Shown one piece after another: positions 1 through 64,000 of a stretch of DNA of 64,000 bases. Each line of letters opens with the position of its first letter. Positions within the stretch are counted from its first letter, which is position 1. The translations under genes were made by a program, and so were the position numbers. The stretch comes from Streptacidiphilus jiangxiensis (GTDB taxonomy: Bacteria > Actinomycetota > Actinomycetes > Streptomycetales > Streptomycetaceae). Under the pieces are notes generated by a model. It made no database searches and was not told the DNA's origin. It saw only the letters and a list, made by a program, of their open reading frames with translations. The DNA is taken from NCBI RefSeq assembly GCF_900109465.1, contig NZ_FOAZ01000003.1, forward strand, positions 372,001-436,000, written 5' to 3'.

Positions 1-203
1 CGCCTGCCGCGGCCGGCCGTGCGGTCGGGCGAGACGAGGCCGAGGCGGTCGTACTGGCGCAGCGTCTGCGGGTGCAGGCCGCTCAGCTCCGCCGCCACGG
101 AGATGACGTACACCGGGGTGTACTCCGTCAGCTGGTAGGCCACCCTGCGGTTGCCACCGGGAACGCCGGGGCCGCCGATGGGGCCGTTCGTCACGCCTGG
201 CAT
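1..203 (-). CDS. hspR: HspR, MerR-family heat-shock repressor (partial, 5' part only)
   Basis: This is the N-terminal two-thirds of a MerR-family regulator; the C-terminus lies beyond the window start. The visible protein begins [11 protein letters not shown] and contains the helix-turn-helix stretch [20 protein letters not shown] followed by DRLGL, which is the typical HspR DNA-binding region. HspR binds HAIR inverted repeats and represses the dnaK operon, with DnaK acting as co-repressor. It is the last gene of the dnaK-grpE-dnaJ-hspR operon, starting one base after the dnaJ stop codon. HAIR-like repeats are present upstream of dnaK, which fits the autoregulatory loop known in Streptomyces. 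Confidence 0.92.
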
Positions 204-204
204 C

Positions 205-1383
205 TCACGCCTCCTCCGCTGCCTTGAACAGCGCCGCCCGCGGGTCCTCCGCGGCCGTTGCCTCGCGGTACTTCTCCAGGGCCTCCTTGGCCTCGCCCTC
301 CGTCTTCGGGGGGACCGCCACCTCGACCGTCACCAGCAGGTCGCCACGGGTGCCGTCCTTGCGGACCGCGCCCTTGCCGCGGGCCCGCATGGTCAGACCG
401 TTGGACGTGCCCGCCGGGAGCTTCATGCTGACCGCCGGGCCGCCGAGCGTGGGCACCTTGATAGTCCCGCCCAGCGCGGCCTCCGGGAAGGAGACCGGCA
501 CCGTCACGGTCAGGTTGTCGCCGCGTCGGCCGAAGACCGGGTGCGGGGTGACGTGGACCGTCACGTACAGGTCGCCCGCGGGGCCGCCGCGCTCGCCCTG
601 GGCGCCCTTGCCCTTGAGCCGGATGCGCTGGTCCTCGCCGACGCCGGCGGGGATGCGCACCTGCATCGTCCGGGCGGACGTCGCCCGGCCGCTGCCGTGG
701 CAGACCTCGCACGGGTCGTCGACCAGCAGGCCGCGGCCCTTGCAGTCACGGCAGGGCTCACTGAGCGCGAAGTTGCCCTGGCCCCGGCTGACGTAGCCGG
801 TGCCGACGCAGGTCGGGCAGACCCGCGGGGTGGTGCCGGCCTTGGCACCGGTGCCGGCGCAGGCCTTGCACGCGGCCTGGCTGGTCATCCGGATCGGGAC
901 GGTGGCGCCCTCGACCGCCTCGACGAAGCTCAGCGTCACCTCGGACTCGACGTCCGCGCCCCGGCGCGGCTGCGTCGTGGTGCCGCGGCGGCCGCCGAAC
1001 AGGCCACCGAAGAGGTCGCCCACACCGCCGCCACCCCCAGTGCCGCCGAAGCCGCCGCCGGAGGTCTGACCCGCGCTGCCGCCGAAGAGGTCGCCGAGGT
1101 CGAAGTTGAAGCCGCCGCCGGCACCGCCGGGGCGGAAGCCGCCGTTCGCGAAGAGCGCGCGCGCCTCGTCGTAGTCCTTGCGCCGCTTGGGGTCGGACAG
1201 GACGTCGTTGGCCTCGGAGATCTCCTTGAAGCGCTCCTCGGCGGCCTTGTCGCCCTTGTTGGCGTCCGGGTGGTTCTCCCGGGCCAGCTTGCGGTAGGCC
1301 TTCTTGATCTCAGCGGTGGAGGCGTCCTTGGGCACGCCCAGGATCTTGTAGTAGTCCTTCTCCACGTAGTCCTTGCCGCTCAA
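205..1383 (-). CDS. dnaJ: Chaperone protein DnaJ
   Basis: A 392-aa type I DnaJ co-chaperone that stimulates the DnaK ATPase and delivers unfolded substrates. The N-terminal J domain carries the invariant HPD (ENHPDANKG, about residue 38), followed by a Gly/Phe-rich linker (about 80-135). The zinc-finger region has four CxxCxGxG-type repeats ([32 protein letters not shown]; about 170-235), then the C-terminal substrate-binding domain. It lies 93 bp downstream of grpE and directly upstream of hspR in the heat-shock operon. Length and domain order are normal for the operon-encoded DnaJ of actinomycetes. Confidence 0.97.
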
Positions 1384-1476
1384 CGCGCTCCCTCCTCACC
1401 ACTGCCGATCGAGATCGTACGGCCGGGGGCCGGCCGCGAGGCACGCTCCTGCGCGCTCGCGGCCGACCCCGGTCGG

Positions 1477-2156
1477 TCACTTCTCGGTGTCACTCTTGTC
1501 CTTGGAGGCCTTGGCGCTCTTCGCGTCCTTGGCGCCCTCGGCGGCGTCCTCGCCCTTCGCCTCCGACTTCTCCTCCGAGGTGGAGGAGGAGCCGCCCGGC
1601 TCCGGCTCGGCCACGGCCACCCGCGCGGGGCGGATGATCCGGTCGCCGATCTTGTACCCGGGCTGGAGGATCTGCACGCAGGTCGTCTCCTCGACGTCCG
1701 GCGAGTAGCTGTGCATCAGCGCCTCGTGCAGTTGGGGGTCGAAGACCTCCCCCTGCTTGCCGAACTGCTGCAGGCCCAGCTTGGCGACGACCGTCTCCAG
1801 CGACTCGCCGACGGACTTGAAGCCACCCGTCAGCTCGTCGTGGTCGCGGGCGCGGCCGATGTCGTCGAGCACCGGGAGCAGGTTCTCCAGGATCGCCGCG
1901 ACGGCGATCTCGCGGACCGTCACCCGGTCGCGCTCGACGCGCTTGCGGTAGTTCTGGTACTCCGCCTGGAGCCGCTGCAGGTCAGCGGTGCGCTCGGCCA
2001 GCTGCTTGCGCAGGTCGGCGACGGACTCGGTGCCCGCCTCCGTCTCCTCCGCCGCGGCCGCGGCCGCGGCGGGCTTGGCGCCCGCCGCGTCGCGACCCTT
2101 GGCGGTCTTGCCGGAAGCGGCGCCGGGCTCCTCAGTGTTGCCCCGCGTCTCTTCCG

Positions 2157-2160
<4 letters not shown>
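1477..2160 (-). CDS. grpE: Nucleotide exchange factor GrpE
   Basis: A 227-aa GrpE that promotes ADP release from DnaK. The N-terminal quarter is low-complexity (Ala/Glu/Lys-rich), followed by a long coiled-coil ([23 protein letters not shown]) and the beta-wing domain with the family signature near [22 protein letters not shown]. The C-terminal tail is a charged Ser/Lys/Ala-rich extension. The GTG start overlaps the dnaK stop codon by 4 nt (GTGA), so the two are probably translationally coupled. Confidence 0.96.
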
Positions 2161-4010
<1,850 letters not shown>

Positions 4011-4033
4011 CGTGGAACCCTCCAAGAGAGGAA

Positions 4034-4054
4034 GTTGAGCTGAACAGACTCAAG
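4034..4054. promoter_or_regulatory. HAIR-like operator 1 upstream of dnaK
   Basis: The half-sites GTTGAGC and ACTCAAG are separated by exactly 7 nt, matching the HspR-associated inverted repeat (consensus CTTGAGT-N7-ACTCAAG). It lies in the dnaK leader, 24 bp from the dnaK start codon. Binding by HspR is inferred from the match and from hspR being in the same operon. Confidence 0.85.
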
Positions 4055-4085
4055 AGTGCACGAAGCTTCGCCGCGCGTCAACAGA

Positions 4086-4106
4086 CATGAGCGAAGCGGG
4101 CTCAAC
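4086..4106. promoter_or_regulatory. HAIR-like operator 2 upstream of dnaK
   Basis: A second pair, CATGAGC and GCTCAAC, has the same 7-nt spacer and is centred 52 bp from the first site. Multiple HAIR repeats in the dnaK promoter are known from S. coelicolor and S. albus. It lies between dnaK and the divergent Fe-S oxidoreductase gene, so it might affect both promoters. Confidence 0.72.
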
Positions 4107-4256
4107 TTTATGTCGCCCCTACGCCGCATGGGCCCTGATGACGTATGTCACCCCTGCTTTCGCTGTGGATCGGGTACGTGTGTCGCTACGCTCAGCTTGA
4201 ACTGCGATAAGTTACTAGTGGGTAGTTGTCGCTCCGTGGTCCTTTGAGGAGCCCGC

Positions 4257-6455
4257 ATGCAAATCGCCGCGATCATCGTGTCGCTGGTTCTGGCCGTGGT
4301 CGGCGCGGCGCTCTTCGCGCGCGCGTTCCTCCAGATCTACGGCTTCGTCCGCCTGGGTCAGAACGTGCCCGCAGGCTCGCGCACCAACGACTGGAAGGAC
4401 CGCACGGTCACCGTCGTCCGCGAGTTCCTCGGCCACACCCGCATGAACAAGTGGGGCATCGTCGGTGTCGCCCACTGGTTCGTCGCGGTCGGCTTCTACA
4501 CGCTGATCCTGACCCTGGTGAACGCCTTCGGCCAGCTGTTCCAGGCCGACTTCACGCTGCCGATCATCGGCAAGTGGGCGCCGTACGAGGTCTTCACCGA
4601 GCTCATCGGCGTGCTGACCACGCTCGGCATCATCGTGCTGATCGTGATCCGCCAGCTGAGCAAGGCGAACAAGCCGGGCCGCAAGTCCCGGTTCGCGGGC
4701 TCCAACGCGGGCCAGGCCTACTTCGTCGAGTCGATCGTCCTGATCATCGGCCTCGCCATCCTGACCCTGCGCGGTCTGGAGGGCGTGCTGCGCGGGGTGG
4801 ACTCCTACGAGGCCAACTTCCTCTTCTCCTACCCGCTGACGGTCGCCTTCCGCGGCCTGTCCACGGGCACGGTCGAGAACCTGGTCTACCTGGTCGCGAT
4901 GATCAAGATCGCGACGTCGTTCATCTGGATGATCGTCGTCTCGCTCAACACCAACATGGGTGTCGCCTGGCACCGCTTCCTCGGCTTCCCGAACATCTGG
5001 TTCAAGCGGAACGCCAAGGGCGAGGTCGCGCTCGGCGCGCTGCAGCCGATGCACTCCGGCGGTCAGCCGATCGACTTCGAGGACCCGGCCGACGACGCCG
5101 TCTTCGGTGTCTCCCAGGTCGAGGAGTTCTCCTGGAAGGGCATCCTCGACTTCTCCACCTGCACCGAGTGCGGCCGCTGCCAGTCGCAGTGCCCGGCCTG
5201 GAACACCGGCAAGCCGCTCTCGCCCAAGCTGCTGATCATGAATCTGCGCGAGCACGCCTACGCCAAGGCGCCGTACCTGCTCGCCGGTGAGGACAAGTCG
5301 AACGTCCCGGCCGCCGCTGCCGCCGAGGCCGAGCGCCCGCTGATCGGCACCGCCGAGGAGAACGGCGTCATCGACCCGGACGTGCTGTGGTCCTGCACCA
5401 CCTGCGGCGCCTGTGTCGAGCAGTGCCCGGTGGACATCGAGCACATCGACCACATCGTCGACATGCGCCGCTACCAGGTCATGATCGAGAGCAACTTCCC
5501 GACAGAGGCCGGGACGATGCTGAAGAACCTGGAGAACAAGGGCAACCCCTGGGGCCTGGCCACCAAGGCGCGTCTGGACTGGGTCAAGGAGCTCAAGAAG
5601 GAGACCGGCATCGAGGTGCCGGTCATCGGTGAGGACATCGACCCGGCCGAGGTCGAGTACCTCTACTGGGTCGGCTGCGCCGGCGCCCTGGAGGACCGGG
5701 CCAAGAAGACCACCAAGGCCTTCGCCGAGCTGCTGCACACCGCGGGCGTGAAGTTCGCGATCCTCGGCAAGGAGGAGACCTGCACCGGTGACTCCCCGCG
5801 CCGCCTGGGCAACGAGTTCCTCTTCCAGATGCTCGGCGCGCAGAACGTCGAGACGCTGAACGCGGCCCTGGAGGACGCCCCGGTCAAGCGGATCGTCGCC
5901 ACCTGCCCGCACTGCTTCAACACCCTCGCCAACGAGTACCCGCAGCTGGGCGGCCACTTCGAGGTCATCCACCACACCCAGCTGCTGCAGCACCTGATCG
6001 ACGAGGGCAAGCTGCTGCCGGTCAACCCGGTCGAGGGTCTGATCACCTACCACGACCCCTGCTACCTGGGCCGCCACAACAAGGTCTACAGCCCGCCGCG
6101 CGAGATCATGGACAAGGTCCCCGGTCTGCGCCAGCAGGAGATGCACCGCCACAAGGAGCGTGGCTTCTGCTGCGGCGCCGGCGGCGCGCGGATGTGGATG
6201 GAGGAGCGGATCGGCAAGCGCATCAACACCGAGCGCGTGGACGAGGCGCTGTCGCTCAACCCCGACATCGTCTCCACCGCCTGCCCGTTCTGCCTGGTGA
6301 TGCTCTCCGACTCGGTCAACGGCAAGAAGAACGAGGGCGCCGCCAAGGAGGCCCTGCGCGTCGTGGACGTGGCCCAGCTGCTGCTGGAGTCGGTCAAGGC
6401 CGACCCGGCCGCGCCGCAGGCCCCGGCCGAGGAGCCGGAGCCGGTCTCGTCCTGA
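4257..6455 (+). CDS. Membrane-bound (Fe-S)-binding oxidoreductase, heterodisulfide-reductase-like
   Basis: A 732-aa protein combining an N-terminal membrane part (about five hydrophobic segments in residues 1-250) with a cytoplasmic redox part. It has two 4Fe-4S motifs, CTECGRCQSQCP (about 302-313) and CTTCGACVEQCP (about 380-391). Two C-terminal cysteine-rich CCG-type domains follow, including CPHCFN and GFCCGAGGARMWMEE. This architecture matches the HdrD/GlpC-like 'iron-sulfur-binding reductase' found near dnaK in actinomycetes (Rv0338c type). The physiological donor and acceptor are unknown. The start has a GAGGAG ribosome site. A strong hairpin follows the stop. Confidence 0.88.
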   Translation: MQIAAIIVSLVLAVVGAALFARAFLQIYGFVRLGQNVPAGSRTNDWKDRTVTVVREFLGHTRMNKWGIVGVAHWFVAVGFYTLILTLVNAFGQLFQADFTLPIIGKWAPYEVFTELIGVLTTLGIIVLIVIRQLSKANKPGRKSRFAGSNAGQAYFVESIVLIIGLAILTLRGLEGVLRGVDSYEANFLFSYPLTVAFRGLSTGTVENLVYLVAMIKIATSFIWMIVVSLNTNMGVAWHRFLGFPNIWFKRNAKGEVALGALQPMHSGGQPIDFEDPADDAVFGVSQVEEFSWKGILDFSTCTECGRCQSQCPAWNTGKPLSPKLLIMNLREHAYAKAPYLLAGEDKSNVPAAAAAEAERPLIGTAEENGVIDPDVLWSCTTCGACVEQCPVDIEHIDHIVDMRRYQVMIESNFPTEAGTMLKNLENKGNPWGLATKARLDWVKELKKETGIEVPVIGEDIDPAEVEYLYWVGCAGALEDRAKKTTKAFAELLHTAGVKFAILGKEETCTGDSPRRLGNEFLFQMLGAQNVETLNAALEDAPVKRIVATCPHCFNTLANEYPQLGGHFEVIHHTQLLQHLIDEGKLLPVNPVEGLITYHDPCYLGRHNKVYSPPREIMDKVPGLRQQEMHRHKERGFCCGAGGARMWMEERIGKRINTERVDEALSLNPDIVSTACPFCLVMLSDSVNGKKNEGAAKEALRVVDVAQLLLESVKADPAAPQAPAEEPEPVSS

Positions 6456-6472
6456 GCCCCCTCGAACATCCT

Positions 6473-6508
6473 GACGGCCCACCAACTCCTCGGAGCTGGT
6501 GGGCCGTC
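6473..6508 (+). terminator. Intrinsic terminator-like hairpin
   Basis: A perfect 12-bp stem (GACGGCCCACCA with TGGTGGGCCGTC) lies 17 bp after the Fe-S oxidoreductase stop codon. There is no U-tract, as is common in Streptomyces. Confidence 0.8.
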
Positions 6509-6532
6509 GGCGTGTGGCTATGATCATCGGCC

Positions 6533-7366
6533 ATGACCGATCACACGTACGAGAACGAGCACGGTGGCCGGACGCGGGGGATCTCCCGCGCGCTGAAGCG
6601 CGCGCTGGTGCCGGTGGCGGCCGTGGCCGCGCTGGCCGGCGGTGTGGCCGCCGTCGCACCGACGGCCTCCGCCGCCCCGCAGACCGGGCCGACCGTCCCG
6701 GGCCACCCGAACGAGCTCGCCGACGCCACCGGCCACCTGCCGCTGACCGTCCACGGCCCCAAGGGCGCGATCAAGCACATCAAGGGCGGCTGGGTGCTCA
6801 GCGGCAGCCGCTGGGCCGTCGCCACCGCGCAGTCCGCCACCCCGGCGGTCGACGTCAAACACGCCTTCACCGTCTCCACCTGGGTCTGGACCGGCAACGG
6901 CCGCGACCCGGGCGTCGCGATCAGCCAGGGCACCGGCGAGAACTCCTCGTTCGAGCTCGGCCGCACCTACGACGACGCCCACCCGGGCGGCCCGGCACTG
7001 TGGAGCTTCGACGTCAACGGCCAGGTGGGCGGCGAGTACACCGCCTACGCCCCGGCGGCCCGCTTCCACGCCGCCAACACCTGGGCCCTGCTGACGGGCG
7101 TGTGGGACCCGGCCCGGCACCGCGCCTACCTGTACGTCGACGGCGTCCTCGCCGCCTCGCACTACGCGCCGAACGTCACCACCAACCCGGGCGGCCTGGT
7201 CCTCGGTGCCGCGCGCGAGGGCGGCGGCTGGGACAAGGCCTGGGAGGGCCTCATCGGCCACGTCCAGGTCTGGAACCAGGCGCTGACCCCCGCCCAGGTC
7301 CTGCAGATCGACAAGAACGGCGGCCCGACCCACCTCAAGGCCGCGCACTCCTGGCTCGTCGCCTGA
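6533..7366 (+). CDS. Secreted LamG/concanavalin-like lectin-domain protein
   Basis: A 277-aa exported protein. A signal peptide is visible: basic start, hydrophobic core VPVAAVAALAGGVAAV and an Ala-rich cleavage region (TASAAPQ) near residue 45. The rest (about 90-270) resembles a LamG/laminin-G-like jelly roll, with typical strands FTVSTWVWTGN, WALLTGVWDPARHRAYLYVD and GLIGHVQVWNQALTPAQV. Such domains usually bind glycans. It resembles the C-terminal domain of the gene at 13221-14432. It is convergent with a GT39 glycosyltransferase gene 31 bp downstream, so it probably belongs to the surface-polysaccharide locus. Confidence 0.8.
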   Translation: MTDHTYENEHGGRTRGISRALKRALVPVAAVAALAGGVAAVAPTASAAPQTGPTVPGHPNELADATGHLPLTVHGPKGAIKHIKGGWVLSGSRWAVATAQSATPAVDVKHAFTVSTWVWTGNGRDPGVAISQGTGENSSFELGRTYDDAHPGGPALWSFDVNGQVGGEYTAYAPAARFHAANTWALLTGVWDPARHRAYLYVDGVLAASHYAPNVTTNPGGLVLGAAREGGGWDKAWEGLIGHVQVWNQALTPAQVLQIDKNGGPTHLKAAHSWLVA

Positions 7367-7397
7367 CCGACGAGCGCGCCGGCGCCCGTGACATCCC

Positions 7398-9080
7398 TCA
7401 GTGGGTGGCGGGCGCCTTCGTCGGCTTCCGGGTCGCCCCGGTCTTCGTCGTGCCCGTCCTGGCCGTGCCGGTGCCGGTCTTCTTGGGCCGGTGGGTGTGG
7501 ACGGGGGCCTTCTTCGGGGCCGGCGGGGTCAGGACGTAGACCCGGTAGGTGTAGACGTGCCCACCGGCGCCCAGATAGTGGATCTCCTTGAGCAGGGTGT
7601 ACTTGTGCGAGGCGGCCAGCGCGCCCGCCAGGCCGGACGAGGCCGGGCCGGAGACCGCGCTGTCCAGGACGACGACCTGGAACGAGCCGGAGCGCACCGC
7701 CGCCAGCGTCGCGTCCTGGCCCGTCGGCAGCCCGACCGCCGCGGAGACCCACTGGGCCGGGGTGGTCTTCCGGTCGAGGTAGTAGGCGCCGAGCCCGTCG
7801 ACCTGGGTGAGGTAGCGGCCGGTGCCGTCGACCCGGGCGTCGAGGGTGCTGAGCAGCGCGGAGCCGTCGGGCCAGCCCTGGAACTGCTGGGAGGACTGGT
7901 GGACGCCGAGTGCCATGGTGAGCACCCACAGCAGGATGCCGAGCTGCGGGTTGCGGAAGTGCGCGCCGGTGACCCGGGAGATGCCCACGCCCACGAGGGG
8001 GGCGGCGAAGACGAGGCCGAGCGCGAGGTGACGGGCCAGGGCGGTCCCGTCGCCGACGGCCGCCTGGTAGAGGGGCACCAGCAGCGCGGTGCCGCACAGC
8101 AGCGCCACCAGCAGGACGCGCAGCAGCCGTGAGTCGTGCCGGTACTCGGCCTCGGGCACCTCGTTCATCCGCTCGCGGGCGACGTAGGCGACGCCACCGG
8201 CGAGCGCGACGAGGAGGAAGAGTCCGCTCAGCCGCCCGGCCAGCCACAGCGTGTCCAGGGCCGCGGCGCCGCCGTGGCGGGTGAGGGCCCCGTCGAGCCC
8301 GGTGAGGGCGCGACGGGTGCCGCCGAAGGGCAGCAGCAGGCCCAGGGCCGGGGCGAGCAGCAGCAGGCCGCGCAGCAGCGAGGCACCCCAGCCGTGGTGC
8401 TTGGCGGCGGTCAGCACGGTCAGCACGGCCAGGCTCGGGACGACGATCAGCGCCGCGTACTCCGCGGTCACGGCGAGGCCGGCGGGCACGGACGCGGCCA
8501 GCACCCACAGCGGGTTGCGGCGGCCGGTACGGACGACGACCCAGGCGGCAGTGGTGACCAGCAGCACGGCCAAGGCGTCGGGGGAGGCGTAGAAGCCGAG
8601 GACGACCGTGGACTGCAGGACCGCGTAGGCGGCCGCGGTGAACAGGCCGACGCGCTCGTTGAACAGGCGACGGGTGAGCGCGTACAGGACGGCGGTGGTG
8701 GCCAGCGCGCAGACCAGGCCGATCAGTCGGGCCCCGGCGACGCGGTCCCACGACTCGCCGAAGCCGGCCAGCAGCGGGTAGAACCAGGGCGCACCGGGGA
8801 AGCGGTGGACCAGGTCGGTGCTGACGGCCGTGCCGTGGAGCAGGTGCGCGACCTCGGCCCGGCCGACGACGAGGGTGCTGGCCTCGGGGGCGTCGGCGGT
8901 GTTGCGCAGCCGCAGCGACAGGGCCGCCTGGATCAGCAGCACGGCGAGCAGCACCAGGCGGCTGACGCGGTTGCGGCGGCGGCTGGGGGCGGCGGACCAG
9001 GCGGTCCCGGGGACCTCCGGGATCTCGTAGGGCACCCGGTGGTCCGCCGCGGTGAAGGGAGGTGCGGTGAAGGTGTCCAT
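7398..9080 (-). CDS. GT39/ArnT-like integral membrane glycosyltransferase
   Basis: A protein of about 560 aa with roughly ten hydrophobic segments. It has an early luminal acidic region (ADAPEASTLVVGRAEVAHLLHG) and a PWFYPLLAG motif near residue 100, as in PMT/ArnT-type (GT-C fold) transferases that use lipid-linked sugars. A soluble C-terminal domain carries FQVVVLDSAVSG and ends in a Thr/Lys-rich basic tail (TGTGTARTGTTKTG). The ATG at 9080 overlaps the GH26 stop by one base, and a GTG one codon earlier would give a GTGA overlap; either way the genes are coupled. It resembles the protein at 14429-16093 in layout and C-terminal domain. Confidence 0.82.
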   Translation of the reverse strand: MDTFTAPPFTAADHRVPYEIPEVPGTAWSAAPSRRRNRVSRLVLLAVLLIQAALSLRLRNTADAPEASTLVVGRAEVAHLLHGTAVSTDLVHRFPGAPWFYPLLAGFGESWDRVAGARLIGLVCALATTAVLYALTRRLFNERVGLFTAAAYAVLQSTVVLGFYASPDALAVLLVTTAAWVVVRTGRRNPLWVLAASVPAGLAVTAEYAALIVVPSLAVLTVLTAAKHHGWGASLLRGLLLLAPALGLLLPFGGTRRALTGLDGALTRHGGAAALDTLWLAGRLSGLFLLVALAGGVAYVARERMNEVPEAEYRHDSRLLRVLLVALLCGTALLVPLYQAAVGDGTALARHLALGLVFAAPLVGVGISRVTGAHFRNPQLGILLWVLTMALGVHQSSQQFQGWPDGSALLSTLDARVDGTGRYLTQVDGLGAYYLDRKTTPAQWVSAAVGLPTGQDATLAAVRSGSFQVVVLDSAVSGPASSGLAGALAASHKYTLLKEIHYLGAGGHVYTYRVYVLTPPAPKKAPVHTHRPKKTGTGTARTGTTKTGATRKPTKAPATH

Positions 9081-10096
9081 CACGGGTTCCGGATGTCGAA
9101 GCCGAAGGCGGGGTTGGACAGGCGCTGCCTGTAGTCGGCCAACGGGCCGGGGGTGGTCTCGATGCGCCAGTCGGCGCGCTTGACGATGTCGAACCAGACG
9201 AATCCGAGGACGTCCGGGTGGGTCTCGATGCCGCTCATCAGGTCGTCGATGTCGGCCTGTCGACGCGGTGAGCGCTGGGAGGCGGTCTCACTGATGAAGA
9301 ACGGCTTCTTGGTGAAGCCGCGGACCTCGCGCATGGTCGGCTCGAACAGCGTGTTCCAGGTGTGCTCGCCGTACAGGGCGTAGTAGCCGACCACGCCGAT
9401 CCAGTCGACGTAGGCGTCACCGGGGTAGTAGGGCTGCAGTCGGGTGCTGCGGGCCGGGTTGATGATGTTCGGGCTCCACACCCAGATGACGTTGGTCGCG
9501 CCGGCGGCCTTGAAGAGGTCGTGGATGTGCCGCCAGGCGGCCACGAACTGCGCGGGTGTGGTGGCCTGGCGGCCCCACGGGTACCAGTTGCCGTTGAACT
9601 CGTGGCCGAAGCTGATCGCGACGGGCAGGTCGACGGAGGCCACGGCCTTGGCGACCGAGGTGATGTAGGCGTCGCTGGACCCCGACGCGATCGCGGTCAG
9701 GCTCGGCGTGTAGGGCTCCCAGGCCATGTAGGGGATCGCCCCGGAGGCGAAGATCCGGCGGGCGCCGCTGATGTCGAAGCCGTCGCCGAACGAGGCGTAG
9801 TACTCCAGGATGTTCGGCTTCTTGCCGATCTGCTGCTCGTACGGGCCCAGCGCGTCCAGCGACTGCGGCACCCCGGGCAGGGCCGCGCCGACGTACTTGT
9901 GCGCGGGGTGCAGCAGCGCGGACACGTCGTAGGGGCCGCCGGTGCTGTTCGGCGCGGACACCACACCGCTGTCCTGCGCGCCCGAACCCGTCAGGTCCGG
10001 CTCGGTGTTGAGCGCGCAACCGGTCAACACCAGCGCCAGCACCGACAGTACGGCGCCCAGGCGGAGGGCAGGGGGCACGATGGTCGTGGGGGTCAT
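9080..10096 (-). CDS. GH26-like glycoside hydrolase lipoprotein
   Basis: A 338-aa exported protein with a lipobox (VLTGC, Cys27), so probably anchored to the outer face of the membrane. The catalytic domain matches GH26 (beta-mannanase/lichenase clan A): the acid/base Glu lies in SFGHEFNGNWYPWG and the likely nucleophile in KKPFFISETASQ. Substrate cannot be read from sequence; GH26 enzymes cleave beta-mannans or beta-1,3/1,4-glucans. It is sandwiched between a cellulose-synthase-like GT2 (14 bp upstream) and a GT39 gene (overlapping). The placement suggests trimming or release of the polymer made by the GT2. Confidence 0.86.
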   Translation of the reverse strand: MTPTTIVPPALRLGAVLSVLALVLTGCALNTEPDLTGSGAQDSGVVSAPNSTGGPYDVSALLHPAHKYVGAALPGVPQSLDALGPYEQQIGKKPNILEYYASFGDGFDISGARRIFASGAIPYMAWEPYTPSLTAIASGSSDAYITSVAKAVASVDLPVAISFGHEFNGNWYPWGRQATTPAQFVAAWRHIHDLFKAAGATNVIWVWSPNIINPARSTRLQPYYPGDAYVDWIGVVGYYALYGEHTWNTLFEPTMREVRGFTKKPFFISETASQRSPRRQADIDDLMSGIETHPDVLGFVWFDIVKRADWRIETTPGPLADYRQRLSNPAFGFDIRNP

Positions 10097-10110
10097 GGAG
10101 GCCACCTCGG

Positions 10111-11712
10111 TCAGTGGGACCGGGGCTGGACGAGCACGCGCCCGACCACCGCGGCGTAGAACAGGCCGGAGGAGAGCACCAGCACGAAGTCGACGGGGTT
10201 CATGGTGAGCATCCGCCAGATCGCGGCGGTCACCCACACCGTGGCCGAGGTCGCGCCCCAGCCGATGATCCCGATCCAGAACCGGCGGGTCTTGTTCTTC
10301 TTGGCGCCGCTCGACCCGGTGGGCTGCCAGCCCATCCGGTTGCGGCGCATGATGTCCCAGATCGCGAAGAGGTGCGCCCACCCGTACATCATCCGCGTCG
10401 ACCAGGCCTCGAGCCGGTACGGGTTGCGGTGCCACCACGGGAAGATCATCGTGGCGTAGACCAGGCTGGGCAGCACCAGTGCCATGTTCTGGACCCGCAG
10501 CGCCTGGGGCACCGCCAGCAGCAGCATGATCGGGATCAGCGGCGCCAGGAAGGTGTAGAGCGCGGTGTGGATGTAGTAGCTGAACCCGGACAGGTAGCAG
10601 AGCCTGGTCGAGAGCCGCATCTTCGTCCGCCAGAACTTGCCGCTGCTGAGCAGGCTCATCGAACCCGAGCACCACCGGTACTGCTGGTTGAAGAAGGCGC
10701 CCGCGGTGTCCGGGCAGACGCCGGTCGACAGGGCGATCGGCACGTACTTCAGGTCCCATCCCAGACGGCGCAGGTCGAAGCCGGTGTGCACGTCCTCGGA
10801 GTGCTCGATCAGCGTGGTGCCGCCGTTCTGCTCCAGCGCCTCACGCCGGTACATCGCGCAACTGCCCACGCAGATCGCGCCGTCGTGGTTCTGCCGGGAC
10901 ACCTGCACCGAGCGGTAGAACAGCTCCTGCACCGCACCGGCGCCGCGCTCGATCCAGTTCTGCTGGTCGGTGATCCGGAAGAACTGCGGCGACTGGACGA
11001 TCCCCAGCCGCGGGTCCTGCTCCAGGTACGGGACCAGTTCCTCCAGCAGGTCCGCCCGCGGCGCGAAGTCCGCGTCCAGGATCAGGATGTACGCGCCGTC
11101 CGAGTGCTCGAAGCCGAAGTGCAGGTTGCCGGCCTTCTTGAACCAGCCCCGGTCGTAGCGCGTCCCGTAGACGAACCCGAAGTCCACGGCCATCGCGGCC
11201 AACTCCGAACTGGCCGAGTCGTCCAGCACGTACGGCGTCACCACGCCGGGGTACCGGTCGCGCAGCCGCGCCACGTGCGTCCAGGTGTTGTGCAGCACCT
11301 CGATCGGCTCGCCGCACACCGGCAGGAACACGTCGACGGTCGGGTACTCGGCGGGGCGCCAGTCCCGCACCAGCTGCTTGTGGCGCTTGAGGTCGAAGTC
11401 CCGGCTGAACCCGTTGACCTTCAACGACACCAGGTAGTACGCCGTGGTGAAGACCAGGAACGGGGCGTACAGCCACAGCCAGGGCGACATCCGCACCAGC
11501 GAGAACTGGCTGACGGACAGACAGCCGAAGCTGACCAGCGAGCAGAGTGTGAGGATCCACAGCCGTCGCCGTGTGTAGGAGTACTTCTCACTGTCCGTCG
11601 GCGGCTGCGGCAGCAGGCCGAAGCTGCTGGGACCGCGCCGCGCCCGTCGCCGCCGGTCGCCCGATGCGGTCCGTTGCTGCGGTGCCGATGAGAGCTGACC
11701 GGTGACAGACAT
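10111..11712 (-). CDS. Cellulose-synthase-like family 2 glycosyltransferase
   Basis: A 533-aa membrane GT2 with two N-terminal transmembrane helices (about 50-95), a cytoplasmic catalytic domain and about four C-terminal helices. The processive-synthase motifs are complete: DD (VLDDSAS, about 164), DxD (ILDADF, 213-215), the acceptor-site ED (IEHSEDVHTG) and QxxRW (NQQYRWCSGS). It therefore should polymerise a beta-glycan from a UDP-sugar and extrude it. It resembles actinomycete CslA-type proteins, but no GlxA-type oxidase is nearby. I chose the ATG at 11712 over longer in-frame starts because MSVTGQ begins directly before the Arg-rich tail. First gene of a GT2-GH26-GT39 operon. Confidence 0.9.
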   Translation of the reverse strand: MSVTGQLSSAPQQRTASGDRRRRARRGPSSFGLLPQPPTDSEKYSYTRRRLWILTLCSLVSFGCLSVSQFSLVRMSPWLWLYAPFLVFTTAYYLVSLKVNGFSRDFDLKRHKQLVRDWRPAEYPTVDVFLPVCGEPIEVLHNTWTHVARLRDRYPGVVTPYVLDDSASSELAAMAVDFGFVYGTRYDRGWFKKAGNLHFGFEHSDGAYILILDADFAPRADLLEELVPYLEQDPRLGIVQSPQFFRITDQQNWIERGAGAVQELFYRSVQVSRQNHDGAICVGSCAMYRREALEQNGGTTLIEHSEDVHTGFDLRRLGWDLKYVPIALSTGVCPDTAGAFFNQQYRWCSGSMSLLSSGKFWRTKMRLSTRLCYLSGFSYYIHTALYTFLAPLIPIMLLLAVPQALRVQNMALVLPSLVYATMIFPWWHRNPYRLEAWSTRMMYGWAHLFAIWDIMRRNRMGWQPTGSSGAKKNKTRRFWIGIIGWGATSATVWVTAAIWRMLTMNPVDFVLVLSSGLFYAAVVGRVLVQPRSH

Positions 11713-11923
11713 GACTTCTCTCAGGAGAGGACGAGGGGAACCCCGGGACGACTCCGAAAGCGGAGGGCACAGCATCAACCACTAGGGTTGGCCATCCTAA
11801 GCAGCGCTCCTGAACGGTCCGGACGACAAGTGGCGAATCTGTGCGACTTACGGACAATTCTTCGGCGCATTGAAATCGGATCGTGATGAACCGGGCCTGG
11901 ATCGGTCCGGAGAAGGGACGCGC

Positions 11924-13141
11924 GTGAGCATCCGCGCAGCGGTCGGCGGTAGACGGGCGGCCGGACTCGCCTGGGCCGTCTGCGTCCTCGCGACGCTGAC
12001 GTCCTGTGGCGGCGGGACGACCCCCTCCGCGCACGGCGCGACCGGCTGGCGCACCGCGGCCTCGCCGAGCCCGAGCGCCTCCGCGAGCCCGGTGGCCCCC
12101 GTCTCGTGCACCACGCCGCAGGTCCCGTTCCCCAGGACGACCGTCCAGGACGGGTCGTACATCATCGAGCCCGACCAGTGGAACGCCTCGGGAACCGTCT
12201 GCCTCGACACCCCCGGCACCACCGGCTTCACCGTGTCCAAGGTGGAGAACATGGTGCCGAAGACGGCGGGCACGCCCGGCGCCTACGCCAACGTGGCCAC
12301 CGCGCCGGGCGCCCTGGGCCTGCCGGTCCCGGTCACCGCACTCGGTGACGCCACCTCGGACTGGAGCGCGGCCGCGCACGCCACCGGCAACTACGACCTG
12401 GCCTACGACCTCTGGTACGGGCCGAACGCGAGCTCCTGCGTGCCGGCCGAGAGCGCCGAACTGATGATCTGGCTCCGCTCCACCGACGACGTCCGCCCTG
12501 CGGGCGACCCGGCGCCGGGCACAATCACCCTCGCGGGCGACGAGTACCGCGTCTATCTCGCGCCGAAGGGCTCCACGCACACCGTCATCAGCTACGTCCG
12601 CACCCAGCCCACCGACAGCGTGCGGGGACTGAACCTGCGCCTGTTCACCCAGGACGCGGTGCAGCGGGGGTACGTGCCGCTCTCGTCGTACCTGTGCAAG
12701 GTCTCCGCGGGATTCGAGATATGGAGCGGCGGGGTGGGCCTGACCACCCGTTCGTTCGCCTTCCACGGCCAGGTCGGCCTGCCGAGCGGACGGATCACCA
12801 CCGCGGACGAGGCCGACTGCCTGGAGAGCGGCACCGGTTCCGCCGTACGGCTCGCCTCCTGCGGCCAGGCCGCCGGGCCTTCCTGGACGCTGGCCAACGA
12901 CGGCACTCTGCGGGTCGGTTCCTCCTGCCTGCAGGCCGTCGCCCAGGGCAGCGCCCCACGACTGCTGCCGTGCTCGGGGGCACCACAGCAGCGGTGGGCC
13001 GCCGGCGGGGGGCGGTCCCTGGTGAGTTCCGTCACGGACTCCTGCCTGGCGGCGGACGGCACGTCAGGCCAGGTGGTGCTGCGTCCCTGCAACGGCGCCG
13101 ACCAGGAGCAGTGGGCGCTGCCCCACAACGATTCGGACTGA
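11924..13141 (+). CDS. GH12-like endoglucanase lipoprotein with ricin-B lectin domain
   Basis: A 405-aa protein with a lipobox (LTSC, Cys28) after a short hydrophobic signal, then a Ser/Pro/Ala linker. Residues of about 60-270 look like GH12: both expected catalytic carboxylates are visible in AELMIWLRS (nucleophile) and SAGFEIWSG (acid/base). Residues 280-405 form a ricin-type beta-trefoil with QxW-like repeats (QQRW, QEQWALP) and paired cysteines. GH12 enzymes are retaining beta-1,4-glucanases. It is divergent from the cellulose-synthase-like operon with a 211-bp shared promoter region. The GTG at 11924 was chosen because of the GAGAAGGG ribosome site. Confidence 0.82.
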   Translation: MSIRAAVGGRRAAGLAWAVCVLATLTSCGGGTTPSAHGATGWRTAASPSPSASASPVAPVSCTTPQVPFPRTTVQDGSYIIEPDQWNASGTVCLDTPGTTGFTVSKVENMVPKTAGTPGAYANVATAPGALGLPVPVTALGDATSDWSAAAHATGNYDLAYDLWYGPNASSCVPAESAELMIWLRSTDDVRPAGDPAPGTITLAGDEYRVYLAPKGSTHTVISYVRTQPTDSVRGLNLRLFTQDAVQRGYVPLSSYLCKVSAGFEIWSGGVGLTTRSFAFHGQVGLPSGRITTADEADCLESGTGSAVRLASCGQAAGPSWTLANDGTLRVGSSCLQAVAQGSAPRLLPCSGAPQQRWAAGGGRSLVSSVTDSCLAADGTSGQVVLRPCNGADQEQWALPHNDSD

Positions 13142-13220
13142 ATCGGGCGCAAAGGCACACCGGTTCGCAGGCTCCGAGACGGCATGGGCAGTGAAGAAGT
13201 CATGCCTTAGCATTCGGCGC

Positions 13221-14432
13221 ATGACCGATCGACCAGTGAGCTCCGCAGGCGCTCAGGAGCCCCAGCCCGGCGCGCAGCCGTCCCCGCACGACGCACCGAC
13301 ACAGTTCGGTCAGGTCTCTCCGCAGCAGTCGCAGCAGCCGCCGGCGGGCTTCGGTCCGCCCGGGTCCGGCTACGGCTACCCGCAGCCGCAGGCCCCCGGG
13401 GCGCAGTTCCCCGGGTCGGCCGCCTCGGAGCAGCCGACCGTGCCCGCGCAGGCCGGGGCGTGGCAGCAGCAGAGCTGGAGCGCCATGGGCCCGGGCTCGA
13501 CCGGTCCGACCGGTCCGACCGGGACGATCCGCGGCGGCGAGCCGGACTGGACCGCGCTCGCGGCTCAGCACGAGCAGGGGCAGAAGCGCAGGCGCAAGCT
13601 GGCGATCGGCGGCGGGATCGTCGCCGTGCTCGCCATCGCCGGGACCGTCGGCGCGCTGCTCGTCACCGGCCACCACGACTCGCCCCAGGCGAAGGGCGGC
13701 CCGACGCCGACCGTCTCGCAGCCGGGGAGCACCAAGCCCTCCGGCGGCGCGACCGGGTCCCGACCCGCCCCGGCCCCGGACCCGGGCACCGTCGGCTCCA
13801 TATCCCCGAGCCGCGGCACGCTGCCCCTCGGCGTCGGCAAGGACGCGAAGCAGGGCAAGGCTCCCGGCCGGGCCGGCCAGGCGCTGCTGCTGCCCAGCGG
13901 CCAGGACTCCTTCGCTTCCACCCCTGGTCCGGTGGTCACCACCAGCGGCAGCTTCACCGTGTCCGCGCAGGCCCGCCCGGACCAGCCCGCGGGCGTCCGC
14001 ACCGTGCTGAGCCAGGGCTCGGCCGACTTCTACTCGTTCGTCCTCGGCCGCAACACGACCGGCGGTGACAACCACTGGGTCTTCAAGGTCCAGGTGCCGG
14101 GCGGCGGTTCGGTGGCGGTCCAGTCCAAGGGCGCGGCGGCGAACGGCCAGTGGACGCTGCTGACCGCGGTCTACGACAGCGGCAAGAAGGAGATCGCCCT
14201 CTACGTCAACGGCGCGCTCCAGGGCAGCGCCAAGGTCGCCGGCATCCGGCAGACCCAGGGCGGCTTCCAGGTGGGCCGGGTGCGCTCCAACAGCCAGTGG
14301 GCCTCCCCGTGGCACGGCGCCGTCGCCGGGATCCAGGTCTGGAACCACGCGCTGTCCGCGGCCGATGTCGTCAAGGTCGCCGCCGGACCGTCCGCCGAGC
14401 CGCACCCGGACTACGCCTGGCTGCTCCAGTGA
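13221..14432 (+). CDS. Single-pass membrane protein with extracellular LamG-like domain
   Basis: A 403-aa protein. The N-terminal 120 residues are Pro/Gln/Gly-rich and probably disordered and cytoplasmic. A basic patch (KRRRK) precedes one transmembrane helix (LAIGGGIVAVLAIAGTVGALLV), then a Thr/Pro/Gly linker. A C-terminal LamG-like domain (about 230-400) includes FTVSAQARPD, WTLLTAVYDSGKKEIALYVNG and GAVAGIQVWNHALSAADV. The last part is clearly related to the secreted LamG protein at 6533-7366. The stop overlaps the GTG of the next GT39 gene (GTGA). Start: the ATG at 13221 is favoured; an upstream in-frame GTG at 13191 is possible. Confidence 0.78.
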   Translation: MTDRPVSSAGAQEPQPGAQPSPHDAPTQFGQVSPQQSQQPPAGFGPPGSGYGYPQPQAPGAQFPGSAASEQPTVPAQAGAWQQQSWSAMGPGSTGPTGPTGTIRGGEPDWTALAAQHEQGQKRRRKLAIGGGIVAVLAIAGTVGALLVTGHHDSPQAKGGPTPTVSQPGSTKPSGGATGSRPAPAPDPGTVGSISPSRGTLPLGVGKDAKQGKAPGRAGQALLLPSGQDSFASTPGPVVTTSGSFTVSAQARPDQPAGVRTVLSQGSADFYSFVLGRNTTGGDNHWVFKVQVPGGGSVAVQSKGAAANGQWTLLTAVYDSGKKEIALYVNGALQGSAKVAGIRQTQGGFQVGRVRSNSQWASPWHGAVAGIQVWNHALSAADVVKVAAGPSAEPHPDYAWLLQ

Positions 14433-16093
14433 GCCAAGGCCTGAGGTCGGGCGGGCAGTGGATCCGCCCGGGTGCCGACGGCGTCCCCGTGGTCACCTTC
14501 GACCCGAGGCCCTCCGAGCGGGACCTGGCCGCGTCGGCCGGGGCGGAGGCGGCGGGGCCCGCCCGGTCCGGTGAGCCGCGTCCGCCGCGGGCCCGCCTGC
14601 GTCAGGACTGGCTGCCGCTGCTGGGCCTGCTGCTCGTCCAGGGCGTGCTCTCCTACCGGCTGGTCGGCACCAACACCGCCTTCGTCGACGAGGGCACCTA
14701 CATCTACTCCGGCTACCAGGAGTTGGGGAACCTGCTGCACGGCCGGCCGGTCGCGCCGTACGAGAGCTTCTTCTCCGGCGCGCCGGTGATCTACCCCGTG
14801 GTCGTGGCGCTCGCCGACATGGTCGGCGGCCTGACCGGCACCCGCGTGCTGAGCCTGCTGTTCATGCTCAGCGCCACCGTCGCCGTCCACCTGGCCACCC
14901 GACGGCTGCGCGGCTCGATGGCCGCGTTCTTCGCCGCCGCGCTCTTCGCGGGGCTCGGCCCGACGCAGTTCCTGGGCATCTACTCCACCTACGACGCCAT
15001 GGCGCTGGCCTGCCTGGCCTGGGCCGGCTACTTCGCCGTCCGGCTGGCGACCGGCGGCAGCTACCTGTGCGTCGTCCCGGCCGCCCTGACGATGGCCCTG
15101 GCCGACGCGACCAAGTACGCCTCGCTGCTGTGGACACCCGCGGTGCTGGGCGTCGCCGTCTTCGCCGGACGCACCGGCTCCCCCTTCGCCTGGGCACGCT
15201 GGCGGCGCGGCCTGGTGCTGTTCGCGGTCTGGGCCGTCGCGCTGGTCGTGCCGGCGGTGGCCGCGGGCCGGGTCTACTGGCACGGTTTCGACAGCACCAC
15301 CTTGCAGCGCAAGATCGGGTCTGACGCCCCCTCGTACGTCGCCCGCGCCGCGGCGAGCTGGGTGGGCGCGCTGCTCGTGCTCACCGTGATCGCCCTCGCC
15401 GTCAGCTGGTTCGCCGCCCGCCGCCGCGACGGCGTGCGGGCCGAGTTCTGGCTCGTGCTGGTGCTGCTGGGCGCCGGCGCGGCCGCCCCCGCCAACCAGA
15501 TCCGCATCCACACCTGGCTCTCGCTGCAGAAGCACGTGGACTTCGGCGCCTGGTTCGCCTGCATCGCCTCCGGTGTCCTGCTGGCCCGCGTCTTCCTGCT
15601 GCTGGCCCGCAAGGTCCACGCCTCCCTCGCCGTCGCCTGCAGCGCCGCCCTGATCGGCGTGCTCGGCTGTGTCGGCGCCGCCCAGGCCCAGGACATGTTC
15701 TCCGCCTGGCCCGACTCCGGCCCCCTGGTCACCGCCCTGAAGCCGTACATCCAGAAGGGCACCGACCAGTACCTGGTCGAGGACTACGACGTCGTCGCCT
15801 ACTACTTCAAGGACGACTCCAACTGGCAGCAGTGGAGCGACCTGGTCGGCAAGACCTACCAGGACCCGGTCACCCACCAGGTCCTCACCGGCGCCGACGC
15901 GATCAAGGCCGCCGTCGCCGCCCACCAGTACCAGGTCGTGGTCCTCGACTTCATGCAGTCCCCGGCCATCGACGCCGCGGTCCAGCCCGCCCTGAAGAAG
16001 GCCGGCTACCGCGTGCTCACGACCGTCGTCAGCACCAGGGGCCGCACGGCCGGGAAGTACACGATCTACCTCGCGCCCGGCTTCGCCGTGTGA
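14429..16093 (+). CDS. GT39/ArnT-like integral membrane glycosyltransferase (second copy)
   Basis: A 554-aa polytopic membrane protein beginning at a GTG that overlaps the LamG gene stop by 4 nt. The first transmembrane helix (WLPLLGLLLVQGVL) is followed by the acidic loop TAFVDEGTYIYSGYQELGNLLHG, typical of the catalytic Asp/Glu of GT-C enzymes, and about ten helices. A soluble C-terminal domain contains YQVVVLDFMQSP and ends KYTIYLAPGF. It is paralogous in layout to 7398-9080. The tight coupling to a LamG membrane protein suggests the two form one unit that transfers a lipid-linked sugar and holds the glycan at the surface. Its substrate is unknown. Confidence 0.82.
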   Translation: MSQGLRSGGQWIRPGADGVPVVTFDPRPSERDLAASAGAEAAGPARSGEPRPPRARLRQDWLPLLGLLLVQGVLSYRLVGTNTAFVDEGTYIYSGYQELGNLLHGRPVAPYESFFSGAPVIYPVVVALADMVGGLTGTRVLSLLFMLSATVAVHLATRRLRGSMAAFFAAALFAGLGPTQFLGIYSTYDAMALACLAWAGYFAVRLATGGSYLCVVPAALTMALADATKYASLLWTPAVLGVAVFAGRTGSPFAWARWRRGLVLFAVWAVALVVPAVAAGRVYWHGFDSTTLQRKIGSDAPSYVARAAASWVGALLVLTVIALAVSWFAARRRDGVRAEFWLVLVLLGAGAAAPANQIRIHTWLSLQKHVDFGAWFACIASGVLLARVFLLLARKVHASLAVACSAALIGVLGCVGAAQAQDMFSAWPDSGPLVTALKPYIQKGTDQYLVEDYDVVAYYFKDDSNWQQWSDLVGKTYQDPVTHQVLTGADAIKAAVAAHQYQVVVLDFMQSPAIDAAVQPALKKAGYRVLTTVVSTRGRTAGKYTIYLAPGFAV

Positions 16094-16181
16094 CGTGCCG
16101 GCCCGGCGCGGCCCTGTCACAGCTGTGTCCCGGGTGATCACATGATCGTTCGGGGCTGCGCCGGACGGGTACCGTCGGGTT

Positions 16182-16925
16182 GTGCGTCTACGAGGAATCA
16201 AGATCGGCGGCGACCGCCGGCCGGCCGCCCCGGCCGGTCAGGCGGTCGCGGTCGACCCGGCCGACGAGCCCGGTCACACCCGCTCCTTCACCGTGCCCGA
16301 GATGTCCCTCCCGGAGGGGCCCGAGGCGGAGGAGCACGTCGCCGTCTACCGTGCGGGACAGCCGCACCCGCAGGTCGGTTCGGAGCGGCTGCCCTGGCGT
16401 GAGCTGCTGCGCGGGATCGTGCGCCACCCCACCCGGACCTTCGCGCAGATGCGCGCCCACCAGGTGTGGGGTCCGGCGCTGGTCGTCTCCGCCGTCTACG
16501 GTCTGCTGGCCTCCTTCGCGTTCGGGGACACCAGCAGCGAGGTGCTGCACTCGACCTTCGCGGTCGCGCTCACCATCCTGCTCAGCAGCGCCGTCGGGTT
16601 CGTCGTCGCCGGGCTGATGTTCGGTTCGGTCACCCACGTCCTGGCCCGCCGCCTCGGTGGCGACGGCTCGTACGCGCCGACCGTGGGCCTGGCGATGCTG
16701 ATCTCCTGGCTGACGGACGCCCCGCGACTGCTGCTGGCGTTCTTCCTGCCCAGCGGCAACGCGGTGGTGCAACTGCTCGGGTGGGTCACCTGGGCGCTGT
16801 GCGCGTGGCTGCTGGCGTCGATGCTGCGGCAGCTGCACGATCTCCCGTGGGGCAAGGCGCTGACGGCGGCCTCGCTGCAACTGGTCATGCTGCTCGTGGT
16901 GATCAAGCTCCCGACGCTTGGTTGA
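16182..16925 (+). CDS. Yip1-family membrane protein
   Basis: A 247-aa protein with a soluble acidic N-terminal 85 residues and about five hydrophobic helices (about 100-245), with WGPALVVSAVYGLLASFAF and AVGFVVAGLMFGSVTHVLARRLGG. The pattern matches bacterial Yip1/YIF1-domain proteins of unknown function, which are common in streptomycetes. The start is a GTG at 16182. No partner is evident; it stands between the polysaccharide locus and an editing-domain gene. Confidence 0.65.
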   Translation: MRLRGIKIGGDRRPAAPAGQAVAVDPADEPGHTRSFTVPEMSLPEGPEAEEHVAVYRAGQPHPQVGSERLPWRELLRGIVRHPTRTFAQMRAHQVWGPALVVSAVYGLLASFAFGDTSSEVLHSTFAVALTILLSSAVGFVVAGLMFGSVTHVLARRLGGDGSYAPTVGLAMLISWLTDAPRLLLAFFLPSGNAVVQLLGWVTWALCAWLLASMLRQLHDLPWGKALTAASLQLVMLLVVIKLPTLG

Positions 16926-17010
16926 GCTCCTTCAGGGCGAGTGCGGTTGAATGGGTGCATACCTCCCGGGGTGCGTACCTCCCCGACCGACCGTGCAACG
17001 GAGCCCGCAG

Positions 17011-17877
17011 ATGACCGCGCCGTCCCTTCCCGACGCCTCGACCCAGGTGACCTTCCCCGCCGGAGGCGTCGCGGACCGGTCCACGGTCGTGGCGTGCCTG
17101 CCCCTGCCCGACGGCCGTCACGGCGTCGTCGTTGCGCGCACCCCGTTCCACCCGCTCGACCACACCTGGCCCGACCAGCCCGCCGACACCGGCACGCTGG
17201 GCGGCCAGGCGGTGTTGGACTGCGTCACCGGCGGCGTCGGCCCGGAGGGTGAGTTCGCGCTCGGCGCGGACATCCCCGTCCGGCGTGGTGACGAGGAGTG
17301 GGCCTGGCTGGTCGTCCACGTGGTCGCCGAGCCCGTCGCGGTGGGCGAGGAGGTCGAGCTGCTCGTCGACGCCGACCGCCGCGCCGCGCTCTGCGCCGCC
17401 CACACCGGCTGCCACCTGCTGGCGCTGGCCCTGAACGCGGCGCTCGCGCCGCGTTGGCGCAAGGACCCGGGCCGCAGCGACTCGCACGGCAACCCGGACT
17501 TCGACTCGCTCGCGATGGACACCTCGCGGATGGACACCGCCGCGAGCTACGACGTCTACCGGATCGGCAAGTCGCTGCGGAAGAAGGGCTTCACCGCCGA
17601 CGGTCTGGCCGAGGACCTCCCGGCCGTCACGGACGCGGTCAACGCCCGCCTGGCGGCGTGGGTCGCCGCGGACTCCGCGGTCCGGATCGAGGCCCCGGGC
17701 CCCGAGCTGACCGCGCGCCGGGAGTGGCACGCGGAGCTCCCGGAGGGCCACGCCTCGATCTTCTGCGGCGGCACCCACCTGCACCACCTCGGCGAGCTCG
17801 CCGCGCTCAGCGCCGAGCTGCGCCTCTCGGAGGACGGCAGCGAGTTGACCGTCACCACCACGCCGAAGCGTGCCTGA
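17011..17877 (+). CDS. AlaX-like trans-editing / tRNA synthetase second additional domain protein
   Basis: A 288-aa freestanding protein with the zinc-binding motifs of the alanyl/threonyl-tRNA synthetase editing domain: AAHTGCHLLAL (HxxxH, about residue 130) and a downstream CGGTHLHH (CxxxH, about 250). Such proteins hydrolyse mischarged Ser- or Gly-tRNA(Ala). The N-terminal 100 residues resemble the beta-barrel that precedes the editing core in AlaX-L. The substrate cannot be deduced. The ATG at 17011 was preferred to an in-frame ATG at 16951. It is convergent with dcd, 9 bp apart. Confidence 0.72.
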   Translation: MTAPSLPDASTQVTFPAGGVADRSTVVACLPLPDGRHGVVVARTPFHPLDHTWPDQPADTGTLGGQAVLDCVTGGVGPEGEFALGADIPVRRGDEEWAWLVVHVVAEPVAVGEEVELLVDADRRAALCAAHTGCHLLALALNAALAPRWRKDPGRSDSHGNPDFDSLAMDTSRMDTAASYDVYRIGKSLRKKGFTADGLAEDLPAVTDAVNARLAAWVAADSAVRIEAPGPELTARREWHAELPEGHASIFCGGTHLHHLGELAALSAELRLSEDGSELTVTTTPKRA

Positions 17878-17886
17878 CCCGCAGGA

Positions 17887-18462
17887 TCAGATCTTGGTCC
17901 GGTGGAAGTTCAGGTAGGACCGGGACGGCGTCGGACCACGCTGGCCGAGGTAGCGCGAACCGTAGCGCTCGGACCCGTACGGGAACTCGGCCGGCGAGGT
18001 CAGCCGGAACATGCACAGCTGGCCGATCTTCATGCCGGGGTAGAGCTTGATCGGCAGGGTGGCCACGTTGGACAGTTCCAGCGTCACATGACCGCTGAAG
18101 CCGGGGTCGATGAAGCCGGCGGTGGAGTGCGTCAGCAGGCCGAGCCGGCCCAGGCTGGACTTGCCCTCCAGGCGGGAGGCGATGTCGGTCGGCAGGGTCA
18201 CCACCTCGTAGGTGGAGGCCAGCGCGAACTCACCCGGGTGCAGGATGAACGGGTCGTCCCCGTCCGGCTCGACGAGCCGGGTCAGGTCCGGCTGCTCGAC
18301 CGCCGGGTCGATGTGGGGGTACTTGTGGTTCTCGAAGACCCGGAAGAACCGGTCGAGGCGCACGTCGATGCTTGACGGCTGGATCATCTCCGGGTCGAAG
18401 GGGTCGATGACCACGCGACCGGATTCGATCTCGTTCCGGATGTCCTTGTCTGAGAGCAGCAC
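17887..18462 (-). CDS. dcd: dCTP deaminase
   Basis: A 191-aa trimeric dCTP deaminase of the dUTPase superfamily. It starts [16 protein letters not shown] and shows the family motifs [35 protein letters not shown] and [11 protein letters not shown]. It converts dCTP to dUTP for dTMP synthesis; some actinobacterial members are bifunctional with dUTPase activity, which I cannot decide here. Full length. Confidence 0.97.
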
Positions 18463-18540
18463 GGGTCGAGACTACGTGCATGGCAGGACCCCCGCCCAAT
18501 CCGGCACGGGGGTCCTCATCCGGTTCCGCACGCTCCTCGG

Positions 18541-18759
18541 CTATGCGAGGGGGGCCACAGCCTCCCGCCGCAGCGCCTGCGTGATCTGCTCCGTCGACAG
18601 CACCGCCAGATCCGCAGGCACGGCACTCCGCAGCCGTGCGCACTGGGGACACCGCATCAGCCGTCCTGGGCCGATCCGCGCGGGTCGCAGATTCTGCATC
18701 GGGAAACTCGCGGTGCTGAACAGGTGCCCTTCGGCACAACGGACGACAGTGCGCTCCAT
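18541..18759 (-). CDS. Small zinc-ribbon-like hypothetical protein
   Basis: A 72-aa protein with a possible zinc site: CxxGH (VRCAEGHLFS) near the start and CPQC (LMRCPQCARLR) at about residue 37. A Leu/Ala-rich helix follows. A GGAGAGG ribosome site lies 7 nt before the ATG, and third-position G/C is high, so it is probably a real gene. Function unknown; it lies between dcd and tRNA-Gly. Confidence 0.65.
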   Translation of the reverse strand: MERTVVRCAEGHLFSTASFPMQNLRPARIGPGRLMRCPQCARLRSAVPADLAVLSTEQITQALRREAVAPLA

Positions 18760-18954
18760 TGCATCCTCTCCCCAACGCCGTAGGCCAGCCCTGCCACATT
18801 AGGGGATCTTCCGGACATACTGCCCACCGGCTCGCCGACCTCGGCCATCCGGGCGTCACAGTACGCCCAGGGCGCTCGGCGGCACCACCGCTGCACGTGG
18901 GGCGCGTGATGGGGTAGAGTGAGAATGGATCGGCCGTCCCTGACGGGTGATCAG

Positions 18955-19025
18955 GCGGGCGTAGTTTAATGGTAGAACATGAGCTTCCCAAGCTTAGAGC
19001 GCGAGTTCGATTCTCGTCGCCCGCT
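18955..19025 (+). tRNA. tRNA-Gly (anticodon CCC)
   Basis: A 71-nt cloverleaf. The 7-bp acceptor stem pairs GCGGGCG with CGCCCGC. The anticodon loop is UUCCCAA with anticodon CCC and a stem closed by UGAGC/GCUUA (one G-U pair). The T-loop is GTTCGATTC. The 3' CCA is not encoded. It reads GGG codons. A strong hairpin follows. Confidence 0.95.
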
Positions 19026-19033
19026 CCGGAACA

Positions 19034-19062
19034 GAAGCCGCAGGCCAAAGGCCTGCGGCTTC
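19034..19062 (+). terminator. tRNA-Gly terminator hairpin
   Basis: A perfect 13-bp stem (GAAGCCGCAGGCC / GGCCTGCGGCTTC) with a 3-nt AAA loop lies 8 bp after the tRNA and is followed by TTCC. It can also serve the convergent regulator gene. Confidence 0.88.
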
Positions 19063-19082
19063 TTCCGTTCCTCGGGCCGGCC

Positions 19083-19928
19083 TCAGTGGCCGGCTGCGGG
19101 CGGGGTGCTCCCGGGGACCAGCCCCAGCAGCAGGTCCTGGTCGTCGTCGGTGCGAGGGACCCCGACGAGGATGTTGAGCCCGGGGGTGGCGCTGACCACG
19201 AGCGCGGTCGAGGTGAAGCCGATCCGGCCGACGGGCGTGTCGGTCTCGTCGTGCGAGTGGTCGGAGGCGTCCAGGACCGCGTGGCGCTCCCAGTGCTCCC
19301 GCATCCGGGGGTTGGTGAGGATGACGGCGTCGACCAGCTCCCGCCAACGCGGATTGTCCAGATTTGCGCTGTAATTCGCTCGGAAGCGCCGGATCATCCC
19401 GCTGATCAGCGGCTCCTGCGCGGCCAGTTCCGCATCGCCGAGGGAGGCGAAATAGCGGAGGAAATTCCTTTCCTCTGGCCGGCGTGCGGCCAGGCCGGGA
19501 AAACATGCGCCATAGGCCCGGTTGAATACCAGTAGATCGTAGGTCAAGTTGTAGACGCAGGCCGGGAAAGGATCCATTCGGTGGACGATCCGGCGGACCG
19601 CGTCGGGCACCGCCAGATTTTCGCTCGAATCGCCCTCGAGTTTCGGTAGGACGGCGGCGAGCCGGAACATGTGTTCCCGTTCCGCGCGGGAGAGGCCGAG
19701 GGCGTCGCCGATCGCCTCCAGGGTCCGGACGCTGGGCGTCACCTCGCGTCCCTGCTCAAGCCAGGTGTACCAGGTGGGACTCACGCCGGCGAGGTCGGCG
19801 ACCTCCTGGCGGCGCAGGCCGGGCGTGCGTCGCCGTGAGCCCGCGGAAAGCCCGGCCTCGGCCGGGGTGCGCCGCTCGCGACTCCTTCGCAGGAAGTCGC
19901 CGAGTTCTTTTCGACGCGATGCCTCCAT
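19083..19928 (-). CDS. XRE-family regulator with MmyB-like ligand-binding domain
   Basis: A 281-aa regulator. The N-terminal helix-turn-helix (about residues 20-80) includes GLRRQEVADLAGVSPTWYTWLEQGR. The rest is the PAS-like MmyB domain (DPFPACVYNLTYDLLVFNRAYG), which often senses a small hydrophobic ligand. It is divergent from an MFS exporter (120 bp between starts), a frequent arrangement for a repressor and its efflux pump. The ATG at 19928 has a GGGGAGGG ribosome site. Part of the gene (about 19340-19680) uses AT-richer codons than its neighbours, which hints at a different history. Confidence 0.86.
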   Translation of the reverse strand: MEASRRKELGDFLRRSRERRTPAEAGLSAGSRRRTPGLRRQEVADLAGVSPTWYTWLEQGREVTPSVRTLEAIGDALGLSRAEREHMFRLAAVLPKLEGDSSENLAVPDAVRRIVHRMDPFPACVYNLTYDLLVFNRAYGACFPGLAARRPEERNFLRYFASLGDAELAAQEPLISGMIRRFRANYSANLDNPRWRELVDAVILTNPRMREHWERHAVLDASDHSHDETDTPVGRIGFTSTALVVSATPGLNILVGVPRTDDDQDLLLGLVPGSTPPAAGH

Positions 19929-20047
19929 GTGCCCCTCCCCGTTCCCGGCGGTGCGTTCTCGCACCCGTTCTCCCAGAGTGGTACTGGAGATAACAGTATA
20001 CAGTGTTGCTCTTTTACGCCGTGGGCGTTCCTGCCACGATTCGAGGC

Positions 20048-21547
20048 ATGGAAAAGACATCCACGAAACTCGCTGGGGCACCGTCCACCGCTGCCCCCGT
20101 CCGGTCCTCCGTCATCGACGCCGGGAAAGCCGCTGTGGACGGACTCGTCGCGCCGCGGGTCCGGAAGGGTCTGATTCTCACCCTGCTGCTGATCGCCCAG
20201 TTCATGGCCGTCCTCGACGTGACGATCGTCAACGTCGCGGCTCCGGCGGTCCGGTCCGACCTGCTCTGCTCGGGATCGGTGCTGCAGCTCATCGTCGCCG
20301 GCTACACCATCACCTACTCGACCCTGCTGATCCTGGGATCCCGCTTCGGCGACCGGTTCGGTCATGCAAGGGTCTTCACCACCGGCGTCTTCTTCTTCAC
20401 CGCCATGTCGCTCGCGTGCGGACTCGCCCCGGACTCCGGGTCGCTGGTGGTGGCACGTCTGCTCCAGGGTGCCGCCGCGGCCTTCATGATGCCGCAGGTC
20501 ATGAGCCTGATTCAGCGCACCTTCGAGGGTCCGGAGCGGATCCGTGCGGTCAGCCTCTACGGCGCGGTCATCGCGCTCGGCGCGGTCATCGGTCAGATCG
20601 TCGGCGGCCTCATCGTCACGGCCAACATCTTCGACCTGGGCTGGCGTCCGATCTTCCTGGTCAACGTGCCGATCGGCATCGCTCTCGGGGTGCTGGCGCT
20701 CCGCTTCGCCCCGCGTCCCAAGGGTGACCGGGCCTGGAGCTTCGACCCGCTGGGTGTCGTGCTGATCAGCGCCGCCGTGGTCTGCCTGGTGGTCCCGCTG
20801 GTCTTCGGCCAGGAGCTCAACTGGCCGGTCTGGTCGGTCGTGATGCTGGTGCTGGTGCTCCCCCTGGCGGTGGCGACCACCCTGCACGAGCGTCGGGTGG
20901 CCGACCGCGACCCGCTGATCTCCCGTCATGTCGTCGGCTCCCGCGGCTTCGTCTGGGTGCTGGCCTTCATGCTCCTGATGCAGTCCTCCTACGCCGGCAG
21001 CCTGTTCGTGCAGGCGATGCACCTGGAGGCCGGGCTGGGCTTCTCCCCGCTCCACACGGGTCTGCTCTTCTTCACCGGTGGTGTCGGCTTCGCGGCCGGC
21101 AGCTTCACCTGGCGCAAGTTCCCGGCCCGCACCTACCCGCTGCTGCTGGTCCTGGGCCTGCTGGGCGGCGGTGTCGGCTACCTGGTGATGGCCTGGAGCC
21201 TGAGTGGCGGCGCGCAGCCGGGCGCGGTCTTCCTGATCGCCAACCTGCTGCTGTCGGCCTGCTTCGGCTACGGCTTCGGCCCGGTGCTCTCGCTGGCCCT
21301 CTCCCGGGTGCCGCTGCAGTACGCCGGTGGTGCCAGCGGCATCATGGTCACCGTCCTGCAGCTGGGCCAGCTCCTCGGGATCGCCGCCTACGGCTCGATC
21401 TTCTTCGGGCTGCACACCGCCCCGACGGCGGCGAACTCGGCCTCGGCGTTCGGCACGACGCTCTGCTACGCCGCGCTGGGCTGCGGACTCGCCGCCCTCT
21501 CCGGACTGGCCTTCGGACGCACGCTCAAGAAGGAAGCCACCGCATGA
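20048..21547 (+). CDS. MFS drug exporter, DHA2 (EmrB/QacA) type
   Basis: A 499-aa transporter with about 14 transmembrane segments, starting after a 45-residue cytoplasmic N-terminus. Motifs: LLIAQFMAVLDVTIVNVAAPAV in the first helix (DHA2 motif D1) and GSRFGDRFGHARVF (motif A). It probably exports a drug or the cluster product by proton antiport. The neighbouring divergent XRE regulator is a likely controller. The ATG at 20048 was chosen over 20003 because the hydrophilic start MEKTSTK fits the family. A terminator follows. Confidence 0.9.
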   Translation: MEKTSTKLAGAPSTAAPVRSSVIDAGKAAVDGLVAPRVRKGLILTLLLIAQFMAVLDVTIVNVAAPAVRSDLLCSGSVLQLIVAGYTITYSTLLILGSRFGDRFGHARVFTTGVFFFTAMSLACGLAPDSGSLVVARLLQGAAAAFMMPQVMSLIQRTFEGPERIRAVSLYGAVIALGAVIGQIVGGLIVTANIFDLGWRPIFLVNVPIGIALGVLALRFAPRPKGDRAWSFDPLGVVLISAAVVCLVVPLVFGQELNWPVWSVVMLVLVLPLAVATTLHERRVADRDPLISRHVVGSRGFVWVLAFMLLMQSSYAGSLFVQAMHLEAGLGFSPLHTGLLFFTGGVGFAAGSFTWRKFPARTYPLLLVLGLLGGGVGYLVMAWSLSGGAQPGAVFLIANLLLSACFGYGFGPVLSLALSRVPLQYAGGASGIMVTVLQLGQLLGIAAYGSIFFGLHTAPTAANSASAFGTTLCYAALGCGLAALSGLAFGRTLKKEATA

Positions 21548-21567
21548 GAGCATGCGGCGGCTGCGCC

Positions 21568-21600
21568 CGGCCCGTTCCCCACACCGTGGGGGGCGGGCCG
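21568..21600 (+). terminator. Terminator-like hairpin after MFS gene
   Basis: A 15-bp stem containing two G-T pairs (5' arm 21568-21582, 3' arm 21586-21600, 3-nt loop), followed by TTCC. It separates the exporter from the response regulator gene. Confidence 0.75.
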
Positions 21601-21734
21601 TTCCGCTTTGGTGGAATGGTTGTTGACGAGACGACGCGTCCATGATGACTTTCTCGGGCCGAGACTCTTCGCGTACAGTCCCAGGCGAACAGACAAGCAG
21701 CTCATCAGAGCAAGTGACCGTCGGGGGGCGCCAC

Positions 21735-22343
21735 GTGATCCGCATTCTGCTCGCCGAGGACATGAACATGGTGCGCGGTGCGTTGATCGCTCTCCTCGAG
21801 CTGGAGCACGACTTCGAGGTGGTCGCCGAACTCGTGCGCGGCGACGAGATCATCCCGACCGCGCTCGAGACGCGACCGGACATCGCCGTCATCGACATCG
21901 ACCTGCCGGGCCTGGACGGACTGACCGCGGCGGCCCAGCTCCGCGCCCAGCTCCCCAGCTGCAAGGTGCTGATCCTGACCAGCATCGGCCGGCCGGGAAC
22001 ACTGCGCCGGGCCCTGGAGGCCCAGGTCTCCGGCTACCTCATGAAGGACGCGCCGCCCACCGAACTCGCCCTTGCAGTAAGGCGAGTGGTCGCTGGACAG
22101 CGCGTGGTCGATCCCTCCCTCGCGGTGGCCTCGTGGGACAGTTCCGCCTGTCCGTTGACCGATCGTGAGCTGGAGGTCCTGCGTATGGTGGCCGGCGGTG
22201 CGGAGGTCCCCGAGATAGCGCGTGCGCTCTTTCTCGCCTCGGGGACCGTCCGCAACTACCTGACCTCTGTCGTGGGAAAGCTCAACGCCCGTAACCGGCT
22301 GGACGCCGTACGCCTGGCGCGGGAGGCGGGCTGGCTCGTGTGA
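21735..22343 (+). CDS. NarL/FixJ-family response regulator (orphan)
   Basis: A 202-aa response regulator with a receiver domain (acidic pocket AED near residue 8, phospho-acceptor Asp54 in AVIDIDLPG, signalling Thr near ILTSI, Lys in LMKDA) and a C-terminal LuxR helix-turn-helix (LTDRELEVLRMVAGGAEVPEIA). It resembles the DesR group. No histidine kinase is adjacent; a DesK-type kinase sits 16 kb away at 38029-39273 in the same cluster and is a candidate partner. The GTG start is preceded by GGGGGG. The 3' end overlaps the convergent accE by 62 bp. Confidence 0.9.
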   Translation: MIRILLAEDMNMVRGALIALLELEHDFEVVAELVRGDEIIPTALETRPDIAVIDIDLPGLDGLTAAAQLRAQLPSCKVLILTSIGRPGTLRRALEAQVSGYLMKDAPPTELALAVRRVVAGQRVVDPSLAVASWDSSACPLTDRELEVLRMVAGGAEVPEIARALFLASGTVRNYLTSVVGKLNARNRLDAVRLAREAGWLV

Positions 22344-22527
22344 GCCGGCACCACGCGGCGCCGCGCGGCCGGTCGTGCCGGGTCCCGTCCGCGCCGTCCG
22401 CCGGGTCCGCGTCGTCCCCGGTACGGGACAGGGCCGCGAGCAGCACCGCACTCAGCACGGCGAGCTCCTCCGCGGTCGGCGCACCCCGCCGGACGGTCAG
22501 CAGCCCTCGGGCTTCGGCCGCGCTCAC
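22282..22527 (-). CDS. Acyl-CoA carboxylase epsilon subunit
   Basis: An 81-aa protein with the epsilon-subunit core GLLTVRRGAPTAEELAVL, which matches the actinobacterial LRVVRGxPTxEELAAL motif, and a Trp near its C-terminus (GAAWCRL). Epsilon subunits stabilise acyl-CoA carboxylase complexes in Streptomyces and Mycobacterium. Its GTG overlaps the beta-subunit stop codon by 4 nt, so it is translationally coupled. The last 62 bp overlap the end of the response regulator gene on the other strand. Confidence 0.82.
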   Translation of the reverse strand: MSAAEARGLLTVRRGAPTAEELAVLSAVLLAALSRTGDDADPADGADGTRHDRPRGAAWCRLTRASPPPAPGVRRPAGYGR

Positions 22528-24071
22528 TGGGGCTGGTTCCCGTGCTTGCGGGTCGGCACCGGCGCGTACTTGTTGCGCAGCATCGCCAGCGCGTCGACCA
22601 GCCGGGAGCGGGTCTCCGCCGGTGAGATGACGTCGTCGACCAGGCCGCGCTCCGCCGCGTAGTAGGGGTGCATCAGCTCGGTCCGGTACTCCTTGACCAG
22701 GCGCTGCCTGGCCTCGTCCGGCTCGTCGGCGGCCGCGATCTCCCGGCGGAAGATGACGTTGGCCGCGCCCTCGGCGCCCATGACCGCGATCTCGTTGACC
22801 GGCCAGGCCAGCGAGACGTCGCAGCCGATGGAACGGGAGTCCATCACGATGTAGGCGCCGCCGTAGGCCTTGCGCAGGATCACCTGGACCCGCGGGACCG
22901 TGGCGTTGCAGTACGCGTACAGCAGCTTGGCGCCGTGACGGATGACTCCGCCGTGCTCCTGGTCCACACCGGGCAGGAAGCCGGGGACGTCGACCAGGGT
23001 CACCAGGGGGATGTTGAAGGCGTCGCACATGGTGACGAAGCGCGCGGCCTTCTCGCTGGCGTGGATGTCGAGCACCCCGGCCATCGCGGCGGGCTGGTTG
23101 GCGACCACGCCCACCGCCTCGCCGTCGAGTCGGGCCAGGGCGCAGACGATGTTGGGGGCCCAACGCTCGTGGACCTCCAGGTACTCGCCGTCGTCCACGA
23201 TCTCCTCGATCACCCGGCGCATGTCGTAGGAGCGTCCGGGCTCCTCCGGCACCAGGTCGAGCAGGGCGTCGTTGCGGCGGTCGGCCGGGTCCGCGGTGGG
23301 AGCGGTGGGCGGCATCTCCCGGTTGTTGGAGGGGAGCAGGGAGAGCAGGTAGCGGACCTCGTCCAGGCAGCTCTCCTCGTCCTGGTGCACGAAGTGGGCG
23401 GTGCCGGAGGTCGAGCCGTGCACCTCGGCGCCGCCGAGGGCGTCCTGGCTGATCTGCTCCCCGGTGACCGCCTGGACCACGTCGGGGCCGGTGAGGAACA
23501 TCTGGGCGGTGCCCTGGACCATGAAGACGAAGTCGGTCAGCGCGGGCGAGTACGCGGCCCCTCCGGCACAGGGGCCGAGGACCACACTGATCTGCGGGAT
23601 GACCCCGGAGTTGCGGACGTTGCGCTGGAAGATGCCGCCGTAGCCGGCCAGGGCGGTGACGCCCTCCTGGATGCGGGCGCCGGCCCCGTCGCACAGGCCG
23701 ACCACCGGTGCTCCCGCCTGGGCGGCGAGGTCCATCAACTTGTGGATCTTGATCGCGTGCGCCTCACCGAGCGCGCCGCCGAAGATCCGGAAGTCGTGCG
23801 CGTAGGCGAAGACCGTCCGGCCGTGGACCTTGCCCCAGCCGGTCACCACCCCGTCGGTGTGGGGGCGTTTGGCCTCCAGACCGAAACCGGTGGCCCGGTG
23901 CCGCCGCAGACCCTCCACCTCGGTGAAGACGCCGTCGTCGAAGAGCAGGGCGAGCCGCTCGCGTGCCGTCAGCTTTCCTTTGCCGTGCTGGGCCTCGGTG
24001 GCCCGTTGGTCCCCCTCCCGGATCTCCTCGTACAGGGCTTCGAGTTCGCGAGTCCGTTCCGCGATGGTCAT
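22524..24071 (-). CDS. Acyl-CoA carboxylase beta (carboxyltransferase) subunit
   Basis: A 515-aa biotin-dependent carboxyltransferase of the PccB/AccB type. It shows the N-terminal lid (KGKLTARERLALLFD), the crotonase-fold oxyanion motifs GAGARIQEGV and GPCAGGAAYSPAL, and the C-terminal half with VDVPGFLPG and AYGGAYIVMDS. It makes malonyl- or methylmalonyl-CoA from acetyl- or propionyl-CoA together with a separately encoded biotinylated alpha subunit. In this setting it probably supplies malonyl-CoA to the PKS. A TTCGAGC direct repeat (24136-24153) lies 65 bp upstream of the start, pointing to SARP control. Confidence 0.93.
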   Translation of the reverse strand: MTIAERTRELEALYEEIREGDQRATEAQHGKGKLTARERLALLFDDGVFTEVEGLRRHRATGFGLEAKRPHTDGVVTGWGKVHGRTVFAYAHDFRIFGGALGEAHAIKIHKLMDLAAQAGAPVVGLCDGAGARIQEGVTALAGYGGIFQRNVRNSGVIPQISVVLGPCAGGAAYSPALTDFVFMVQGTAQMFLTGPDVVQAVTGEQISQDALGGAEVHGSTSGTAHFVHQDEESCLDEVRYLLSLLPSNNREMPPTAPTADPADRRNDALLDLVPEEPGRSYDMRRVIEEIVDDGEYLEVHERWAPNIVCALARLDGEAVGVVANQPAAMAGVLDIHASEKAARFVTMCDAFNIPLVTLVDVPGFLPGVDQEHGGVIRHGAKLLYAYCNATVPRVQVILRKAYGGAYIVMDSRSIGCDVSLAWPVNEIAVMGAEGAANVIFRREIAAADEPDEARQRLVKEYRTELMHPYYAAERGLVDDVISPAETRSRLVDALAMLRNKYAPVPTRKHGNQPQ

Positions 24072-24135
24072 GTGTGTCCTTCCGCTGCAGGTGCGGGGCG
24101 GCATACCGACCCAGTCCGCCACCTTGCGGATCGCG

Positions 24136-24153
24136 GCTCGAAGCGGGCTCGAA
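24136..24153 (-). promoter_or_regulatory. SARP-box-like direct repeat upstream of carboxylase gene
   Basis: On the minus strand TTCGAGC occurs twice with exact 11-bp periodicity. This fits the heptamer repeats (TCGAG core) bound by SARP regulators such as ActII-ORF4. It lies between the divergent carboxylase and dehydrogenase genes. Binding is inferred. Confidence 0.6.
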
Positions 24154-24262
24154 GCCCGATCGGACGCCCGTCTCGACCGGCGTCCGAGCCGTGGTCCAGC
24201 GCGGCACCGGAGGCTGCCGACGGGCGGATGCTCGAGCACCGCCGGACAGGACGCAGGAAGGG

Positions 24263-25267
24263 ATGCTGACGGTGACTTCGGACGAGGCAAGGACCGCGGA
24301 GGACGTGACGGAGCGGACCGGGAGTGCCGCCACGCCAGGGGCGGTCGCCGTGATCGGCACGGGTGTGATCGCACTGGGCTGGATCGCCCTGTTCGCCGCG
24401 GCGGGCTACGAGGTACGGATCAGCAGCACCCGGCCCGACGCGGAAGAGCACGTCCGCGAGGCGCTGGCGCTGTACGCCGACTCGCTGCCGCAGGGCGCGC
24501 TGCCGCTGCAGAAGTTGACGGAGCGCCTGGTCTTCACGCCGGACGTGGAGAGCGCGGTGACCGGCGTCGAGGCGGTCCAGGAGAACGCACTGGAGGACCT
24601 GGAGCTCAAGCAGGCCCTGTTCGCCCGCATCGCCGCCGCCGCCCCGGCCGACGCGCTGCTGCTCTCCTCCACCTCGACGTTGCTGCCCGACGATCTGGGG
24701 GCGCTGCTGCCGGAGCCCGGCCGGGTCGTGGTCGGTCACCCGTTCAACCCGCCGCACATCGTCCCGCTGGTGGAGGTGGTGGCCGGTGAGCAGGCCGAGG
24801 CCGGACTGATCGAGCGCGTCGTCGCGTTCTACCGCGAGCTGGGCAAGGTGCCGGTGGTGCTGCGCCGCGCCGTCCCCGGCTTCGTCGCCAACCGGCTGCA
24901 GAGCGCGCTGCTGCGCGAGAGCATCCACCTGGTGCGCGAAGGCGTGGTGACGGTGGACGAGCTGGACGCCGTGGTGACCTCGTCGATCGGCCCGCGTTGG
25001 GCGGTGGTCGGCCCGTTCCGCGCCTTCCACCTGGCCGGTGGCCCGGGCGGGCTGCGGCACTGGCTGGAGCACCTGGGCAAGGGTCTGGAGCTGAGCTGGA
25101 CCGGCCTCGGCAACCCGCCGGTGGACCGGGCGACCGTCGACCTGCTGCTGGAGCAGGTGGACGCCTCGTTCGGCACCGAGCCGTACCGGTCCCTCGCCGC
25201 GCGCAGGGACGTGGAGCAGAACGCCGTCATCGCCGCGGTGGCCGCCGCGCGCGCGGAGCAGGAGTAG
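24263..25267 (+). CDS. 3-hydroxyacyl-CoA dehydrogenase-family reductase, ActVI-1-like
   Basis: A 334-aa NAD(P)-dependent enzyme. The Rossmann glycine motif is VIGTGVIALGW (about residue 30), and the catalytic His lies in VVGHPFNPPHIVPLVE. The C-terminal helical domain contains GFVANRLQSALLRE. In a type II PKS setting with actinorhodin-like cyclases the nearest functional model is ActVI-ORF1, which reduces the C-3 ketone before pyran-ring formation. An ordinary fatty-acid role is less likely here. The ATG at 24263 has a GGAAGGG site. It is divergent from the carboxylase and ends at a bidirectional terminator. Confidence 0.82.
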   Translation: MLTVTSDEARTAEDVTERTGSAATPGAVAVIGTGVIALGWIALFAAAGYEVRISSTRPDAEEHVREALALYADSLPQGALPLQKLTERLVFTPDVESAVTGVEAVQENALEDLELKQALFARIAAAAPADALLLSSTSTLLPDDLGALLPEPGRVVVGHPFNPPHIVPLVEVVAGEQAEAGLIERVVAFYRELGKVPVVLRRAVPGFVANRLQSALLRESIHLVREGVVTVDELDAVVTSSIGPRWAVVGPFRAFHLAGGPGGLRHWLEHLGKGLELSWTGLGNPPVDRATVDLLLEQVDASFGTEPYRSLAARRDVEQNAVIAAVAAARAEQE

Positions 25268-25288
25268 CGCGCGAGCGGCGACGGGCAC

Positions 25289-25328
25289 GCGTGAGGGGGT
25301 CGGTCCGGAAGGACCGACCCCCTCACGC
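25289..25328. terminator. Bidirectional terminator between dehydrogenase and KASIII genes
   Basis: A perfect 18-bp stem (25289-25306 with 25311-25328) and 4-nt loop GGAA lies between two convergent genes. Confidence 0.9.
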
Positions 25329-25338
25329 GCATGCTGCC

Positions 25339-26349
25339 TCAGGGCAGGCGCACGACCTGCGCGGCGAAGTTGAGCCCCGCCCCGAAGCCGGCGACCAGGG
25401 CCAGCGCGCCCGGCCGGACCCGGCCCGACTCCAGCAGCGATTCCAGGGCCAGCGGGATGGACGCGGCCGAGGTGTTTCCGCTCGTCACCACGTCCGTGGC
25501 CACGACCGTTCCGGACCCGAGACCCAGGCGCTCGGTGAGCAGGCTGATCATCCGCAGGTTCGCCTGGTGCGGGACGAAGACCTCGATCTGGTCCGGGGTG
25601 ACGCCGGCCGCGGTGAGCGCGGTCGCCGCGGCCGGGGCGACGGTCTCCATGGCCCAACGGAAGACCCGCCGTCCGTCCATGCGCATCCACGGCCGCCCGG
25701 CGGCCGGCTCCGCGGCGAACGACCCCCAGCAGGAGTCCATCCGCAGTGCCTTGTCGAACTCGCCGTCGGCGCCGCGGACCACGGGGCCGAAGCCGGGCTC
25801 GTCGGCCGGGCCGACGACGGCCGCGCCCGCGCCGTCGGCGAACAGCACGGAGACCGTGCGGTCCTGCCGCTCCACGATGTCCGTCATCCGTTCGGCGCCG
25901 ACCACCAGGGCGTGCCGCACATGCCCGAGCCGGACCGCGTCGGAGGCCACGGCCAGGGCGTGGCAGAAGCCCGCGCACGCGCCCGACACGTCGAAGGCCC
26001 CGGCGGAGGTCGCACCGAGCTCCCGCGACAGCCGGACCGCCAGCGGCGGGGTCTGCAGCAGGTCGGACATGCTCGCCGAGACGACCAGGCCGACCTCCTC
26101 CGGCCCGATCCCGGCCCGGGCCAGGGCCTTGGCACCGGCCGCGCTGCCCATGGCGGTCAACGTCTCGTCGGGAGCGGCGAAGCGCCGCTCCCGGATCCCG
26201 CTGCGTTCCTCGATCCACTCGGGCGTGGAGTCGACCTCGGCACACAGTTCGGCGTTGCTGACGACGCGGCGCGGACGACAGCCGCCGACGCCCAGGATCC
26301 GGCTGTGGCGGGCGGGCGGGACGCTGATCCCGGGGGTGGGCGTGGACAT
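25339..26349 (-). CDS. Beta-ketoacyl-ACP synthase III (starter-unit KASIII)
   Basis: A 336-aa FabH-type condensing enzyme with the Cys-His-Asn triad: Cys125 (SGACAGFC), His261 (VPHQANLRM) and Asn292 (TSGNTSAAS). KASIII enzymes condense an acyl-CoA with malonyl-ACP. In type II PKS clusters such as R1128 and frenolicin they build non-acetate starters. Its neighbours, a second ACP and a dedicated malonyl transferase, form the same priming set here. It shares a 153-bp divergent promoter region with the ACP gene. Confidence 0.9.
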   Translation of the reverse strand: MSTPTPGISVPPARHSRILGVGGCRPRRVVSNAELCAEVDSTPEWIEERSGIRERRFAAPDETLTAMGSAAGAKALARAGIGPEEVGLVVSASMSDLLQTPPLAVRLSRELGATSAGAFDVSGACAGFCHALAVASDAVRLGHVRHALVVGAERMTDIVERQDRTVSVLFADGAGAAVVGPADEPGFGPVVRGADGEFDKALRMDSCWGSFAAEPAAGRPWMRMDGRRVFRWAMETVAPAAATALTAAGVTPDQIEVFVPHQANLRMISLLTERLGLGSGTVVATDVVTSGNTSAASIPLALESLLESGRVRPGALALVAGFGAGLNFAAQVVRLP

Positions 26350-26425
26350 CGACGACTCCTCGCACTGGGGGCTCCGCCGGTCCGGCGGCACAGTCGGCAG
26401 GCTGGTCCGGGCTGCTATAGCCCCC

Positions 26426-26443
26426 GTCGAGCGGTCGTCGAGC
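26426..26443 (+). promoter_or_regulatory. SARP-box-like direct repeat upstream of priming ACP
   Basis: GTCGAGC occurs twice with 11-bp periodicity, about 60 bp before the ACP start codon, in the divergent KASIII/ACP promoter region. The sequence and spacing match SARP heptamers. Function is inferred. Confidence 0.6.
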
Positions 26444-26502
26444 CCGCGGGCCCAGAGTCGTCCCCGGAAGACACGCCCGACACACCCACGGAGGCAGCAC
26501 CG

Positions 26503-26763
26503 ATGAGCGCGTTCACCCTCGACGAGTTCCGCCGGATCGTGGAGCTGACCCTCGGCGACGCCGAGGCCGACTCCCTCTCCGAGTCCTCGCTGGACACCCA
26601 GTTCGAAGACCTCGGCTACGACTCCCTGGCCGTCTACGAGATGGTCGTCCGGATCCAGGACGACTACCCGGTCACCATCTCCGACGAGGAGCTGGACGGG
26701 CTGAAGACCCCCGCGGCGCTGATCGCCCACGTCGACGGCGCACTGGCCGCGGCCGCCGCGTAG
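26503..26763 (+). CDS. Acyl carrier protein (probable priming ACP)
   Basis: An 86-aa ACP with the 4'-phosphopantetheine attachment site at Ser41 in DLGYDSLAVYE. It is acidic and helical. A GGAGG-like ribosome site precedes the ATG. It is separate from the minimal-PKS ACP at 30535 and stands between the KASIII and malonyl transferase genes, the arrangement seen in clusters with alkyl starters (ZhuG, FrenJ). Its 3' end overlaps the convergent transferase gene by 100 bp. Confidence 0.92.
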   Translation: MSAFTLDEFRRIVELTLGDAEADSLSESSLDTQFEDLGYDSLAVYEMVVRIQDDYPVTISDEELDGLKTPAALIAHVDGALAAAAA

Positions 26764-27725
26764 GCCCGGGGCGCCACCGCGGCGCCGTGGGCGGCCCGGG
26801 CCGCGCCGAAGTCCTCCCCCTCCGGCTGCGCCAGCAGCGGCACCACGACGCTCTGCCCGCCGCGCACCGCCGGGTGGCGGCGGGCCGGAGCGGAGAGGCT
26901 GCGGTCCGGGGAGGCGTCCAGCAGGACCAGACCGGGCTGCTCGCCGTACGTGTCCAGCAGGGCGCGCAGGGCCGGCCAGTACAGCACCGGGCACTGCAGT
27001 TGGTCCGCCCAGAAGTCGGGACGTACCGCCTCGGCGGCCGTCACCGGCCGGGCGGTACGGCTGGAGACCAGGCTGCCCGTCGGCGGCCGCAACCGGGCGC
27101 CCGCCAGGGCGTGGGCCTGCCGCTGCGCAGCCGAGGCCATCGAGGGGCTGTGGAACCCGTACCCCGACCGCAACGGGCGGACGGTGAACCCGTCCGCGGC
27201 GATCCGCTCCCCGGCCTCGGCCAGCTCCCGCTCGGGGCCGGCCAGCACGGTCTGCCGCGGTCCGTTGACCGCGCCGACGACGACCGTCCCGTCGCAGTAC
27301 GGGCGCAGCTCGTCGGGGGAGGCGGACACCCCGAGCATTCCGCCCGCCGGCGCGTCCGCGAGCACCTCGGCGCGGTCGGCCATGAGCGCGGCGACCTCGG
27401 CCGCGTCCATCACCCCGGCCAGCGTCGCCGCGGCCAACTCCCCGACGCTGTGGCCCAGCAGGAGCGGCCGCTCCGCTCCGCCCCAGCCGCTCACGACGCG
27501 GCCCAGCCCGTACCCGACCGCGAAGAGCAGCGGCTGGGTCAGCAACGCGTCGTCCAGTGCGGGGTTCGGGGCCGGACGCAGCCAGGCCTCGCGCAGCTCC
27601 GCACCCGTGGGCAGCGCCGCGAGGAACTCCTCGACGGCCTCGGTGAACGCACCGTCGCGGCCGAGCAGGGCCGCCGCCATCCGCTCGCGCTGTGCGCCCT
27701 GTCCGGGCAGCAGCAGCACCGTCAT
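26664..27725 (-). CDS. Malonyl-CoA:ACP transacylase-like acyltransferase
   Basis: A 353-aa FabD-family protein. It has the N-terminal GQGAQ, the nucleophile Ser93 in GHSVGELAAA, the downstream Arg (about 118) in MADRAEVL, and the catalytic His192 in GYGFHSP. FHSP at this place usually indicates malonyl specificity. It may load malonate on one of the two ACPs or act as a starter-unit editing acyltransferase. I chose the ATG at 27725 because a GGAG lies 9 nt upstream; ATGs at 27734 and 27740 are alternatives. The reading frame stays open through the end of the ACP gene, giving an unusual 100-bp antisense overlap and an Ala/Ser-rich tail. Confidence 0.85.
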   Translation of the reverse strand: MTVLLLPGQGAQRERMAAALLGRDGAFTEAVEEFLAALPTGAELREAWLRPAPNPALDDALLTQPLLFAVGYGLGRVVSGWGGAERPLLLGHSVGELAAATLAGVMDAAEVAALMADRAEVLADAPAGGMLGVSASPDELRPYCDGTVVVGAVNGPRQTVLAGPERELAEAGERIAADGFTVRPLRSGYGFHSPSMASAAQRQAHALAGARLRPPTGSLVSSRTARPVTAAEAVRPDFWADQLQCPVLYWPALRALLDTYGEQPGLVLLDASPDRSLSAPARRHPAVRGGQSVVVPLLAQPEGEDFGAARAAHGAAVAPRAYAAAAASAPSTWAISAAGVFSPSSSSSEMVTG

Positions 27726-27768
27726 CCTCTGCATCTCCATGGCGACCACGCTCGACGCCGCGTCTCGA

Positions 27769-27797
27769 CCGCGGGTCGAGGAGCAGTCGACCCGCGG
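27769..27797. promoter_or_regulatory. Inverted repeat in transferase/KS-alpha promoter region
   Basis: Two perfect 11-bp arms (CCGCGGGTCGA / TCGACCCGCGG) are separated by 7 bp in the 187-bp divergent region between the malonyl transferase and the ketosynthase. It could be an operator for a dimeric regulator, or a transcript hairpin in the transferase leader. Confidence 0.45.
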
Positions 27798-27819
27798 GAG
27801 AGGGGGCGGACCGGCCGGG

Positions 27820-27837
27820 TTCGAGCGGGGTTCGAGA
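27820..27837 (+). promoter_or_regulatory. SARP-box-like direct repeat upstream of minimal PKS
   Basis: TTCGAGC and TTCGAGA are spaced 11 bp apart, 76 bp before the KS-alpha start. A further TTCGAGC is on the opposite strand at 27850-27856. This is the best candidate for SARP activation of the minimal-PKS operon. Confidence 0.65.
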
Positions 27838-27912
27838 CCCCTGGCCGATGCTCGAAGCACACGTCCTGATCCGATCCTGCAGCAACGTCCTGCACGGAGG
27901 GGGTAATCCGCA

Positions 27913-29178
27913 GTGAACCGACAAGTGGCCATCACCGGAATCGGCGTGGTGGCGCCGGGCGGAGTGGGGAAGAAGGCCTTCTGGGACCTGCTGGTCTCCG
28001 GCCGCACCGCCACCCGCACGATCTCCTTCTTCGATCCCGCGCCGTTCCGCTCGCAGATGGCGGCCGAGGTCGATTTCGTCCCCGAGGAACACGGTCTGAC
28101 GCCTCGCGAGATCAGGCGCCTGGACCGGGCGGCGCAGTTCGCCGTGGTCAGCACCCGGGAGTGCCTGGAGGACAGCGGCCTGCTCTTCGCCGGGGTCGAC
28201 CCGACCCGGATCGGTGTGAGCGTCGGCAGCGCCGTCGGCGGCACCACCGCGCTGGAGCGTGAGTACCTGGTGCTCAGCGACGGCGGCAAGGAGTGGGAGG
28301 TCGATCCGCGCTACATCTCCCCGCACCTCTACGACGCCTTCGTCCCCAGCTCGCTCGCCTCCGAGGTCGGCCGCGCCGCCGGCGCCGAGGGGCCGGCCGC
28401 GGTGGTCTCCACCGGCTGCACCTCCGGTATCGACGCCGTCGGCTACGCCCGCGACCTGATCGCCGAGGGCAGCGCCGACGTGATGATCGCCGGTGCGGCG
28501 GACACGCCGATCTCCCCGATCGCCGTCGCCTGCTTCGACGCCATCAAGGCCACCTCCCCGCGCAACGACGACCCGGCGCACGCCTCCCGTCCCTTCGACC
28601 GGACCCGCAACGGCTTCGTCCTGGGCGAGGGCGCGGCGATGTTCGTGCTGGAGGACCTGGAGCACGCCCGAGCCCGCGGCGCCCACGTCTACGGCCTGGT
28701 CGCCGGGTACGCCACCCGCTGCAACGCCTACCACATGACCGGTCTCAAGCCCGACGGCCGGGAGATGGCCGAGGCGATCCGGCACGCGATCGCGGAGAGC
28801 GGCATCGCCCCCGAGGACGTCGACTACGTCAACGCCCACGGATCCGGCACCAAGCAGAACGACCGTCACGAGACCGCGGCGTTCAAGGCCACTCTCGGCG
28901 AGCACGCCTACCGGGTGCCGGTCAGCTCCATCAAGTCGGTGATCGGTCACTCGCTCGGCGCCATCGGCTCCATCGAGATCGCCGCCTGCGCCCTGGCCAT
29001 GCAGAACGGCATGGTCCCGCCGACCGCGAACCTGCACGAGCCGGACCCGGAGTGCGACCTGGACTACGTGCCCAACGAGGCGCGCGCCGTCGACGTCGAC
29101 ACCGTGCTCACCGTCGGCTCCGGGTTCGGCGGATTCCAGAGCGCCATGATCCTCACCCGCGAAGGGACAGACGCGTGA
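27913..29178 (+). CDS. Type II PKS ketosynthase alpha subunit
   Basis: A 421-aa KS-alpha that catalyses decarboxylative chain extension on the ACP. The catalytic residues are Cys169 (VVSTGCTSG), His309 (VNAHGSGT) and His346 (VIGHSLGA), the same spacing as in ActI-ORF1. The GTG start has a strong upstream GGAGGG. The stop overlaps the chain-length factor GTG by 4 nt. Chain length cannot be decided reliably from sequence by eye. Confidence 0.98.
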
Positions 29179-30455
29179 CCCCCACCCTTGTCGTCCAGCG
29201 AGAGGAGCAGCGGCCCGCCGACGAGCCGCGCACCGTCTCCGCCGTGGTGACCGGCATCGGCGTGACCGCCCCGAACGGCCTCGGCACCGAGGAGTGGTGG
29301 CAGGCCACGCTGGCCGGGCAGCACGGCATCCGCCCGATCGAGGGCTACGACACCTCGGCCTACCCCACCCGACTGGCCGGCACGGTCACCGGCTTCGACG
29401 CCGCGGCGCTGCTGCCGGGCCGGCTGCTGCCGCAGACGGACCGTTCGACCAGGCTGGCCCTGGTCGCGACGGAGTGGGCGCTGGCCGACGCCGGGGTCGA
29501 CCCCGGCGAGCTGCCCGAGTACGGGATGGGCGTGGTCACCTCCAACGCCGGGGGCGGCTTCGAGTTCACCCACCGGGAGATCCGCAAGCTGTGGACGGAG
29601 GGCCCCGAGCACGTCAGCGTGTACGAGTCCTTCGCCTGGTTCTACGCCGTGAACAGCGGTCAGATCTCCATCCGGCACGGGATGCGCGGGGCCAGCGGCG
29701 TCCTCGTGGCCGACCAGGCCGGCGGGCTCGACGCGCTCGGCCACGCCCGGCGCACGCTGCGGCGCGGCAACACGCTGGTGGTGACCGGCGGCGTCGAGTC
29801 CTCGCTCGACCCGTGGGGGCTCAGCGCCCACATCGCCGGCGGACGGCTGTCCAGCGTGCCGGACCCGGAGCGCGCGTACCAGCCGTTCGACATCGGCGCG
29901 AGCGGTCACCTGCCCGGTGAGGGCGGCGCGATCCTGGTCGTCGAGGACGCGGCGGCGGCGCAGGCCCGCAGGGTCCGCCGGTGCTACGGCGAGATCGCCG
30001 GCTACGCCGCCACCCTCGACCCGGCCCCGGGCAGCGGACGGCCGCTCGGACTGGAGCGCGCGATCCGGCTGGCCCTGGCCGACGCCGGGGTGGCGCCGGA
30101 GGAGGTCGACGCGGTCTTCGCCGACGCCGCCGGCGTCCCGGCCCTGGACCGGGCCGAGGCCCGCGCCCTGGAAGCCGTCTTCGGCCCCTACGGCGTGCCG
30201 GTCAGCGCGCCGAAGACGATGACCGGTCGTCTCGCCGCGGGTGGTCCGGCCCTCGACGTCGCGGCGGCGCTGCTGTCCGTCCGCGACGGCATGCTGCCGC
30301 CCGCGGTGCACGTGCCGAGCCCGGACCCGGCCTACCGCATCGACCTGGTCCGCGGCGAGCCGCGCGACCTGCGGGTGCGCACCGCCCTGGTGGTGGCCCG
30401 GGGCCACGGTGGGTTCAACTCCGCCGTGGTGGTCAGGGAGCCGAAGGCGCCCTGA
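29175..30455 (+). CDS. Type II PKS chain-length factor (KS-beta)
   Basis: A 426-aa KS-like protein that pairs with KS-alpha. The active-site Cys is replaced by Gln181 in VLVADQAGG, the hallmark of chain-length factors. It determines polyketide length and helps priming by malonyl decarboxylation. Compared with ActI-ORF2 it has a 20-residue N-terminal extension. The GTG overlaps the KS-alpha stop. Confidence 0.98.
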
Positions 30456-30534
30456 TCCCCACCCTCACCCCGATCGATCAACCGAGAAGCACCTCGACCG
30501 AGAAGAACCTCAACCGCGAAGAAGGAGAGAACAC

Positions 30535-30786
30535 ATGCTCACCCTGGACGTGCTCAAGCTGATCCTCGACGAGGTCGCCGGCGCGGACGACGACACCGCC
30601 TTCGACGGTGACGTGCTCGACGTCGCCTTCGTGGACCTCGGCTACGACTCCCTCGCGCTGCTGGAGGCCGCCTCCCGGGTCAACCTGCGCTTCGGCGTGC
30701 GGCTGAGCGACGAGGCCGTGGCCGGTCTGCAGACCCCGCGCGAGTTCCTGAACAGCGTCAACGAGACGCTGCTGCAGGCGGTCTGA
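30535..30786 (+). CDS. Acyl carrier protein of the minimal PKS
   Basis: An 83-aa ACP with the prosthetic-group Ser39 in DLGYDSLALLEAA, close in layout to ActI-ORF3. It follows the KS-alpha/KS-beta pair after 79 bp, with a GAAGGAGA ribosome site. It carries the growing chain. A strong terminator follows the stop. Confidence 0.97.
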   Translation: MLTLDVLKLILDEVAGADDDTAFDGDVLDVAFVDLGYDSLALLEAASRVNLRFGVRLSDEAVAGLQTPREFLNSVNETLLQAV

Positions 30787-30798
30787 CCGCATCACCCA

Positions 30799-30838
30799 CA
30801 GGACGGGCCGGCTCTCCCCACGGAGCCGGCCCGTCCTG
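30799..30838 (+). terminator. Terminator of the minimal-PKS operon
   Basis: A perfect 16-bp GC-rich stem (30799-30814 with 30823-30838) with an 8-nt loop lies 12 bp after the ACP stop codon. Confidence 0.88.
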
Positions 30839-30866
30839 CGTTCCGCGGGCGGCGGCCACACGGAAA

Positions 30867-30910
30867 CACGAGGACGGCCCTGCTCCCGGGGGAGCAGGGC
30901 CGTCCTCGTG
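30867..30910 (-). terminator. Terminator of the NTF2-like gene
   Basis: A perfect 20-bp stem (30867-30886 with 30891-30910) with a CGGG loop lies 10 bp beyond the stop of the minus-strand NTF2-like gene. Confidence 0.9.
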
Positions 30911-30920
30911 CACGGGGGGG

Positions 30921-31388
30921 TCAGAAGGAGAAGCGGTCCTGGGAGACCTTGCGGCGCCGCGTGCGCAGCGCGCCGTCCTCGCGCACCAGGACGTCGCGGA
31001 CGACGCAGCTGGGCGCGATGACCGGGACCAGCTCGCCCGGCCGGGTCATCATCACCAGGGCGTAGAACTGCGTGTGCAGCGAGCCGTCCGGCTGCTCCTC
31101 GACGACCAGCATGTTGAACCAGTGGCGGCGCTGCACCGGGTCCTTGGCGAACCGCTTGGCGTTGAAGTCGCGGACCTCGGCGGCGATCCCGGCCCGGCCC
31201 GACGCCGGCGCGGAGTCGGGGGAGTGCTCGAAGACGCCGTCCTCGGCGAAGGTGGCCGCGAACTCCTCGGCCCGGACCGCGTCCAGCAGCTGCACCTGGC
31301 GGGCGTAGAACTGCTGCACCTCGGCGTAGAGATCGGCGCTGACGGGACGGGCGGCCGACAGGTCTGCGGACGTCTCGGTGATCGTCAT
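30921..31388 (-). CDS. NTF2/SnoaL-like polyketide tailoring protein
   Basis: A 155-aa protein with the small alpha+beta barrel pattern of the NTF2-like superfamily (YARQVQLLDAVRAEEFAATFAEDGVFEH, then strands RRHWFNMLVVEEQ and LHTQFYALVMMT). Homologues in aromatic polyketide clusters act as cyclases, epimerases or dehydratases (SnoaL, ActVI-ORFA types), and the fold also occurs as the beta subunit of ring-hydroxylating dioxygenases. Its exact reaction cannot be read. It is divergent from the ketoreductase gene with a shared 166-bp promoter region. Confidence 0.72.
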   Translation of the reverse strand: MTITETSADLSAARPVSADLYAEVQQFYARQVQLLDAVRAEEFAATFAEDGVFEHSPDSAPASGRAGIAAEVRDFNAKRFAKDPVQRRHWFNMLVVEEQPDGSLHTQFYALVMMTRPGELVPVIAPSCVVRDVLVREDGALRTRRRKVSQDRFSF

Positions 31389-31474
31389 GCGGTTCTCGTC
31401 TCCTCGTTGTCGCTTCGGCGCCCGGCTGCTCCGGGCTGCCTGTGGCAAGCCTCGGTGCAGCGGCTCAACGGCTC

Positions 31475-31492
31475 CTTGAGGTCCTCTCGAGG
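31475..31492 (+). promoter_or_regulatory. SARP-box-like direct repeat upstream of ketoreductase operon
   Basis: CTTGAGG and CTCGAGG are spaced 11 bp apart, 63 bp before the ketoreductase ATG. The first heptamer is degenerate. Function is inferred by analogy with the other repeats of the cluster. Confidence 0.5.
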
Positions 31493-31554
31493 GCTTGCGA
31501 CGACGGTGTGGACAGGCCGCACACACGGGTGTGCGGAACCGAGAGGAGCCGACC

Positions 31555-32346
31555 ATGACCGCAGCAGCGCCCGGGCGGGGCACCGCCCTCATCACCGGAG
31601 GCACCCGGGGCATCGGCCTGGCAGTCGCCACGACCCTTGCCGAGCGGGGCCACCCGGTCTTCCTCTGTGCCCGTGACGCGGAGGCCGTGGAGGTTGTCGC
31701 CAAGGAGCTGCGCGAGCAGGGCTTCCAGGCCGACGGCGCGGCCTGCGACGTGACCTCGCCGGAGTCGGTCCGGGCGATGGTGACCACCGCCGTCGAGCGC
31801 TTCGGTCCGATCGAGGTGCTGGTCAACAACGCCGGCCGCAGCGGCGGCGGGGTCACCGCCGAGATCCCCGACGAGCTCTGGTTCGACGTGGTCAACACCA
31901 ACCTGAACAGCGTCTTCCTGGTGACCAAGGCGGTACTCACCGAGGGCGGCATGCTGGCCCGCGGCCACGGCCGGGTGGTCAGCATCGCCTCCACCGGCGG
32001 CAAGCAGGGTGTCGTCTTCGGCGCCCCGTACTCCGCCTCCAAGCACGGCGTCGTCGGCTTCACCAAGGCGCTCGGCCTGGAGCTGGCCAAGAGCGGCATC
32101 ACCGTGAACGCCGTCTGCCCCGGCTACGTGGAGACCCCGATGGCGGGCGCCGTCCGCCGTCACTACGCCGACATCTGGGACACGACCGAGGAAGAGGTGC
32201 TGAACCGCTTCCAGGCCAAGATCCCGCTCGGCCGCTACACCGATCCGGCGGAGGTGGCCGCGATGGTGCGCTACCTGGCCTCCGACGAGGCCGCCGCCGT
32301 CACCGCCCAGGCCCTGAACGTCTGCGGCGGGCTGGGCAACTACTGA
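31555..32346 (+). CDS. Type II PKS C-9 ketoreductase (ActIII-like SDR)
   Basis: A 263-aa short-chain dehydrogenase very close to actinorhodin KR. It has the NADPH motif ITGGTRGIG, NNAGRSGGG, and the catalytic Asn116, Ser146 (SIASTGG), Tyr159 and Lys163 (YSASKHG), with a terminal LNVCGGLGNY as in ActIII. It reduces the C-9 ketone of the nascent polyketide. The stereocontrol motif reads S-G-G instead of the usual P-G-G. First gene of a KR-aromatase-cyclase operon. Confidence 0.97.
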   Translation: MTAAAPGRGTALITGGTRGIGLAVATTLAERGHPVFLCARDAEAVEVVAKELREQGFQADGAACDVTSPESVRAMVTTAVERFGPIEVLVNNAGRSGGGVTAEIPDELWFDVVNTNLNSVFLVTKAVLTEGGMLARGHGRVVSIASTGGKQGVVFGAPYSASKHGVVGFTKALGLELAKSGITVNAVCPGYVETPMAGAVRRHYADIWDTTEEEVLNRFQAKIPLGRYTDPAEVAAMVRYLASDEAAAVTAQALNVCGGLGNY

Positions 32347-32390
32347 GTCCGACCCACCTGAGTGGTCGGACAAGGCTGAGGAGGAATCCC

Positions 32391-33416
32391 GTGACCACAA
32401 CCGCGGACACCACCGCGCGTCACCAGGTCGAGCACACCGCGTCCACGTCGGCTTCGGCCTCTGCGGGGTACGCGGTCGTCGCCGAGGTGACCCGTTGGCC
32501 GCTGTTCTTCGACCCCTGCCTGCACGCGGAGGTGCTGGAGAGCGACGGCCCGAGCGAGCGGATCCGACTGTGGGCCCTGGTCGGCGGTGAGGCCCGCAGC
32601 TGGACCTCGCGCCGACGCTTCGACCGGGGCCTGCACCGGATCGACTTCCGGCAGGAGCAGAGCACCCCACCACTCGCCTGGATGGGCGGGTACTGGCGCT
32701 TCGAGCCGGATACCGAGGGCACCAGGATGGTGCTCGGCCACGAGTGGGCCTCCGCCACCGACTCCGCCGAGGCGGAGGAGTGGATCGGTCAGGCGCTCGA
32801 CCGCAACAGCACCGCCGAGATCGCGGCGGTGCGGGACTGGGCCGAGCGGTCGGACGCGTGGGGTCTGGACGAGCTCGTCTTCGACTTCACCGACACCGTC
32901 GAGATCGCTGCCCCCGCGGCGGTGGTCTACGACTTCCTGAACCGGGCCGACCTGTGGCCGCAGCGGCTGCCCCACGTCGCCCGGCTGGACCTGACCACCA
33001 CCCCGGCCTCCGGGACCACGGCCGGCGCGGACGTGCAGACCATGGAGATGGACACCAGGGCGGGTGACGGCACGGTGCACACCACCCGTTCGGTGCGACT
33101 CTGCTTCGAGGGGCGCCGGATCGTCTACAAGCAGACCGCCCCGCCGCGCCCGCTGCTCGGACACAGCGGCGAGTGGGTGCTCGAACCGCACGACGGCGGC
33201 GTCACGGTGACGGCCCGGCACCATGTGGCGCTGGACCCCGACGCGCTCGCGTCCTGGTTCGGCGAGGACGTCACGCCGGGCGCGGCCCGGACCCGGGTCA
33301 GGGAGATCCTCGGCGGCAACAGCCGCCGCACCCTGGAGCAGGCCCGCGCCCATGCCGAGCGGCCGGCCGGGCCGAGCGCCGGGGGAGAGGCTGAGGGGGA
33401 GGAGGGAGTGGCATGA
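32391..33416 (+). CDS. Bifunctional aromatase/cyclase (ActVII-like, two START-type domains)
   Basis: A 341-aa protein with two polyketide-cyclase (Bet v1/START) domains: about 20-155 (VVAEVTRWPLFFDP) and about 165-315 (VEIAAPAAVVYDFLNRADLWPQRLP). It dehydrates and aromatises the first ring of reduced polyketides. The GTG start follows GAGGAGGA. The stop overlaps the next ATG (ATGA). It combines with the ActIII-like ketoreductase and the ActIV-like cyclase to give an octaketide-type bicyclic scaffold, as in actinorhodin. Confidence 0.94.
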   Translation: MTTTADTTARHQVEHTASTSASASAGYAVVAEVTRWPLFFDPCLHAEVLESDGPSERIRLWALVGGEARSWTSRRRFDRGLHRIDFRQEQSTPPLAWMGGYWRFEPDTEGTRMVLGHEWASATDSAEAEEWIGQALDRNSTAEIAAVRDWAERSDAWGLDELVFDFTDTVEIAAPAAVVYDFLNRADLWPQRLPHVARLDLTTTPASGTTAGADVQTMEMDTRAGDGTVHTTRSVRLCFEGRRIVYKQTAPPRPLLGHSGEWVLEPHDGGVTVTARHHVALDPDALASWFGEDVTPGAARTRVREILGGNSRRTLEQARAHAERPAGPSAGGEAEGEEGVA

Positions 33417-34378
33417 CCGAGACACTGGTCCCGCACCGGCACGACGGGCCGGCCCTGGAGGCCGGCCTGTTCCACCAGCGGATGGTCGAGATCGGGGACC
33501 GGGTCTTCGCCTACGTCCAGCCGGACGGCGGTTGGTGCGTCAACAACGCGGGCGTCCTGGTGGACCGGGACCGGGCCGTGGTGATCGACACGGCCGCCAC
33601 CGAAGGTCGGGCGAGGATGCTGCGCGACGCCGTCGACGAGACGGCGCGCGTACCTCCCCGGGTCCTGGTCAACACGCACTTCCACGGCGACCACACCTTC
33701 GGCAACGCCCTGGTCGCCGGCTCCGACGCGGTGATCGTCGCGCACGAGCTGGCCCGTACCGAGATGGCCGCGGCGGACCTGGGGCTCACCAAGCTGTGGC
33801 CGCACGTGGAGTGGGGTGGCATCGAGGTGGTGCTGCCCCAGCTCACCTTCCACGACGGCCTGACGCTGCACCTGTCCGACGGGCGCCGGGCCGAACTGCT
33901 GCACGTCGGACCGGCGCACACCACCAACGACACCGTGGTCTGGCTGCCCGAGGAGCGGATTCTCTTCGCGGGTGACGTCCTGATGTCGGGGTGCACCCCG
34001 TTCGTGCTGATGGGGTCGGTCGCCGGGTCGCTGCGCGCGATGGAACGGCTGCGGGCGCTCGGCCCGCGGCTGGTGGTCGGCGGGCACGGCGCGCCGTGCG
34101 GACCGGAGGTGATCGACGAGACGATCGGCTACCTGCGACGCCTGCAGGACATCGCCCTGGAGGCGCGTTCGGCGGGCATCCCCCCGCTGGAGGCGGCACG
34201 TGAGGCGGGGGCCGGTCCCTACGCGGACTGGCTCGACCCCGAGCGGCTCGTCGGCAACCTGCACCGGGCCGCGGCCGAGCTGGACGGAGCCGTGGACGGC
34301 GCCCCACTGGACGTCATCCGGATCTTCGGCGAGCTCGTCGAGTACAACGGAGGTCGGCTGCCGGACTGCTGGGCGTAG
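33413..34378 (+). CDS. Second-ring cyclase of metallo-beta-lactamase fold (ActIV-like)
   Basis: A 321-aa protein with the MBL-fold metal motif THFHGDHTFGN (about residue 85), the following metal His (VGPAHTTND) and Asp (LFAGDVLMSG), and a C-terminal His (VGGHGAPCG). In actinorhodin biosynthesis ActIV closes the second ring, and the order KR-ARO/CYC-CYC here is the same functional set. It is translationally coupled to the aromatase gene. Confidence 0.9.
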   Translation: MTETLVPHRHDGPALEAGLFHQRMVEIGDRVFAYVQPDGGWCVNNAGVLVDRDRAVVIDTAATEGRARMLRDAVDETARVPPRVLVNTHFHGDHTFGNALVAGSDAVIVAHELARTEMAAADLGLTKLWPHVEWGGIEVVLPQLTFHDGLTLHLSDGRRAELLHVGPAHTTNDTVVWLPEERILFAGDVLMSGCTPFVLMGSVAGSLRAMERLRALGPRLVVGGHGAPCGPEVIDETIGYLRRLQDIALEARSAGIPPLEAAREAGAGPYADWLDPERLVGNLHRAAAELDGAVDGAPLDVIRIFGELVEYNGGRLPDCWA

Positions 34379-34401
34379 TCGCCCGGGAGGAGCACGTCGC
34401 A

Positions 34402-34449
34402 GTGCGCGGTCGTGCCGCGTGGGTCCACCCACGCGGCACGACCGCGCAC
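34402..34449 (+). terminator. Strong terminator of the cyclase operon
   Basis: A perfect 22-bp stem (34402-34423 with 34428-34449) with loop TCCA starts 24 bp after the cyclase stop. The phosphopantetheinyl transferase start lies 34 bp beyond. Confidence 0.9.
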
Positions 34450-34482
34450 GCCTTTTCCGCCACACCCTCTAGGCTCGTCCGT

Positions 34483-35124
34483 GTGCTGACGGAGATAGCC
34501 CCGACCGGGGTGCGGGTGGTGGAGGCCTTCGGCGACGACACCGAGGAGGAGACTCCGGCCGAGGTGCGGGCCCTGCTGCCGGCGGTCGCCGTGGTCAAGC
34601 GGCTGAAGGAGTTCGCCACCGCCCGTCGCTGCGCGATGGACGCGCTCGAGGCCCTCGGTGCGCCGGCTGTCCCGCCGGCCAAACTGGCCAGTGGGGCCCC
34701 GCACTGGCCGACCGGGGTGGTGGGCAGCATCACCCACACCACCGGCTACCGGGCCGTCGCCGTCGCCCGCTCCTGCGACTACCGCTCGTTGGGCGTGGAC
34801 GCCGAGCCCGCCGTGCCGTTGCGGCCCGGGTTGCTGGAGGGCGTCACCTGTCCCGAGGAGCGTGCCGAGCTGCTGCGGCTCGAAGCGGTCGACCCGCAGA
34901 CCCCCTGGGACAAGCTGCTGTTCAGTGCGAAGGAGGCGGTCTACAAGGCCTGGCGGCCGGTGGTCGACACCCCGCTGGGCTTCCAGGACGTCCGGGTCGG
35001 CTTCGACCCGGAGTCGGGACGGCTGCGGCTGCGCGCCGCCCGGACCGGACTGCCGCCGCTGGACGGCGGCTACCTGGTCCGGTCCGGGCTGGCGGTCACC
35101 GCGGTGTGGCTGCCGAACCGGTGA
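34483..35124 (+). CDS. 4'-phosphopantetheinyl transferase (Sfp/EntD type)
   Basis: A 213-aa transferase that attaches phosphopantetheine to ACP serines. It shows WPTGVVGSITHTTGYRAVAVA, the Mg-binding LGVDAEPAVPL, and FSAKEAVYKAWRPV (WxxKEA-like region), which are family signatures. It probably activates both cluster ACPs. I start it at the GTG at 34483, because longer frames run through the terminator hairpin. Its last 29 bp overlap the convergent flavin reductase gene. Confidence 0.92.
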   Translation: MLTEIAPTGVRVVEAFGDDTEEETPAEVRALLPAVAVVKRLKEFATARRCAMDALEALGAPAVPPAKLASGAPHWPTGVVGSITHTTGYRAVAVARSCDYRSLGVDAEPAVPLRPGLLEGVTCPEERAELLRLEAVDPQTPWDKLLFSAKEAVYKAWRPVVDTPLGFQDVRVGFDPESGRLRLRAARTGLPPLDGGYLVRSGLAVTAVWLPNR

Positions 35125-35626
35125 CGGCCAGCTCGCGCTCCGGCGCGGTCCAGGTGCCGTACCGGCCGCGCTGGTAGAGCAGCGGCCGGCGGCCCTGGAC
35201 GGCGGCCTCCTGGATCCTGCCGATCAGGATCACGTGGTCGCCGGCCTCCACCGTGTCGTCCAGCGTGCACTCGGCCACGGCCGAGGCCACCTCGTGCAGC
35301 ACGGGCGCGCCGTGGGCCGCGGCGGAGGCGTGCCAGCCCAGCCCCGCGAACTTCGGGCCGACGCCGGTGGCGAACTGCTGGGAGACCCAGTCGGCGCCCT
35401 CGGCCAGGATGTTGAGCACGAAGGCCCGGTGGCCGAGCAGCGCGGGCAGGGTCCGCGACCCCTTGTCGACGCAGACCAGGAGCAGTGGTGGTTCGGCGGA
35501 CACCGCCGACACAGCCGTGCAGGTCAGTCCGCGTGGCTCGCCCTCGAGTCCGAGTGTGGTGACGACGGAGACCGCCGCCGGGAACGAGCCGAAGAGCTCC
35601 TTGAACGTACCGCTGTCAACCGCCAT
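35096..35626 (-). CDS. Flavin:NAD(P)H oxidoreductase (ActVB-like)
   Basis: A 176-aa flavin reductase domain protein, with FPAAVSVVTT, CVDKGSRTLP and the GDHVILIGRI motif of the HpaC/ActVB family. It would supply reduced FMN to a two-component monooxygenase; the acyl-CoA-dehydrogenase-like protein at 43487-44656 is the obvious partner. The ATG at 35626 has a GGAAGG site. It overlaps the end of the upstream gene by 11 nt, so SARP, the next gene and this reductase form one operon. Confidence 0.92.
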   Translation of the reverse strand: MAVDSGTFKELFGSFPAAVSVVTTLGLEGEPRGLTCTAVSAVSAEPPLLLVCVDKGSRTLPALLGHRAFVLNILAEGADWVSQQFATGVGPKFAGLGWHASAAAHGAPVLHEVASAVAECTLDDTVEAGDHVILIGRIQEAAVQGRRPLLYQRGRYGTWTAPERELAVTGSAATPR

Positions 35627-36389
35627 CGTGCCTTCCGCCGTTCTCATCGTCGACCGATCGGGATGAGGGCAGTGTGCTGAGCGGTACTTCAGCGGACCTG
35701 GAAGCCAGGTCGAACCCGTTCACGGTGAACCGTCCGACCGTCAGCTCCAGTCCCTGGCCGCGCGGTTCGACGGCGTAGGTGGCCAGCCCCAGGAGCAGCC
35801 GGTCCGCTCCGCCGGAGGGTTCCGTGCGCACGACGACCCCGTCGACCTCGAAGCGGACCTCGGTGTCGTCGAGCTCCAGCGCGCAGCGGACCATCCGTCC
35901 CGGCACGCCGTCGCCGACGCGTCGCGGCAGGTCGAAGGGGTCCGCGCCGGACGGGGAGGGCAGCCGCTCGTAGAGGGCGGACACGCTCGTGCCGGTGAGG
36001 GACAGTCCGAAGACCGCGCCGGCCACCCGGTCCACGGCCAGCAGCGCGGCGGACGCCGAGTCCGCCGGCCCGTGCACGGTGACCGCCAACTCCGCCTGCA
36101 CGCGCAGCCGGCGGCGCCCGTCCGGACCGGTGAGTCCGAAGGAGCCGGTGTCGTCGGGGCGGCTGAACGCGGACCAGCGGGGCATCGGCGAGGCCGCCGC
36201 GGCCGTGAAGGCCGGGTGGCCGCTGACCGGGTCGACGGCCTCCGGGACGACCAGCAGTCCCGGAGCGGTGCGTCGGGCGACCCCGTCGCCGCCGGGCCGA
36301 ACGGCCCAGCGGTCGACGGGCAGCGCGTCCCCGGCCGGAGCACCGGTCGAGCCGGTGCGGAAGTCCTCGTCGAACAGCACCGCGCTCAT
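35616..36389 (-). CDS. DUF6081-like beta-sandwich protein of polyketide clusters
   Basis: A 257-aa protein predicted to be mostly beta strands, without signal peptide. It begins with an acidic EDF segment and has LLVVPEAVDPVSGHPAFT, which recalls DUF6081 proteins often encoded in aromatic polyketide clusters. The C-terminal half looks like a concanavalin-type jelly roll (VRCALELDDTEVRFEVDGVVV). I cannot assign a reaction. An ActVI-3-like role in pyran cyclisation is only a guess. ATGA overlap with the SARP gene indicates coupled translation. Confidence 0.6.
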   Translation of the reverse strand: MSAVLFDEDFRTGSTGAPAGDALPVDRWAVRPGGDGVARRTAPGLLVVPEAVDPVSGHPAFTAAAASPMPRWSAFSRPDDTGSFGLTGPDGRRRLRVQAELAVTVHGPADSASAALLAVDRVAGAVFGLSLTGTSVSALYERLPSPSGADPFDLPRRVGDGVPGRMVRCALELDDTEVRFEVDGVVVRTEPSGGADRLLLGLATYAVEPRGQGLELTVGRFTVNGFDLASRSAEVPLSTLPSSRSVDDENGGRHDGG

Positions 36390-37207
36390 CCGGCCCGCCC
36401 GAGTCGCTCCAGGAACTCGCTGCCGTCGCCCAGCAGTTCCGCGGCGCCGTTGCCGCCCAGCACGGCGCGGTGCAGGCGCTGCATCCGCGGTGACGGCTCG
36501 ACGCCGAGCTCCTCGTTCAGGGTCCGGCGCAGGCGGCGGAACTCGTCCAGCGCGCGGCCGGCCCCGCCGGCCCGGTAGAGGGCCACCATCAGCTGGGCGC
36601 TGAACTTCTCGTTGAGCGGGTGTCGTGCGGAGAGCGTGCACAGCTCGGCCACCAGGTCGGCGTGCCGGCCCAGTTGCAGGTCGGCGTCGACACGCAGCTC
36701 CAGCGCGCGCATCCGGGCCTCCTCCAGGCCGAGGGACTCCAGCCGGAGGACCTGGCCGAGCGGCACGTCCATCAGCGCGTCGCCCTGCCACAGGCCCAGG
36801 GCCTGCCGGAGCAGGTCGCTGGCCAGGCGCGGGTCGTCGTCCTCCAGGGCGGCCGTGCCGCGGCCGACCAGGTCGTGGAAGTCCCTGGCGTCCAACTGCG
36901 CGTCGTCGACGCAGAGCCGGTAACCGCTGAAGGACGTGGCGAGCACCTCCTTGGCGCGGTGCTGCTGCCCGGGAGGCAGCACCGCGCCGATCTTGCGACG
37001 CAGCTGGAGCACGTAGGTCTGCAGCGTGGTGGCGGCGCTCCGGGGCGGTTCGTCGCCCCAGACCTCCTCCATCAGCAGCGAGGTCGGCACGACCCGGCTC
37101 GATCGCAACGCGAGCAGGGCCAGGATCTGCCGTGGCTTGCCGGCGCTCGGCAGGATCGAAGCTCCGTCCCGGAGGACCGAGAACGGTCCGAGCACTCTGA
37201 TTTCCAT
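36386..37207 (-). CDS. SARP-family pathway activator
   Basis: A 273-aa Streptomyces antibiotic regulatory protein. It has an N-terminal OmpR-type winged helix (MEIRVLGPFSVLRDG to about residue 95, with LLMEEVWGDEPPRSAATTLQTYVLQLRRKI) and the bacterial transcriptional activator (BTAD) helical domain, typical of ActII-ORF4, DnrI and RedD. It probably activates the cluster through the 11-bp-spaced TCGAG-type repeats seen at four promoter regions. It begins a SARP-DUF-flavin reductase operon. Confidence 0.95.
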   Translation of the reverse strand: MEIRVLGPFSVLRDGASILPSAGKPRQILALLALRSSRVVPTSLLMEEVWGDEPPRSAATTLQTYVLQLRRKIGAVLPPGQQHRAKEVLATSFSGYRLCVDDAQLDARDFHDLVGRGTAALEDDDPRLASDLLRQALGLWQGDALMDVPLGQVLRLESLGLEEARMRALELRVDADLQLGRHADLVAELCTLSARHPLNEKFSAQLMVALYRAGGAGRALDEFRRLRRTLNEELGVEPSPRMQRLHRAVLGGNGAAELLGDGSEFLERLGRAG

Positions 37208-37432
37208 AGCGTTCCCCCACATTCGATCCAGGGTCCACCGCGGTTCGGTGCGTTCCCATGCTGAGCTTCGCAGCCGGCACCAGCCGCACCCCAGTGCCGC
37301 AGTCACGTGATGACCCGTGAATTCCTCATGGTCGAGAGCTGAGCCGTGCACTGTCTCGACGGGGCCGGGACCTCGACAATTCACACAGATGATCAGGACC
37401 ATCCGGGACGGCCCCGGACGGGCGGGACGGGG

Positions 37433-38068
37433 GTGACGGTGGTGTCTGCTTCGTCGGCGTCACCCGACTCGCCGGGGCCCTTCGGGCCGGGCCGGGAGAC
37501 CTTCCCGCTCTGGTCGCTGCCGACGCACGTCCGGGTCGCCGAGCAGGGCGACGGGCTGCTGGTCCAGGGACGCTGGAGCACGGTCCGGCTCGCCCGGACG
37601 ACGCCCGAGGTCACTGAGGCGCTGCGGCGGATGCAGCTCGGTCCGGTGCTGCTGGAGAACGTGGTGGCCGCCGGCGCGGCGGAGCCCGCGCTGCGCCGGG
37701 CGCTCGCCCGGCTGCGAGCCATGGTGGTCCACTCGCTGGGTCAGGACGACCTGCGGGGCCCGCTGCTGTCGGTCGCCCCCGTGCACCGCGCGGCGCGCTT
37801 CAGCGCCAGGCAGCTGCCGCAGGACCAGCCGGTACGGCTCGGCAGCTCGGTGGTGATCCGCAACAACGGCCGCGGCTTCGTGATGAGTTCGCCGTCCGCC
37901 CGGCACCGGATGCTGTTGCACCTGCCGGAGCCGCTGTGGGTGCTGTCGCTGCTGGGCGGTCCCACGCCGCCCTCCCGACTGCTGGCCGAGGCCCCGTTGT
38001 CGCCCCCCGTGACCGCGGCGATCCTGTCCTACGTGGCGGGCGCCGGGATGGTCGTCCCGGAGCGCTGA
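37433..38068 (+). CDS. SagB-dehydrogenase N-terminal-like protein without oxidoreductase domain
   Basis: A protein of about 211 aa. Its pattern is two winged-helix-like repeats (FPLWSLPTHVRVAEQGDG, then a second half with PVRLGSSVVIRNNGRGFVM, HRMLLHLPEPLWVLSLLGG), which looks like the N-terminal region of actinobacterial SagB-family peptide dehydrogenases. The C-terminal flavin nitroreductase domain that would oxidise azolines to azoles is absent: the frame stops at 38068 and the kinase gene overlaps from the other strand. It may be a scaffold or leader-peptide-binding protein, or a truncated dehydrogenase. The start is uncertain (GTG at 37433, 37439 or 37442). Confidence 0.6.
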   Translation: MTVVSASSASPDSPGPFGPGRETFPLWSLPTHVRVAEQGDGLLVQGRWSTVRLARTTPEVTEALRRMQLGPVLLENVVAAGAAEPALRRALARLRAMVVHSLGQDDLRGPLLSVAPVHRAARFSARQLPQDQPVRLGSSVVIRNNGRGFVMSSPSARHRMLLHLPEPLWVLSLLGGPTPPSRLLAEAPLSPPVTAAILSYVAGAGMVVPER

Positions 38069-39273
38069 CCCCGGCCCGTACCGCCCGAGCGCTGCCGCAG
38101 TTCCGCGTACTCCCTGGGAACCTCCGCCTGCAGCCGGAAACGTCCGTCGCCCGTTGCCTCGGTGGAGAGTCGGCCCCCGACGGCCTCCAGCCGCATCCGC
38201 AGGTTGCTGAGGCCGCTGCCGCTGTGCGGGGAGCGGTCCGCGACCCCGTCCACCACGCCGTCGTTGGTGAGCGTCAGGGAGATCCCGATCGGGCAGCCAC
38301 CGGCGTCGATGGAGCAGTTGCGCACCCGGCTGTGGCGCAGCACGTTGGTGACGCCCTCGCGCAGCACCGTCGCCAGCACCGTGTCCGCGTCCGGCGTCAG
38401 CTCACCGAGCTCGCACGCGGCGACGACCTGGATGCCGGCCGCCTCCAGCATGGAGCGCGCGGACTCGATCTCCTGGAGCAGGGACATGTCGCGGTAGCCG
38501 CGGCTGATCTGCCGCACGTCCGCGAGGGACTGCCGGGAGAGGGTGAGGATGTCGCCGATCTCCTGCTCCGCCCGGCCGGGGTGCCCCGGGATCAGCCGCA
38601 GCAGCAGTTCGCTCTTGAGCGTGATCGCCGACAGGCTGTAGCCCAGCAGGTCGTGCAGGTCGCGGGCGAAGCGCAGCCGCTCGTTGGCGACCGCGAGCCG
38701 CGCCAGCTGGCCGCGGGTCGCCTGGACGTGGACCACCAGCTGGGTCAGCCGCGTCAGGCCGTAGACCACCAGCCCGGTGAGCATGGTGGACTCCCCGAGG
38801 TAGGCGCAGTCGACGACCGACCGCCCCTCCAGCACGGGCTCGACCACCATCGTGACGCAGACCAGGCCGTAGAGCGGCCAGGCGGCCCGCGGTGGGAGCA
38901 GCAGGAGCAGGGAGCCGGCCAGGAAGCCCGCCATGGAGCCCCATTCGGCGTGCAGGGCGAGCAGCGGCAGGTAGGTCAGGGCGGCCTGGAGTCCCAGGGT
39001 CAGCGCCCGTCTGCGCCGGGAGGCCCGGGCGGCGTCGGGTTTGGAGTGCAGGTACTGCAGGCAGGCGACCGCCGCCAGGCAGCAGCCGGCCATGGCCAGC
39101 AGTCCGCCGCTCAGCCTGCTGCTGAGCAGGTTGAGTATCGTGATCAGGATGTAGCTGGTGAGCACCGCCGCCAGAATGGCGCGGGCAAGTCTCAGCGGGG
39201 GGACGTCCGGTTCCTGGATGCGGGCCTCCTGGACCGCGTCCGAACGCGTCGGAGTGGCGCCGTCAATGTCCAC
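38029..39273 (-). CDS. DesK/NarL-type sensor histidine kinase
   Basis: A 414-aa kinase with four to six N-terminal transmembrane helices (about 30-175). The HisKA_3 dimerisation domain has His207 in RFARDLHDLLGYSL, and the ATPase domain has REGVTNVLRHS and SGSGLSNLRMRL. No response regulator is adjacent. The NarL-type regulator at 21735-22343 is the only candidate partner in the window. Its 3' end overlaps the SagB-like gene by 40 bp on the opposite strand. Confidence 0.88.
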   Translation of the reverse strand: MDIDGATPTRSDAVQEARIQEPDVPPLRLARAILAAVLTSYILITILNLLSSRLSGGLLAMAGCCLAAVACLQYLHSKPDAARASRRRRALTLGLQAALTYLPLLALHAEWGSMAGFLAGSLLLLLPPRAAWPLYGLVCVTMVVEPVLEGRSVVDCAYLGESTMLTGLVVYGLTRLTQLVVHVQATRGQLARLAVANERLRFARDLHDLLGYSLSAITLKSELLLRLIPGHPGRAEQEIGDILTLSRQSLADVRQISRGYRDMSLLQEIESARSMLEAAGIQVVAACELGELTPDADTVLATVLREGVTNVLRHSRVRNCSIDAGGCPIGISLTLTNDGVVDGVADRSPHSGSGLSNLRMRLEAVGGRLSTEATGDGRFRLQAEVPREYAELRQRSGGTGRGQRSGTTIPAPAT

Positions 39274-39320
39274 ACTGTCCCCCGAGTGTCGTGAGCACGG
39301 CCATCGTGGAGTGTAGTCGA

Positions 39321-39354
39321 GAGCCCTGCGCTGGTCTGCACCAGCGCAGGGCTC
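39321..39354 (-). terminator. Terminator after YcaO gene
   Basis: A perfect 15-bp stem (39321-39335 with 39340-39354) and CTGC loop lies 33 bp beyond the YcaO gene stop and separates it from the downstream kinase gene. Confidence 0.85.
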
Positions 39355-39387
39355 TTGACGTGGCCTTCACACGGGGGAAACAGAGCG

Positions 39388-41781
39388 TCAGACGAAGATC
39401 GAGACCGGGTTCAACTCCTGGTACGGCAGCGGCTCGTCACGGCGGCCGGCGGCCACCGGGGCGTCGAACAGCCGTCCCGGGGCGAAGCGGGACCAGAACG
39501 GGCGCAGGCCGGGGACCACGGCCTTGACGACCGGCAGGCCGATGTCGGGCCGGGTCTGGTCGAGGACCAGGAGGTCCAGGCCGCGAGCACCGAGCGTCCG
39601 GGTCAACTCCGCGATGTCGTCGGCGAGATCCGGCCGTGGCCGGTGACCCGCCGGGTCAGGGGCGAGCGCGGGCAGCTCCGGATCGGGCAGCAGGTAGGGC
39701 TGGTTGGCCGCGGTCGCGTGCCGCCACCACACCCGGGCGTGCGGGTCGGGCACCGCGTAGCCGGTCCCGTCGGGGCCGGCGTCCAGGACCGCGGGGAGCA
39801 GCTGGCCCATCTCGGTCATCGCCCGGCGCAGCGCGATCGCCGGGTCGAAGTGCGCGCCGAAGCCGAACAGCACGTCCTCACTCGGCTTGTCGGTCCGCCG
39901 CGAGAGCGCGACAACCGTGGGGATGCCCAGGTCGGAGGTCAGGTCGAGGGCCCAGACCTCGCGGTTGACGCTGCGGTAGCCCGCGCGCAGCCGCTCCAGC
40001 CAGGGTTCGGCGAACGCCTCCAGGTCCACCGCGGGCTGCCGGGTCCGGTTGTACCACCACAGGGCCACCGCGTCCCGTTCCACCAGCTCCAGGGTGCCCT
40101 GCAGCAGGGCGTCCTCGAGGCTGCTGCCGGCCGCGTTGCCGTTGGAGTCGGCGCGCAGGCCGCCCGGGTCGCGGTCGACGCCGGAGAAGTAGAGCATCGA
40201 GGTCGGCAGCAGGCGGTGCCGCTGCTCGGTGAGCGACCAGATCGGCGTCCAGTCGCGGACGGCGTTCTCGTCGAAGCGCTCACTGACGTAGTGGAACGGC
40301 GAGTTGGCGGCGTTCCAGCGGCTGCGCTCGGCGAACTGCTGCTCGGAGTAGAGCTGGCAGGCGTTGGGGTGGATCGCCAGTTCGCCGAGGGCCCGGAAGG
40401 TGTCGCGGACCACCGGCTCGTCCCCGTGCCGGGTCGCGCTGTAGCGCTCCACGGCCTCGCACAGCGCGCCGACCCGGGCCTCCGTGTCGTTCAGGCCCTT
40501 GCCGCCGCTCAGGGCGCGCAGACCGGCCCGCAGCCCGTCCAGGTTCTCCGGATCGAGGGCCAGGTTCGGTCCGGACAGGCAGGCGTGCAGGAAGGCCGGG
40601 CTGCGCGGCGCACGGCGCAGCTCGCGGACCACGCCGGTGACGGGGCTGACCAGGTGGCGGTGGCGTTCCAGCATCTGCTCGGCGGTCAGCGCGCGGTGGC
40701 CGTTACCGTCGAGGTCGGCCTTGGGCTGCGAGGTCACCCGGAACGGCGCTCTGATCCGGGCACCGACGAGTCCGGGGTCGCCGCACGCGGTGCACTGCGG
40801 ACGCCGGTGCACCGGGTGGTGCTTGCCACCGCCCAGTCCGAGCGTCTCCAGCACCAGGATCGCGTCCTGGGTGTTCCGGCGGACCCCGGCGAGCCACTTG
40901 GCCGCCTCCAGCACCGCGGCGTGCAGGCCCATGGTCCGTCCCGCGGCCAGCGACGACTCCGGGCGGGCGAGGGGACTGTCCATGCCGAGGGCGCGGCGCA
41001 GCGGCTGCTCCGAGCGGCGGTTGCGCCGCAGTCGGTCCGCCAGGCAGTTCCAGCAGGGCCCGTCCTGCGGGCGGAAGACCGGCCCGATCCACGGGTCCGC
41101 CCCGCCGGGCTTGGCCAGCAGCCACGGGATCCCCGCGGCGCGGTGCTCCCGGTCCACCTCGGCGAGGCGCGGGTCGAGGTAGTCGGCGCAGAACACCAGC
41201 GACAGGGCGGGGCTCGCGCCTCCCTCCACGGTCGCGGCGGTGTCGGCCGGCGCGTCGAAGGCCGGTGTGGTGAGGGCCGGTGGCGCGTAGAGCGTTCCGC
41301 CGTCGGCCGGGACGGGGTCGCCGACCAGTCGGAGGCCGGACTCGCGGCAGGCCGCCGCGGCCTGGGCCTCGGTCACGCCGTCGAGCACGACGATCCGGAC
41401 CGCCGTCTGTCGCAGCCAGTGGCTGGCCTTGCGGCCGTCGAGGCCGGCCAGGTCCCAGTAGGCCTCGCCGGCGCGGTCGGCCGGCTGCGGGGAGTTCTCG
41501 TCCAGCACGGCCACCAGGCCTGCGCCGGTCAGCGCGTCCACGGCCTCCCGCGCCTCGTGGCGCGGCACGGTTCCCGAGGCCTCCGCCAGTACCTGGGCCA
41601 GGCTCCTGCTGCCGTCCAGCAGCGGCGCCAGCGCTTCGGCCGTGGCACCCCGGGCGGCGGTCACGCCATGGTCCGACAGCAGATAGACCGCCTCGCCCGG
41701 CACCACCACCGGCCGGATGTGACGCTTGAAGGCCACCCGGAACTGCTCGCCGCCGTTCTCCGGCCGCTCCGTCGTGCGCAC
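39388..41781 (-). CDS. Fused E1-like/YcaO azoline-forming cyclodehydratase (TOMM type)
   Basis: A 797-aa fusion. Residues 10-95 form a winged-helix leader-binding-like domain (PVVVPGEAVYLLSDHG, LLDGSRSLAQVL). Residues 110-370 are the E1-like part with a likely zinc tetrathiolate (Cys243/Cys246 in GPCWNCLADR, Cys330/Cys333 in PQCTACGDP). Residues 375-797 are the YcaO ATPase, with SGGKGLNDTEARVGALCEAV and LELVERDAVALWW. Such proteins use ATP to turn Cys/Ser/Thr of a ribosomal peptide into azolines. The C-terminus reads NPVSIFV and lacks the usual PxPxP of azoline-forming YcaOs. It lies in the middle of a type II PKS cluster. Confidence 0.9.
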   Translation of the reverse strand: MRTTERPENGGEQFRVAFKRHIRPVVVPGEAVYLLSDHGVTAARGATAEALAPLLDGSRSLAQVLAEASGTVPRHEAREAVDALTGAGLVAVLDENSPQPADRAGEAYWDLAGLDGRKASHWLRQTAVRIVVLDGVTEAQAAAACRESGLRLVGDPVPADGGTLYAPPALTTPAFDAPADTAATVEGGASPALSLVFCADYLDPRLAEVDREHRAAGIPWLLAKPGGADPWIGPVFRPQDGPCWNCLADRLRRNRRSEQPLRRALGMDSPLARPESSLAAGRTMGLHAAVLEAAKWLAGVRRNTQDAILVLETLGLGGGKHHPVHRRPQCTACGDPGLVGARIRAPFRVTSQPKADLDGNGHRALTAEQMLERHRHLVSPVTGVVRELRRAPRSPAFLHACLSGPNLALDPENLDGLRAGLRALSGGKGLNDTEARVGALCEAVERYSATRHGDEPVVRDTFRALGELAIHPNACQLYSEQQFAERSRWNAANSPFHYVSERFDENAVRDWTPIWSLTEQRHRLLPTSMLYFSGVDRDPGGLRADSNGNAAGSSLEDALLQGTLELVERDAVALWWYNRTRQPAVDLEAFAEPWLERLRAGYRSVNREVWALDLTSDLGIPTVVALSRRTDKPSEDVLFGFGAHFDPAIALRRAMTEMGQLLPAVLDAGPDGTGYAVPDPHARVWWRHATAANQPYLLPDPELPALAPDPAGHRPRPDLADDIAELTRTLGARGLDLLVLDQTRPDIGLPVVKAVVPGLRPFWSRFAPGRLFDAPVAAGRRDEPLPYQELNPVSIFV

Positions 41782-41871
41782 CCTGTCCCCCTGTCCTTCC
41801 GCCCGTCTCCTGGGGCGCTCGCCATGCCTACGGCCTTGCGGTAGCTGTCCTGCCGAATCCGGGTCGTCCGG

Positions 41872-42048
41872 TCAGGCGGCAGCGCCCCGCCTCATCGGTT
41901 CGGCGATGACGCAGACGGTGAAGAGCGCCACGGCATCGGGCGCGCCCTGCTCCAGGTCCTCCAGCAGCAGCGCGGTGTGCGCGGTCGGCACCTCGGCGCG
42001 GGCGGCGGAGGGGCGGAAGGCGCGGTAGAGCTCGAACAGGTCGGACAT
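41872..42048 (-). CDS. Candidate RiPP precursor peptide 1 (58 aa)
   Basis: A 58-aa ORF 90 bp upstream of the YcaO gene on the same strand. It starts MSDLFELYRAFRPS, has an acidic helical middle (LLLEDLEQG) and a hydrophobic C-terminal part (DAVALFTVCVIAEP) ending RRGAAA. Size, position and leader-like acidity suit a precursor, but Thr44 and Cys46 are the only heterocyclisable residues in the C-terminal half, far fewer than in most azole-rich peptides. It could instead be a small accessory protein. An in-frame ATG at 42060 is a weaker start. Confidence 0.55.
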   Translation of the reverse strand: MSDLFELYRAFRPSAARAEVPTAHTALLLEDLEQGAPDAVALFTVCVIAEPMRRGAAA

Positions 42049-42285
42049 CGGGATTCCCATCCTTCGTTCGCTTGGTGAACTCGGTCTGTGTGCTGCTTGC
42101 GAAAAGAATTCTGGAAGACACCGATGACCATCTCCAGTGCCCCAGTCACCACCCCGACGTGAAGATTTCACGGTTCGGCCGAGCCCCGTCCTAGGGTCGC
42201 CCAAGCCGTGCGCAGGCCGATTCGGCGAACCTTGGCGGTCACCCCACCACCGTGAGGGGCCAGTCGAGGACGACGGAGGCACGCG

Positions 42286-42447
42286 ATGACCAACGAGCGC
42301 CACCACGACCAGGAGTTCGGCCGCCTGCGGCCGCGTCACCAGGAGGAGTCGGGACGGTACCCCGACGTCCCGTTGCTCGTGACGGCCGGTGAGCCCGAGG
42401 AGGCCTGGGACGAGGCCGAACCGTTCATCTGGCGCAGCATCAACTGA
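42286..42447 (+). CDS. Candidate RiPP precursor peptide 2 / small acidic protein (53 aa)
   Basis: A 53-aa ORF with a good ribosome site (GGAGG, 7 nt before the ATG). The N-terminal half is His/Arg/Glu-rich, then YPDVPLLVTAGEPEEAWDE, and the end is EPFIWRSIN. The layout (charged leader, short aromatic tail) resembles RiPP precursors, but no conserved core can be proven. It is divergent from the 58-aa ORF over 237 bp and lies 126 bp upstream of an NmrA-like gene. It has no cysteine. Confidence 0.5.
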   Translation: MTNERHHDQEFGRLRPRHQEESGRYPDVPLLVTAGEPEEAWDEAEPFIWRSIN

Positions 42448-42573
42448 TCCGGGAGCGGACTCGTTGCTCCAGCGGCCCTCGGGCGGGCGTCGAGGCGGTC
42501 ACGGTGGGATCACCGGGGAACCGTCGGACCGGCCGGCCCGGTCGGCCCGTGAGGACTGCCACGAGGAGCGACG

Positions 42574-43425
42574 ATGAGCAGGATCCTGGTGACCGGCGCC
42601 ACCGGCGGCGTCGGCAGGCATCTGACCGGAAGGCTGTTGGAGGGCGGCGCCCAGGTGCGTGCGATCTCCCGCGACCCGCAGCGGGCGGCGCGCGTGCTGC
42701 CCCCGGACGTCGAGGTCGTCGGCGCCGACCTGGGCGACGTCCATGCGCTGGAGCAGGCGTTGGACCAGGTCGACGCGGCCTACGTGATGCTCGACGAGAA
42801 CGCCGGCGCGGCCTTCGCCAAGGCGGCCCAGGCCGCGCCGGGGCTGCGGCACCTCGTCGTGCTCTCCGCCACGGCCGCGCAGTACCCCGAGGTGGACAAC
42901 CCCATGTTCCGCAAGCACGTGCGGGGCGAGGCCCATCTCGCCGCGGCGGGTGTGCCGACCACCCTGCTGCGCCCGTGCGCCTTCGCCACGCTGGCCCTGC
43001 TGTGGGCGCCCGCGGTGCGCGGTGACGGCACGATCCGGGTGCCGCACCCGGAGCTGACGGTGCCGCTCATCGACCCGCGCGACATCGCGGAGGTGGCGGC
43101 GGTGGCCCTGCTCGGCGGGCCGGAGACGTGGGCCCGGCGGGCGTTGACGCTGACCGGTCCGGAATCCCTCGACATGGCCGACCGGGTGCGGGTCCTGGGG
43201 GAGGTGCTGGGCCGCCCGTTGCGTCTCGAGCACCAGCCGGAGGAGGAGTGGATCCGCCAGGCGTCGGCGCACACGCCCGAGGCCTGGGCCCGTGCGCTGG
43301 TGGGGGTCGAGCGGTTCTTCGCCGCCCACCCGCAGTCGGTCGTCGACACCGTCGCCCAGGTGACCGGGCGCCCTGCCCGGAGCTTCCGCGACTGGGTCGC
43401 CGACCATGCGGCCGCGTTCGAGTGA
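42574..43425 (+). CDS. NmrA-like NAD(P)-binding protein 1
   Basis: A 283-aa atypical SDR with the N-terminal glycine motif VTGATGGVGRHL and no clear Ser-Tyr-Lys triad. The middle contains HLVVLSATAAQYPE. Members of this group in aromatic polyketide clusters reduce or rearrange quinone intermediates, for example in pyranonaphthoquinone and anthracycline pathways. A GAGGAG site precedes the ATG. A strong terminator follows. Confidence 0.8.
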   Translation: MSRILVTGATGGVGRHLTGRLLEGGAQVRAISRDPQRAARVLPPDVEVVGADLGDVHALEQALDQVDAAYVMLDENAGAAFAKAAQAAPGLRHLVVLSATAAQYPEVDNPMFRKHVRGEAHLAAAGVPTTLLRPCAFATLALLWAPAVRGDGTIRVPHPELTVPLIDPRDIAEVAAVALLGGPETWARRALTLTGPESLDMADRVRVLGEVLGRPLRLEHQPEEEWIRQASAHTPEAWARALVGVERFFAAHPQSVVDTVAQVTGRPARSFRDWVADHAAAFE

Positions 43426-43438
43426 CCTGGACCACGAC

Positions 43439-43477
43439 GGCGGGAGGGCCCCTGGACGTTCCAGGGGCCCTCCCGCC
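43439..43477. terminator. Bidirectional terminator
   Basis: A perfect 18-bp stem (43439-43456 with 43460-43477) with loop CGT lies between the convergent NmrA-like and monooxygenase genes. Confidence 0.9.
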
Positions 43478-43486
43478 GTTCGCGGC

Positions 43487-44656
43487 TCAGCCGCGTCGGG
43501 TGTCGCCGGCCGTGGTCAGCAGGTGGTCGGCCATTCCCCGGGCGGCCGGCTCCCACTGCAGGACGGCGTGCCCAGCAGCGGAGTTGACGTCACGCCAGAG
43601 GCGCTGCAGCGGGTCGGAGCCGCTCTGCGCCCGGGTGCCGGCCGCCCGGAACAGGCGGTTGACCGCCTCCAGCAGCAGGTCCACCGCGAGCGCGTAGTCG
43701 CGGTGCGCCCGCAGCGCGCCCACCTGGTCGACGGTGCCTGCGTCCGCCTGCCGGGCGGCGCGCTCGAGCAGCAGCAGGGCGGCGTCCGCCTCGCCGTCGG
43801 CGCGGGCAAGGGCCAGCTTGACGGTGGCCTCGGTCCCGGTGGACATCCGGTTCTGCTGCTGGGCCGAGGCCGCCAGCCGGGCGGCCGTGACGTCGGTGAA
43901 CCGCGTCAGCGCCCCCCGGACGGCGCCCAGCACCGGCGCCGCGAACGACAGGCCGCTGACGCCCGGCAGCGGCACCCGGGTGGCGGTCGTCTGCGCGGCG
44001 ACCGGAGTCCCTCGGAACAGGGACTCACGGGTGAAGGAGTGCTCCGCCGGGACGAAGCGGGGCTCCAGGACGAGCGTGTGGCTGCCCGTTCCGGCCATGC
44101 CGACGCTGTCCCAGGTCTCCTCGACGGTCCAGCTCTCGCGCGGAACCAGCAGGAACCGGACCTCGACGGCGTCCCCCTGCGGCACGGGGGTGCACAGGAG
44201 CGCGAAGTCGGAGTCGTGGATGCCGCTGACGAAGGCCCACCGGCCGTCGATCTCCCAGCCGCCCGGAACGGCACGGGCGTGGCCGGAGGGCATCAGCGAG
44301 CCCACGACGGCCGTGTCGGGACCGTCCTGCCACAGCAGTCGCTGGCCCTCCTCGGGGAGGAAGGCGGCCATCCGCCCCATCGTCGCGGCGATGGAGGCGC
44401 ACCAGGCCGCGCTCGGGTCCCCCTCCGCGACCCTGGCGACCGCCTCGACGAAGCCCGTGAAGTCGCCCTCCGTCCCGCCCCATCGGGCCGGTACGAAGTA
44501 GCGGCAGAAGCCGACCGACCGGATCGCCTCGGCGATCTCGGGGGTGGACCGGCGCAGTTCCTCCGACTTGGACGCGTGCTCCGAGGCCAGCGCGGCGAGC
44601 GCGGCAGTCGCCGCGGGATCGATGCCGGCCGGGCGAGCGGTGCTGGGTTGGGACAT
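43487..44656 (-). CDS. FMN-dependent two-component monooxygenase (ActVA-5-like)
   Basis: A 389-aa protein with the acyl-CoA dehydrogenase fold used by group D flavin monooxygenases (HpaB/ActVA-ORF5 type). Features: N-terminal helices (ELRRSTPEIAEAIRSVGFCRYFVPARWGG), the middle beta domain (GWEIDGRWAFVSGI), and a C-terminal helical bundle. It lacks the catalytic Glu context of true dehydrogenases as far as I can see. It would hydroxylate the aromatic polyketide with reduced FMN from the reductase at 35096. A GGAGG site precedes the ATG. Confidence 0.85.
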   Translation of the reverse strand: MSQPSTARPAGIDPAATAALAALASEHASKSEELRRSTPEIAEAIRSVGFCRYFVPARWGGTEGDFTGFVEAVARVAEGDPSAAWCASIAATMGRMAAFLPEEGQRLLWQDGPDTAVVGSLMPSGHARAVPGGWEIDGRWAFVSGIHDSDFALLCTPVPQGDAVEVRFLLVPRESWTVEETWDSVGMAGTGSHTLVLEPRFVPAEHSFTRESLFRGTPVAAQTTATRVPLPGVSGLSFAAPVLGAVRGALTRFTDVTAARLAASAQQQNRMSTGTEATVKLALARADGEADAALLLLERAARQADAGTVDQVGALRAHRDYALAVDLLLEAVNRLFRAAGTRAQSGSDPLQRLWRDVNSAAGHAVLQWEPAARGMADHLLTTAGDTRRG

Positions 44657-44762
44657 CAGGTGACCTCCTGCGCAGGGACGGACCGGTTCTTCGGACCCAC
44701 CAGAAAGGTCCGCGCTCCCTCTGGAGCGCTCCTCGACCCCGGCTGGGGTGGTGTCCGACGAG

Positions 44763-44812
44763 GCAGAAGCCGCGTGCCCGTCCCGGGGGGAGGAGGGGCA
44801 CGCGGCTTCTGC
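44763..44812 (-). terminator. Terminator of the acyltransferase/NmrA operon
   Basis: A perfect 17-bp stem (44763-44779 with 44796-44812) with a 16-nt loop lies about 40 bp beyond the NmrA-like gene stop. Confidence 0.82.
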
Positions 44813-44849
44813 GGCGGGGGGAGGGGTGGGACCGTGGAAGGGGGAGGCG

Positions 44850-45686
44850 TCAGACGCCCGCGGTCACGCCCCGGGGGACGAAGCGGCTCTCCTCGCTGAT
44901 GAGCCAGTCGCGGTAGCGGAGCGCGGGACGACCGGTCGCCCGAGCGAACCCGCCGGCTCGCGCGAGCGGGGCGGCCAGCGACTTCCGCATACCGTCGATC
45001 ATGTCCTCGGCCACCGGCTCCGGCATGTACCGCGCATAGCGCCGCAGCATCTCGTCCTCGTCGAGGACGTCCAGCGTGACCGGAACGCCCAGGCGCGCGG
45101 CGACGGCCTCCAGGCGGAACCGCTGGCTGAGCTCCTCGTCCCCGGTCAGCAGCAGGGACTCGTTCTCGAAGGTGCCGTCCCGCAGCGCCGCCACGGCGAC
45201 GGCCGCGATGTCCGCGCAGGCGATCGGGGCGGTCAGCGCGTCCGGGAACGCCGTGCCGAGCGTGCCGTGGGCGATCTCGGACAGCCAGAAGTGGTCGTTG
45301 GTCATGAAGGTGTCCGGTCGCAGCAGCGTGAACGGCAGACCGGTCTCCCGCAGCAGGTCCTCCGCCGCCCGGTGCTTGGCACCGATCAGCGAGCCCGGCT
45401 TGACCTCGACCCAGGAGGAGGAGAGCAGCACGACGCGGCGCACTCCGCTCCCGGCCAGCAACTCGGCGAACCGGTGGTCGAAGTTCGGGTAGAGGAAGAC
45501 GGCCTCGGCCAGGTCCAGCGCCCCGGCCAGGCTGTCCGGCGCGTCCAGGTCGCCGACGTAGTAGGGGCGGCCGCTGGGCGTGCGCCCCTCGCTGCGGGCC
45601 ACCGGCAGGGTGTCCGCGCCCAGGGCCTCCAACTGTGCGTAGACCTGCGAGCCGACCTGCCCGCGGGCACCGGTCACCACGATCAC
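44850..45686 (-). CDS. NmrA-like NAD(P)-binding protein 2
   Basis: A 278-aa atypical SDR starting at a GTG (IVVTGARGQVGSQVYAQL). It has the NmrA pattern RRVVLLSSSWVE and GLPFTLLRPDTFM. The start overlaps the acyltransferase stop by 4 nt (GTGA). It is distantly similar to the protein at 42574-43425. A quinone reductase or redox-sensing role are both possible. Confidence 0.78.
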   Translation of the reverse strand: MIVVTGARGQVGSQVYAQLEALGADTLPVARSEGRTPSGRPYYVGDLDAPDSLAGALDLAEAVFLYPNFDHRFAELLAGSGVRRVVLLSSSWVEVKPGSLIGAKHRAAEDLLRETGLPFTLLRPDTFMTNDHFWLSEIAHGTLGTAFPDALTAPIACADIAAVAVAALRDGTFENESLLLTGDEELSQRFRLEAVAARLGVPVTLDVLDEDEMLRRYARYMPEPVAEDMIDGMRKSLAAPLARAGGFARATGRPALRYRDWLISEESRFVPRGVTAGV

Positions 45687-46909
45687 GACGTCGCTCCCTT
45701 CGTGCGGAGAGCCTTGCGGCTCCTCGCCCACCGGTTCATCACCGGCATCTCGATGCAGTGGTGCAGGAAGGCGCCCAGCGCCAGGGTGGTCACGAACAGC
45801 CCGGCGGTCACCGCCAGTGCCTCGCCGACGCCGTAGAGCTGGTGGTGCATCACGGTGAGGCGCAGGTAGATGACGACCGGGGCCTGGGCCATGTAGAAGC
45901 CGAAGGAGACGTTGCCGAGCCACTGGAACAGCCTGCTGCGCAGCAGCCGGGTCGACCGCCCCTGCTCCGCGTTCGCCAGCGCGCCCACCAGGAGGGCGAT
46001 CGGCAGCAGCTCGACCGTCACCAGGCTGAGGTCGAACGGGACGAAGGAGTCGAGCACGTAGCCCCCGAGCGCCAGCAGCGCGGCGAGGCCGACGTTGATC
46101 TTCAGCAGTCGCGTCTCCCGGACCAGCCGGCAGACGACCATGCCCACCAGGAACTCGGGGAGGCGGAACACCGGGAAGTAGTACTCGAGCCAGTACCGGG
46201 ACACCGAGATCGGGTAGCCCTCGGGGGCGAGCGGCTTCGAGGGAAGGGCCTGCGCCACCAGCTGGACCAGCAGGGTCGACAGGACCAGCGCCACCAGGGC
46301 GCCCAGCAGCATCCGGCGCGGGATGCGGCGCACCAGCGGCAGGAAGAAGGGGAAGAGCAGGTAGAAGAGGAGCTCGCTGCAGAGCGACCAGCTCGGGCTG
46401 TTGACGCTCATGAAGAACGAGTGGTCCGGGATCCAGGTGTGCACCAGCGCGAGGTTGGCCAGTGCCACCGCGACCCCGGTGCCCGGCACCGCGATCATCG
46501 TGATGGCCCAGGCCGCGGCGTGGGTCGGGTAGACCTTCAGCAGCCGCTTGCGCCAGAAGGCCAGGACCGGCACCCGGGGCCCGGCGGTCCAGGTGAGCAC
46601 GAAGCCGGACAGGACGAAGAAGAGTGAGACGCCGACCCACCCGCCGTTGGCGAACATGTCCGAGAACACGCCGCGCACCGAGGTGTTCGCGAAGGGGTCG
46701 AAGACGACCAGGGACACGTGGAACATGAAGACCGAGAAGGCGGCGACGAACCGGATGCCGGTCAGGGCGTCGAGGCGGCCGGGCGCGGCCGCACGGTCCC
46801 GGCCGACAGCCGCTCCGGGCCGACGCGGGACGGTGCCGACCTCGACCGGGCCGTCTGCCTCGAGGCTGCCGGATCTCGGGAACCCGGTGTGCTGTTCAGT
46901 CGTGGACAT
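45683..46909 (-). CDS. Acyltransferase family 3 integral membrane protein
   Basis: A 408-aa protein with about ten transmembrane helices. It starts its acyltransferase-3 domain with LDALTGIRFVAAFSVFMFHVSL, carrying the conserved Arg and His, and WSLCSELLFYLLFP. Such enzymes O-acylate sugars or secondary metabolites at the membrane. It may decorate the cluster product, or a cell-surface glycan. The ATG at 46909 follows GGAGAA. First gene of a two-gene operon with the NmrA-like gene. Confidence 0.86.
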   Translation of the reverse strand: MSTTEQHTGFPRSGSLEADGPVEVGTVPRRPGAAVGRDRAAAPGRLDALTGIRFVAAFSVFMFHVSLVVFDPFANTSVRGVFSDMFANGGWVGVSLFFVLSGFVLTWTAGPRVPVLAFWRKRLLKVYPTHAAAWAITMIAVPGTGVAVALANLALVHTWIPDHSFFMSVNSPSWSLCSELLFYLLFPFFLPLVRRIPRRMLLGALVALVLSTLLVQLVAQALPSKPLAPEGYPISVSRYWLEYYFPVFRLPEFLVGMVVCRLVRETRLLKINVGLAALLALGGYVLDSFVPFDLSLVTVELLPIALLVGALANAEQGRSTRLLRSRLFQWLGNVSFGFYMAQAPVVIYLRLTVMHHQLYGVGEALAVTAGLFVTTLALGAFLHHCIEMPVMNRWARSRKALRTKGATS

Positions 46910-47104
46910 GGATTCTCCGCTCGCAGTGCCAGGGGACGGCGTCACCCTGACCGGGCCCCCTCGCGAGGAGCTCAACCCGGGCTGGAGCCCGGCCGGCCGG
47001 GCACTGCTCCAGCCGTGCTCAGGTCGGGTTCCAGCGTGCCGACCAGGATGAGGTCCGGGCCTCGTCCGGCCCTTCCCACCGGCTGCCAGCCCTACGGAGT
47101 GACC

Positions 47105-47572
47105 ATGACCGCACCCGTGATCGTCACCGCTTCGGAGCTCCCGCCTGTGCGCTGGGACGTGCAGGAGTGCCGCGTGCTGCTCCGCGCCGAGCACACCTAC
47201 GGGGAGCTCTCCCTGGTGGAGTTCATCACCCCGCCCGGCACCGGACCGCGTCCGCACGTGCACCACCGAGAGGCGGAGACCTTCTACGTACTCGACGGCG
47301 CCTACGAGTTCCTCGTCGGCGACAGGACCGTCCGGGCCGAACCGGGCACCCTGGTCCACGGGCCGAGCGGGATCACCCACGGCTTCCGCAACGTCGGTGA
47401 CACGCCCGCGCGGCTGCTGTGCGCGTTCACCCCGGGCGGTGTGGAGACCATGTTCGAGGAGATGGCCGCGCTGCTGGCCTCCCCCGGTCCGGTGGATCCG
47501 GCCGACATCGCCGCCCTGATCTCCTACCACGGCGTCAGTTCCCCGCGGACGCTGCAACCCGCGGGACGCTAG
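47105..47572 (+). CDS. Cupin-domain protein
   Basis: A 155-aa single-domain cupin. Motif 1 is PRPHVHHREAETFYVLDGAYEF (two His, Glu as metal ligands) and motif 2 is THGFRN. Cupins in polyketide clusters act as oxygenases, cyclases or isomerases; the reaction here is unknown. It is 70 bp upstream of the ABM-family gene. Confidence 0.8.
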   Translation: MTAPVIVTASELPPVRWDVQECRVLLRAEHTYGELSLVEFITPPGTGPRPHVHHREAETFYVLDGAYEFLVGDRTVRAEPGTLVHGPSGITHGFRNVGDTPARLLCAFTPGGVETMFEEMAALLASPGPVDPADIAALISYHGVSSPRTLQPAGR

Positions 47573-47641
47573 GGGACCGTGCGGCGTCCGGGCTACGGTG
47601 GCAGCTCCTGCAGCGGATGAGCGGATCAGGGGGAGCGAGCG

Positions 47642-47938
47642 ATGTCGAAGCGGGTCAGCGTGGTCGCGGTGCTGAAGGCCAAGCCCGGTAGGGAGCAGGA
47701 GATGCGCGCGCAGGCGCGGTCGATGCAGGAGGCCAGCAGCGCCGAGCCGGGGTGCCTTTCCTACCGGAACTACGTGGACCCGGACGACCCGCGTTCCTGG
47801 GTGGTCGTGGAGGAGTGGGAGGACCGCGCCGCGCTCGACGCGCACCTCGCCAGCCCCCACCTGGCCCGGTCGTTGGAGCTCTCGGCGACCCTGCTCGCCG
47901 AGCCGCCGAGCATGCGGATCCTCACCGAGACCGCATAG
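47642..47938 (+). CDS. Antibiotic biosynthesis monooxygenase (ABM) family protein
   Basis: A 98-aa ferredoxin-like protein with the ABM pattern (VVAVLKAKPGREQEM, AEPGCLSYRNYVDPDD, VVVEEWEDRAALDAHLASPHL). It is closer to the YgiN quinol-monooxygenase subgroup than to ActVA-6 as far as I can judge. It may oxidise the hydroquinone intermediate without cofactor. A GGGGGAGCGA region precedes the ATG. Confidence 0.8.
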   Translation: MSKRVSVVAVLKAKPGREQEMRAQARSMQEASSAEPGCLSYRNYVDPDDPRSWVVVEEWEDRAALDAHLASPHLARSLELSATLLAEPPSMRILTETA

Positions 47939-47959
47939 CCCCTCGCCTACCCTGGGCGG

Positions 47960-48781
47960 GTGCGACTCGACGGGGTGGGCAAGCGGTACGGGCCACGCGG
48001 CCCGTGGGTGGTGCGTGAGGTCGGTGTCGAGGTGGCGCGCGGCGTGCTGGTCCGGGCGAGCGGCGGCAACGGCAGCGGCAAGTCGACGCTGCTGCGCCTG
48101 CTCGCCGGGGTGACCAGGCCCACGCGCGGCCGGATCGTGGACGGGTACGCCCGGCGGGCGTACGTGCCGGAGCGGTTCGCCGCCGAGCTTCCGTTCACGG
48201 CCCGCGAGTACCTGCGCAGGCTCGGGCCGCTGCACGGACTGCGGGCCGACGCGTCCGTGAGCCGGGCCGACGAGCTGCTGGAGCGCTTCGGCGCCGCCGG
48301 CTACGCCGACCAGCCGTTGCGGGAGCTGTCCAAGGGCAGCTGCCAGAAGGTGGCCGTCGCCCAGGCGTTGCTCGGTGAGCCCGAGCTGCTGGTGCTGGAC
48401 GAGGCCTGGACGGGCCTGGACCGGGCCGCGCGCGAGACGCTCGACGCGGCGGTCCTGGAGCGGGTCGCCGACGGCGCGGCGGTCGTCTTCGTCGACCACG
48501 ACCCGGCCCGTCTGGCGGGCCTCGCCGAGGTGGGGTGGTCCGTCGCCGAGGGACGGGTCCGGGTCGACGAGCCGGACGGATCCCGCCCGCGCAGGGCAGC
48601 GATCACGATCACCGTGCACGGCCTCGCGGCGTCCTGGCTCGGCGGGTTGACCGGAGTGCTGGAGGTCGTCGCACGCGGCGACGGCTCCGTGAGGCTGGGC
48701 GTCGCGGCCGAGGCCTCGGACGACGTGCTGCGCGCCGTCCTGTCCCGACCCGGCGCCCACGTCCAGGAGGTGCGCGCGTGA
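47960..48781 (+). CDS. ABC transporter ATP-binding protein
   Basis: A 273-aa ATPase. The Walker A is SGGNGSGKSTLL (about residue 37), the signature LSKGSCQKVAVAQALL, and Walker B LLVLDEAWTGLD, followed by FVDHD. It is coupled by GTGA to a membrane protein gene, so the two probably form an exporter. The cluster product or a membrane component could be its cargo. Confidence 0.88.
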   Translation: MRLDGVGKRYGPRGPWVVREVGVEVARGVLVRASGGNGSGKSTLLRLLAGVTRPTRGRIVDGYARRAYVPERFAAELPFTAREYLRRLGPLHGLRADASVSRADELLERFGAAGYADQPLRELSKGSCQKVAVAQALLGEPELLVLDEAWTGLDRAARETLDAAVLERVADGAAVVFVDHDPARLAGLAEVGWSVAEGRVRVDEPDGSRPRRAAITITVHGLAASWLGGLTGVLEVVARGDGSVRLGVAAEASDDVLRAVLSRPGAHVQEVRA

Positions 48782-49425
48782 CGCGCGGACTGCTGCGCTA
48801 CCACTCGTCCCTGGCGCTGCGCTCGCACGGCTGGCTGCCGCCGCTGACGCTCCTCGCCTTCCTGCTGTTGGCCGGGCGGGTGAGCGCCCAGCAGTACGGG
48901 GACGCGCTGGGTTGGTGTGCCGCCGTGCTGGTCCCGGTCTGCGGCTGGCTGACCCGGGCCGTGGTCTCGGCCGAGCCGGACGCCGCCGCGGCGGTGGTGG
49001 CCGCGGCGGCGGGGGCGCGGGCGGCGCGGGCGTCGGCGCTCGCGGTCGGGCTCGGCGGCGGTCTGCTGCTGGGCGCGGTCGGGGCGGCCTTCGAGGTGGC
49101 GGCCTCGTCCCCGCCGAGCGGCCCGCACGCCTCGACGGGTGCGGTCGTCGCGGACGGGCTGGTCGCGGTCCTCGTCGGGGTGCTGGCCGGCACGGCCGCG
49201 GGGGCGCTGCCGGTGCGCGGCCGGGCGGCGGGAGTCCTGACGCTGACGGCCGGTTCGCTGGCGTTGCTGGTCGCGTCGGTCTCGCCGGTCAACGCGGCGG
49301 TCCGGCAGACGTTCACCTCGCAGCGGAGCGGCGCCTCGACCTCCCTCCCGTGGCTCGCCCTGCTGGAGGCCTGCGTGCTGCTGACCGCCTGCGCGGCGGC
49401 GGCCGTCCGCGTCGAGCGGTACTGA
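48778..49425 (+). CDS. Membrane protein, probable ABC transporter permease partner
   Basis: A 215-aa protein rich in Ala/Val/Leu with about six hydrophobic segments. It has no recognisable permease motif. The start GTG overlaps the ATPase stop, which supports a transporter partnership. Immediately downstream begins a degraded sortase sequence. Confidence 0.7.
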   Translation: MTRGLLRYHSSLALRSHGWLPPLTLLAFLLLAGRVSAQQYGDALGWCAAVLVPVCGWLTRAVVSAEPDAAAAVVAAAAGARAARASALAVGLGGGLLLGAVGAAFEVAASSPPSGPHASTGAVVADGLVAVLVGVLAGTAAGALPVRGRAAGVLTLTAGSLALLVASVSPVNAAVRQTFTSQRSGASTSLPWLALLEACVLLTACAAAAVRVERY

Positions 49426-49427
49426 CC

Positions 49428-49660
49428 CTGAGGAGGGGCCAGCGGATCGAGATCACGCGGGACGACGGCGGCACCGCGGTTTTCACGGTCGATCAGGTGG
49501 ACAGCTTCACCAAGGACGCCTTTCCCTCCAACGGGTCTACGGCCCGACCGACGATGCCGAGCTGCGCCTGATCACGTGTGGCGGAAGTCTCACCCCGGAC
49601 CGCCACTGGGACTCCGACGTCGTGGTCTTCGCCCATCTGACGGGGGAGCTGGGCCGATGA
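49428..49660 (+). pseudogene. Remnant of a class E/F sortase (C-terminal part, frameshifted)
   Basis: Reading from 49428 gives LRRGQRIEITRDDGG and FTVDQVDSFTKDAFPSN. A shift of frame near 49535 is then needed to continue with VYGPTDDAELRLITCGG (catalytic Cys region) and DVVVFAHLTGELGR ending at 49658-49660. The same strand order occurs in the intact sortase at 51317-52063 (FSVDTVTVVSRNDFP, VYGPTTTPQLRLITCGG, NVVVYAHFTG). The N-terminal two-thirds, including the catalytic His, are missing. It directly abuts the ABC membrane gene, suggesting a deletion boundary. Confidence 0.8.
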
Positions 49661-49730
49661 CGCTGTGGCCGGCCTGTGCGGGAGCCATGAGTCGGTGATC
49701 ACGGAAGGCGTTCACCCCGGTGCGGGGTTG

Positions 49731-49750
49731 CACCCCCCAGTCGGGGGGTG
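49731..49750. repeat. Short G/C-rich inverted repeat upstream of sedolisin gene
   Basis: CACCCCCC and GGGGGGTG are separated by 4 bp. It lies in the 221-bp gap between the sortase remnant and the protease. It might be a terminator for upstream transcripts or part of the promoter region; nothing else recognisable is in this gap. Confidence 0.4.
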
Positions 49751-49881
49751 GTGCGAGGGGAACTCATGCGCGAGCATCGTGCGCACTGTTGCGGCAGTGC
49801 CGCGCCGGGGGGTGGGGGTGACGTGGTGGTCTGGATTCCTCCCGGGTTTGCGAGCACGCCATCGTGACCTTGAGGAGAACC

Positions 49882-51249
49882 ATGGGCCGTTCCATCACCC
49901 GCTCGCGTGCCGTCCGCACGGCCGCCGGGATCACCGCTGGGGCTGCAGCCGTGCTGGCCTTCTCGGCGGGCGCGCCCGGCACGGCCGTCGCCTCCGGCGC
50001 GACCTCGGCCGCGCTGCCGAAGCCGATCCCGGCCTCTGCCGGCCACGTGCTGGCCAAGGGCATGCCCGCAGTCCTGCCGACCAGCGTCTGCCTGAGCAAG
50101 ATTCACATCCGTTGCTACACCCCGCAGCAGTACCGCAAGGCCTACAACCTGGCCCCGCTGTACAAGTCGGGCATCAACGGCAAGGGCCGCACCATCGTCA
50201 TCGTCGACTCCTTCGGCTCGCCGACGATCCAGAAGGACCTGAACACCTTCGACAAGACCTTCGGTCTGCCGGGCACCAACGTCGACGTGCGCAAGTGGGG
50301 CAACGTCCCCGCGTGGACCGGCACCTCGGACCAGCTCGGCTGGGCCGGTGAGACCACCCTCGACGTCGAGTACGCACACGCGATAGCCCCCGACGCGAAG
50401 ATCGTCCTGGTCGAGACCGGCGTCGCCGAGACCGAGGGCACCACCGGCTTCCCCGAGATGATGGCCGCGGAGAAGTACGCCGTCGACCACCACTGGGGCG
50501 ACGTCATCTCGCAGAGCTTCGGCGCCACGGAGAACACCTTCTCCGACTACGCCACCGGCGCTGCCTCGCTGAAGGCCCTGCGTTACGCCTTCGCCGACGC
50601 CCTCAAGAAGGGCGTCACCGTCCTCGGCGCCTCCGGCGACAACGGTGCCACCGACTCCACCACGGCGCCGAACGGTCTCTACACCTTCCGCGTCAACTCC
50701 TGGCCGTCCTCGGACCCGATGGTCACCTCGGTCGGCGGCACCCAGCTGACGCTGGACGACAACGGCAACCGCACGGCGCCCGACCAGGTCTGGAACGACG
50801 GTTACGGCGCGGGCGGCGGCGGCATCTCCGGCGTCTTCGGCCGTCCGTTCTACCAGAACGGCGTCGCCAAGGTCACCGGCGCGCACCGCGGCACCCCGGA
50901 CATCAGCATGACCGCGGCGGTCAACGGCGCGGCCTGGACCTACTCGTCCTACGACCCGAAGAACGTCGGCTGGGGCCTGACCGGCGGCACCAGCGAGGCG
51001 ACCCCGATCTTCGCGGGCATCGTCGCGCTCGCCGACCAGAAGGCCGGCCACGACCTCGGCCTGCTGAACCCGAAGCTGTACTGGCTGGGTGAGCACGCCG
51101 CGGCCAAGTACGGCATCGTCGACGTGACCAAGGGCAACAACTCCTTCCAGGGCGTCACCGGCTACAACGCCGTCAAGGGCTACGACCTGTCCAGCGGCTG
51201 GGGCACGATCAACGCCACGCTGTTCGTCGACGCTCTCGCCCGCCGGTAA
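49882..51249 (+). CDS. Secreted S53-family (sedolisin) serine-carboxyl peptidase
   Basis: A 455-aa exported protease. A twin-basic signal region with a hydrophobic core (AAGITAGAAAVLAFSAGAPG) leads the protein. The mature catalytic domain carries the sedolisin Glu and Asp in GWAGETTLDVEYAHAIAPDA and the nucleophile Ser in TGGTSEATPIF, with an oxyanion Asp in GASGDNGAT. Unlike many S53 proteins it has only a short pro-region. It is expected to degrade proteins at acidic pH, which would suit an acidophilic relative such as Streptacidiphilus, though this is speculation. GAGGAG site before the ATG; T-rich terminator follows. Confidence 0.92.
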   Translation: MGRSITRSRAVRTAAGITAGAAAVLAFSAGAPGTAVASGATSAALPKPIPASAGHVLAKGMPAVLPTSVCLSKIHIRCYTPQQYRKAYNLAPLYKSGINGKGRTIVIVDSFGSPTIQKDLNTFDKTFGLPGTNVDVRKWGNVPAWTGTSDQLGWAGETTLDVEYAHAIAPDAKIVLVETGVAETEGTTGFPEMMAAEKYAVDHHWGDVISQSFGATENTFSDYATGAASLKALRYAFADALKKGVTVLGASGDNGATDSTTAPNGLYTFRVNSWPSSDPMVTSVGGTQLTLDDNGNRTAPDQVWNDGYGAGGGGISGVFGRPFYQNGVAKVTGAHRGTPDISMTAAVNGAAWTYSSYDPKNVGWGLTGGTSEATPIFAGIVALADQKAGHDLGLLNPKLYWLGEHAAAKYGIVDVTKGNNSFQGVTGYNAVKGYDLSSGWGTINATLFVDALARR

Positions 51250-51268
51250 CGGCGAGCTCGTCTGAGCT

Positions 51269-51309
51269 GACGGGGCGCGGGGGTGACGACGAACCCCTCG
51301 CGCCCCGTC
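51269..51309. terminator. Terminator with T-tract between protease and sortase genes
   Basis: An 11-bp stem (51269-51279 with 51299-51309), extended inward by GGGT/ACCC pairing and followed by CTTTT, lies between convergent genes. Confidence 0.9.
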
Positions 51310-51316
51310 CTTTTGC

Positions 51317-52063
51317 TCAGCCCCTGCCCGGCTTCCCCGCGACGCCGGTGAAATGGGCGTAGACGACGACGTTGCCGTCATACCCGCCCTGCTTCGAGAA
51401 CCCGCCGCCGCAGGTGATCAGGCGCAGTTGCGGTGTGGTGGTCGGTCCGTAGACCGCTCCGGTCGGGAAGTCGTTCCTGCTGACCACGGTGACGGTGTCG
51501 ACGGAGAAGTCCGCGACGGTCCCGTCCGCCCGGGTCACCCGGACGACGTCGCCCGGCCGGGTCGCGCCGAGCGCGTAGAAGGCCGCCTCGCCCAGCGGCA
51601 GCTTCCACGAGTCGACGTGGGCCAGGATCACCGACGGCCCGATCTGACCCGGGGTCGCGCTGCCGTCGAACCAGACGGCCTCCCGTGCGTGGTCCTCGTC
51701 CGGGACGACGACGCCGCCGTGGGCGTCCGTGCCGGTCGGCGAGACCGGTGCGTCGATCCCGACACGGGGCACGGTGATCCGCACCGGGAGCGAGCGCCCG
51801 AGCGGCCGAGGGGTGCGGCCGGTGCCGCCGCCGCTGCCGTCGGACTGACCGGGCGTCGGCGTGGCGGTCGGTGCGGTCGGTGCGGTCGGGGTGCGCAACC
51901 GGTCGGCCCAGCTCTGGAAGGCCGACGGTTGCGGCGGCGGCGCGGGAGCGTCGGCCACGGCTCGGTAGACCGTGGCGCCCCCCAGCAGGAAGCCCGCGGC
52001 GGCCAGTCCCAGCAGGACCTGGCTGCCGCGGGAGCGCCCGCGCCGGGGATCAGGCGCGGCCAC
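51317..52063 (-). CDS. Class E/F sortase
   Basis: A 248-aa sortase with an N-terminal transmembrane helix (VLLGLAAAGFLLGGATVY) and a Thr/Pro linker. The catalytic domain has His in SVILAHVDSW and Cys in LRLITCGGGFSKQG. It would attach surface proteins to the cell wall or to each other. Start: the GTG at 52063 overlaps the upstream surface-protein gene by 14 nt, which indicates an operon. The immediate neighbour is a plausible substrate, although it lacks a canonical LPxTG. Confidence 0.88.
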   Translation of the reverse strand: MAAPDPRRGRSRGSQVLLGLAAAGFLLGGATVYRAVADAPAPPPQPSAFQSWADRLRTPTAPTAPTATPTPGQSDGSGGGTGRTPRPLGRSLPVRITVPRVGIDAPVSPTGTDAHGGVVVPDEDHAREAVWFDGSATPGQIGPSVILAHVDSWKLPLGEAAFYALGATRPGDVVRVTRADGTVADFSVDTVTVVSRNDFPTGAVYGPTTTPQLRLITCGGGFSKQGGYDGNVVVYAHFTGVAGKPGRG

Positions 52064-52553
52064 CGGCCCGGCGGCGCAGGGCGAACGCGCCGAGGCCCAG
52101 GCTGCCGGCGGCGAGTGCCGCGCCGCCGGCGACCGAGGAGGTCGGGAAGGACTGCGTGGCACCGTCACCGGTCGTGGCCCCGCCGGTGGCGGAGGTCACG
52201 ACGGTGAGCGACCCGGTCGCCTTCTGGCTCGGGTTGCTCACGTCGCAGACCACGGTGACGGTGTACGTCCCGGCCTTCGCGCCGGAGAAGACCTGCGTGG
52301 AGCCGGCCACCTCCCCGGTGCTGCCGACCGCGTTCAGCGCGGTGGTCGGGAAGGCGTTGGAGTACGCCCGGGCTGTCGCGTTCGGGTTGGCGGTGGCACA
52401 GCCGGAGGCACCGATCGTGACCGTCTGTCCGGGGGCCGCGCTGCCGGGGGACACCACGACGGCACCGGCCTCCACGGCGGAGGCGAGCGGCGCGGTGGCG
52501 ATCACCGCCGCCCCCGAGAGGGCGGTGGCGGCAGCGAGACGACGAACGCGCAT
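52050..52553 (-). CDS. Secreted surface protein with C-terminal membrane anchor
   Basis: A 167-aa protein with a signal peptide (MRVRRLAAATALSGAAVIA, ASA region), an Ig-like beta-sandwich (VEAGAVVVSPGSAAPGQTV, YTVTVVCDVSN) and a C-terminal hydrophobic segment ending in RRRAGG. The layout copies a sortase substrate, but the sorting motif position reads TQSFPTSSVAGG instead of LPxTG or LAxTG. It is upstream of and overlaps the sortase gene. AAGGAG ribosome site. Confidence 0.75.
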   Translation of the reverse strand: MRVRRLAAATALSGAAVIATAPLASAVEAGAVVVSPGSAAPGQTVTIGASGCATANPNATARAYSNAFPTTALNAVGSTGEVAGSTQVFSGAKAGTYTVTVVCDVSNPSQKATGSLTVVTSATGGATTGDGATQSFPTSSVAGGAALAAGSLGLGAFALRRRAGGRA

Positions 52554-52753
52554 GTGTGTCTCCTTCTTCGGGGCCCTGGTGGACCCGGCACGTGCTCCAG
52601 CAGATCCCGACCCCGGGCGGTTCGCATCCGGACGATCGGCCGAACGAGCGATGAGGGGGGAGAAACCGCTGGTCAAGCGAGTGAAGGAGGCTCGGGGAAG
52701 GTTTGAGAGGGCTTCAGGGCCGGATGGGCCCGCGCTGACGAGGCGACAGGCCG

Positions 52754-52787
52754 ACGACTGAACCGCGTGATTGGGCGGTTCAGTCGT
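52754..52787 (-). terminator. Hairpin overlapping the epimerase stop codon
   Basis: Perfect 13-bp arms (52754-52766 with 52775-52787) with an 8-nt loop include the stop codon of the minus-strand epimerase gene. It probably terminates that gene's transcript. Confidence 0.72.
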
Positions 52788-53688
52788 GAACCGTGTTACC
52801 TGCCAACGGCTCAGGGAGGCGGTCGGCGAAGCCGATGCGCCAGGTGGGTCGCTCCGGGATCCAACCCAGGCTGCGGGCCAGCGAGTTCGAGGCGCCGCGC
52901 TCCCAGGTTGCGGCCTGGGCCGCCGGCGTCGCCGTCGGGACGGGCGCGTCGAGGGCCGCCGCCAGCGCCGGCAGCCAGACGGAGGCGGGCGCGGGCTCGT
53001 CGTCCACGACGTTGACCGGCCCGGCCGGCCACGCCAGCGCGGCGACGACCGCCGCGGCCGCGTCGTCGACGTGCACGAAGGAGCTCACCCCCGGGTGCGG
53101 CGTCACCGACGCGAGGTAGGGCCCGGCCGCCTCGCCGCGCAGCGCGGCGGCCACCGGCCCGCCCGGCGCGTACCAGGTGCCCGGCCCGTACAGCAGCCCG
53201 TTGCGCAGGACGACCGCGTCCGGCAGCTCGGCACAGATCCGCTCCAGCTCCGCCACGGCCGCCACCGTTGCGCCGCGCGGCGCGGGAGCGTCCAGGTCCA
53301 GCGGCTCCGCCTCCGTCGCCGGGGCGTCCCCACCGACATACGCCCAGCTGATCGACTGCGCGACGATCCGCGACACGCCCGCGGCGCGGGCGGCGTCCAC
53401 CAGGTTCCGGGTGCCCTCGCGGCGCAGTCGCGAGTTCGCCGCGCTGTCGGCGGCGGAGAGGTCGGTCAGTTGGTGCAGGACCGCCTCCGGCGCCGCGGAC
53501 GCGACGGCCTCCCGCAGCCCGGCCGCGTCGAGGGCGTCGACGACGACCGGCGTCGCCCCCAGAGCGCGCACCCGCTCGGCGCCGTGCGCACTCCGCGAGG
53601 TGCCCACGACTTCGTGCCCGGCCGCCACGAGCCGCGGCACCAGACGCCGCCCCAGTGCTCCGCCCGCCCCCGCAAGAAAGATCTTCAT
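52780..53688 (-). CDS. NAD-dependent epimerase/dehydratase family protein
   Basis: A 302-aa extended SDR, with the Rossmann motif LAGAGGALGRRLVPRL, IVAQSISWAYVG and LRNGLLYGPGTWYAPGG. The usual YxxxK is not obvious, so it may be an atypical NAD(P)-binding oxidoreductase. No pathway partner is next to it. Confidence 0.75.
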   Translation of the reverse strand: MKIFLAGAGGALGRRLVPRLVAAGHEVVGTSRSAHGAERVRALGATPVVVDALDAAGLREAVASAAPEAVLHQLTDLSAADSAANSRLRREGTRNLVDAARAAGVSRIVAQSISWAYVGGDAPATEAEPLDLDAPAPRGATVAAVAELERICAELPDAVVLRNGLLYGPGTWYAPGGPVAAALRGEAAGPYLASVTPHPGVSSFVHVDDAAAAVVAALAWPAGPVNVVDDEPAPASVWLPALAAALDAPVPTATPAAQAATWERGASNSLARSLGWIPERPTWRIGFADRLPEPLAGNTVHD

Positions 53689-53774
53689 GCGTCCCACTGT
53701 AGGGAGCGCCCGGCCGTACCGGCCGTCGCCGGGTCGCGGCCGTCGCCCGAGGGCGGATGGCGCAGACTGGCCCC

Positions 53775-54380
53775 ATGGGAGCGATCACCACCTGGTTGGC
53801 CGGGCTGTCCGGGCCCGTCGTGTACGCGGTTGTCGGAGCGTTGGTCTTCTGTGAGGACGCACTCTTCGTCGGCTTCGTGCTGCCGGGCGAGACCGCGGCC
53901 GTGCTCGGCGGCGTGCTGGCCAACCAGGGGCACGTGTCCTACTGGATTGTCGCGCTGGTGGTCGTCGTCGCCGCGATCCTCGGAGACAGCGTGGGATACG
54001 AGATCGGCCACCACTTCGGCGACCGGATCCTCGGGATCAGGCCGCTGCGCCGGCACCAGAAGCGGCTCGGCGACGCCCAGGAGATGATCCGCGAGCGGGG
54101 TGCGGCGGCGGTCTTCTTCGGCCGGTTCGTCGCCTTCTTCCGCGCCGTGATGCCCGCGCTCGCCGGCATCTCGAGGATGCCGTACCGCAGGTTCCTGCTC
54201 TTCAACGCGCTCGGCGCGGTCACCTGGGGCATCGGTTTCACGCTGCTCGGTTACCTGGCCGGTCAGGCCTACCAGAAGGTCGAGAAGCAGGCCGGGCAGA
54301 TCGTCGCCGGGGTGATCGCCCTGATCGTGGTCGTGGCCGTCTCCGTCTGGGCCGTGCGGCGCCACCGTCGCGAGAAGTAG
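53775..54380 (+). CDS. DedA/SNARE-associated family membrane protein
   Basis: A 201-aa polytopic membrane protein. The DedA signatures are visible: FVLPGETAAVLGG, GDSVGYEIGHHFG and FFGRFVAFFRAVMPALAGISRM. DedA proteins are lipid scramblases or transporters for undecaprenyl phosphate and phosphatidylethanolamine, and support membrane homeostasis. The ATG at 53775 was used. Confidence 0.92.
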   Translation: MGAITTWLAGLSGPVVYAVVGALVFCEDALFVGFVLPGETAAVLGGVLANQGHVSYWIVALVVVVAAILGDSVGYEIGHHFGDRILGIRPLRRHQKRLGDAQEMIRERGAAAVFFGRFVAFFRAVMPALAGISRMPYRRFLLFNALGAVTWGIGFTLLGYLAGQAYQKVEKQAGQIVAGVIALIVVVAVSVWAVRRHRREK

Positions 54381-54442
54381 TCGCCGGGCGCCGGGCTTAT
54401 CGTGGTAGCTGAGGGGGACGTCCGGCGGCCCGGGAGGCCAGG

Positions 54443-54748
54443 ATGACCACGCGGCACCACTACCACCTCGACATCGACGGCCACTCCGTCTCGCTCGACC
54501 TGCGCACCGGCTTCACCTGGCGCACCGAGGACCTCGTCCTCCTCGTCGACGGCAAGGAGGTCGGCTACCACCACCAGCGCGGCACCGGGACGACGGTCCT
54601 GGAGGCGGAGCTGCCGGGCGAGCCGCCGACGCCGCTGAGCGTGCGGATCGACCACCCCCACCATGGCGGCCACCGCCCGCACACGCCCGTCTGCACCCTG
54701 CTGATCGAGGGTCGTCGCATGCCGATGCCCGAGAGCGTGCCCGCGTGA
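54443..54748 (+). CDS. Small hypothetical beta-rich protein
   Basis: A 101-aa protein with alternating strands (HYHLDIDGHSVSLDLR, EDLVLLVDGKEVGYHH) and a His-rich section (RIDHPHHGGHRPH). No signal peptide or membrane segment. I do not recognise the family. It follows dedA after 62 bp with a GG-rich ribosome region and may be co-transcribed. Confidence 0.62.
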   Translation: MTTRHHYHLDIDGHSVSLDLRTGFTWRTEDLVLLVDGKEVGYHHQRGTGTTVLEAELPGEPPTPLSVRIDHPHHGGHRPHTPVCTLLIEGRRMPMPESVPA

Positions 54749-54892
54749 ACGGTCGGTGAGGGTGCCAACAAGTCGTCAAGAAGCGCCCTCCAGGCGCTAA
54801 GAGAGCGTTAGGACGCCGCTGTGCGCAGGCGCCCCGCAGGAGAGTGAGCCCCGAGGTCGCGAGGCCGGAGACGGGGAAGAGGCTCGGCGGGG

Positions 54893-56389
54893 ATGACGAC
54901 GGTCGCGGTGCGGGAGCGGCAGCAGGAACAGGAACAGGGGGAGGCCGGCGCGCCGGGGGAGGCTCCGCGGTCCGGACGCAGGGCGCGGCTGAGTGTGCCC
55001 GGGCGGCTGAGCGTGCCCGCGCGGCTGCGCTGGGCGGTGGCCGGCTGCGCGGTGCTCGCGCTGCTGCTCGGCGGGCTGCTCGCGGGCACCGCGACGGGCG
55101 CCCAGGGCGCCTGGGCCCGGATCACCGGGCACGAGGCGCCGCAGGTCACCGACGCGGGTGCGCTCTACCAGTCGCTGACCGATCTGGACGCGCAGGCGGC
55201 CAACCAGCTGATGTTCGGCAGTGACCCCAGGCTGGCGTCGAACCTGGCCACCGCCCAGCAGATCTACCTCAAGGACCGCACCGACGCCGACAGGGACCTC
55301 CAGCAGGCCACCCTCGACGCCTCCGGCAACGCGCCCGCGCAGACCGCGCTCGCGGCGATCCTCGACGGCATGGGCCGCTACCAGGACCTCGCCGCGCGGG
55401 CCCTGGAGCTCGACACCCGCGCGAACGCCCCGGCGGGCCGCCCCGACCCGGCCGCACTCGCCGAGTACCGACAGGCCACGGACCTGATGCGCGGGCAGCT
55501 GCTGCCCGCCGCGCATTCCCTGGTCGGGGCCAACGACCAGGCCTTCGAGCAGAGTTACACCGACGAACACGGCGCGCTCGGCTCCGCTGCGCTCTGGCTG
55601 ACCCTGTTGGGCGGCGGCCTGCTGGCGGCGCTGGTCGCCCTGCAGCTGTGGCTGGCCCTCCGCTTCCGGCGCGTCGTCAACCCCGCGCTGGCGGCCGCGA
55701 GCCTGCTGACGGTGGTGCTGCTGTCGACGGCCGGTTCGTTCCTGGGCGGCGAGCAGCAGGATCTCGTCACGGCCCGCAAGGACGCCTACGACTCGGTGGT
55801 GGCCCTGACCCAGGCCCGGGCGACCGTCTCCGACTCCAATGCGGCCGAGAGCCGCTACGTCCTGGACGCGGGCCGCCGCGACCAGTACCAGAGCGATTTC
55901 GAGACCGACACCGACCAGGTCCTCTCACTGAACGGCGCGGAGCTGGGCGCGTACGACGCGGCGCTCGCGCAGGCGGTCTCGGCGGTCCGGGCCGACCCGT
56001 CGGCGATCCGCTTCGGCGGCGAGTACGGGCGGGAGTTCCACAACATCACCTTCGCCGGTGAGGGTGCGGCGGCGCTGAAGACGCTGCTCGCCTTCCAGGC
56101 GTACCAGGTGGACGACCGGAAGATCCGCGCGATGGTCGCGGCCGGCCAACTGGAGCAGGCGATCGCCTACTGCACGAGCCTCGCCCCGGGCGGTTCGAAC
56201 GCGGACTTCAACGCGCACGACGCGGCGCTGCAGGCGCTGATCGGCATCAACGAGAAGGCCTACGAATCGGCCTCGACCACGGGCACGCACCGCGCGGACT
56301 CGGCGCTGTGGCTGCAGCTGGGCTGCGTCGCCGGCGTCCTCGTCCTGATCGGCGCGGGGGCCGCACCCCGCCTCCGCGAGTACCGGTGA
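54893..56389 (+). CDS. Membrane protein with two large extracytoplasmic helical domains
   Basis: A 498-aa protein with four hydrophobic segments: about 47-68, 225-250, 260-285 and 465-490. Two extracytoplasmic, mainly helical regions lie between them (about 75-220 and 290-460), each resembling a sensor-type four-helix bundle (LTDLDAQAANQLMFG, VVALTQARATVSDSNAAESRYVLDAG). No catalytic domain is seen. Related streptomycete proteins are annotated only as secreted or membrane proteins. Function unknown. Confidence 0.7.
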   Translation: MTTVAVRERQQEQEQGEAGAPGEAPRSGRRARLSVPGRLSVPARLRWAVAGCAVLALLLGGLLAGTATGAQGAWARITGHEAPQVTDAGALYQSLTDLDAQAANQLMFGSDPRLASNLATAQQIYLKDRTDADRDLQQATLDASGNAPAQTALAAILDGMGRYQDLAARALELDTRANAPAGRPDPAALAEYRQATDLMRGQLLPAAHSLVGANDQAFEQSYTDEHGALGSAALWLTLLGGGLLAALVALQLWLALRFRRVVNPALAAASLLTVVLLSTAGSFLGGEQQDLVTARKDAYDSVVALTQARATVSDSNAAESRYVLDAGRRDQYQSDFETDTDQVLSLNGAELGAYDAALAQAVSAVRADPSAIRFGGEYGREFHNITFAGEGAAALKTLLAFQAYQVDDRKIRAMVAAGQLEQAIAYCTSLAPGGSNADFNAHDAALQALIGINEKAYESASTTGTHRADSALWLQLGCVAGVLVLIGAGAAPRLREYR

Positions 56390-56419
56390 GTTTGGGCAGA
56401 GGGGCCAGCTGCACTACTG

Positions 56420-56520
56420 AGGGGCGCGTGGAACTGCGCGACAAGCCACCTGAGCGGATGGTCCTCATCGAACAGGGCCATCCGCACCGGGTGGTTGTTC
56501 GCGCAGTTCCCCGCGCCCCT
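56420..56520. repeat. Long imperfect inverted repeat of the streptomycete intergenic type
   Basis: The outer arms AGGGGCGCGTGGAACTGCGCG and CGCGCAGTTCCCCGCGCCCCT pair almost perfectly. Inner parts (CCACC/GGTGG and GGATGG/CCATCC) also pair around a small loop, giving a cruciform of about 100 bp. This type of sequence (GGGGCGCGGGGAACTGCGCG) is scattered in intergenic regions of many Streptomyces genomes. It lies between convergent genes and may terminate both. Confidence 0.8.
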
Positions 56521-56556
56521 GGAGGGTGCAACTACCTGAGGGTGCGCAAGCCCGAC

Positions 56557-57000
56557 TCAGTGCGCCAGGGCGACGCCGCGGCCCGGGGTGTGGTGGTAGA
56601 AGCCGAGGCGGGTGAGGAGGCCCGGGCGGGTGGCCGGGGCGAAGATCTCGTCCGCCGGGGCGGAGGCCGCGGAGGCGACGGCCTCCGCCAGGCTCTCGGC
56701 CCGGACCGTCACCGGACGGACCGCCGCGGGAAGCGTCTCCTCGGTGGCCAGCGCGCCGGTGACGACCTCGTCGAGCTTCGCGCAGGCCCGCTGCTCCCAG
56801 GCGTGGGCCAGCTCCGGGCAGGGGCGGGTGCGGTAGAGGTGGTCGCCGCCCGAGGGGGACCAGGCGAGAACGGGGACGAGCACCGCGCCCTTGCGCCGCG
56901 CGGCCGCCGCGGCCTGGCGCAGCTGCGCGCGGCCCTTCGCGGAGTCGCGGACACCGACGATGACACGGGGGGTCACTGCTGCGGTGGCGGTCTCGGACAT
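56557..57000 (-). CDS. Universal stress protein family (UspA) protein
   Basis: A 147-aa single-domain Usp-like protein (RVIVGVRDSAKGRAQLRQA, VLVPVLAWSP). The ATP-binding glycine loop near the C-terminus is weak, so it may not bind ATP. It is divergent from kdpD across a comparatively AT-rich 183-bp region. Confidence 0.78.
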   Translation of the reverse strand: MSETATAAVTPRVIVGVRDSAKGRAQLRQAAAAARRKGAVLVPVLAWSPSGGDHLYRTRPCPELAHAWEQRACAKLDEVVTGALATEETLPAAVRPVTVRAESLAEAVASAASAPADEIFAPATRPGLLTRLGFYHHTPGRGVALAH

Positions 57001-57183
57001 GACGTATCGGTTCTCTCCGTGAATCCCAGGCTCTGGGCGCCTTGGTGCCTTCAGATTAGCAACTCTTTTGGAGTCTTCGCATCCGTTTTAACGGTATCCA
57101 TGCACTGTTCACCTCAGGATCGACGGAATCCGCAGCGATCGACCGCGTCAAGATTGCGTATGAGGACCGCCGCGGAGTGGTGA

Positions 57184-59844
57184 GTGCCCGCACGACGCGG
57201 TCAAGGTGGTCCGGTGTACGGCGTGAACGCGGGAAGTACCGGTCCGGGTCGGGGAAGGCTGAAGGTCTTCCTCGGGTCGGCGCCGGGGGTCGGCAAGACC
57301 TACAAGATGCTGGACGAGGCCCACCGGCGAGTGGAGCGTGGCCAGGACGTGGTCGTGGGCATCGTCGAGTGCCACCGGCGCCGTCACACCGAGGAGCAGC
57401 TCGCCGGTCTGGAGGTGCTGCCGCGCGCCCCGCGCGAGTACCGCGGCGGACGGTTCGACGAGCTGGACGTGGACGCGGTGATCGCCCGGCGGCCGGAGGT
57501 CGTCCTGGTCGACGAACTCGCCCACACCAACATCCCCGGCGGCCGCCACGCGAAGCGCTGGCAGGACGTGCAGGAGCTGCTGGACGCCGGCATCGACGTG
57601 CTGACCACCGTCAACGTGCAGCATCTGGAGTCGCTCAACGACGTCGTCCAGAAGATCACCGGCGTGCCGCAGCGTGAGACCGTCCCAGACGACACGGTCC
57701 GCCGCGCGGACCAGATCGAGCTGGTCGACATGGCCCCGGAGGGCCTGCGGCGGCGGATGGCGCACGGCAACGTCTACGCGGCGGAGAAGGTCGACGCCGC
57801 GCTCTCCAACTACTTCCGGGTCGGCAACCTGACCGCGCTGCGCGAGCTCGCGCTGCTGTGGCTGGCGGGACGGGTCGACGAGGGACTACGCCGGTACCGG
57901 GCCGAGCACGAGATCCACAAGGTGTGGGAGACCCGCGAGACCGTCGTGGTCGCCCTCACCGGCGGGCCGGAGGGTGAGACGCTGGTCCGCCGTGCCGCGC
58001 GGATCGCGGACCGCGCCGGCAGCGGCGCGCTGCTGGCCGTCCACGTCGCCCGGTCCGACGGCCTCGCCGACGCCGACCCCGGCGCGCTCGCCGCCCAGCG
58101 GCAGCTGGCCGAGTCGCTCGGCGGCAGCTACCACTCCGTCGTCGGCGACGACGTGCCCACCGCGCTGCTGGACTTCGCCCGCGCCGCCAACGCCACTCAG
58201 CTGGTGCTCGGCACCAGCCGCCGCGGCCTGCTGCGCCGCGCGCTGACCGGTGGCCGGGGCATCGGCGAGAAGACCGTCGAGCTCTCCGGCGACATCGACG
58301 TCCACATGGTCACCCACGAGGAGTCCGGACGCGGCCGCCACCTGCCGGACGCCGTGGGCGCGGGCCCGCGCCGCAGCCGGGCCGGCGTCCGCCGCTGGGC
58401 CGGGCTGGCCTGCGGGCTGGTGCTGCCGTTCGTGCTGACCGCGATCCTGTGCCAGACCCGGAACGCCATCAACCTCACCAGCGACACGCTGCTCTTCCTC
58501 GCCCTCGTCGTCGGCATCTCCACCCTCGGCGGCCTGGCCTCCGCGCTGGTCGCCTCCGTGACCGCCTCGGTGCTGCTGAACTACTACTTCATCCCGCCGA
58601 TCCACCGGTTCACCATCGCCGAGCCCAACAACGTGCTGGCGCTGGTCGTCTTCGCCCTGGTCGGCATGGTCGTCGCGGGGATCGTCGACACCGCCACCAA
58701 GCTCGCGGGCCGGGCCGCCCGCGCCACCGCCGAGGCCGAGACGCTCTCCGCGCTGGCCGGCAGCGTGCTCCGCGGCGACCAGGCCGTCCCGGCCCTGCTC
58801 GCCCGGCTGCGGGAGACCTTCGCCTTCGACCGGGTCGAGCTGGTGGAGCATGTCGTCGAACCCGAGGAACTGGCCGACCAGCCCGGCACGGAGGTCGTCC
58901 CGGTCGGCCGTAGCGCCTCGCTGGTCCTGCGCGGACGGCCCCTGCCGGCCTCCGACCGGCGCGTGCTCGCGGCCTTCGCCGCGCACGTTGCGGTCGCCCT
59001 GGAACGCACCCGGCTCGCCGAGCAGGCCGCCGAGATCGAGCCGGTCAAGGCCGCCGACCGGTTGCGCACCGCGCTCCTCGCCGCCGTCAGCCACGACCTG
59101 CGCACCCCGCTCGCCGTGGCGCTGGCCTCCGTCTCCTCGCTGCTCAGCGACGACGTCGAGTTCAGCCCCGAGGACCAGCGCGAGCTGCTCGGCACCGCCG
59201 AGGTCTCGTTGGAGCGGCTGACCCGGCTGGTGGAGAACCTGCTCGACATGAGTCGCCTCCAGGCGGGTGCGCTCTCGCTGCAGCTGCACCCCACCGCGCT
59301 GGAGGACGTGGTCGTGACCGCCCTGGACTCGCTCGGTCCCGACGCCGCCGACGCGGAGGTGACGGTGGTGACCCAGGGCCTGGCCGGGAGCCCCGACGTG
59401 GTCGTCGACGGTCCGCTGCTGGAACGCGTCGTCGCCAACCTCGTCGGCAACGCGCTGCGGCACGCCGCCGGGCAGCCCGTGCTGGTCAGCGCGAGCGCGC
59501 TCGGCGAGCGGGTCGAGCTGCGGGTCGTCGACCGCGGGCCCGGCCTGCCCGAGTCCGACCGGGAGCGGATCTTCCAGCCCTTCCAGCGGCTGGGCGACAA
59601 CGACAACGCCACTGGCGTCGGGCTCGGCCTGGCGCTGGCGCGCGGCCTGACCGAGGCGATGGGCGGCACCCTGCTGCCCGAGGACACCCCCGGCGGCGGC
59701 CTGACCATGGTGCTCTCGCTCCCGGCCGCGACCGACCCCGACCCGGCGGCCCTGGCCCAGGCCGACCCGGACACCCAGTTGCCGGATGCCCAGTTGCCGG
59801 ATGCCCAGATGCCGGACGCCCAGATGGAGGACGAACTCGCATGA
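57184..59844 (+). CDS. kdpD: Osmosensitive K+ sensor histidine kinase KdpD
   Basis: An 886-aa KdpD. The N-terminal KdpD domain has a Walker A GSAPGVGKT (31-39) and LVDELAHTN, followed by a Usp-like domain (about 240-370), four transmembrane helices (about 405-510), GAF-like region, and the kinase core with phospho-His637 in AVSHDLRTPLAV and the ATPase boxes. It senses low K+ or turgor and phosphorylates KdpE. The C-terminus ends in a short tandem repeat (PDAQ units). The kdpFABC transporter genes are not in this window. GGAG lies 6 nt before the GTG. Confidence 0.96.
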   Translation: MPARRGQGGPVYGVNAGSTGPGRGRLKVFLGSAPGVGKTYKMLDEAHRRVERGQDVVVGIVECHRRRHTEEQLAGLEVLPRAPREYRGGRFDELDVDAVIARRPEVVLVDELAHTNIPGGRHAKRWQDVQELLDAGIDVLTTVNVQHLESLNDVVQKITGVPQRETVPDDTVRRADQIELVDMAPEGLRRRMAHGNVYAAEKVDAALSNYFRVGNLTALRELALLWLAGRVDEGLRRYRAEHEIHKVWETRETVVVALTGGPEGETLVRRAARIADRAGSGALLAVHVARSDGLADADPGALAAQRQLAESLGGSYHSVVGDDVPTALLDFARAANATQLVLGTSRRGLLRRALTGGRGIGEKTVELSGDIDVHMVTHEESGRGRHLPDAVGAGPRRSRAGVRRWAGLACGLVLPFVLTAILCQTRNAINLTSDTLLFLALVVGISTLGGLASALVASVTASVLLNYYFIPPIHRFTIAEPNNVLALVVFALVGMVVAGIVDTATKLAGRAARATAEAETLSALAGSVLRGDQAVPALLARLRETFAFDRVELVEHVVEPEELADQPGTEVVPVGRSASLVLRGRPLPASDRRVLAAFAAHVAVALERTRLAEQAAEIEPVKAADRLRTALLAAVSHDLRTPLAVALASVSSLLSDDVEFSPEDQRELLGTAEVSLERLTRLVENLLDMSRLQAGALSLQLHPTALEDVVVTALDSLGPDAADAEVTVVTQGLAGSPDVVVDGPLLERVVANLVGNALRHAAGQPVLVSASALGERVELRVVDRGPGLPESDRERIFQPFQRLGDNDNATGVGLGLALARGLTEAMGGTLLPEDTPGGGLTMVLSLPAATDPDPAALAQADPDTQLPDAQLPDAQMPDAQMEDELA

Positions 59845-60527
59845 GCCGGATCCTGGTCGTCGACGACGAACCGCAGATGCTGAAGGCCCTGCAGATCAAT
59901 CTCCGGGCCCGCGCCTACACGGTGGCCACGGCCCCCGACGGCCGCCGCGCCCTGCAGGAGGCGGCCCACAATCCCCCCGACGCCGTCATCCTCGACCTCG
60001 GTCTGCCCGAGGTCGACGGCATGCAGGTGCTGCACGCGCTGCGCGCGTGGAGCTCGGTCCCCGTCATCGTCCTCTCGGGCCGGGCCGACTCCCGCGAGAA
60101 GGTGGCCGCGCTGGACGCGGGCGCGGACGACTACGTCACCAAGCCCTTCGCCATGAACGAACTCCTGGCCCGGCTCCGCGCCGCCCTGCGCCGCCCGACC
60201 AGCGAGGAACGCTCCGACGGACCGACCCGGATCGGCGACCACCTCGTCGACCTCGAACGCTGCGTGGTGACCCCGGCATCGCAGGAGACCCCCCAGGTCC
60301 GGCTGACGCCGACGGAGTGGCGGATCCTGGCCGTGCTGCTCCAGCACCCCGGCCGTCTGGTGACCGGACGGCAGATCCTGCGGCAGGTGTGGGGGCCGAC
60401 CCACGAGGAGAACACCAACTACCTGCGCGTCTACTTCGCGGGCCTGCGCCGCAAGTTGGAGCCGGACACGGCGCATCCCCGGCACCTGGTGACGGAGCCG
60501 GGGATGGGGTACCGCTTCGAGCCCTGA
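59841..60527 (+). CDS. kdpE: Response regulator KdpE
   Basis: A 228-aa OmpR-family response regulator. The receiver has DDE (8-10), Asp52 (VILDLGLPE) and Lys in VTKPFAMNE. The C-terminal winged helix ends EPGMGYRFEP. It would activate kdpFABC after phosphorylation by KdpD. ATG overlaps the kdpD stop by 4 nt. Confidence 0.95.
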   Translation: MSRILVVDDEPQMLKALQINLRARAYTVATAPDGRRALQEAAHNPPDAVILDLGLPEVDGMQVLHALRAWSSVPVIVLSGRADSREKVAALDAGADDYVTKPFAMNELLARLRAALRRPTSEERSDGPTRIGDHLVDLERCVVTPASQETPQVRLTPTEWRILAVLLQHPGRLVTGRQILRQVWGPTHEENTNYLRVYFAGLRRKLEPDTAHPRHLVTEPGMGYRFEP

Positions 60528-60600
60528 GCCGGGCTGCTGCTCGGTCGAGCAGGGTGGGTCAAGGCGGCCCAGAGGGGCTGGCTCTGAGCCCGGACCGGCC

Positions 60601-61539
60601 CTACCGCGCCCCGTAGGCCGGGAGCGGCGGCTCGGCCACGGCGAGGAGCTTGCGGGTGGCCTCGCCGGCGGCCGTCGGGGTCCACCGCGCCGAAAGGTCG
60701 GCCGTGGGGCCGGGACGCCAGCCGTCCATGACGGTGATCCTGCCCCCCTCCGCCTCGAAGACGCGGCCGGTGACCCCCGCGGAGGCGGCGCTGCCCAGCC
60801 AGACGACGAGCGGGGAGACGTTCTCGGGGGCCATCGTGTCGAAGGCGCCCGGTGCGTCGGGCGCCGCCATGGTCGTGGCGAAGGCTTGCTCCGTCATACG
60901 GGTGCGCGCGGCCGGCGCGATCGCGTTGACCTGGACCCCGTAGCCCGCCAACTCCGCGGCGGCGACGAGCGTCAGGCCGAGGATGCCGGCCTTCGCCGCG
61001 CTGTAGTTGCCCTGCCCGACGCTGCCCAGCAGGCCCGCGCCGGAGCTGGTGTTGACGACGCGGGCGTCGGGTCGGCGGCCTGCCTTGGCCTCGGCGCGCC
61101 AGTGTGCGGCGGCGTGCCGCAGCGGCAGGAAGTGACCCTTGAGATGGACCCGCATGACGGCGTCCCAGTCGTCCTCGTCGAGGTTGACCAGCATCCGGTC
61201 GCGCAGGAACCCGGCGTTGTTGACGAGCGTGTCCAGCCGCCCGAAGGCGTCCAGCGCGGCGGTGACGAGGGAGGCCGCGCCCTCGGTGGTGGCGATGTCG
61301 CCGCCGTGGGCGACCGCCTCGCCGCCCCCTGCGCGGATCTCGGCGACGACCTCCTCGGCGGGGCTGAGCGAGGCGCCCGCCCCGTCGAGGGCGACGCCCA
61401 GGTCGTTGACGACGACCCGGGCACCCTCCGCCGCGAAGGCGAGGGCGTGGGCGCGGCCGAGACCGCGCCCCGCGCCGGTGACGACGACGACGCGGCCGTC
61501 GCAGAGCGCCCGCGCGGCGGGGGTGGGGGAGTCGGTCAT
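60601..61539 (-). CDS. SDR-family oxidoreductase, probable steroid/acyl-CoA catabolism
   Basis: A 312-aa SDR of the MFE-2-like (17-beta-HSD type 4) group. It has VVTGAGRGLGRAHAL, VNDLGVALDG (NAD(H) preference), NNAGFLRDRM, and NTSSGAGLLGSVGQGNYSAAK with Ser-Tyr-Lys. Order and strand relative to the next SDR and the echA20-like gene match my memory of Rv3548c of M. tuberculosis. It probably oxidises a 3-hydroxyacyl-CoA-type intermediate. Confidence 0.8.
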   Translation of the reverse strand: MTDSPTPAARALCDGRVVVVTGAGRGLGRAHALAFAAEGARVVVNDLGVALDGAGASLSPAEEVVAEIRAGGGEAVAHGGDIATTEGAASLVTAALDAFGRLDTLVNNAGFLRDRMLVNLDEDDWDAVMRVHLKGHFLPLRHAAAHWRAEAKAGRRPDARVVNTSSGAGLLGSVGQGNYSAAKAGILGLTLVAAAELAGYGVQVNAIAPAARTRMTEQAFATTMAAPDAPGAFDTMAPENVSPLVVWLGSAASAGVTGRVFEAEGGRITVMDGWRPGPTADLSARWTPTAAGEATRKLLAVAEPPLPAYGAR

Positions 61540-61654
61540 GGGTGGGTGCTCCTTTGCGTCTTCGCGTCGTTGCTTCTTTGCGTCCGCGGGTGGTCGGGCA
61601 GGGGCCGGGCCGAGGGGCGTGCCAGGCTCGGGCCGAGGCTGGGGGTCGAGGGGC

Positions 61655-62533
61655 TCAGGGCTCCGCAGGGTTGCCGCGGTCGGCCGCCGCGCCCGGGCCG
61701 GTCGCGGGGACGGCCGAGACGGGGGCGGGCCCCGAGCCGGTGGCGGCGGAGGCCGGGTCGTGCGTCGCACCGGCCGGGTCGGTGTTGGCGGTGGCGGCGG
61801 CCAGGAACGCCGGGCGCTCGCCGCCGCCGTGGACGGTGAGGGCGGCCCCGGTGATGTAGGCCGCCTGCGGGGAGGAGAGGAAGACACAGGCCTCCCCGAT
61901 CTCCTCCGGCTCGGCGAGTCGGCCCAGCGGGACGGTCGCGCCCACGGCCGCCACGCCCGCCTCGTCCCCGTAGTGCAGGTGCGAGAGCTCGGTGCGGACC
62001 ATCCCCGGGACGACGGTGTTGACCCGTACGTCGGGTGCCCATTCGACGGCCATCGAGGCGGCGAGGTTGGCCAGCCCGGCCTTGGCCGCGCCGTAGGCGG
62101 CGGTGCCGGGGGAGGGGCGGGTGCCGCTGACGCTGCCGACCATGACCACCGAGCCGCCGCTGCGGCGCAGGTGCGGCAGCGCGGCCAGGGACGCGGTCAG
62201 CGGGGCGAGCAGGTTGAGCTCGATCACGCGCAGGTGGCGGGCGGTGTCCTCCGCTCCGTCGAGCAGTCGGAAGGGGGTCCCGCCCGCGTTGTTGACCAGG
62301 ACGTCCAGGCGTCCGTGCCGGACGACAACCGCGTCGAGGAAGGCCGCCACCGCGGCCGCGTCGCGCAGGTCGACCGACGTGAACTCGGCCTTGCGGCCCG
62401 CCTCCTGGACGGGCTCGGCCGGGGGTCTGCGGGCACAGACCAGCACCTCTGCACCTGCCCGCAGGAACGCCCGGGCGATCCCGGCGCCGACGCCGCGCGT
62501 CCCGCCGGTGACCACGACGACCTGTCCGGTCAC
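61655..62533 (-). CDS. SDR-family oxidoreductase (Rv3549c-like)
   Basis: A 292-aa SDR with VVTGGTRGVGAGIA, NNAGGTPFRLLDG, SVSGTRPSPGTAAYGAAKAG and PGMVRTELSHLHYGDE. The last 40 residues form an Ala/Pro-rich tail absent from typical members. It is divergent from the echA20-like gene and shares a palindrome-containing promoter region. Confidence 0.8.
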   Translation of the reverse strand: MTGQVVVVTGGTRGVGAGIARAFLRAGAEVLVCARRPPAEPVQEAGRKAEFTSVDLRDAAAVAAFLDAVVVRHGRLDVLVNNAGGTPFRLLDGAEDTARHLRVIELNLLAPLTASLAALPHLRRSGGSVVMVGSVSGTRPSPGTAAYGAAKAGLANLAASMAVEWAPDVRVNTVVPGMVRTELSHLHYGDEAGVAAVGATVPLGRLAEPEEIGEACVFLSSPQAAYITGAALTVHGGGERPAFLAAATANTDPAGATHDPASAATGSGPAPVSAVPATGPGAAADRGNPAEP

Positions 62534-62603
62534 ACCGTCACATCCCCTCGCCTCTCCCGCAGCGCGCCTCCCGCTGCTAACGTCAACTCAAGAATGCACC
62601 TAA

Positions 62604-62613
62604 CAAACGTTTG
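62604..62613. promoter_or_regulatory. Palindrome in divergent promoter of steroid-catabolic genes
   Basis: The perfect palindrome CAAACGTTTG is the core of an AT-richer patch, 24 bp before the echA20-like start. This is the usual size and place of a TetR-family operator. It does not clearly match the KstR2 consensus known to me, so the regulator is unknown. Confidence 0.5.
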
Positions 62614-62636
62614 GTGGAAAGGTAGCTGATTCGCCG

Positions 62637-63410
62637 ATGGGAGTCTCCACCTCACGTCCGCAGCCTGCGGTCGCCGTCGTCACGGTGTCCTATCCACCGG
62701 TCAACGCCCTTCCGGTGCAAGGCTGGAGAGATCTCGCCGAGGCGGTTCGCGCGGCCGGGCGCGATCCGGAGGTGCGCTGCGTCGTGCTCGCCGCCGAGGG
62801 CCGCGGCTTCAATGCCGGCGTGGACATCAAGGAGGTCCAGCGCGACCCCGGCCGTACGGCCATCATCGGTGCCAACCGCGGCTGCTACGAGGCCTTTGCG
62901 GCCGTCTACGAGTGCGAGGTGCCCGTCGTCGCGGCCGTCCAGGGGCACTGTCTGGGCGGCGGCATCGGGCTGGTGGGCAACGCCGACGCGATCGTCGCCA
63001 GCGAGGACGCCTACTTCGGGCTGCCGGAGCTGGACCGCGGCGCCCTCGGCGCCGCCACGCACCTGGCCAGGCTGGTGCCGCAGCACCTGATGCGCACGCT
63101 CTACTACACCTCCCGCACCGTCACCGCCGCGGAGCTGCACCGGCACGGATCGGTGTGGGAGGTCGTCCCGCGCGACCAACTCGCCGACACAGCGCTGCGG
63201 TTGGCAGGCGAGATGGCGACCAAGGACGGCGCGCTGATCCGGATGGCCAAGGCCGCCATCAACGGCATCGACCCGGTGGACGTACGCCGCAGCTACCGCT
63301 TCGAGCAGGGCTTCACCTTCGAGGCGAACCTGAGCGGCCTCGCGGACCGGATCCGCGACACCAACAGCATGAACGGCAGCGGCAAGGAGGGTGGCGACAG
63401 CCGTGGTTGA
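62637..63410 (+). CDS. echA20: Enoyl-CoA hydratase/isomerase family, EchA20-like
   Basis: A 257-aa crotonase-fold protein. The oxyanion-hole motifs are GRGFNAGVDIKEVQ and GHCLGGGIGLVGNADA, and FGLPELDRGALGAATHL follows. EchA20 in mycobacteria hydrolyses a ring-C intermediate in cholesterol degradation. The adjacent ipdA-like gene and the two upstream SDRs support this. The stop overlaps the next GTG by 8 nt. Confidence 0.82.
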   Translation: MGVSTSRPQPAVAVVTVSYPPVNALPVQGWRDLAEAVRAAGRDPEVRCVVLAAEGRGFNAGVDIKEVQRDPGRTAIIGANRGCYEAFAAVYECEVPVVAAVQGHCLGGGIGLVGNADAIVASEDAYFGLPELDRGALGAATHLARLVPQHLMRTLYYTSRTVTAAELHRHGSVWEVVPRDQLADTALRLAGEMATKDGALIRMAKAAINGIDPVDVRRSYRFEQGFTFEANLSGLADRIRDTNSMNGSGKEGGDSRG

Positions 63411-64000
63411 CAAGGTGATGACGCCGGAGGAGGTCGTCGGCCGACTGCGCAGTGGCATGACGGTCGGCATCGGCGGCTGGGGCTCCCGGCGCAAGCCGAT
63501 GGCCCTGGTCCGGGCGCTGCTGCGGTCCGACGTGACAGACCTGACCGTGGTCTCCTACGGCGGCCCCGACGTCGGCATGCTGGCCGCCGCAGGCCGGATC
63601 CGCAAGCTCGTCACGGCCTTCGCCACCCTCGACTCGATCCCGCTGGAGCCGCACTACCGCGCGGCACGCGAAGGCGGCGCCTTCGAACTCGTCGAGCTGG
63701 ACGAGGCGATGCTGATGTGGGGCCTGACCGCCGCGGTCCACCGCCTGCCGTTCCTGCCGATCCGCGCGGGCCTCGGCTCGGACGTGATGCGGGTCAACCC
63801 GCGACTGAGGACGGTGCGTTCGCCCTACGAGGACGGCGAGGAACTGGTGGCCGTGCCCGCGCTGCGGCTCGACGCGGCGCTCGTCCACCTCAACCGCGCC
63901 GACCGGCAGGGCAACGCCCAGTACCTGGGCCCGGACCCGTTCTTCGACGACCTGTACTGCGAGGCCGCCGAGCACGCCTACGTCTCCTGCGAACAGCTCG
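63403..64000 (+). CDS. ipdA: CoA-transferase-family subunit A, IpdA-like (partial, 3' end beyond window)
   Basis: The first 199 residues of a family I CoA-transferase-like alpha subunit. It starts at a GTG (VDKVMTPEEVVGRLRSGMTVGIGGWG) and contains SYGGPDVGMLAAAGRI and FLPIRAGLGSDVM. IpdAB is a ring-opening hydrolase for steroid ring C and shares this fold. The gene overlaps the echA20-like stop, so they form an operon that continues beyond the window, presumably with ipdB. Confidence 0.82.
   Translation, partial: MVDKVMTPEEVVGRLRSGMTVGIGGWGSRRKPMALVRALLRSDVTDLTVVSYGGPDVGMLAAAGRIRKLVTAFATLDSIPLEPHYRAAREGGAFELVELDEAMLMWGLTAAVHRLPFLPIRAGLGSDVMRVNPRLRTVRSPYEDGEELVAVPALRLDAALVHLNRADRQGNAQYLGPDPFFDDLYCEAAEHAYVSCEQL

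Follow-up and report, generated by a model that had tools for sequence, protein, structure and literature searches.

A YcaO-modified peptide module within a type II polyketide cluster of Streptacidiphilus jiangxiensis as a putative regulatory cassette

The window analyzed here, a stretch of 64,000 nucleotides from Streptacidiphilus jiangxiensis, carries a ribosomal peptide module that we read as probably a regulatory cassette: its genes and DNA sites suggest an azol(in)e peptide acting as an autoinducer, through a kinase, a regulator, and a SARP, on a polyketide of which the peptide would form no part. The conserved partners of the module (a sensor with its response regulator, an antibiotic activator, and DNA switches common to these genes) suggest that the peptide is a cluster-activating signal. 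The initial annotation had described a fused E1/YcaO cyclodehydratase nested within a type II PKS cluster together with a short SagB-like protein and small ORFs, and this arrangement was borne out, as were the flanks, with SARP, flavin reductase, KS-alpha/CLF/ACP/KR/ARO/MBL/PPTase genes on the left and an HsaA-like monooxygenase on the right (Table 1). The latter is the likely partner of the flavin reductase. The HisKA_3 kinase and the LuxR-type regulator were absent from that annotation.

Table 1. Genes and putative regulatory sites of the module and the surrounding cluster (positions in the window).
Feature	Position	Strand	Remarks
LuxR-type response regulator	21714-22343	+	beyond PKS, 16 kb from kinase
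Acyl-CoA carboxylase beta (PCC-beta) (-), 3HCDH (+), KSIII (-), second ACP 26503-26763 (+), AT (-)	22524-27749	mixed
SARP-type direct repeat	24137-24153	-	PCC-beta/3HCDH divergent promoter
SARP-type direct repeat	26427-26442	+	KSIII/second ACP divergent promoter
SARP-type 11-bp direct repeats (TCGA triple 27765-27790; TTCGAG pair 27820-27836)	27765-27836	+	AT/KS-alpha divergent promoter
Type II PKS core: KS-alpha 27913-29178, CLF 29175-30455, ACP 30535-30786	27913-30786	+	proposed target
KR, aromatase/cyclase, MBL-fold enzyme, PPTase	31495-35124	+	cluster genes
Flavin reductase (35096-35647) and DUF6081 protein	35096-36389	-
SARP activator	36386-37207	-	Trans_reg_C + BTAD; 273 aa from MEIRVLGPF; likely start 37207
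Putative operator CGTGAATTCCTCATG	37316-37330		divergent SARP/SagB-like promoter, 109 bp before SARP start
Short SagB-like protein (ORF scanned as 37346-38068)	37433-38068	+	profile comparison; operator in promoter
HisKA_3 sensor histidine kinase	38029-39273	-	414 aa; between SagB-like and YcaO genes
Fused E1-like/YcaO cyclodehydratase	39388-41781	-	797 aa, full length
Precursor peptide gene (candidate)	41872-42046	-	58 aa; leader motif LLLEDLE; core region QGAPDAVALFTVCVIAEPMRRGAAA
Putative operator, inverted repeat CGTGAAATCTTCACG	42158-42172		precursor/YcaO promoter
HsaA-like oxygenase/monooxygenase	43487-44656	-

The cyclodehydratase is genuine, with a match to Pfam YcaO (E 2.5e-98), scores above cut-off for TIGR03604 and TIGR03882, and matches to LynD (4v1t, E 5.3e-152), TruD (3e-149), and MusD (1e-145). 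Invariant among seven YcaO sequences, that of the window included, are ALxEAxER, QGxLELVER, and C243/C246/C330/C333, which we take to be the catalytic and zinc residues. The enzyme thus combines intact residues of both kinds with a leader-binding E1-like part, and the adjacent precursor has a leader motif and a Cys/Ser/Thr core, as is characteristic of azol(in)e RiPPs (TOMM/LAP). Of the two tiny ORFs that had been pointed out, the one immediately upstream of YcaO (core ..ALFTVCVIAEP..) stands as the precursor candidate, and the other (53 aa, 42286-42447, forward strand), considered as a second precursor, was rejected because a search of 120 other genomes yielded nothing similar at E 0.01. ORFs bearing the leader motif, which was chosen after the family had been inspected, precede YcaO in 57 of 87 loci, compared to 4 of 977 other genes. 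An automatic precursor rule made 72 picks, 3 of them incorrect or doubtful, and gave none in the other 15 of the 87 loci. Some relatives have multi-core precursors, and the cores differ widely among loci.

The SagB-like identity proposed for the short protein holds for the N-terminal dehydrogenase part. The ORF had no Pfam match at 1e-3 and no NCBIfam match at 0.05; in a profile comparison it aligned over columns 1-232 of a 528-column template, the N-terminal part of dehydrogenases of the SagB/ThcOx type (hhalign probability 100, E 1.3e-53). A full-length relative has both ThcOx and Nitroreductase domains. Since the window protein is the N-terminal part alone, lacking the nitroreductase (oxidase) part and hence the FMN-dependent SagB dehydrogenase of the azole-forming subgroup, unoxidized rings would be expected unless another oxidase helps. 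A full SagB is present in 25 of the 87 loci.

The family comprises 87 loci, window included, each examined over at most 10 kb on either side, with two duplicates (L018 and L020, of L040 and L106) and three loci with other YcaO types (L026-L028) left out. The loci are not independent, as L023, L024, and L106 are near-identical, and likewise several others. Partners of YcaO were a histidine kinase in 83 of the 87 loci, a response regulator in 78, a SARP in 57 (absent from the examined stretch in 30), and KS-alpha in 21 (clustering gave 22 loci, of which L090 was not counted because its member is 35% identical). Among the annotated families common to at least 12 loci there was no exporter, leader protease, or immunity family, and no enzyme able to join a polyketide and a RiPP was recognized among the annotated conserved neighbors; one family common to at least 12 loci, a protein of ~63 aa, carries no annotation. 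The missing exporter and protease count against a secreted signal, although an unlinked transporter or protease may serve. By a crude hydropathy rule, the window kinase has three hydrophobic N-terminal segments, and 76 of 83 relatives have three to five. Kinase and regulator are linked to the precursor, as in peptide-autoinducer two-component systems, with the window regulator 16 kb off and its gene not adjacent to that of the kinase. Searched with the L018 regulator, which adjoins the kinase and YcaO genes, the window genome gave the window regulator as the best match (69%, 284 bits; next 209; among 39), and from this sequence comparison it is likely the split cognate partner of the HisKA_3 kinase.

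The putative operator was derived from AT-rich words noticed in a first motif hunt, which used exact 6-bp arms and found no common repeat, its enriched words being mostly coding signal. At 15 bits, 76 of 85 loci have the conserved inverted repeat at the precursor promoter and 9 lack it; at one mismatch or fewer it occurs in 70 of 85 precursor promoters, compared to 0.65 expected in shuffles and 0.75 elsewhere in the same loci. Almost all sites (127/129) were intergenic. With the window included, the operator (15 bits) is also present in front of 12 of the 14 short SagB genes and of 7 of the 20 other SARPs, and it lies before the precursor in 6/6 plasmid loci outside the matrix set, some of which are close kin of matrix loci. 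A strict pattern, CRTGAANWNYTCAYG, designed to fit both window sites, matches only those two sites in the whole 9.54-Mb genome, with 0 matches for the reversed control. At 12 bits, no operator was found in two other two-component loci and another type II PKS locus of the same genome. An operator-like site at 13190-13204 in the window is without obvious role.

Among SARP-type sites, TCGAGN6TCGAG occurs four times in the window versus 0.34 expected. The SARP gene and 11-bp-spaced repeats at three divergent promoters (4 of 21 starts tested) point to a SARP-controlled type II PKS, 11 bp being the classical spacing for SARP repeats in the available text of PMC10972967. The repeats are absent from 17 of the 21 window promoters tested, including those of KR, flavin reductase, oxygenase, and the SARP itself, and none was found upstream of the DUF6081 gene; TCGA-N7-TCGA precedes a KS-alpha-cluster gene in just 2 of 21 other loci.

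The precursor core tracks the membrane sensor of the kinase more than any other part tested. Across 70 loci, core similarity gave a partial r of 0.24-0.27 with the sensor region, compared to -0.03 to 0.04 with the kinase domain and -0.02 to 0.02 with the N-terminus of YcaO, which varies to a similar degree; the p-values of partial Mantel tests err on the liberal side. Within SagB classes (61 loci) the value for core and sensor was 0.32, and that for leader similarity 0.02. Correlations were also present between the core and the catalytic domain of YcaO (0.08-0.09) and, under certain settings, between the core and the ATPase part of the kinase (up to 0.12). In a coarser initial run, the kinase part scored 0.11 and YcaO 0.17. 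For the 21 loci with a full SagB, parts of YcaO attain 0.23-0.25, and the leader-sensor value is 0.21. For these runs, the doubtful L067 precursor was removed, and the wrong picks in L052 and L077 were swapped for other ORFs (coarser and 70-locus runs) or removed (SagB-class run).

In the mechanism we propose, the fused cyclodehydratase would bind the 58-aa precursor via its leader and convert Cys/Thr of the short core into azolines. The variable membrane part of the HisKA_3 kinase would then recognize the mature core, in keeping with the covariation, and the kinase would phosphorylate the LuxR-type regulator, its presumed partner encoded 16 kb away. At the inverted repeats observed before precursor/YcaO, binding of the regulator would provide positive feedback, and it may likewise bind and activate at the repeat observed between the SARP and SagB-like genes. 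The SARP, in turn, may bind the 11-bp direct repeats in the KS-alpha/AT, PCC-beta/3HCDH, and KSIII promoters and turn on polyketide synthesis. Such a cascade would make the peptide an autoinducer of the polyketide rather than a component.

The initial annotation had instead considered a hybrid product, peptide-assisted tailoring, or two merged clusters, and had suggested a search for co-occurrence of YcaO and KS-alpha across genomes. Such co-occurrence was found: counting KS-alpha among the matches listed, 18 of the 60 loci sampled from the family have one within 20 kb, versus 0.5 expected (17 of 59 if the window is set aside), and the association is therefore not due to chance. Although genes for type II PKSs and for RiPPs alike are common across this bacterial family, this excess contradicts a chance merger of two unrelated clusters, as do the two operators that join the peptide genes and the SARP, and we give that reading practically no credence. 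The same 18 loci and the nested arrangement would suit a peptide joined to, or carrying, the polyketide, but we regard this as very unlikely: 66 of the 87 loci have no KS-alpha in the stretch examined (at most 10 kb each side), at least 18 of the 211 KS-alpha in 121 genomes are near a YcaO, the cores vary, and the operators connect the peptide genes with the SARP and the SagB-like gene rather than with tailoring genes. A hybrid was rejected as the best reading because the module adjoins several cluster types besides type II PKS and regulators are its most constant partners. The closest KS-alpha encountered beyond the window shares 76% identity, which is too distant for a clear orthologous PKS cluster.

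An ordinary bacteriocin-like RiPP, inducing itself via the two-component system and co-produced with the polyketide, would explain the precursor, the cyclodehydratase, the full SagB of some loci, and the operator before the precursor, with polyketide control as a by-product of shared regulation. We consider this unlikely, given the lack of an immunity or exporter family among those common to at least 12 loci, and given that, of 44 loci with a SARP divergent from the precursor (window included), 42 have the operator (15 bits) between the two, so that the output reaches another cluster. Still another reading has the peptide, its leader, or its product acting on the SARP directly inside the cell while the two-component system reads another stimulus. 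The lack of an exporter among the annotated families common to at least 12 loci fits, as does NosP, whose DNA binding is modulated by nosiheptide and an intermediate (available text of PMC10972967). However, 24 of 27 loci with a response regulator and no SARP in reach have the operator, and the core covaries with the membrane part of the kinase, which makes direct action on the SARP quite improbable.

The proposed peptide cascade has partial counterparts in known systems. LynD, TruD, and MusD (cyanobactins), goadsporin, and other linear azol(in)e peptides/TOMMs have the same fused cyclodehydratase architecture and short leader-core precursors, and the multi-core precursors of some relatives and the full SagB oxidase in 25 loci add to the likeness. 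In contrast, the present module is accompanied by a sensor kinase and a LuxR-type regulator, has an operator in common with the SARP, shows no exporter or protease among the annotated families common to at least 12 loci, and in the window has a SagB without the oxidase part. Nisin induces its own synthesis via a two-component system (NisRK). With NisRK and Agr, the module shares a precursor, a modifying enzyme, a membrane kinase, a regulator, and an operator before the precursor (possible feedback), but differs in its YcaO-modified core, its HisKA_3/LuxR-type system, and a presumed SARP output to polyketide and other clusters. In Streptomyces, gamma-butyrolactones control SARPs through a TetR-type receptor; there, too, a small autoinducer stands upstream of a SARP, whereas here a ribosomal peptide and two-component sensing would take its place. 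NosP, the nosiheptide SARP, also controls a cluster in response to RiPP-derived ligands (available text of PMC10972967), but the RiPP there is the antibiotic itself, and here the target would be a polyketide cluster, with a two-component system and operator in between. In Streptacidiphilus, 'bacteriocin-T2PKS' hybrid calls are listed in PMC7601586, with no mechanism in the text seen. Within the portions of the open-access literature examined, including PMC4603692, PMC9469721, PMC12402327, PMC8910723, and PMC11264864 (subscription papers and preprints being outside this scope), the module is undescribed, and in agreement with the initial annotation no pathway joining a type II polyketide and an azole RiPP is described there.

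More broadly, we lean towards the view that YcaO-modified peptides form a new class of actinobacterial hormones, each with its own membrane kinase, in which a portable cassette of peptide, kinase, regulator, and SARP, with a single conserved operator, activates neighboring antibiotic clusters across Streptomycetaceae and other actinobacterial genera, often inside type II PKS clusters. This may explain a recurring oddity, namely 'TOMM precursor leader peptide-binding protein' genes beside a histidine kinase in otherwise different clusters. If true, the operator and precursor motif would pick out candidate responsive clusters from sequence, the predicted peptide or regulator could wake silent clusters, and a ribosomal, chemically modified peptide signal would join the known routes to antibiotic decisions in actinobacteria.

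We read the block nested in the window best as a regulatory cassette, which would make and sense a modified peptide and switch the polyketide on via the SARP. The initial annotation had described an E1-like/YcaO peptide module inside a type II polyketide cluster, and the layout bears this out: a fused E1/YcaO gene, a SagB-like gene and two small ORFs (58 and 53 aa) lie between the SARP and the oxygenase. The block also holds a HisKA_3 kinase, absent from that description. The 53-aa ORF has a fair coding score, yet no match among 120 other family genomes.

Features of the window, with positions, strands and settings (operators by weight matrix, at 13 bits or more)
Feature	Position	Strand	Content or setting
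Type II PKS cluster	~22–35 kb		in order: PCC-beta, 3HCDH, KSIII, second ACP, AT, KS-alpha, CLF, ACP, KR, aromatase/cyclase, MBL-fold enzyme, PPTase
Flavin reductase, DUF6081, SARP	after PPTase	opposite strand	
SARP	36386–37207	-	likely start 37207
SARP-to-oxygenase interval			short SagB-like gene, HisKA_3 kinase, fused E1/YcaO cyclodehydratase, 58-aa ORF, 53-aa ORF, NmrA-type gene
SagB-like gene	37433–38068	+	
Kinase	38029–39273	-	
YcaO	39388–41781	-	
Precursor (58-aa ORF)	41872–42046	-	
53-aa ORF	42286–42447	+	
HsaA-like oxygenase	43.5 kb		beyond SARP and peptide block
Regulator	21714–22343	+	
SARP-type repeat	24137–24153		PCC-beta/3HCDH divergent promoter
SARP-type repeat	26427–26442		KSIII/second ACP divergent promoter
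SARP-type repeats	27765–27836		AT/KS-alpha divergent promoter
Operator	42158–42172		precursor/YcaO promoter
Operator	37316–37330		SARP/SagB-like promoter
Operator-like site	13190–13204		weaker, 17.2 bits; before Laminin_G_3 protein gene starting near 13221

Counting the window's own, 9 of 14 same-genus genomes have YcaO relatives with E-values of 1e-20 or lower. All eight loci L018–L025 (13.5–19.5 kb each) have homologues of the kinase and the regulator close to YcaO, and KS-alpha/CLF were found among these in L025 (genome G001) only, with a SARP adjoining. A scan of named genomes gave at least 577 relatives, and the best 80 of these, the window and six genus loci made up a set of 87, leaving out the duplicates L018 and L020 and the other YcaO types of L026–L028. 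By our own gene calling and clustering (flanks of no more than 10 kb for the 80, shorter at contig ends), the kinase is present in 83 of the 87 loci, the regulator in 78, a SARP in 57 and a SagB-like gene in 41. Counted by sequence identity (at least 66%), 21 loci have KS-alpha; clustering gave 22, including an L090 member only 35% identical. The cluster types beside the module vary: some are aromatic PKSs, themselves of several architectures, one group has a TcmI-type cyclase, a P450 and a FAD monooxygenase, and another has AfsA and MMPL proteins. At plasmid loci, the adjoining clusters carry a phenylalanine aminomutase with ketosynthases, an adenylation protein with a tryptophan halogenase, a VlmB-like protein, or PabB with ketosynthases.

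Because the 80 loci were picked by similarity to the window, a second, evenly drawn sample of 121 family genomes was used; it holds 60 YcaO matches with E-values of 1e-150 or lower, spread over 54 genomes, and 211 KS-alpha, in 110. The initial annotation had named co-occurrence of the two as a check, and they do co-occur: KS-alpha lies within 20 kb of at least 18 of the 60 YcaO genes (at least 17 of 59 without the window), against 0.5 expected when 8.3 Mb is taken as the mean genome size. KS-alpha matches in four genomes (G046, G071, G074, G092) contain one TGA within the aligned stretch, which may reflect alignment overrunning the stop. The YcaO relatives of L044 and L055 have a regulator but neither a kinase match nor a precursor that could be recognised, and are followed by a FAD-monooxygenase-like gene and others; they perhaps serve a different use. 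On a Streptomyces plasmid (L118, 20294–24547), the module's neighbours are an additional YcaO/TfuA pair and a further two-component system.

Most YcaO genes are immediately preceded by a small ORF whose product combines an LVIEDLD-like leader motif with a short core containing Cys, Thr or Ser. A strict precursor rule, formulated after the family had been inspected, held at 57 of 87 YcaO genes vs 4 of 977 other genes in the same loci, and in five of six plasmid loci the RefSeq annotation has a small hypothetical protein in the precursor position. Cyanobactin precursors have repeated cores, and likewise four loci here (L041, L102, L072, L080) encode multi-core precursors; that of L102, upstream of YcaO, has three copies of VTSSCNFTHGPIP and one near-copy. 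The YcaO enzyme retains the residues that we take to be catalytic and zinc-site. Against the full SagB profile of 528 columns, the short SagB-like protein aligns to just the first 232 and thus lacks the oxidase part. The window's own genome (9.54 Mb) also holds another azole-peptide cluster of a more ordinary kind (L026 on contig C41, 2656–2811 and 8454–12301). There a candidate precursor of 51 aa, YcaO and a full-length SagB-like gene are accompanied by ABC-type matches and by a separate pair of kinase and regulator. In the genus-mate G006 (L028, 2–13237), two YcaO genes occur together with a nearly identical pair of precursor-like ORFs (53 and 54 aa) rich in Cys and Ser.

Neither the window's kinase nor its regulator has a neighbouring partner gene. 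Queried with the kinase-adjoining regulator of L018, the window's genome gave 39 matches, with window 21738–22340 on top (69%, 284 bits) and runners-up of 209 and 164 bits, each beside a related kinase; for the L018 kinase, likewise, the window kinase was the top match (348 bits, against 154 for the runner-up). Since the L018 partners match these two best and both lack an adjacent partner, they most likely form a pair, as judged by sequence comparison.

In 70 of 85 loci a 13-bp inverted repeat, RTGAAAWNNTCAY, stands upstream of the precursor, either exact or with a single mismatch (0.65 in shuffles, 0.75 elsewhere in the same loci). With a cut-off of 13 bits, a weight matrix built on these sites yields 129 sites across the 87 loci, 127 of them intergenic by our gene calls. 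At 15 bits, 76 of 85 precursor promoters carry the operator. In loci with a divergent SARP it lies between that gene and the precursor in 42 of 44 cases, and it also precedes 12 of 14 short SagB genes and 7 of 20 further SARPs. Of 27 loci that have a regulator but no SARP within reach, 24 keep it, suggesting that the operator goes with the regulator and not with the SARP. Plasmid loci outside the matrix set have it before the precursor in six of six cases, some being close kin of matrix loci (two further L115 sites are identical to those of L054). Three places in the window reach 13 bits, of which 13190–13204 is either chance or an off-cluster target. A stricter pattern, CRTGAANWNYTCAYG, shaped to fit the other two, matches only these in the whole genome, and its reversed control has no match there. 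At 12 bits, no operator was found in two other two-component loci of the same genome (one with the second YcaO), in another of its type II PKS loci, or in L110, a stretch overlapping the L026 cluster.

Exact direct repeats of 11-bp period, a unit classical for SARPs according to a review (PMC10972967), occur in the upstream 250 bases of 4 of 21 tested window gene starts, vs 0.02 in random 250-base stretches. None precedes the other 17, including KR, flavin reductase, oxygenase and the SARP itself. The window has four copies of TCGAGN6TCGAG against 0.34 expected; the last of them, inside a regulator gene at 19.6 kb, may be chance. Comparable TCGA repeats precede just 2 of 21 KS-alpha-cluster genes in other loci, and we therefore propose the SARP-to-polyketide step for the window alone.

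Across 70 loci, with kinase domain, ATPase part, three YcaO parts and two regulator parts removed by partial Mantel tests, similarity of precursor cores correlates with that of the kinase membrane region at a partial r of 0.24–0.27, the significance of which is to be read in light of these tests being liberal. Values were −0.03 to 0.04 for the kinase domain, −0.02 to 0.02 for the similarly variable YcaO N-terminus, 0.08–0.09 for the YcaO catalytic domain and up to 0.12 for the ATPase part. With fewer controls, an initial run had put the sensor at 0.25, YcaO at 0.17 and the kinase part at 0.11. Within SagB classes (61 loci), core and sensor correlate at 0.32 and leader and sensor at 0.02; in the 21 full-SagB loci, the values were 0.37 for the sensor, 0.23–0.25 for YcaO parts and 0.21 for the leader. 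Such covariation is the pattern that a ligand and its receptor would give.

Beyond the observed gene content, conservation, operators, repeats and covariation, the proposed route would have the precursor core gain heterocycles and the mature peptide be exported and then sensed by the kinase, which would pass the signal by phosphorelay to the regulator, itself predicted to bind DNA at the operator sites. We found no account of this cassette in the open-access papers searched; subscription-journal or preprint work may exist. We rate the cassette as a variant of an already known principle, peptide autoinduction; the bolder reading, that it represents a new hormone class, we consider slightly more probable than its opposite.
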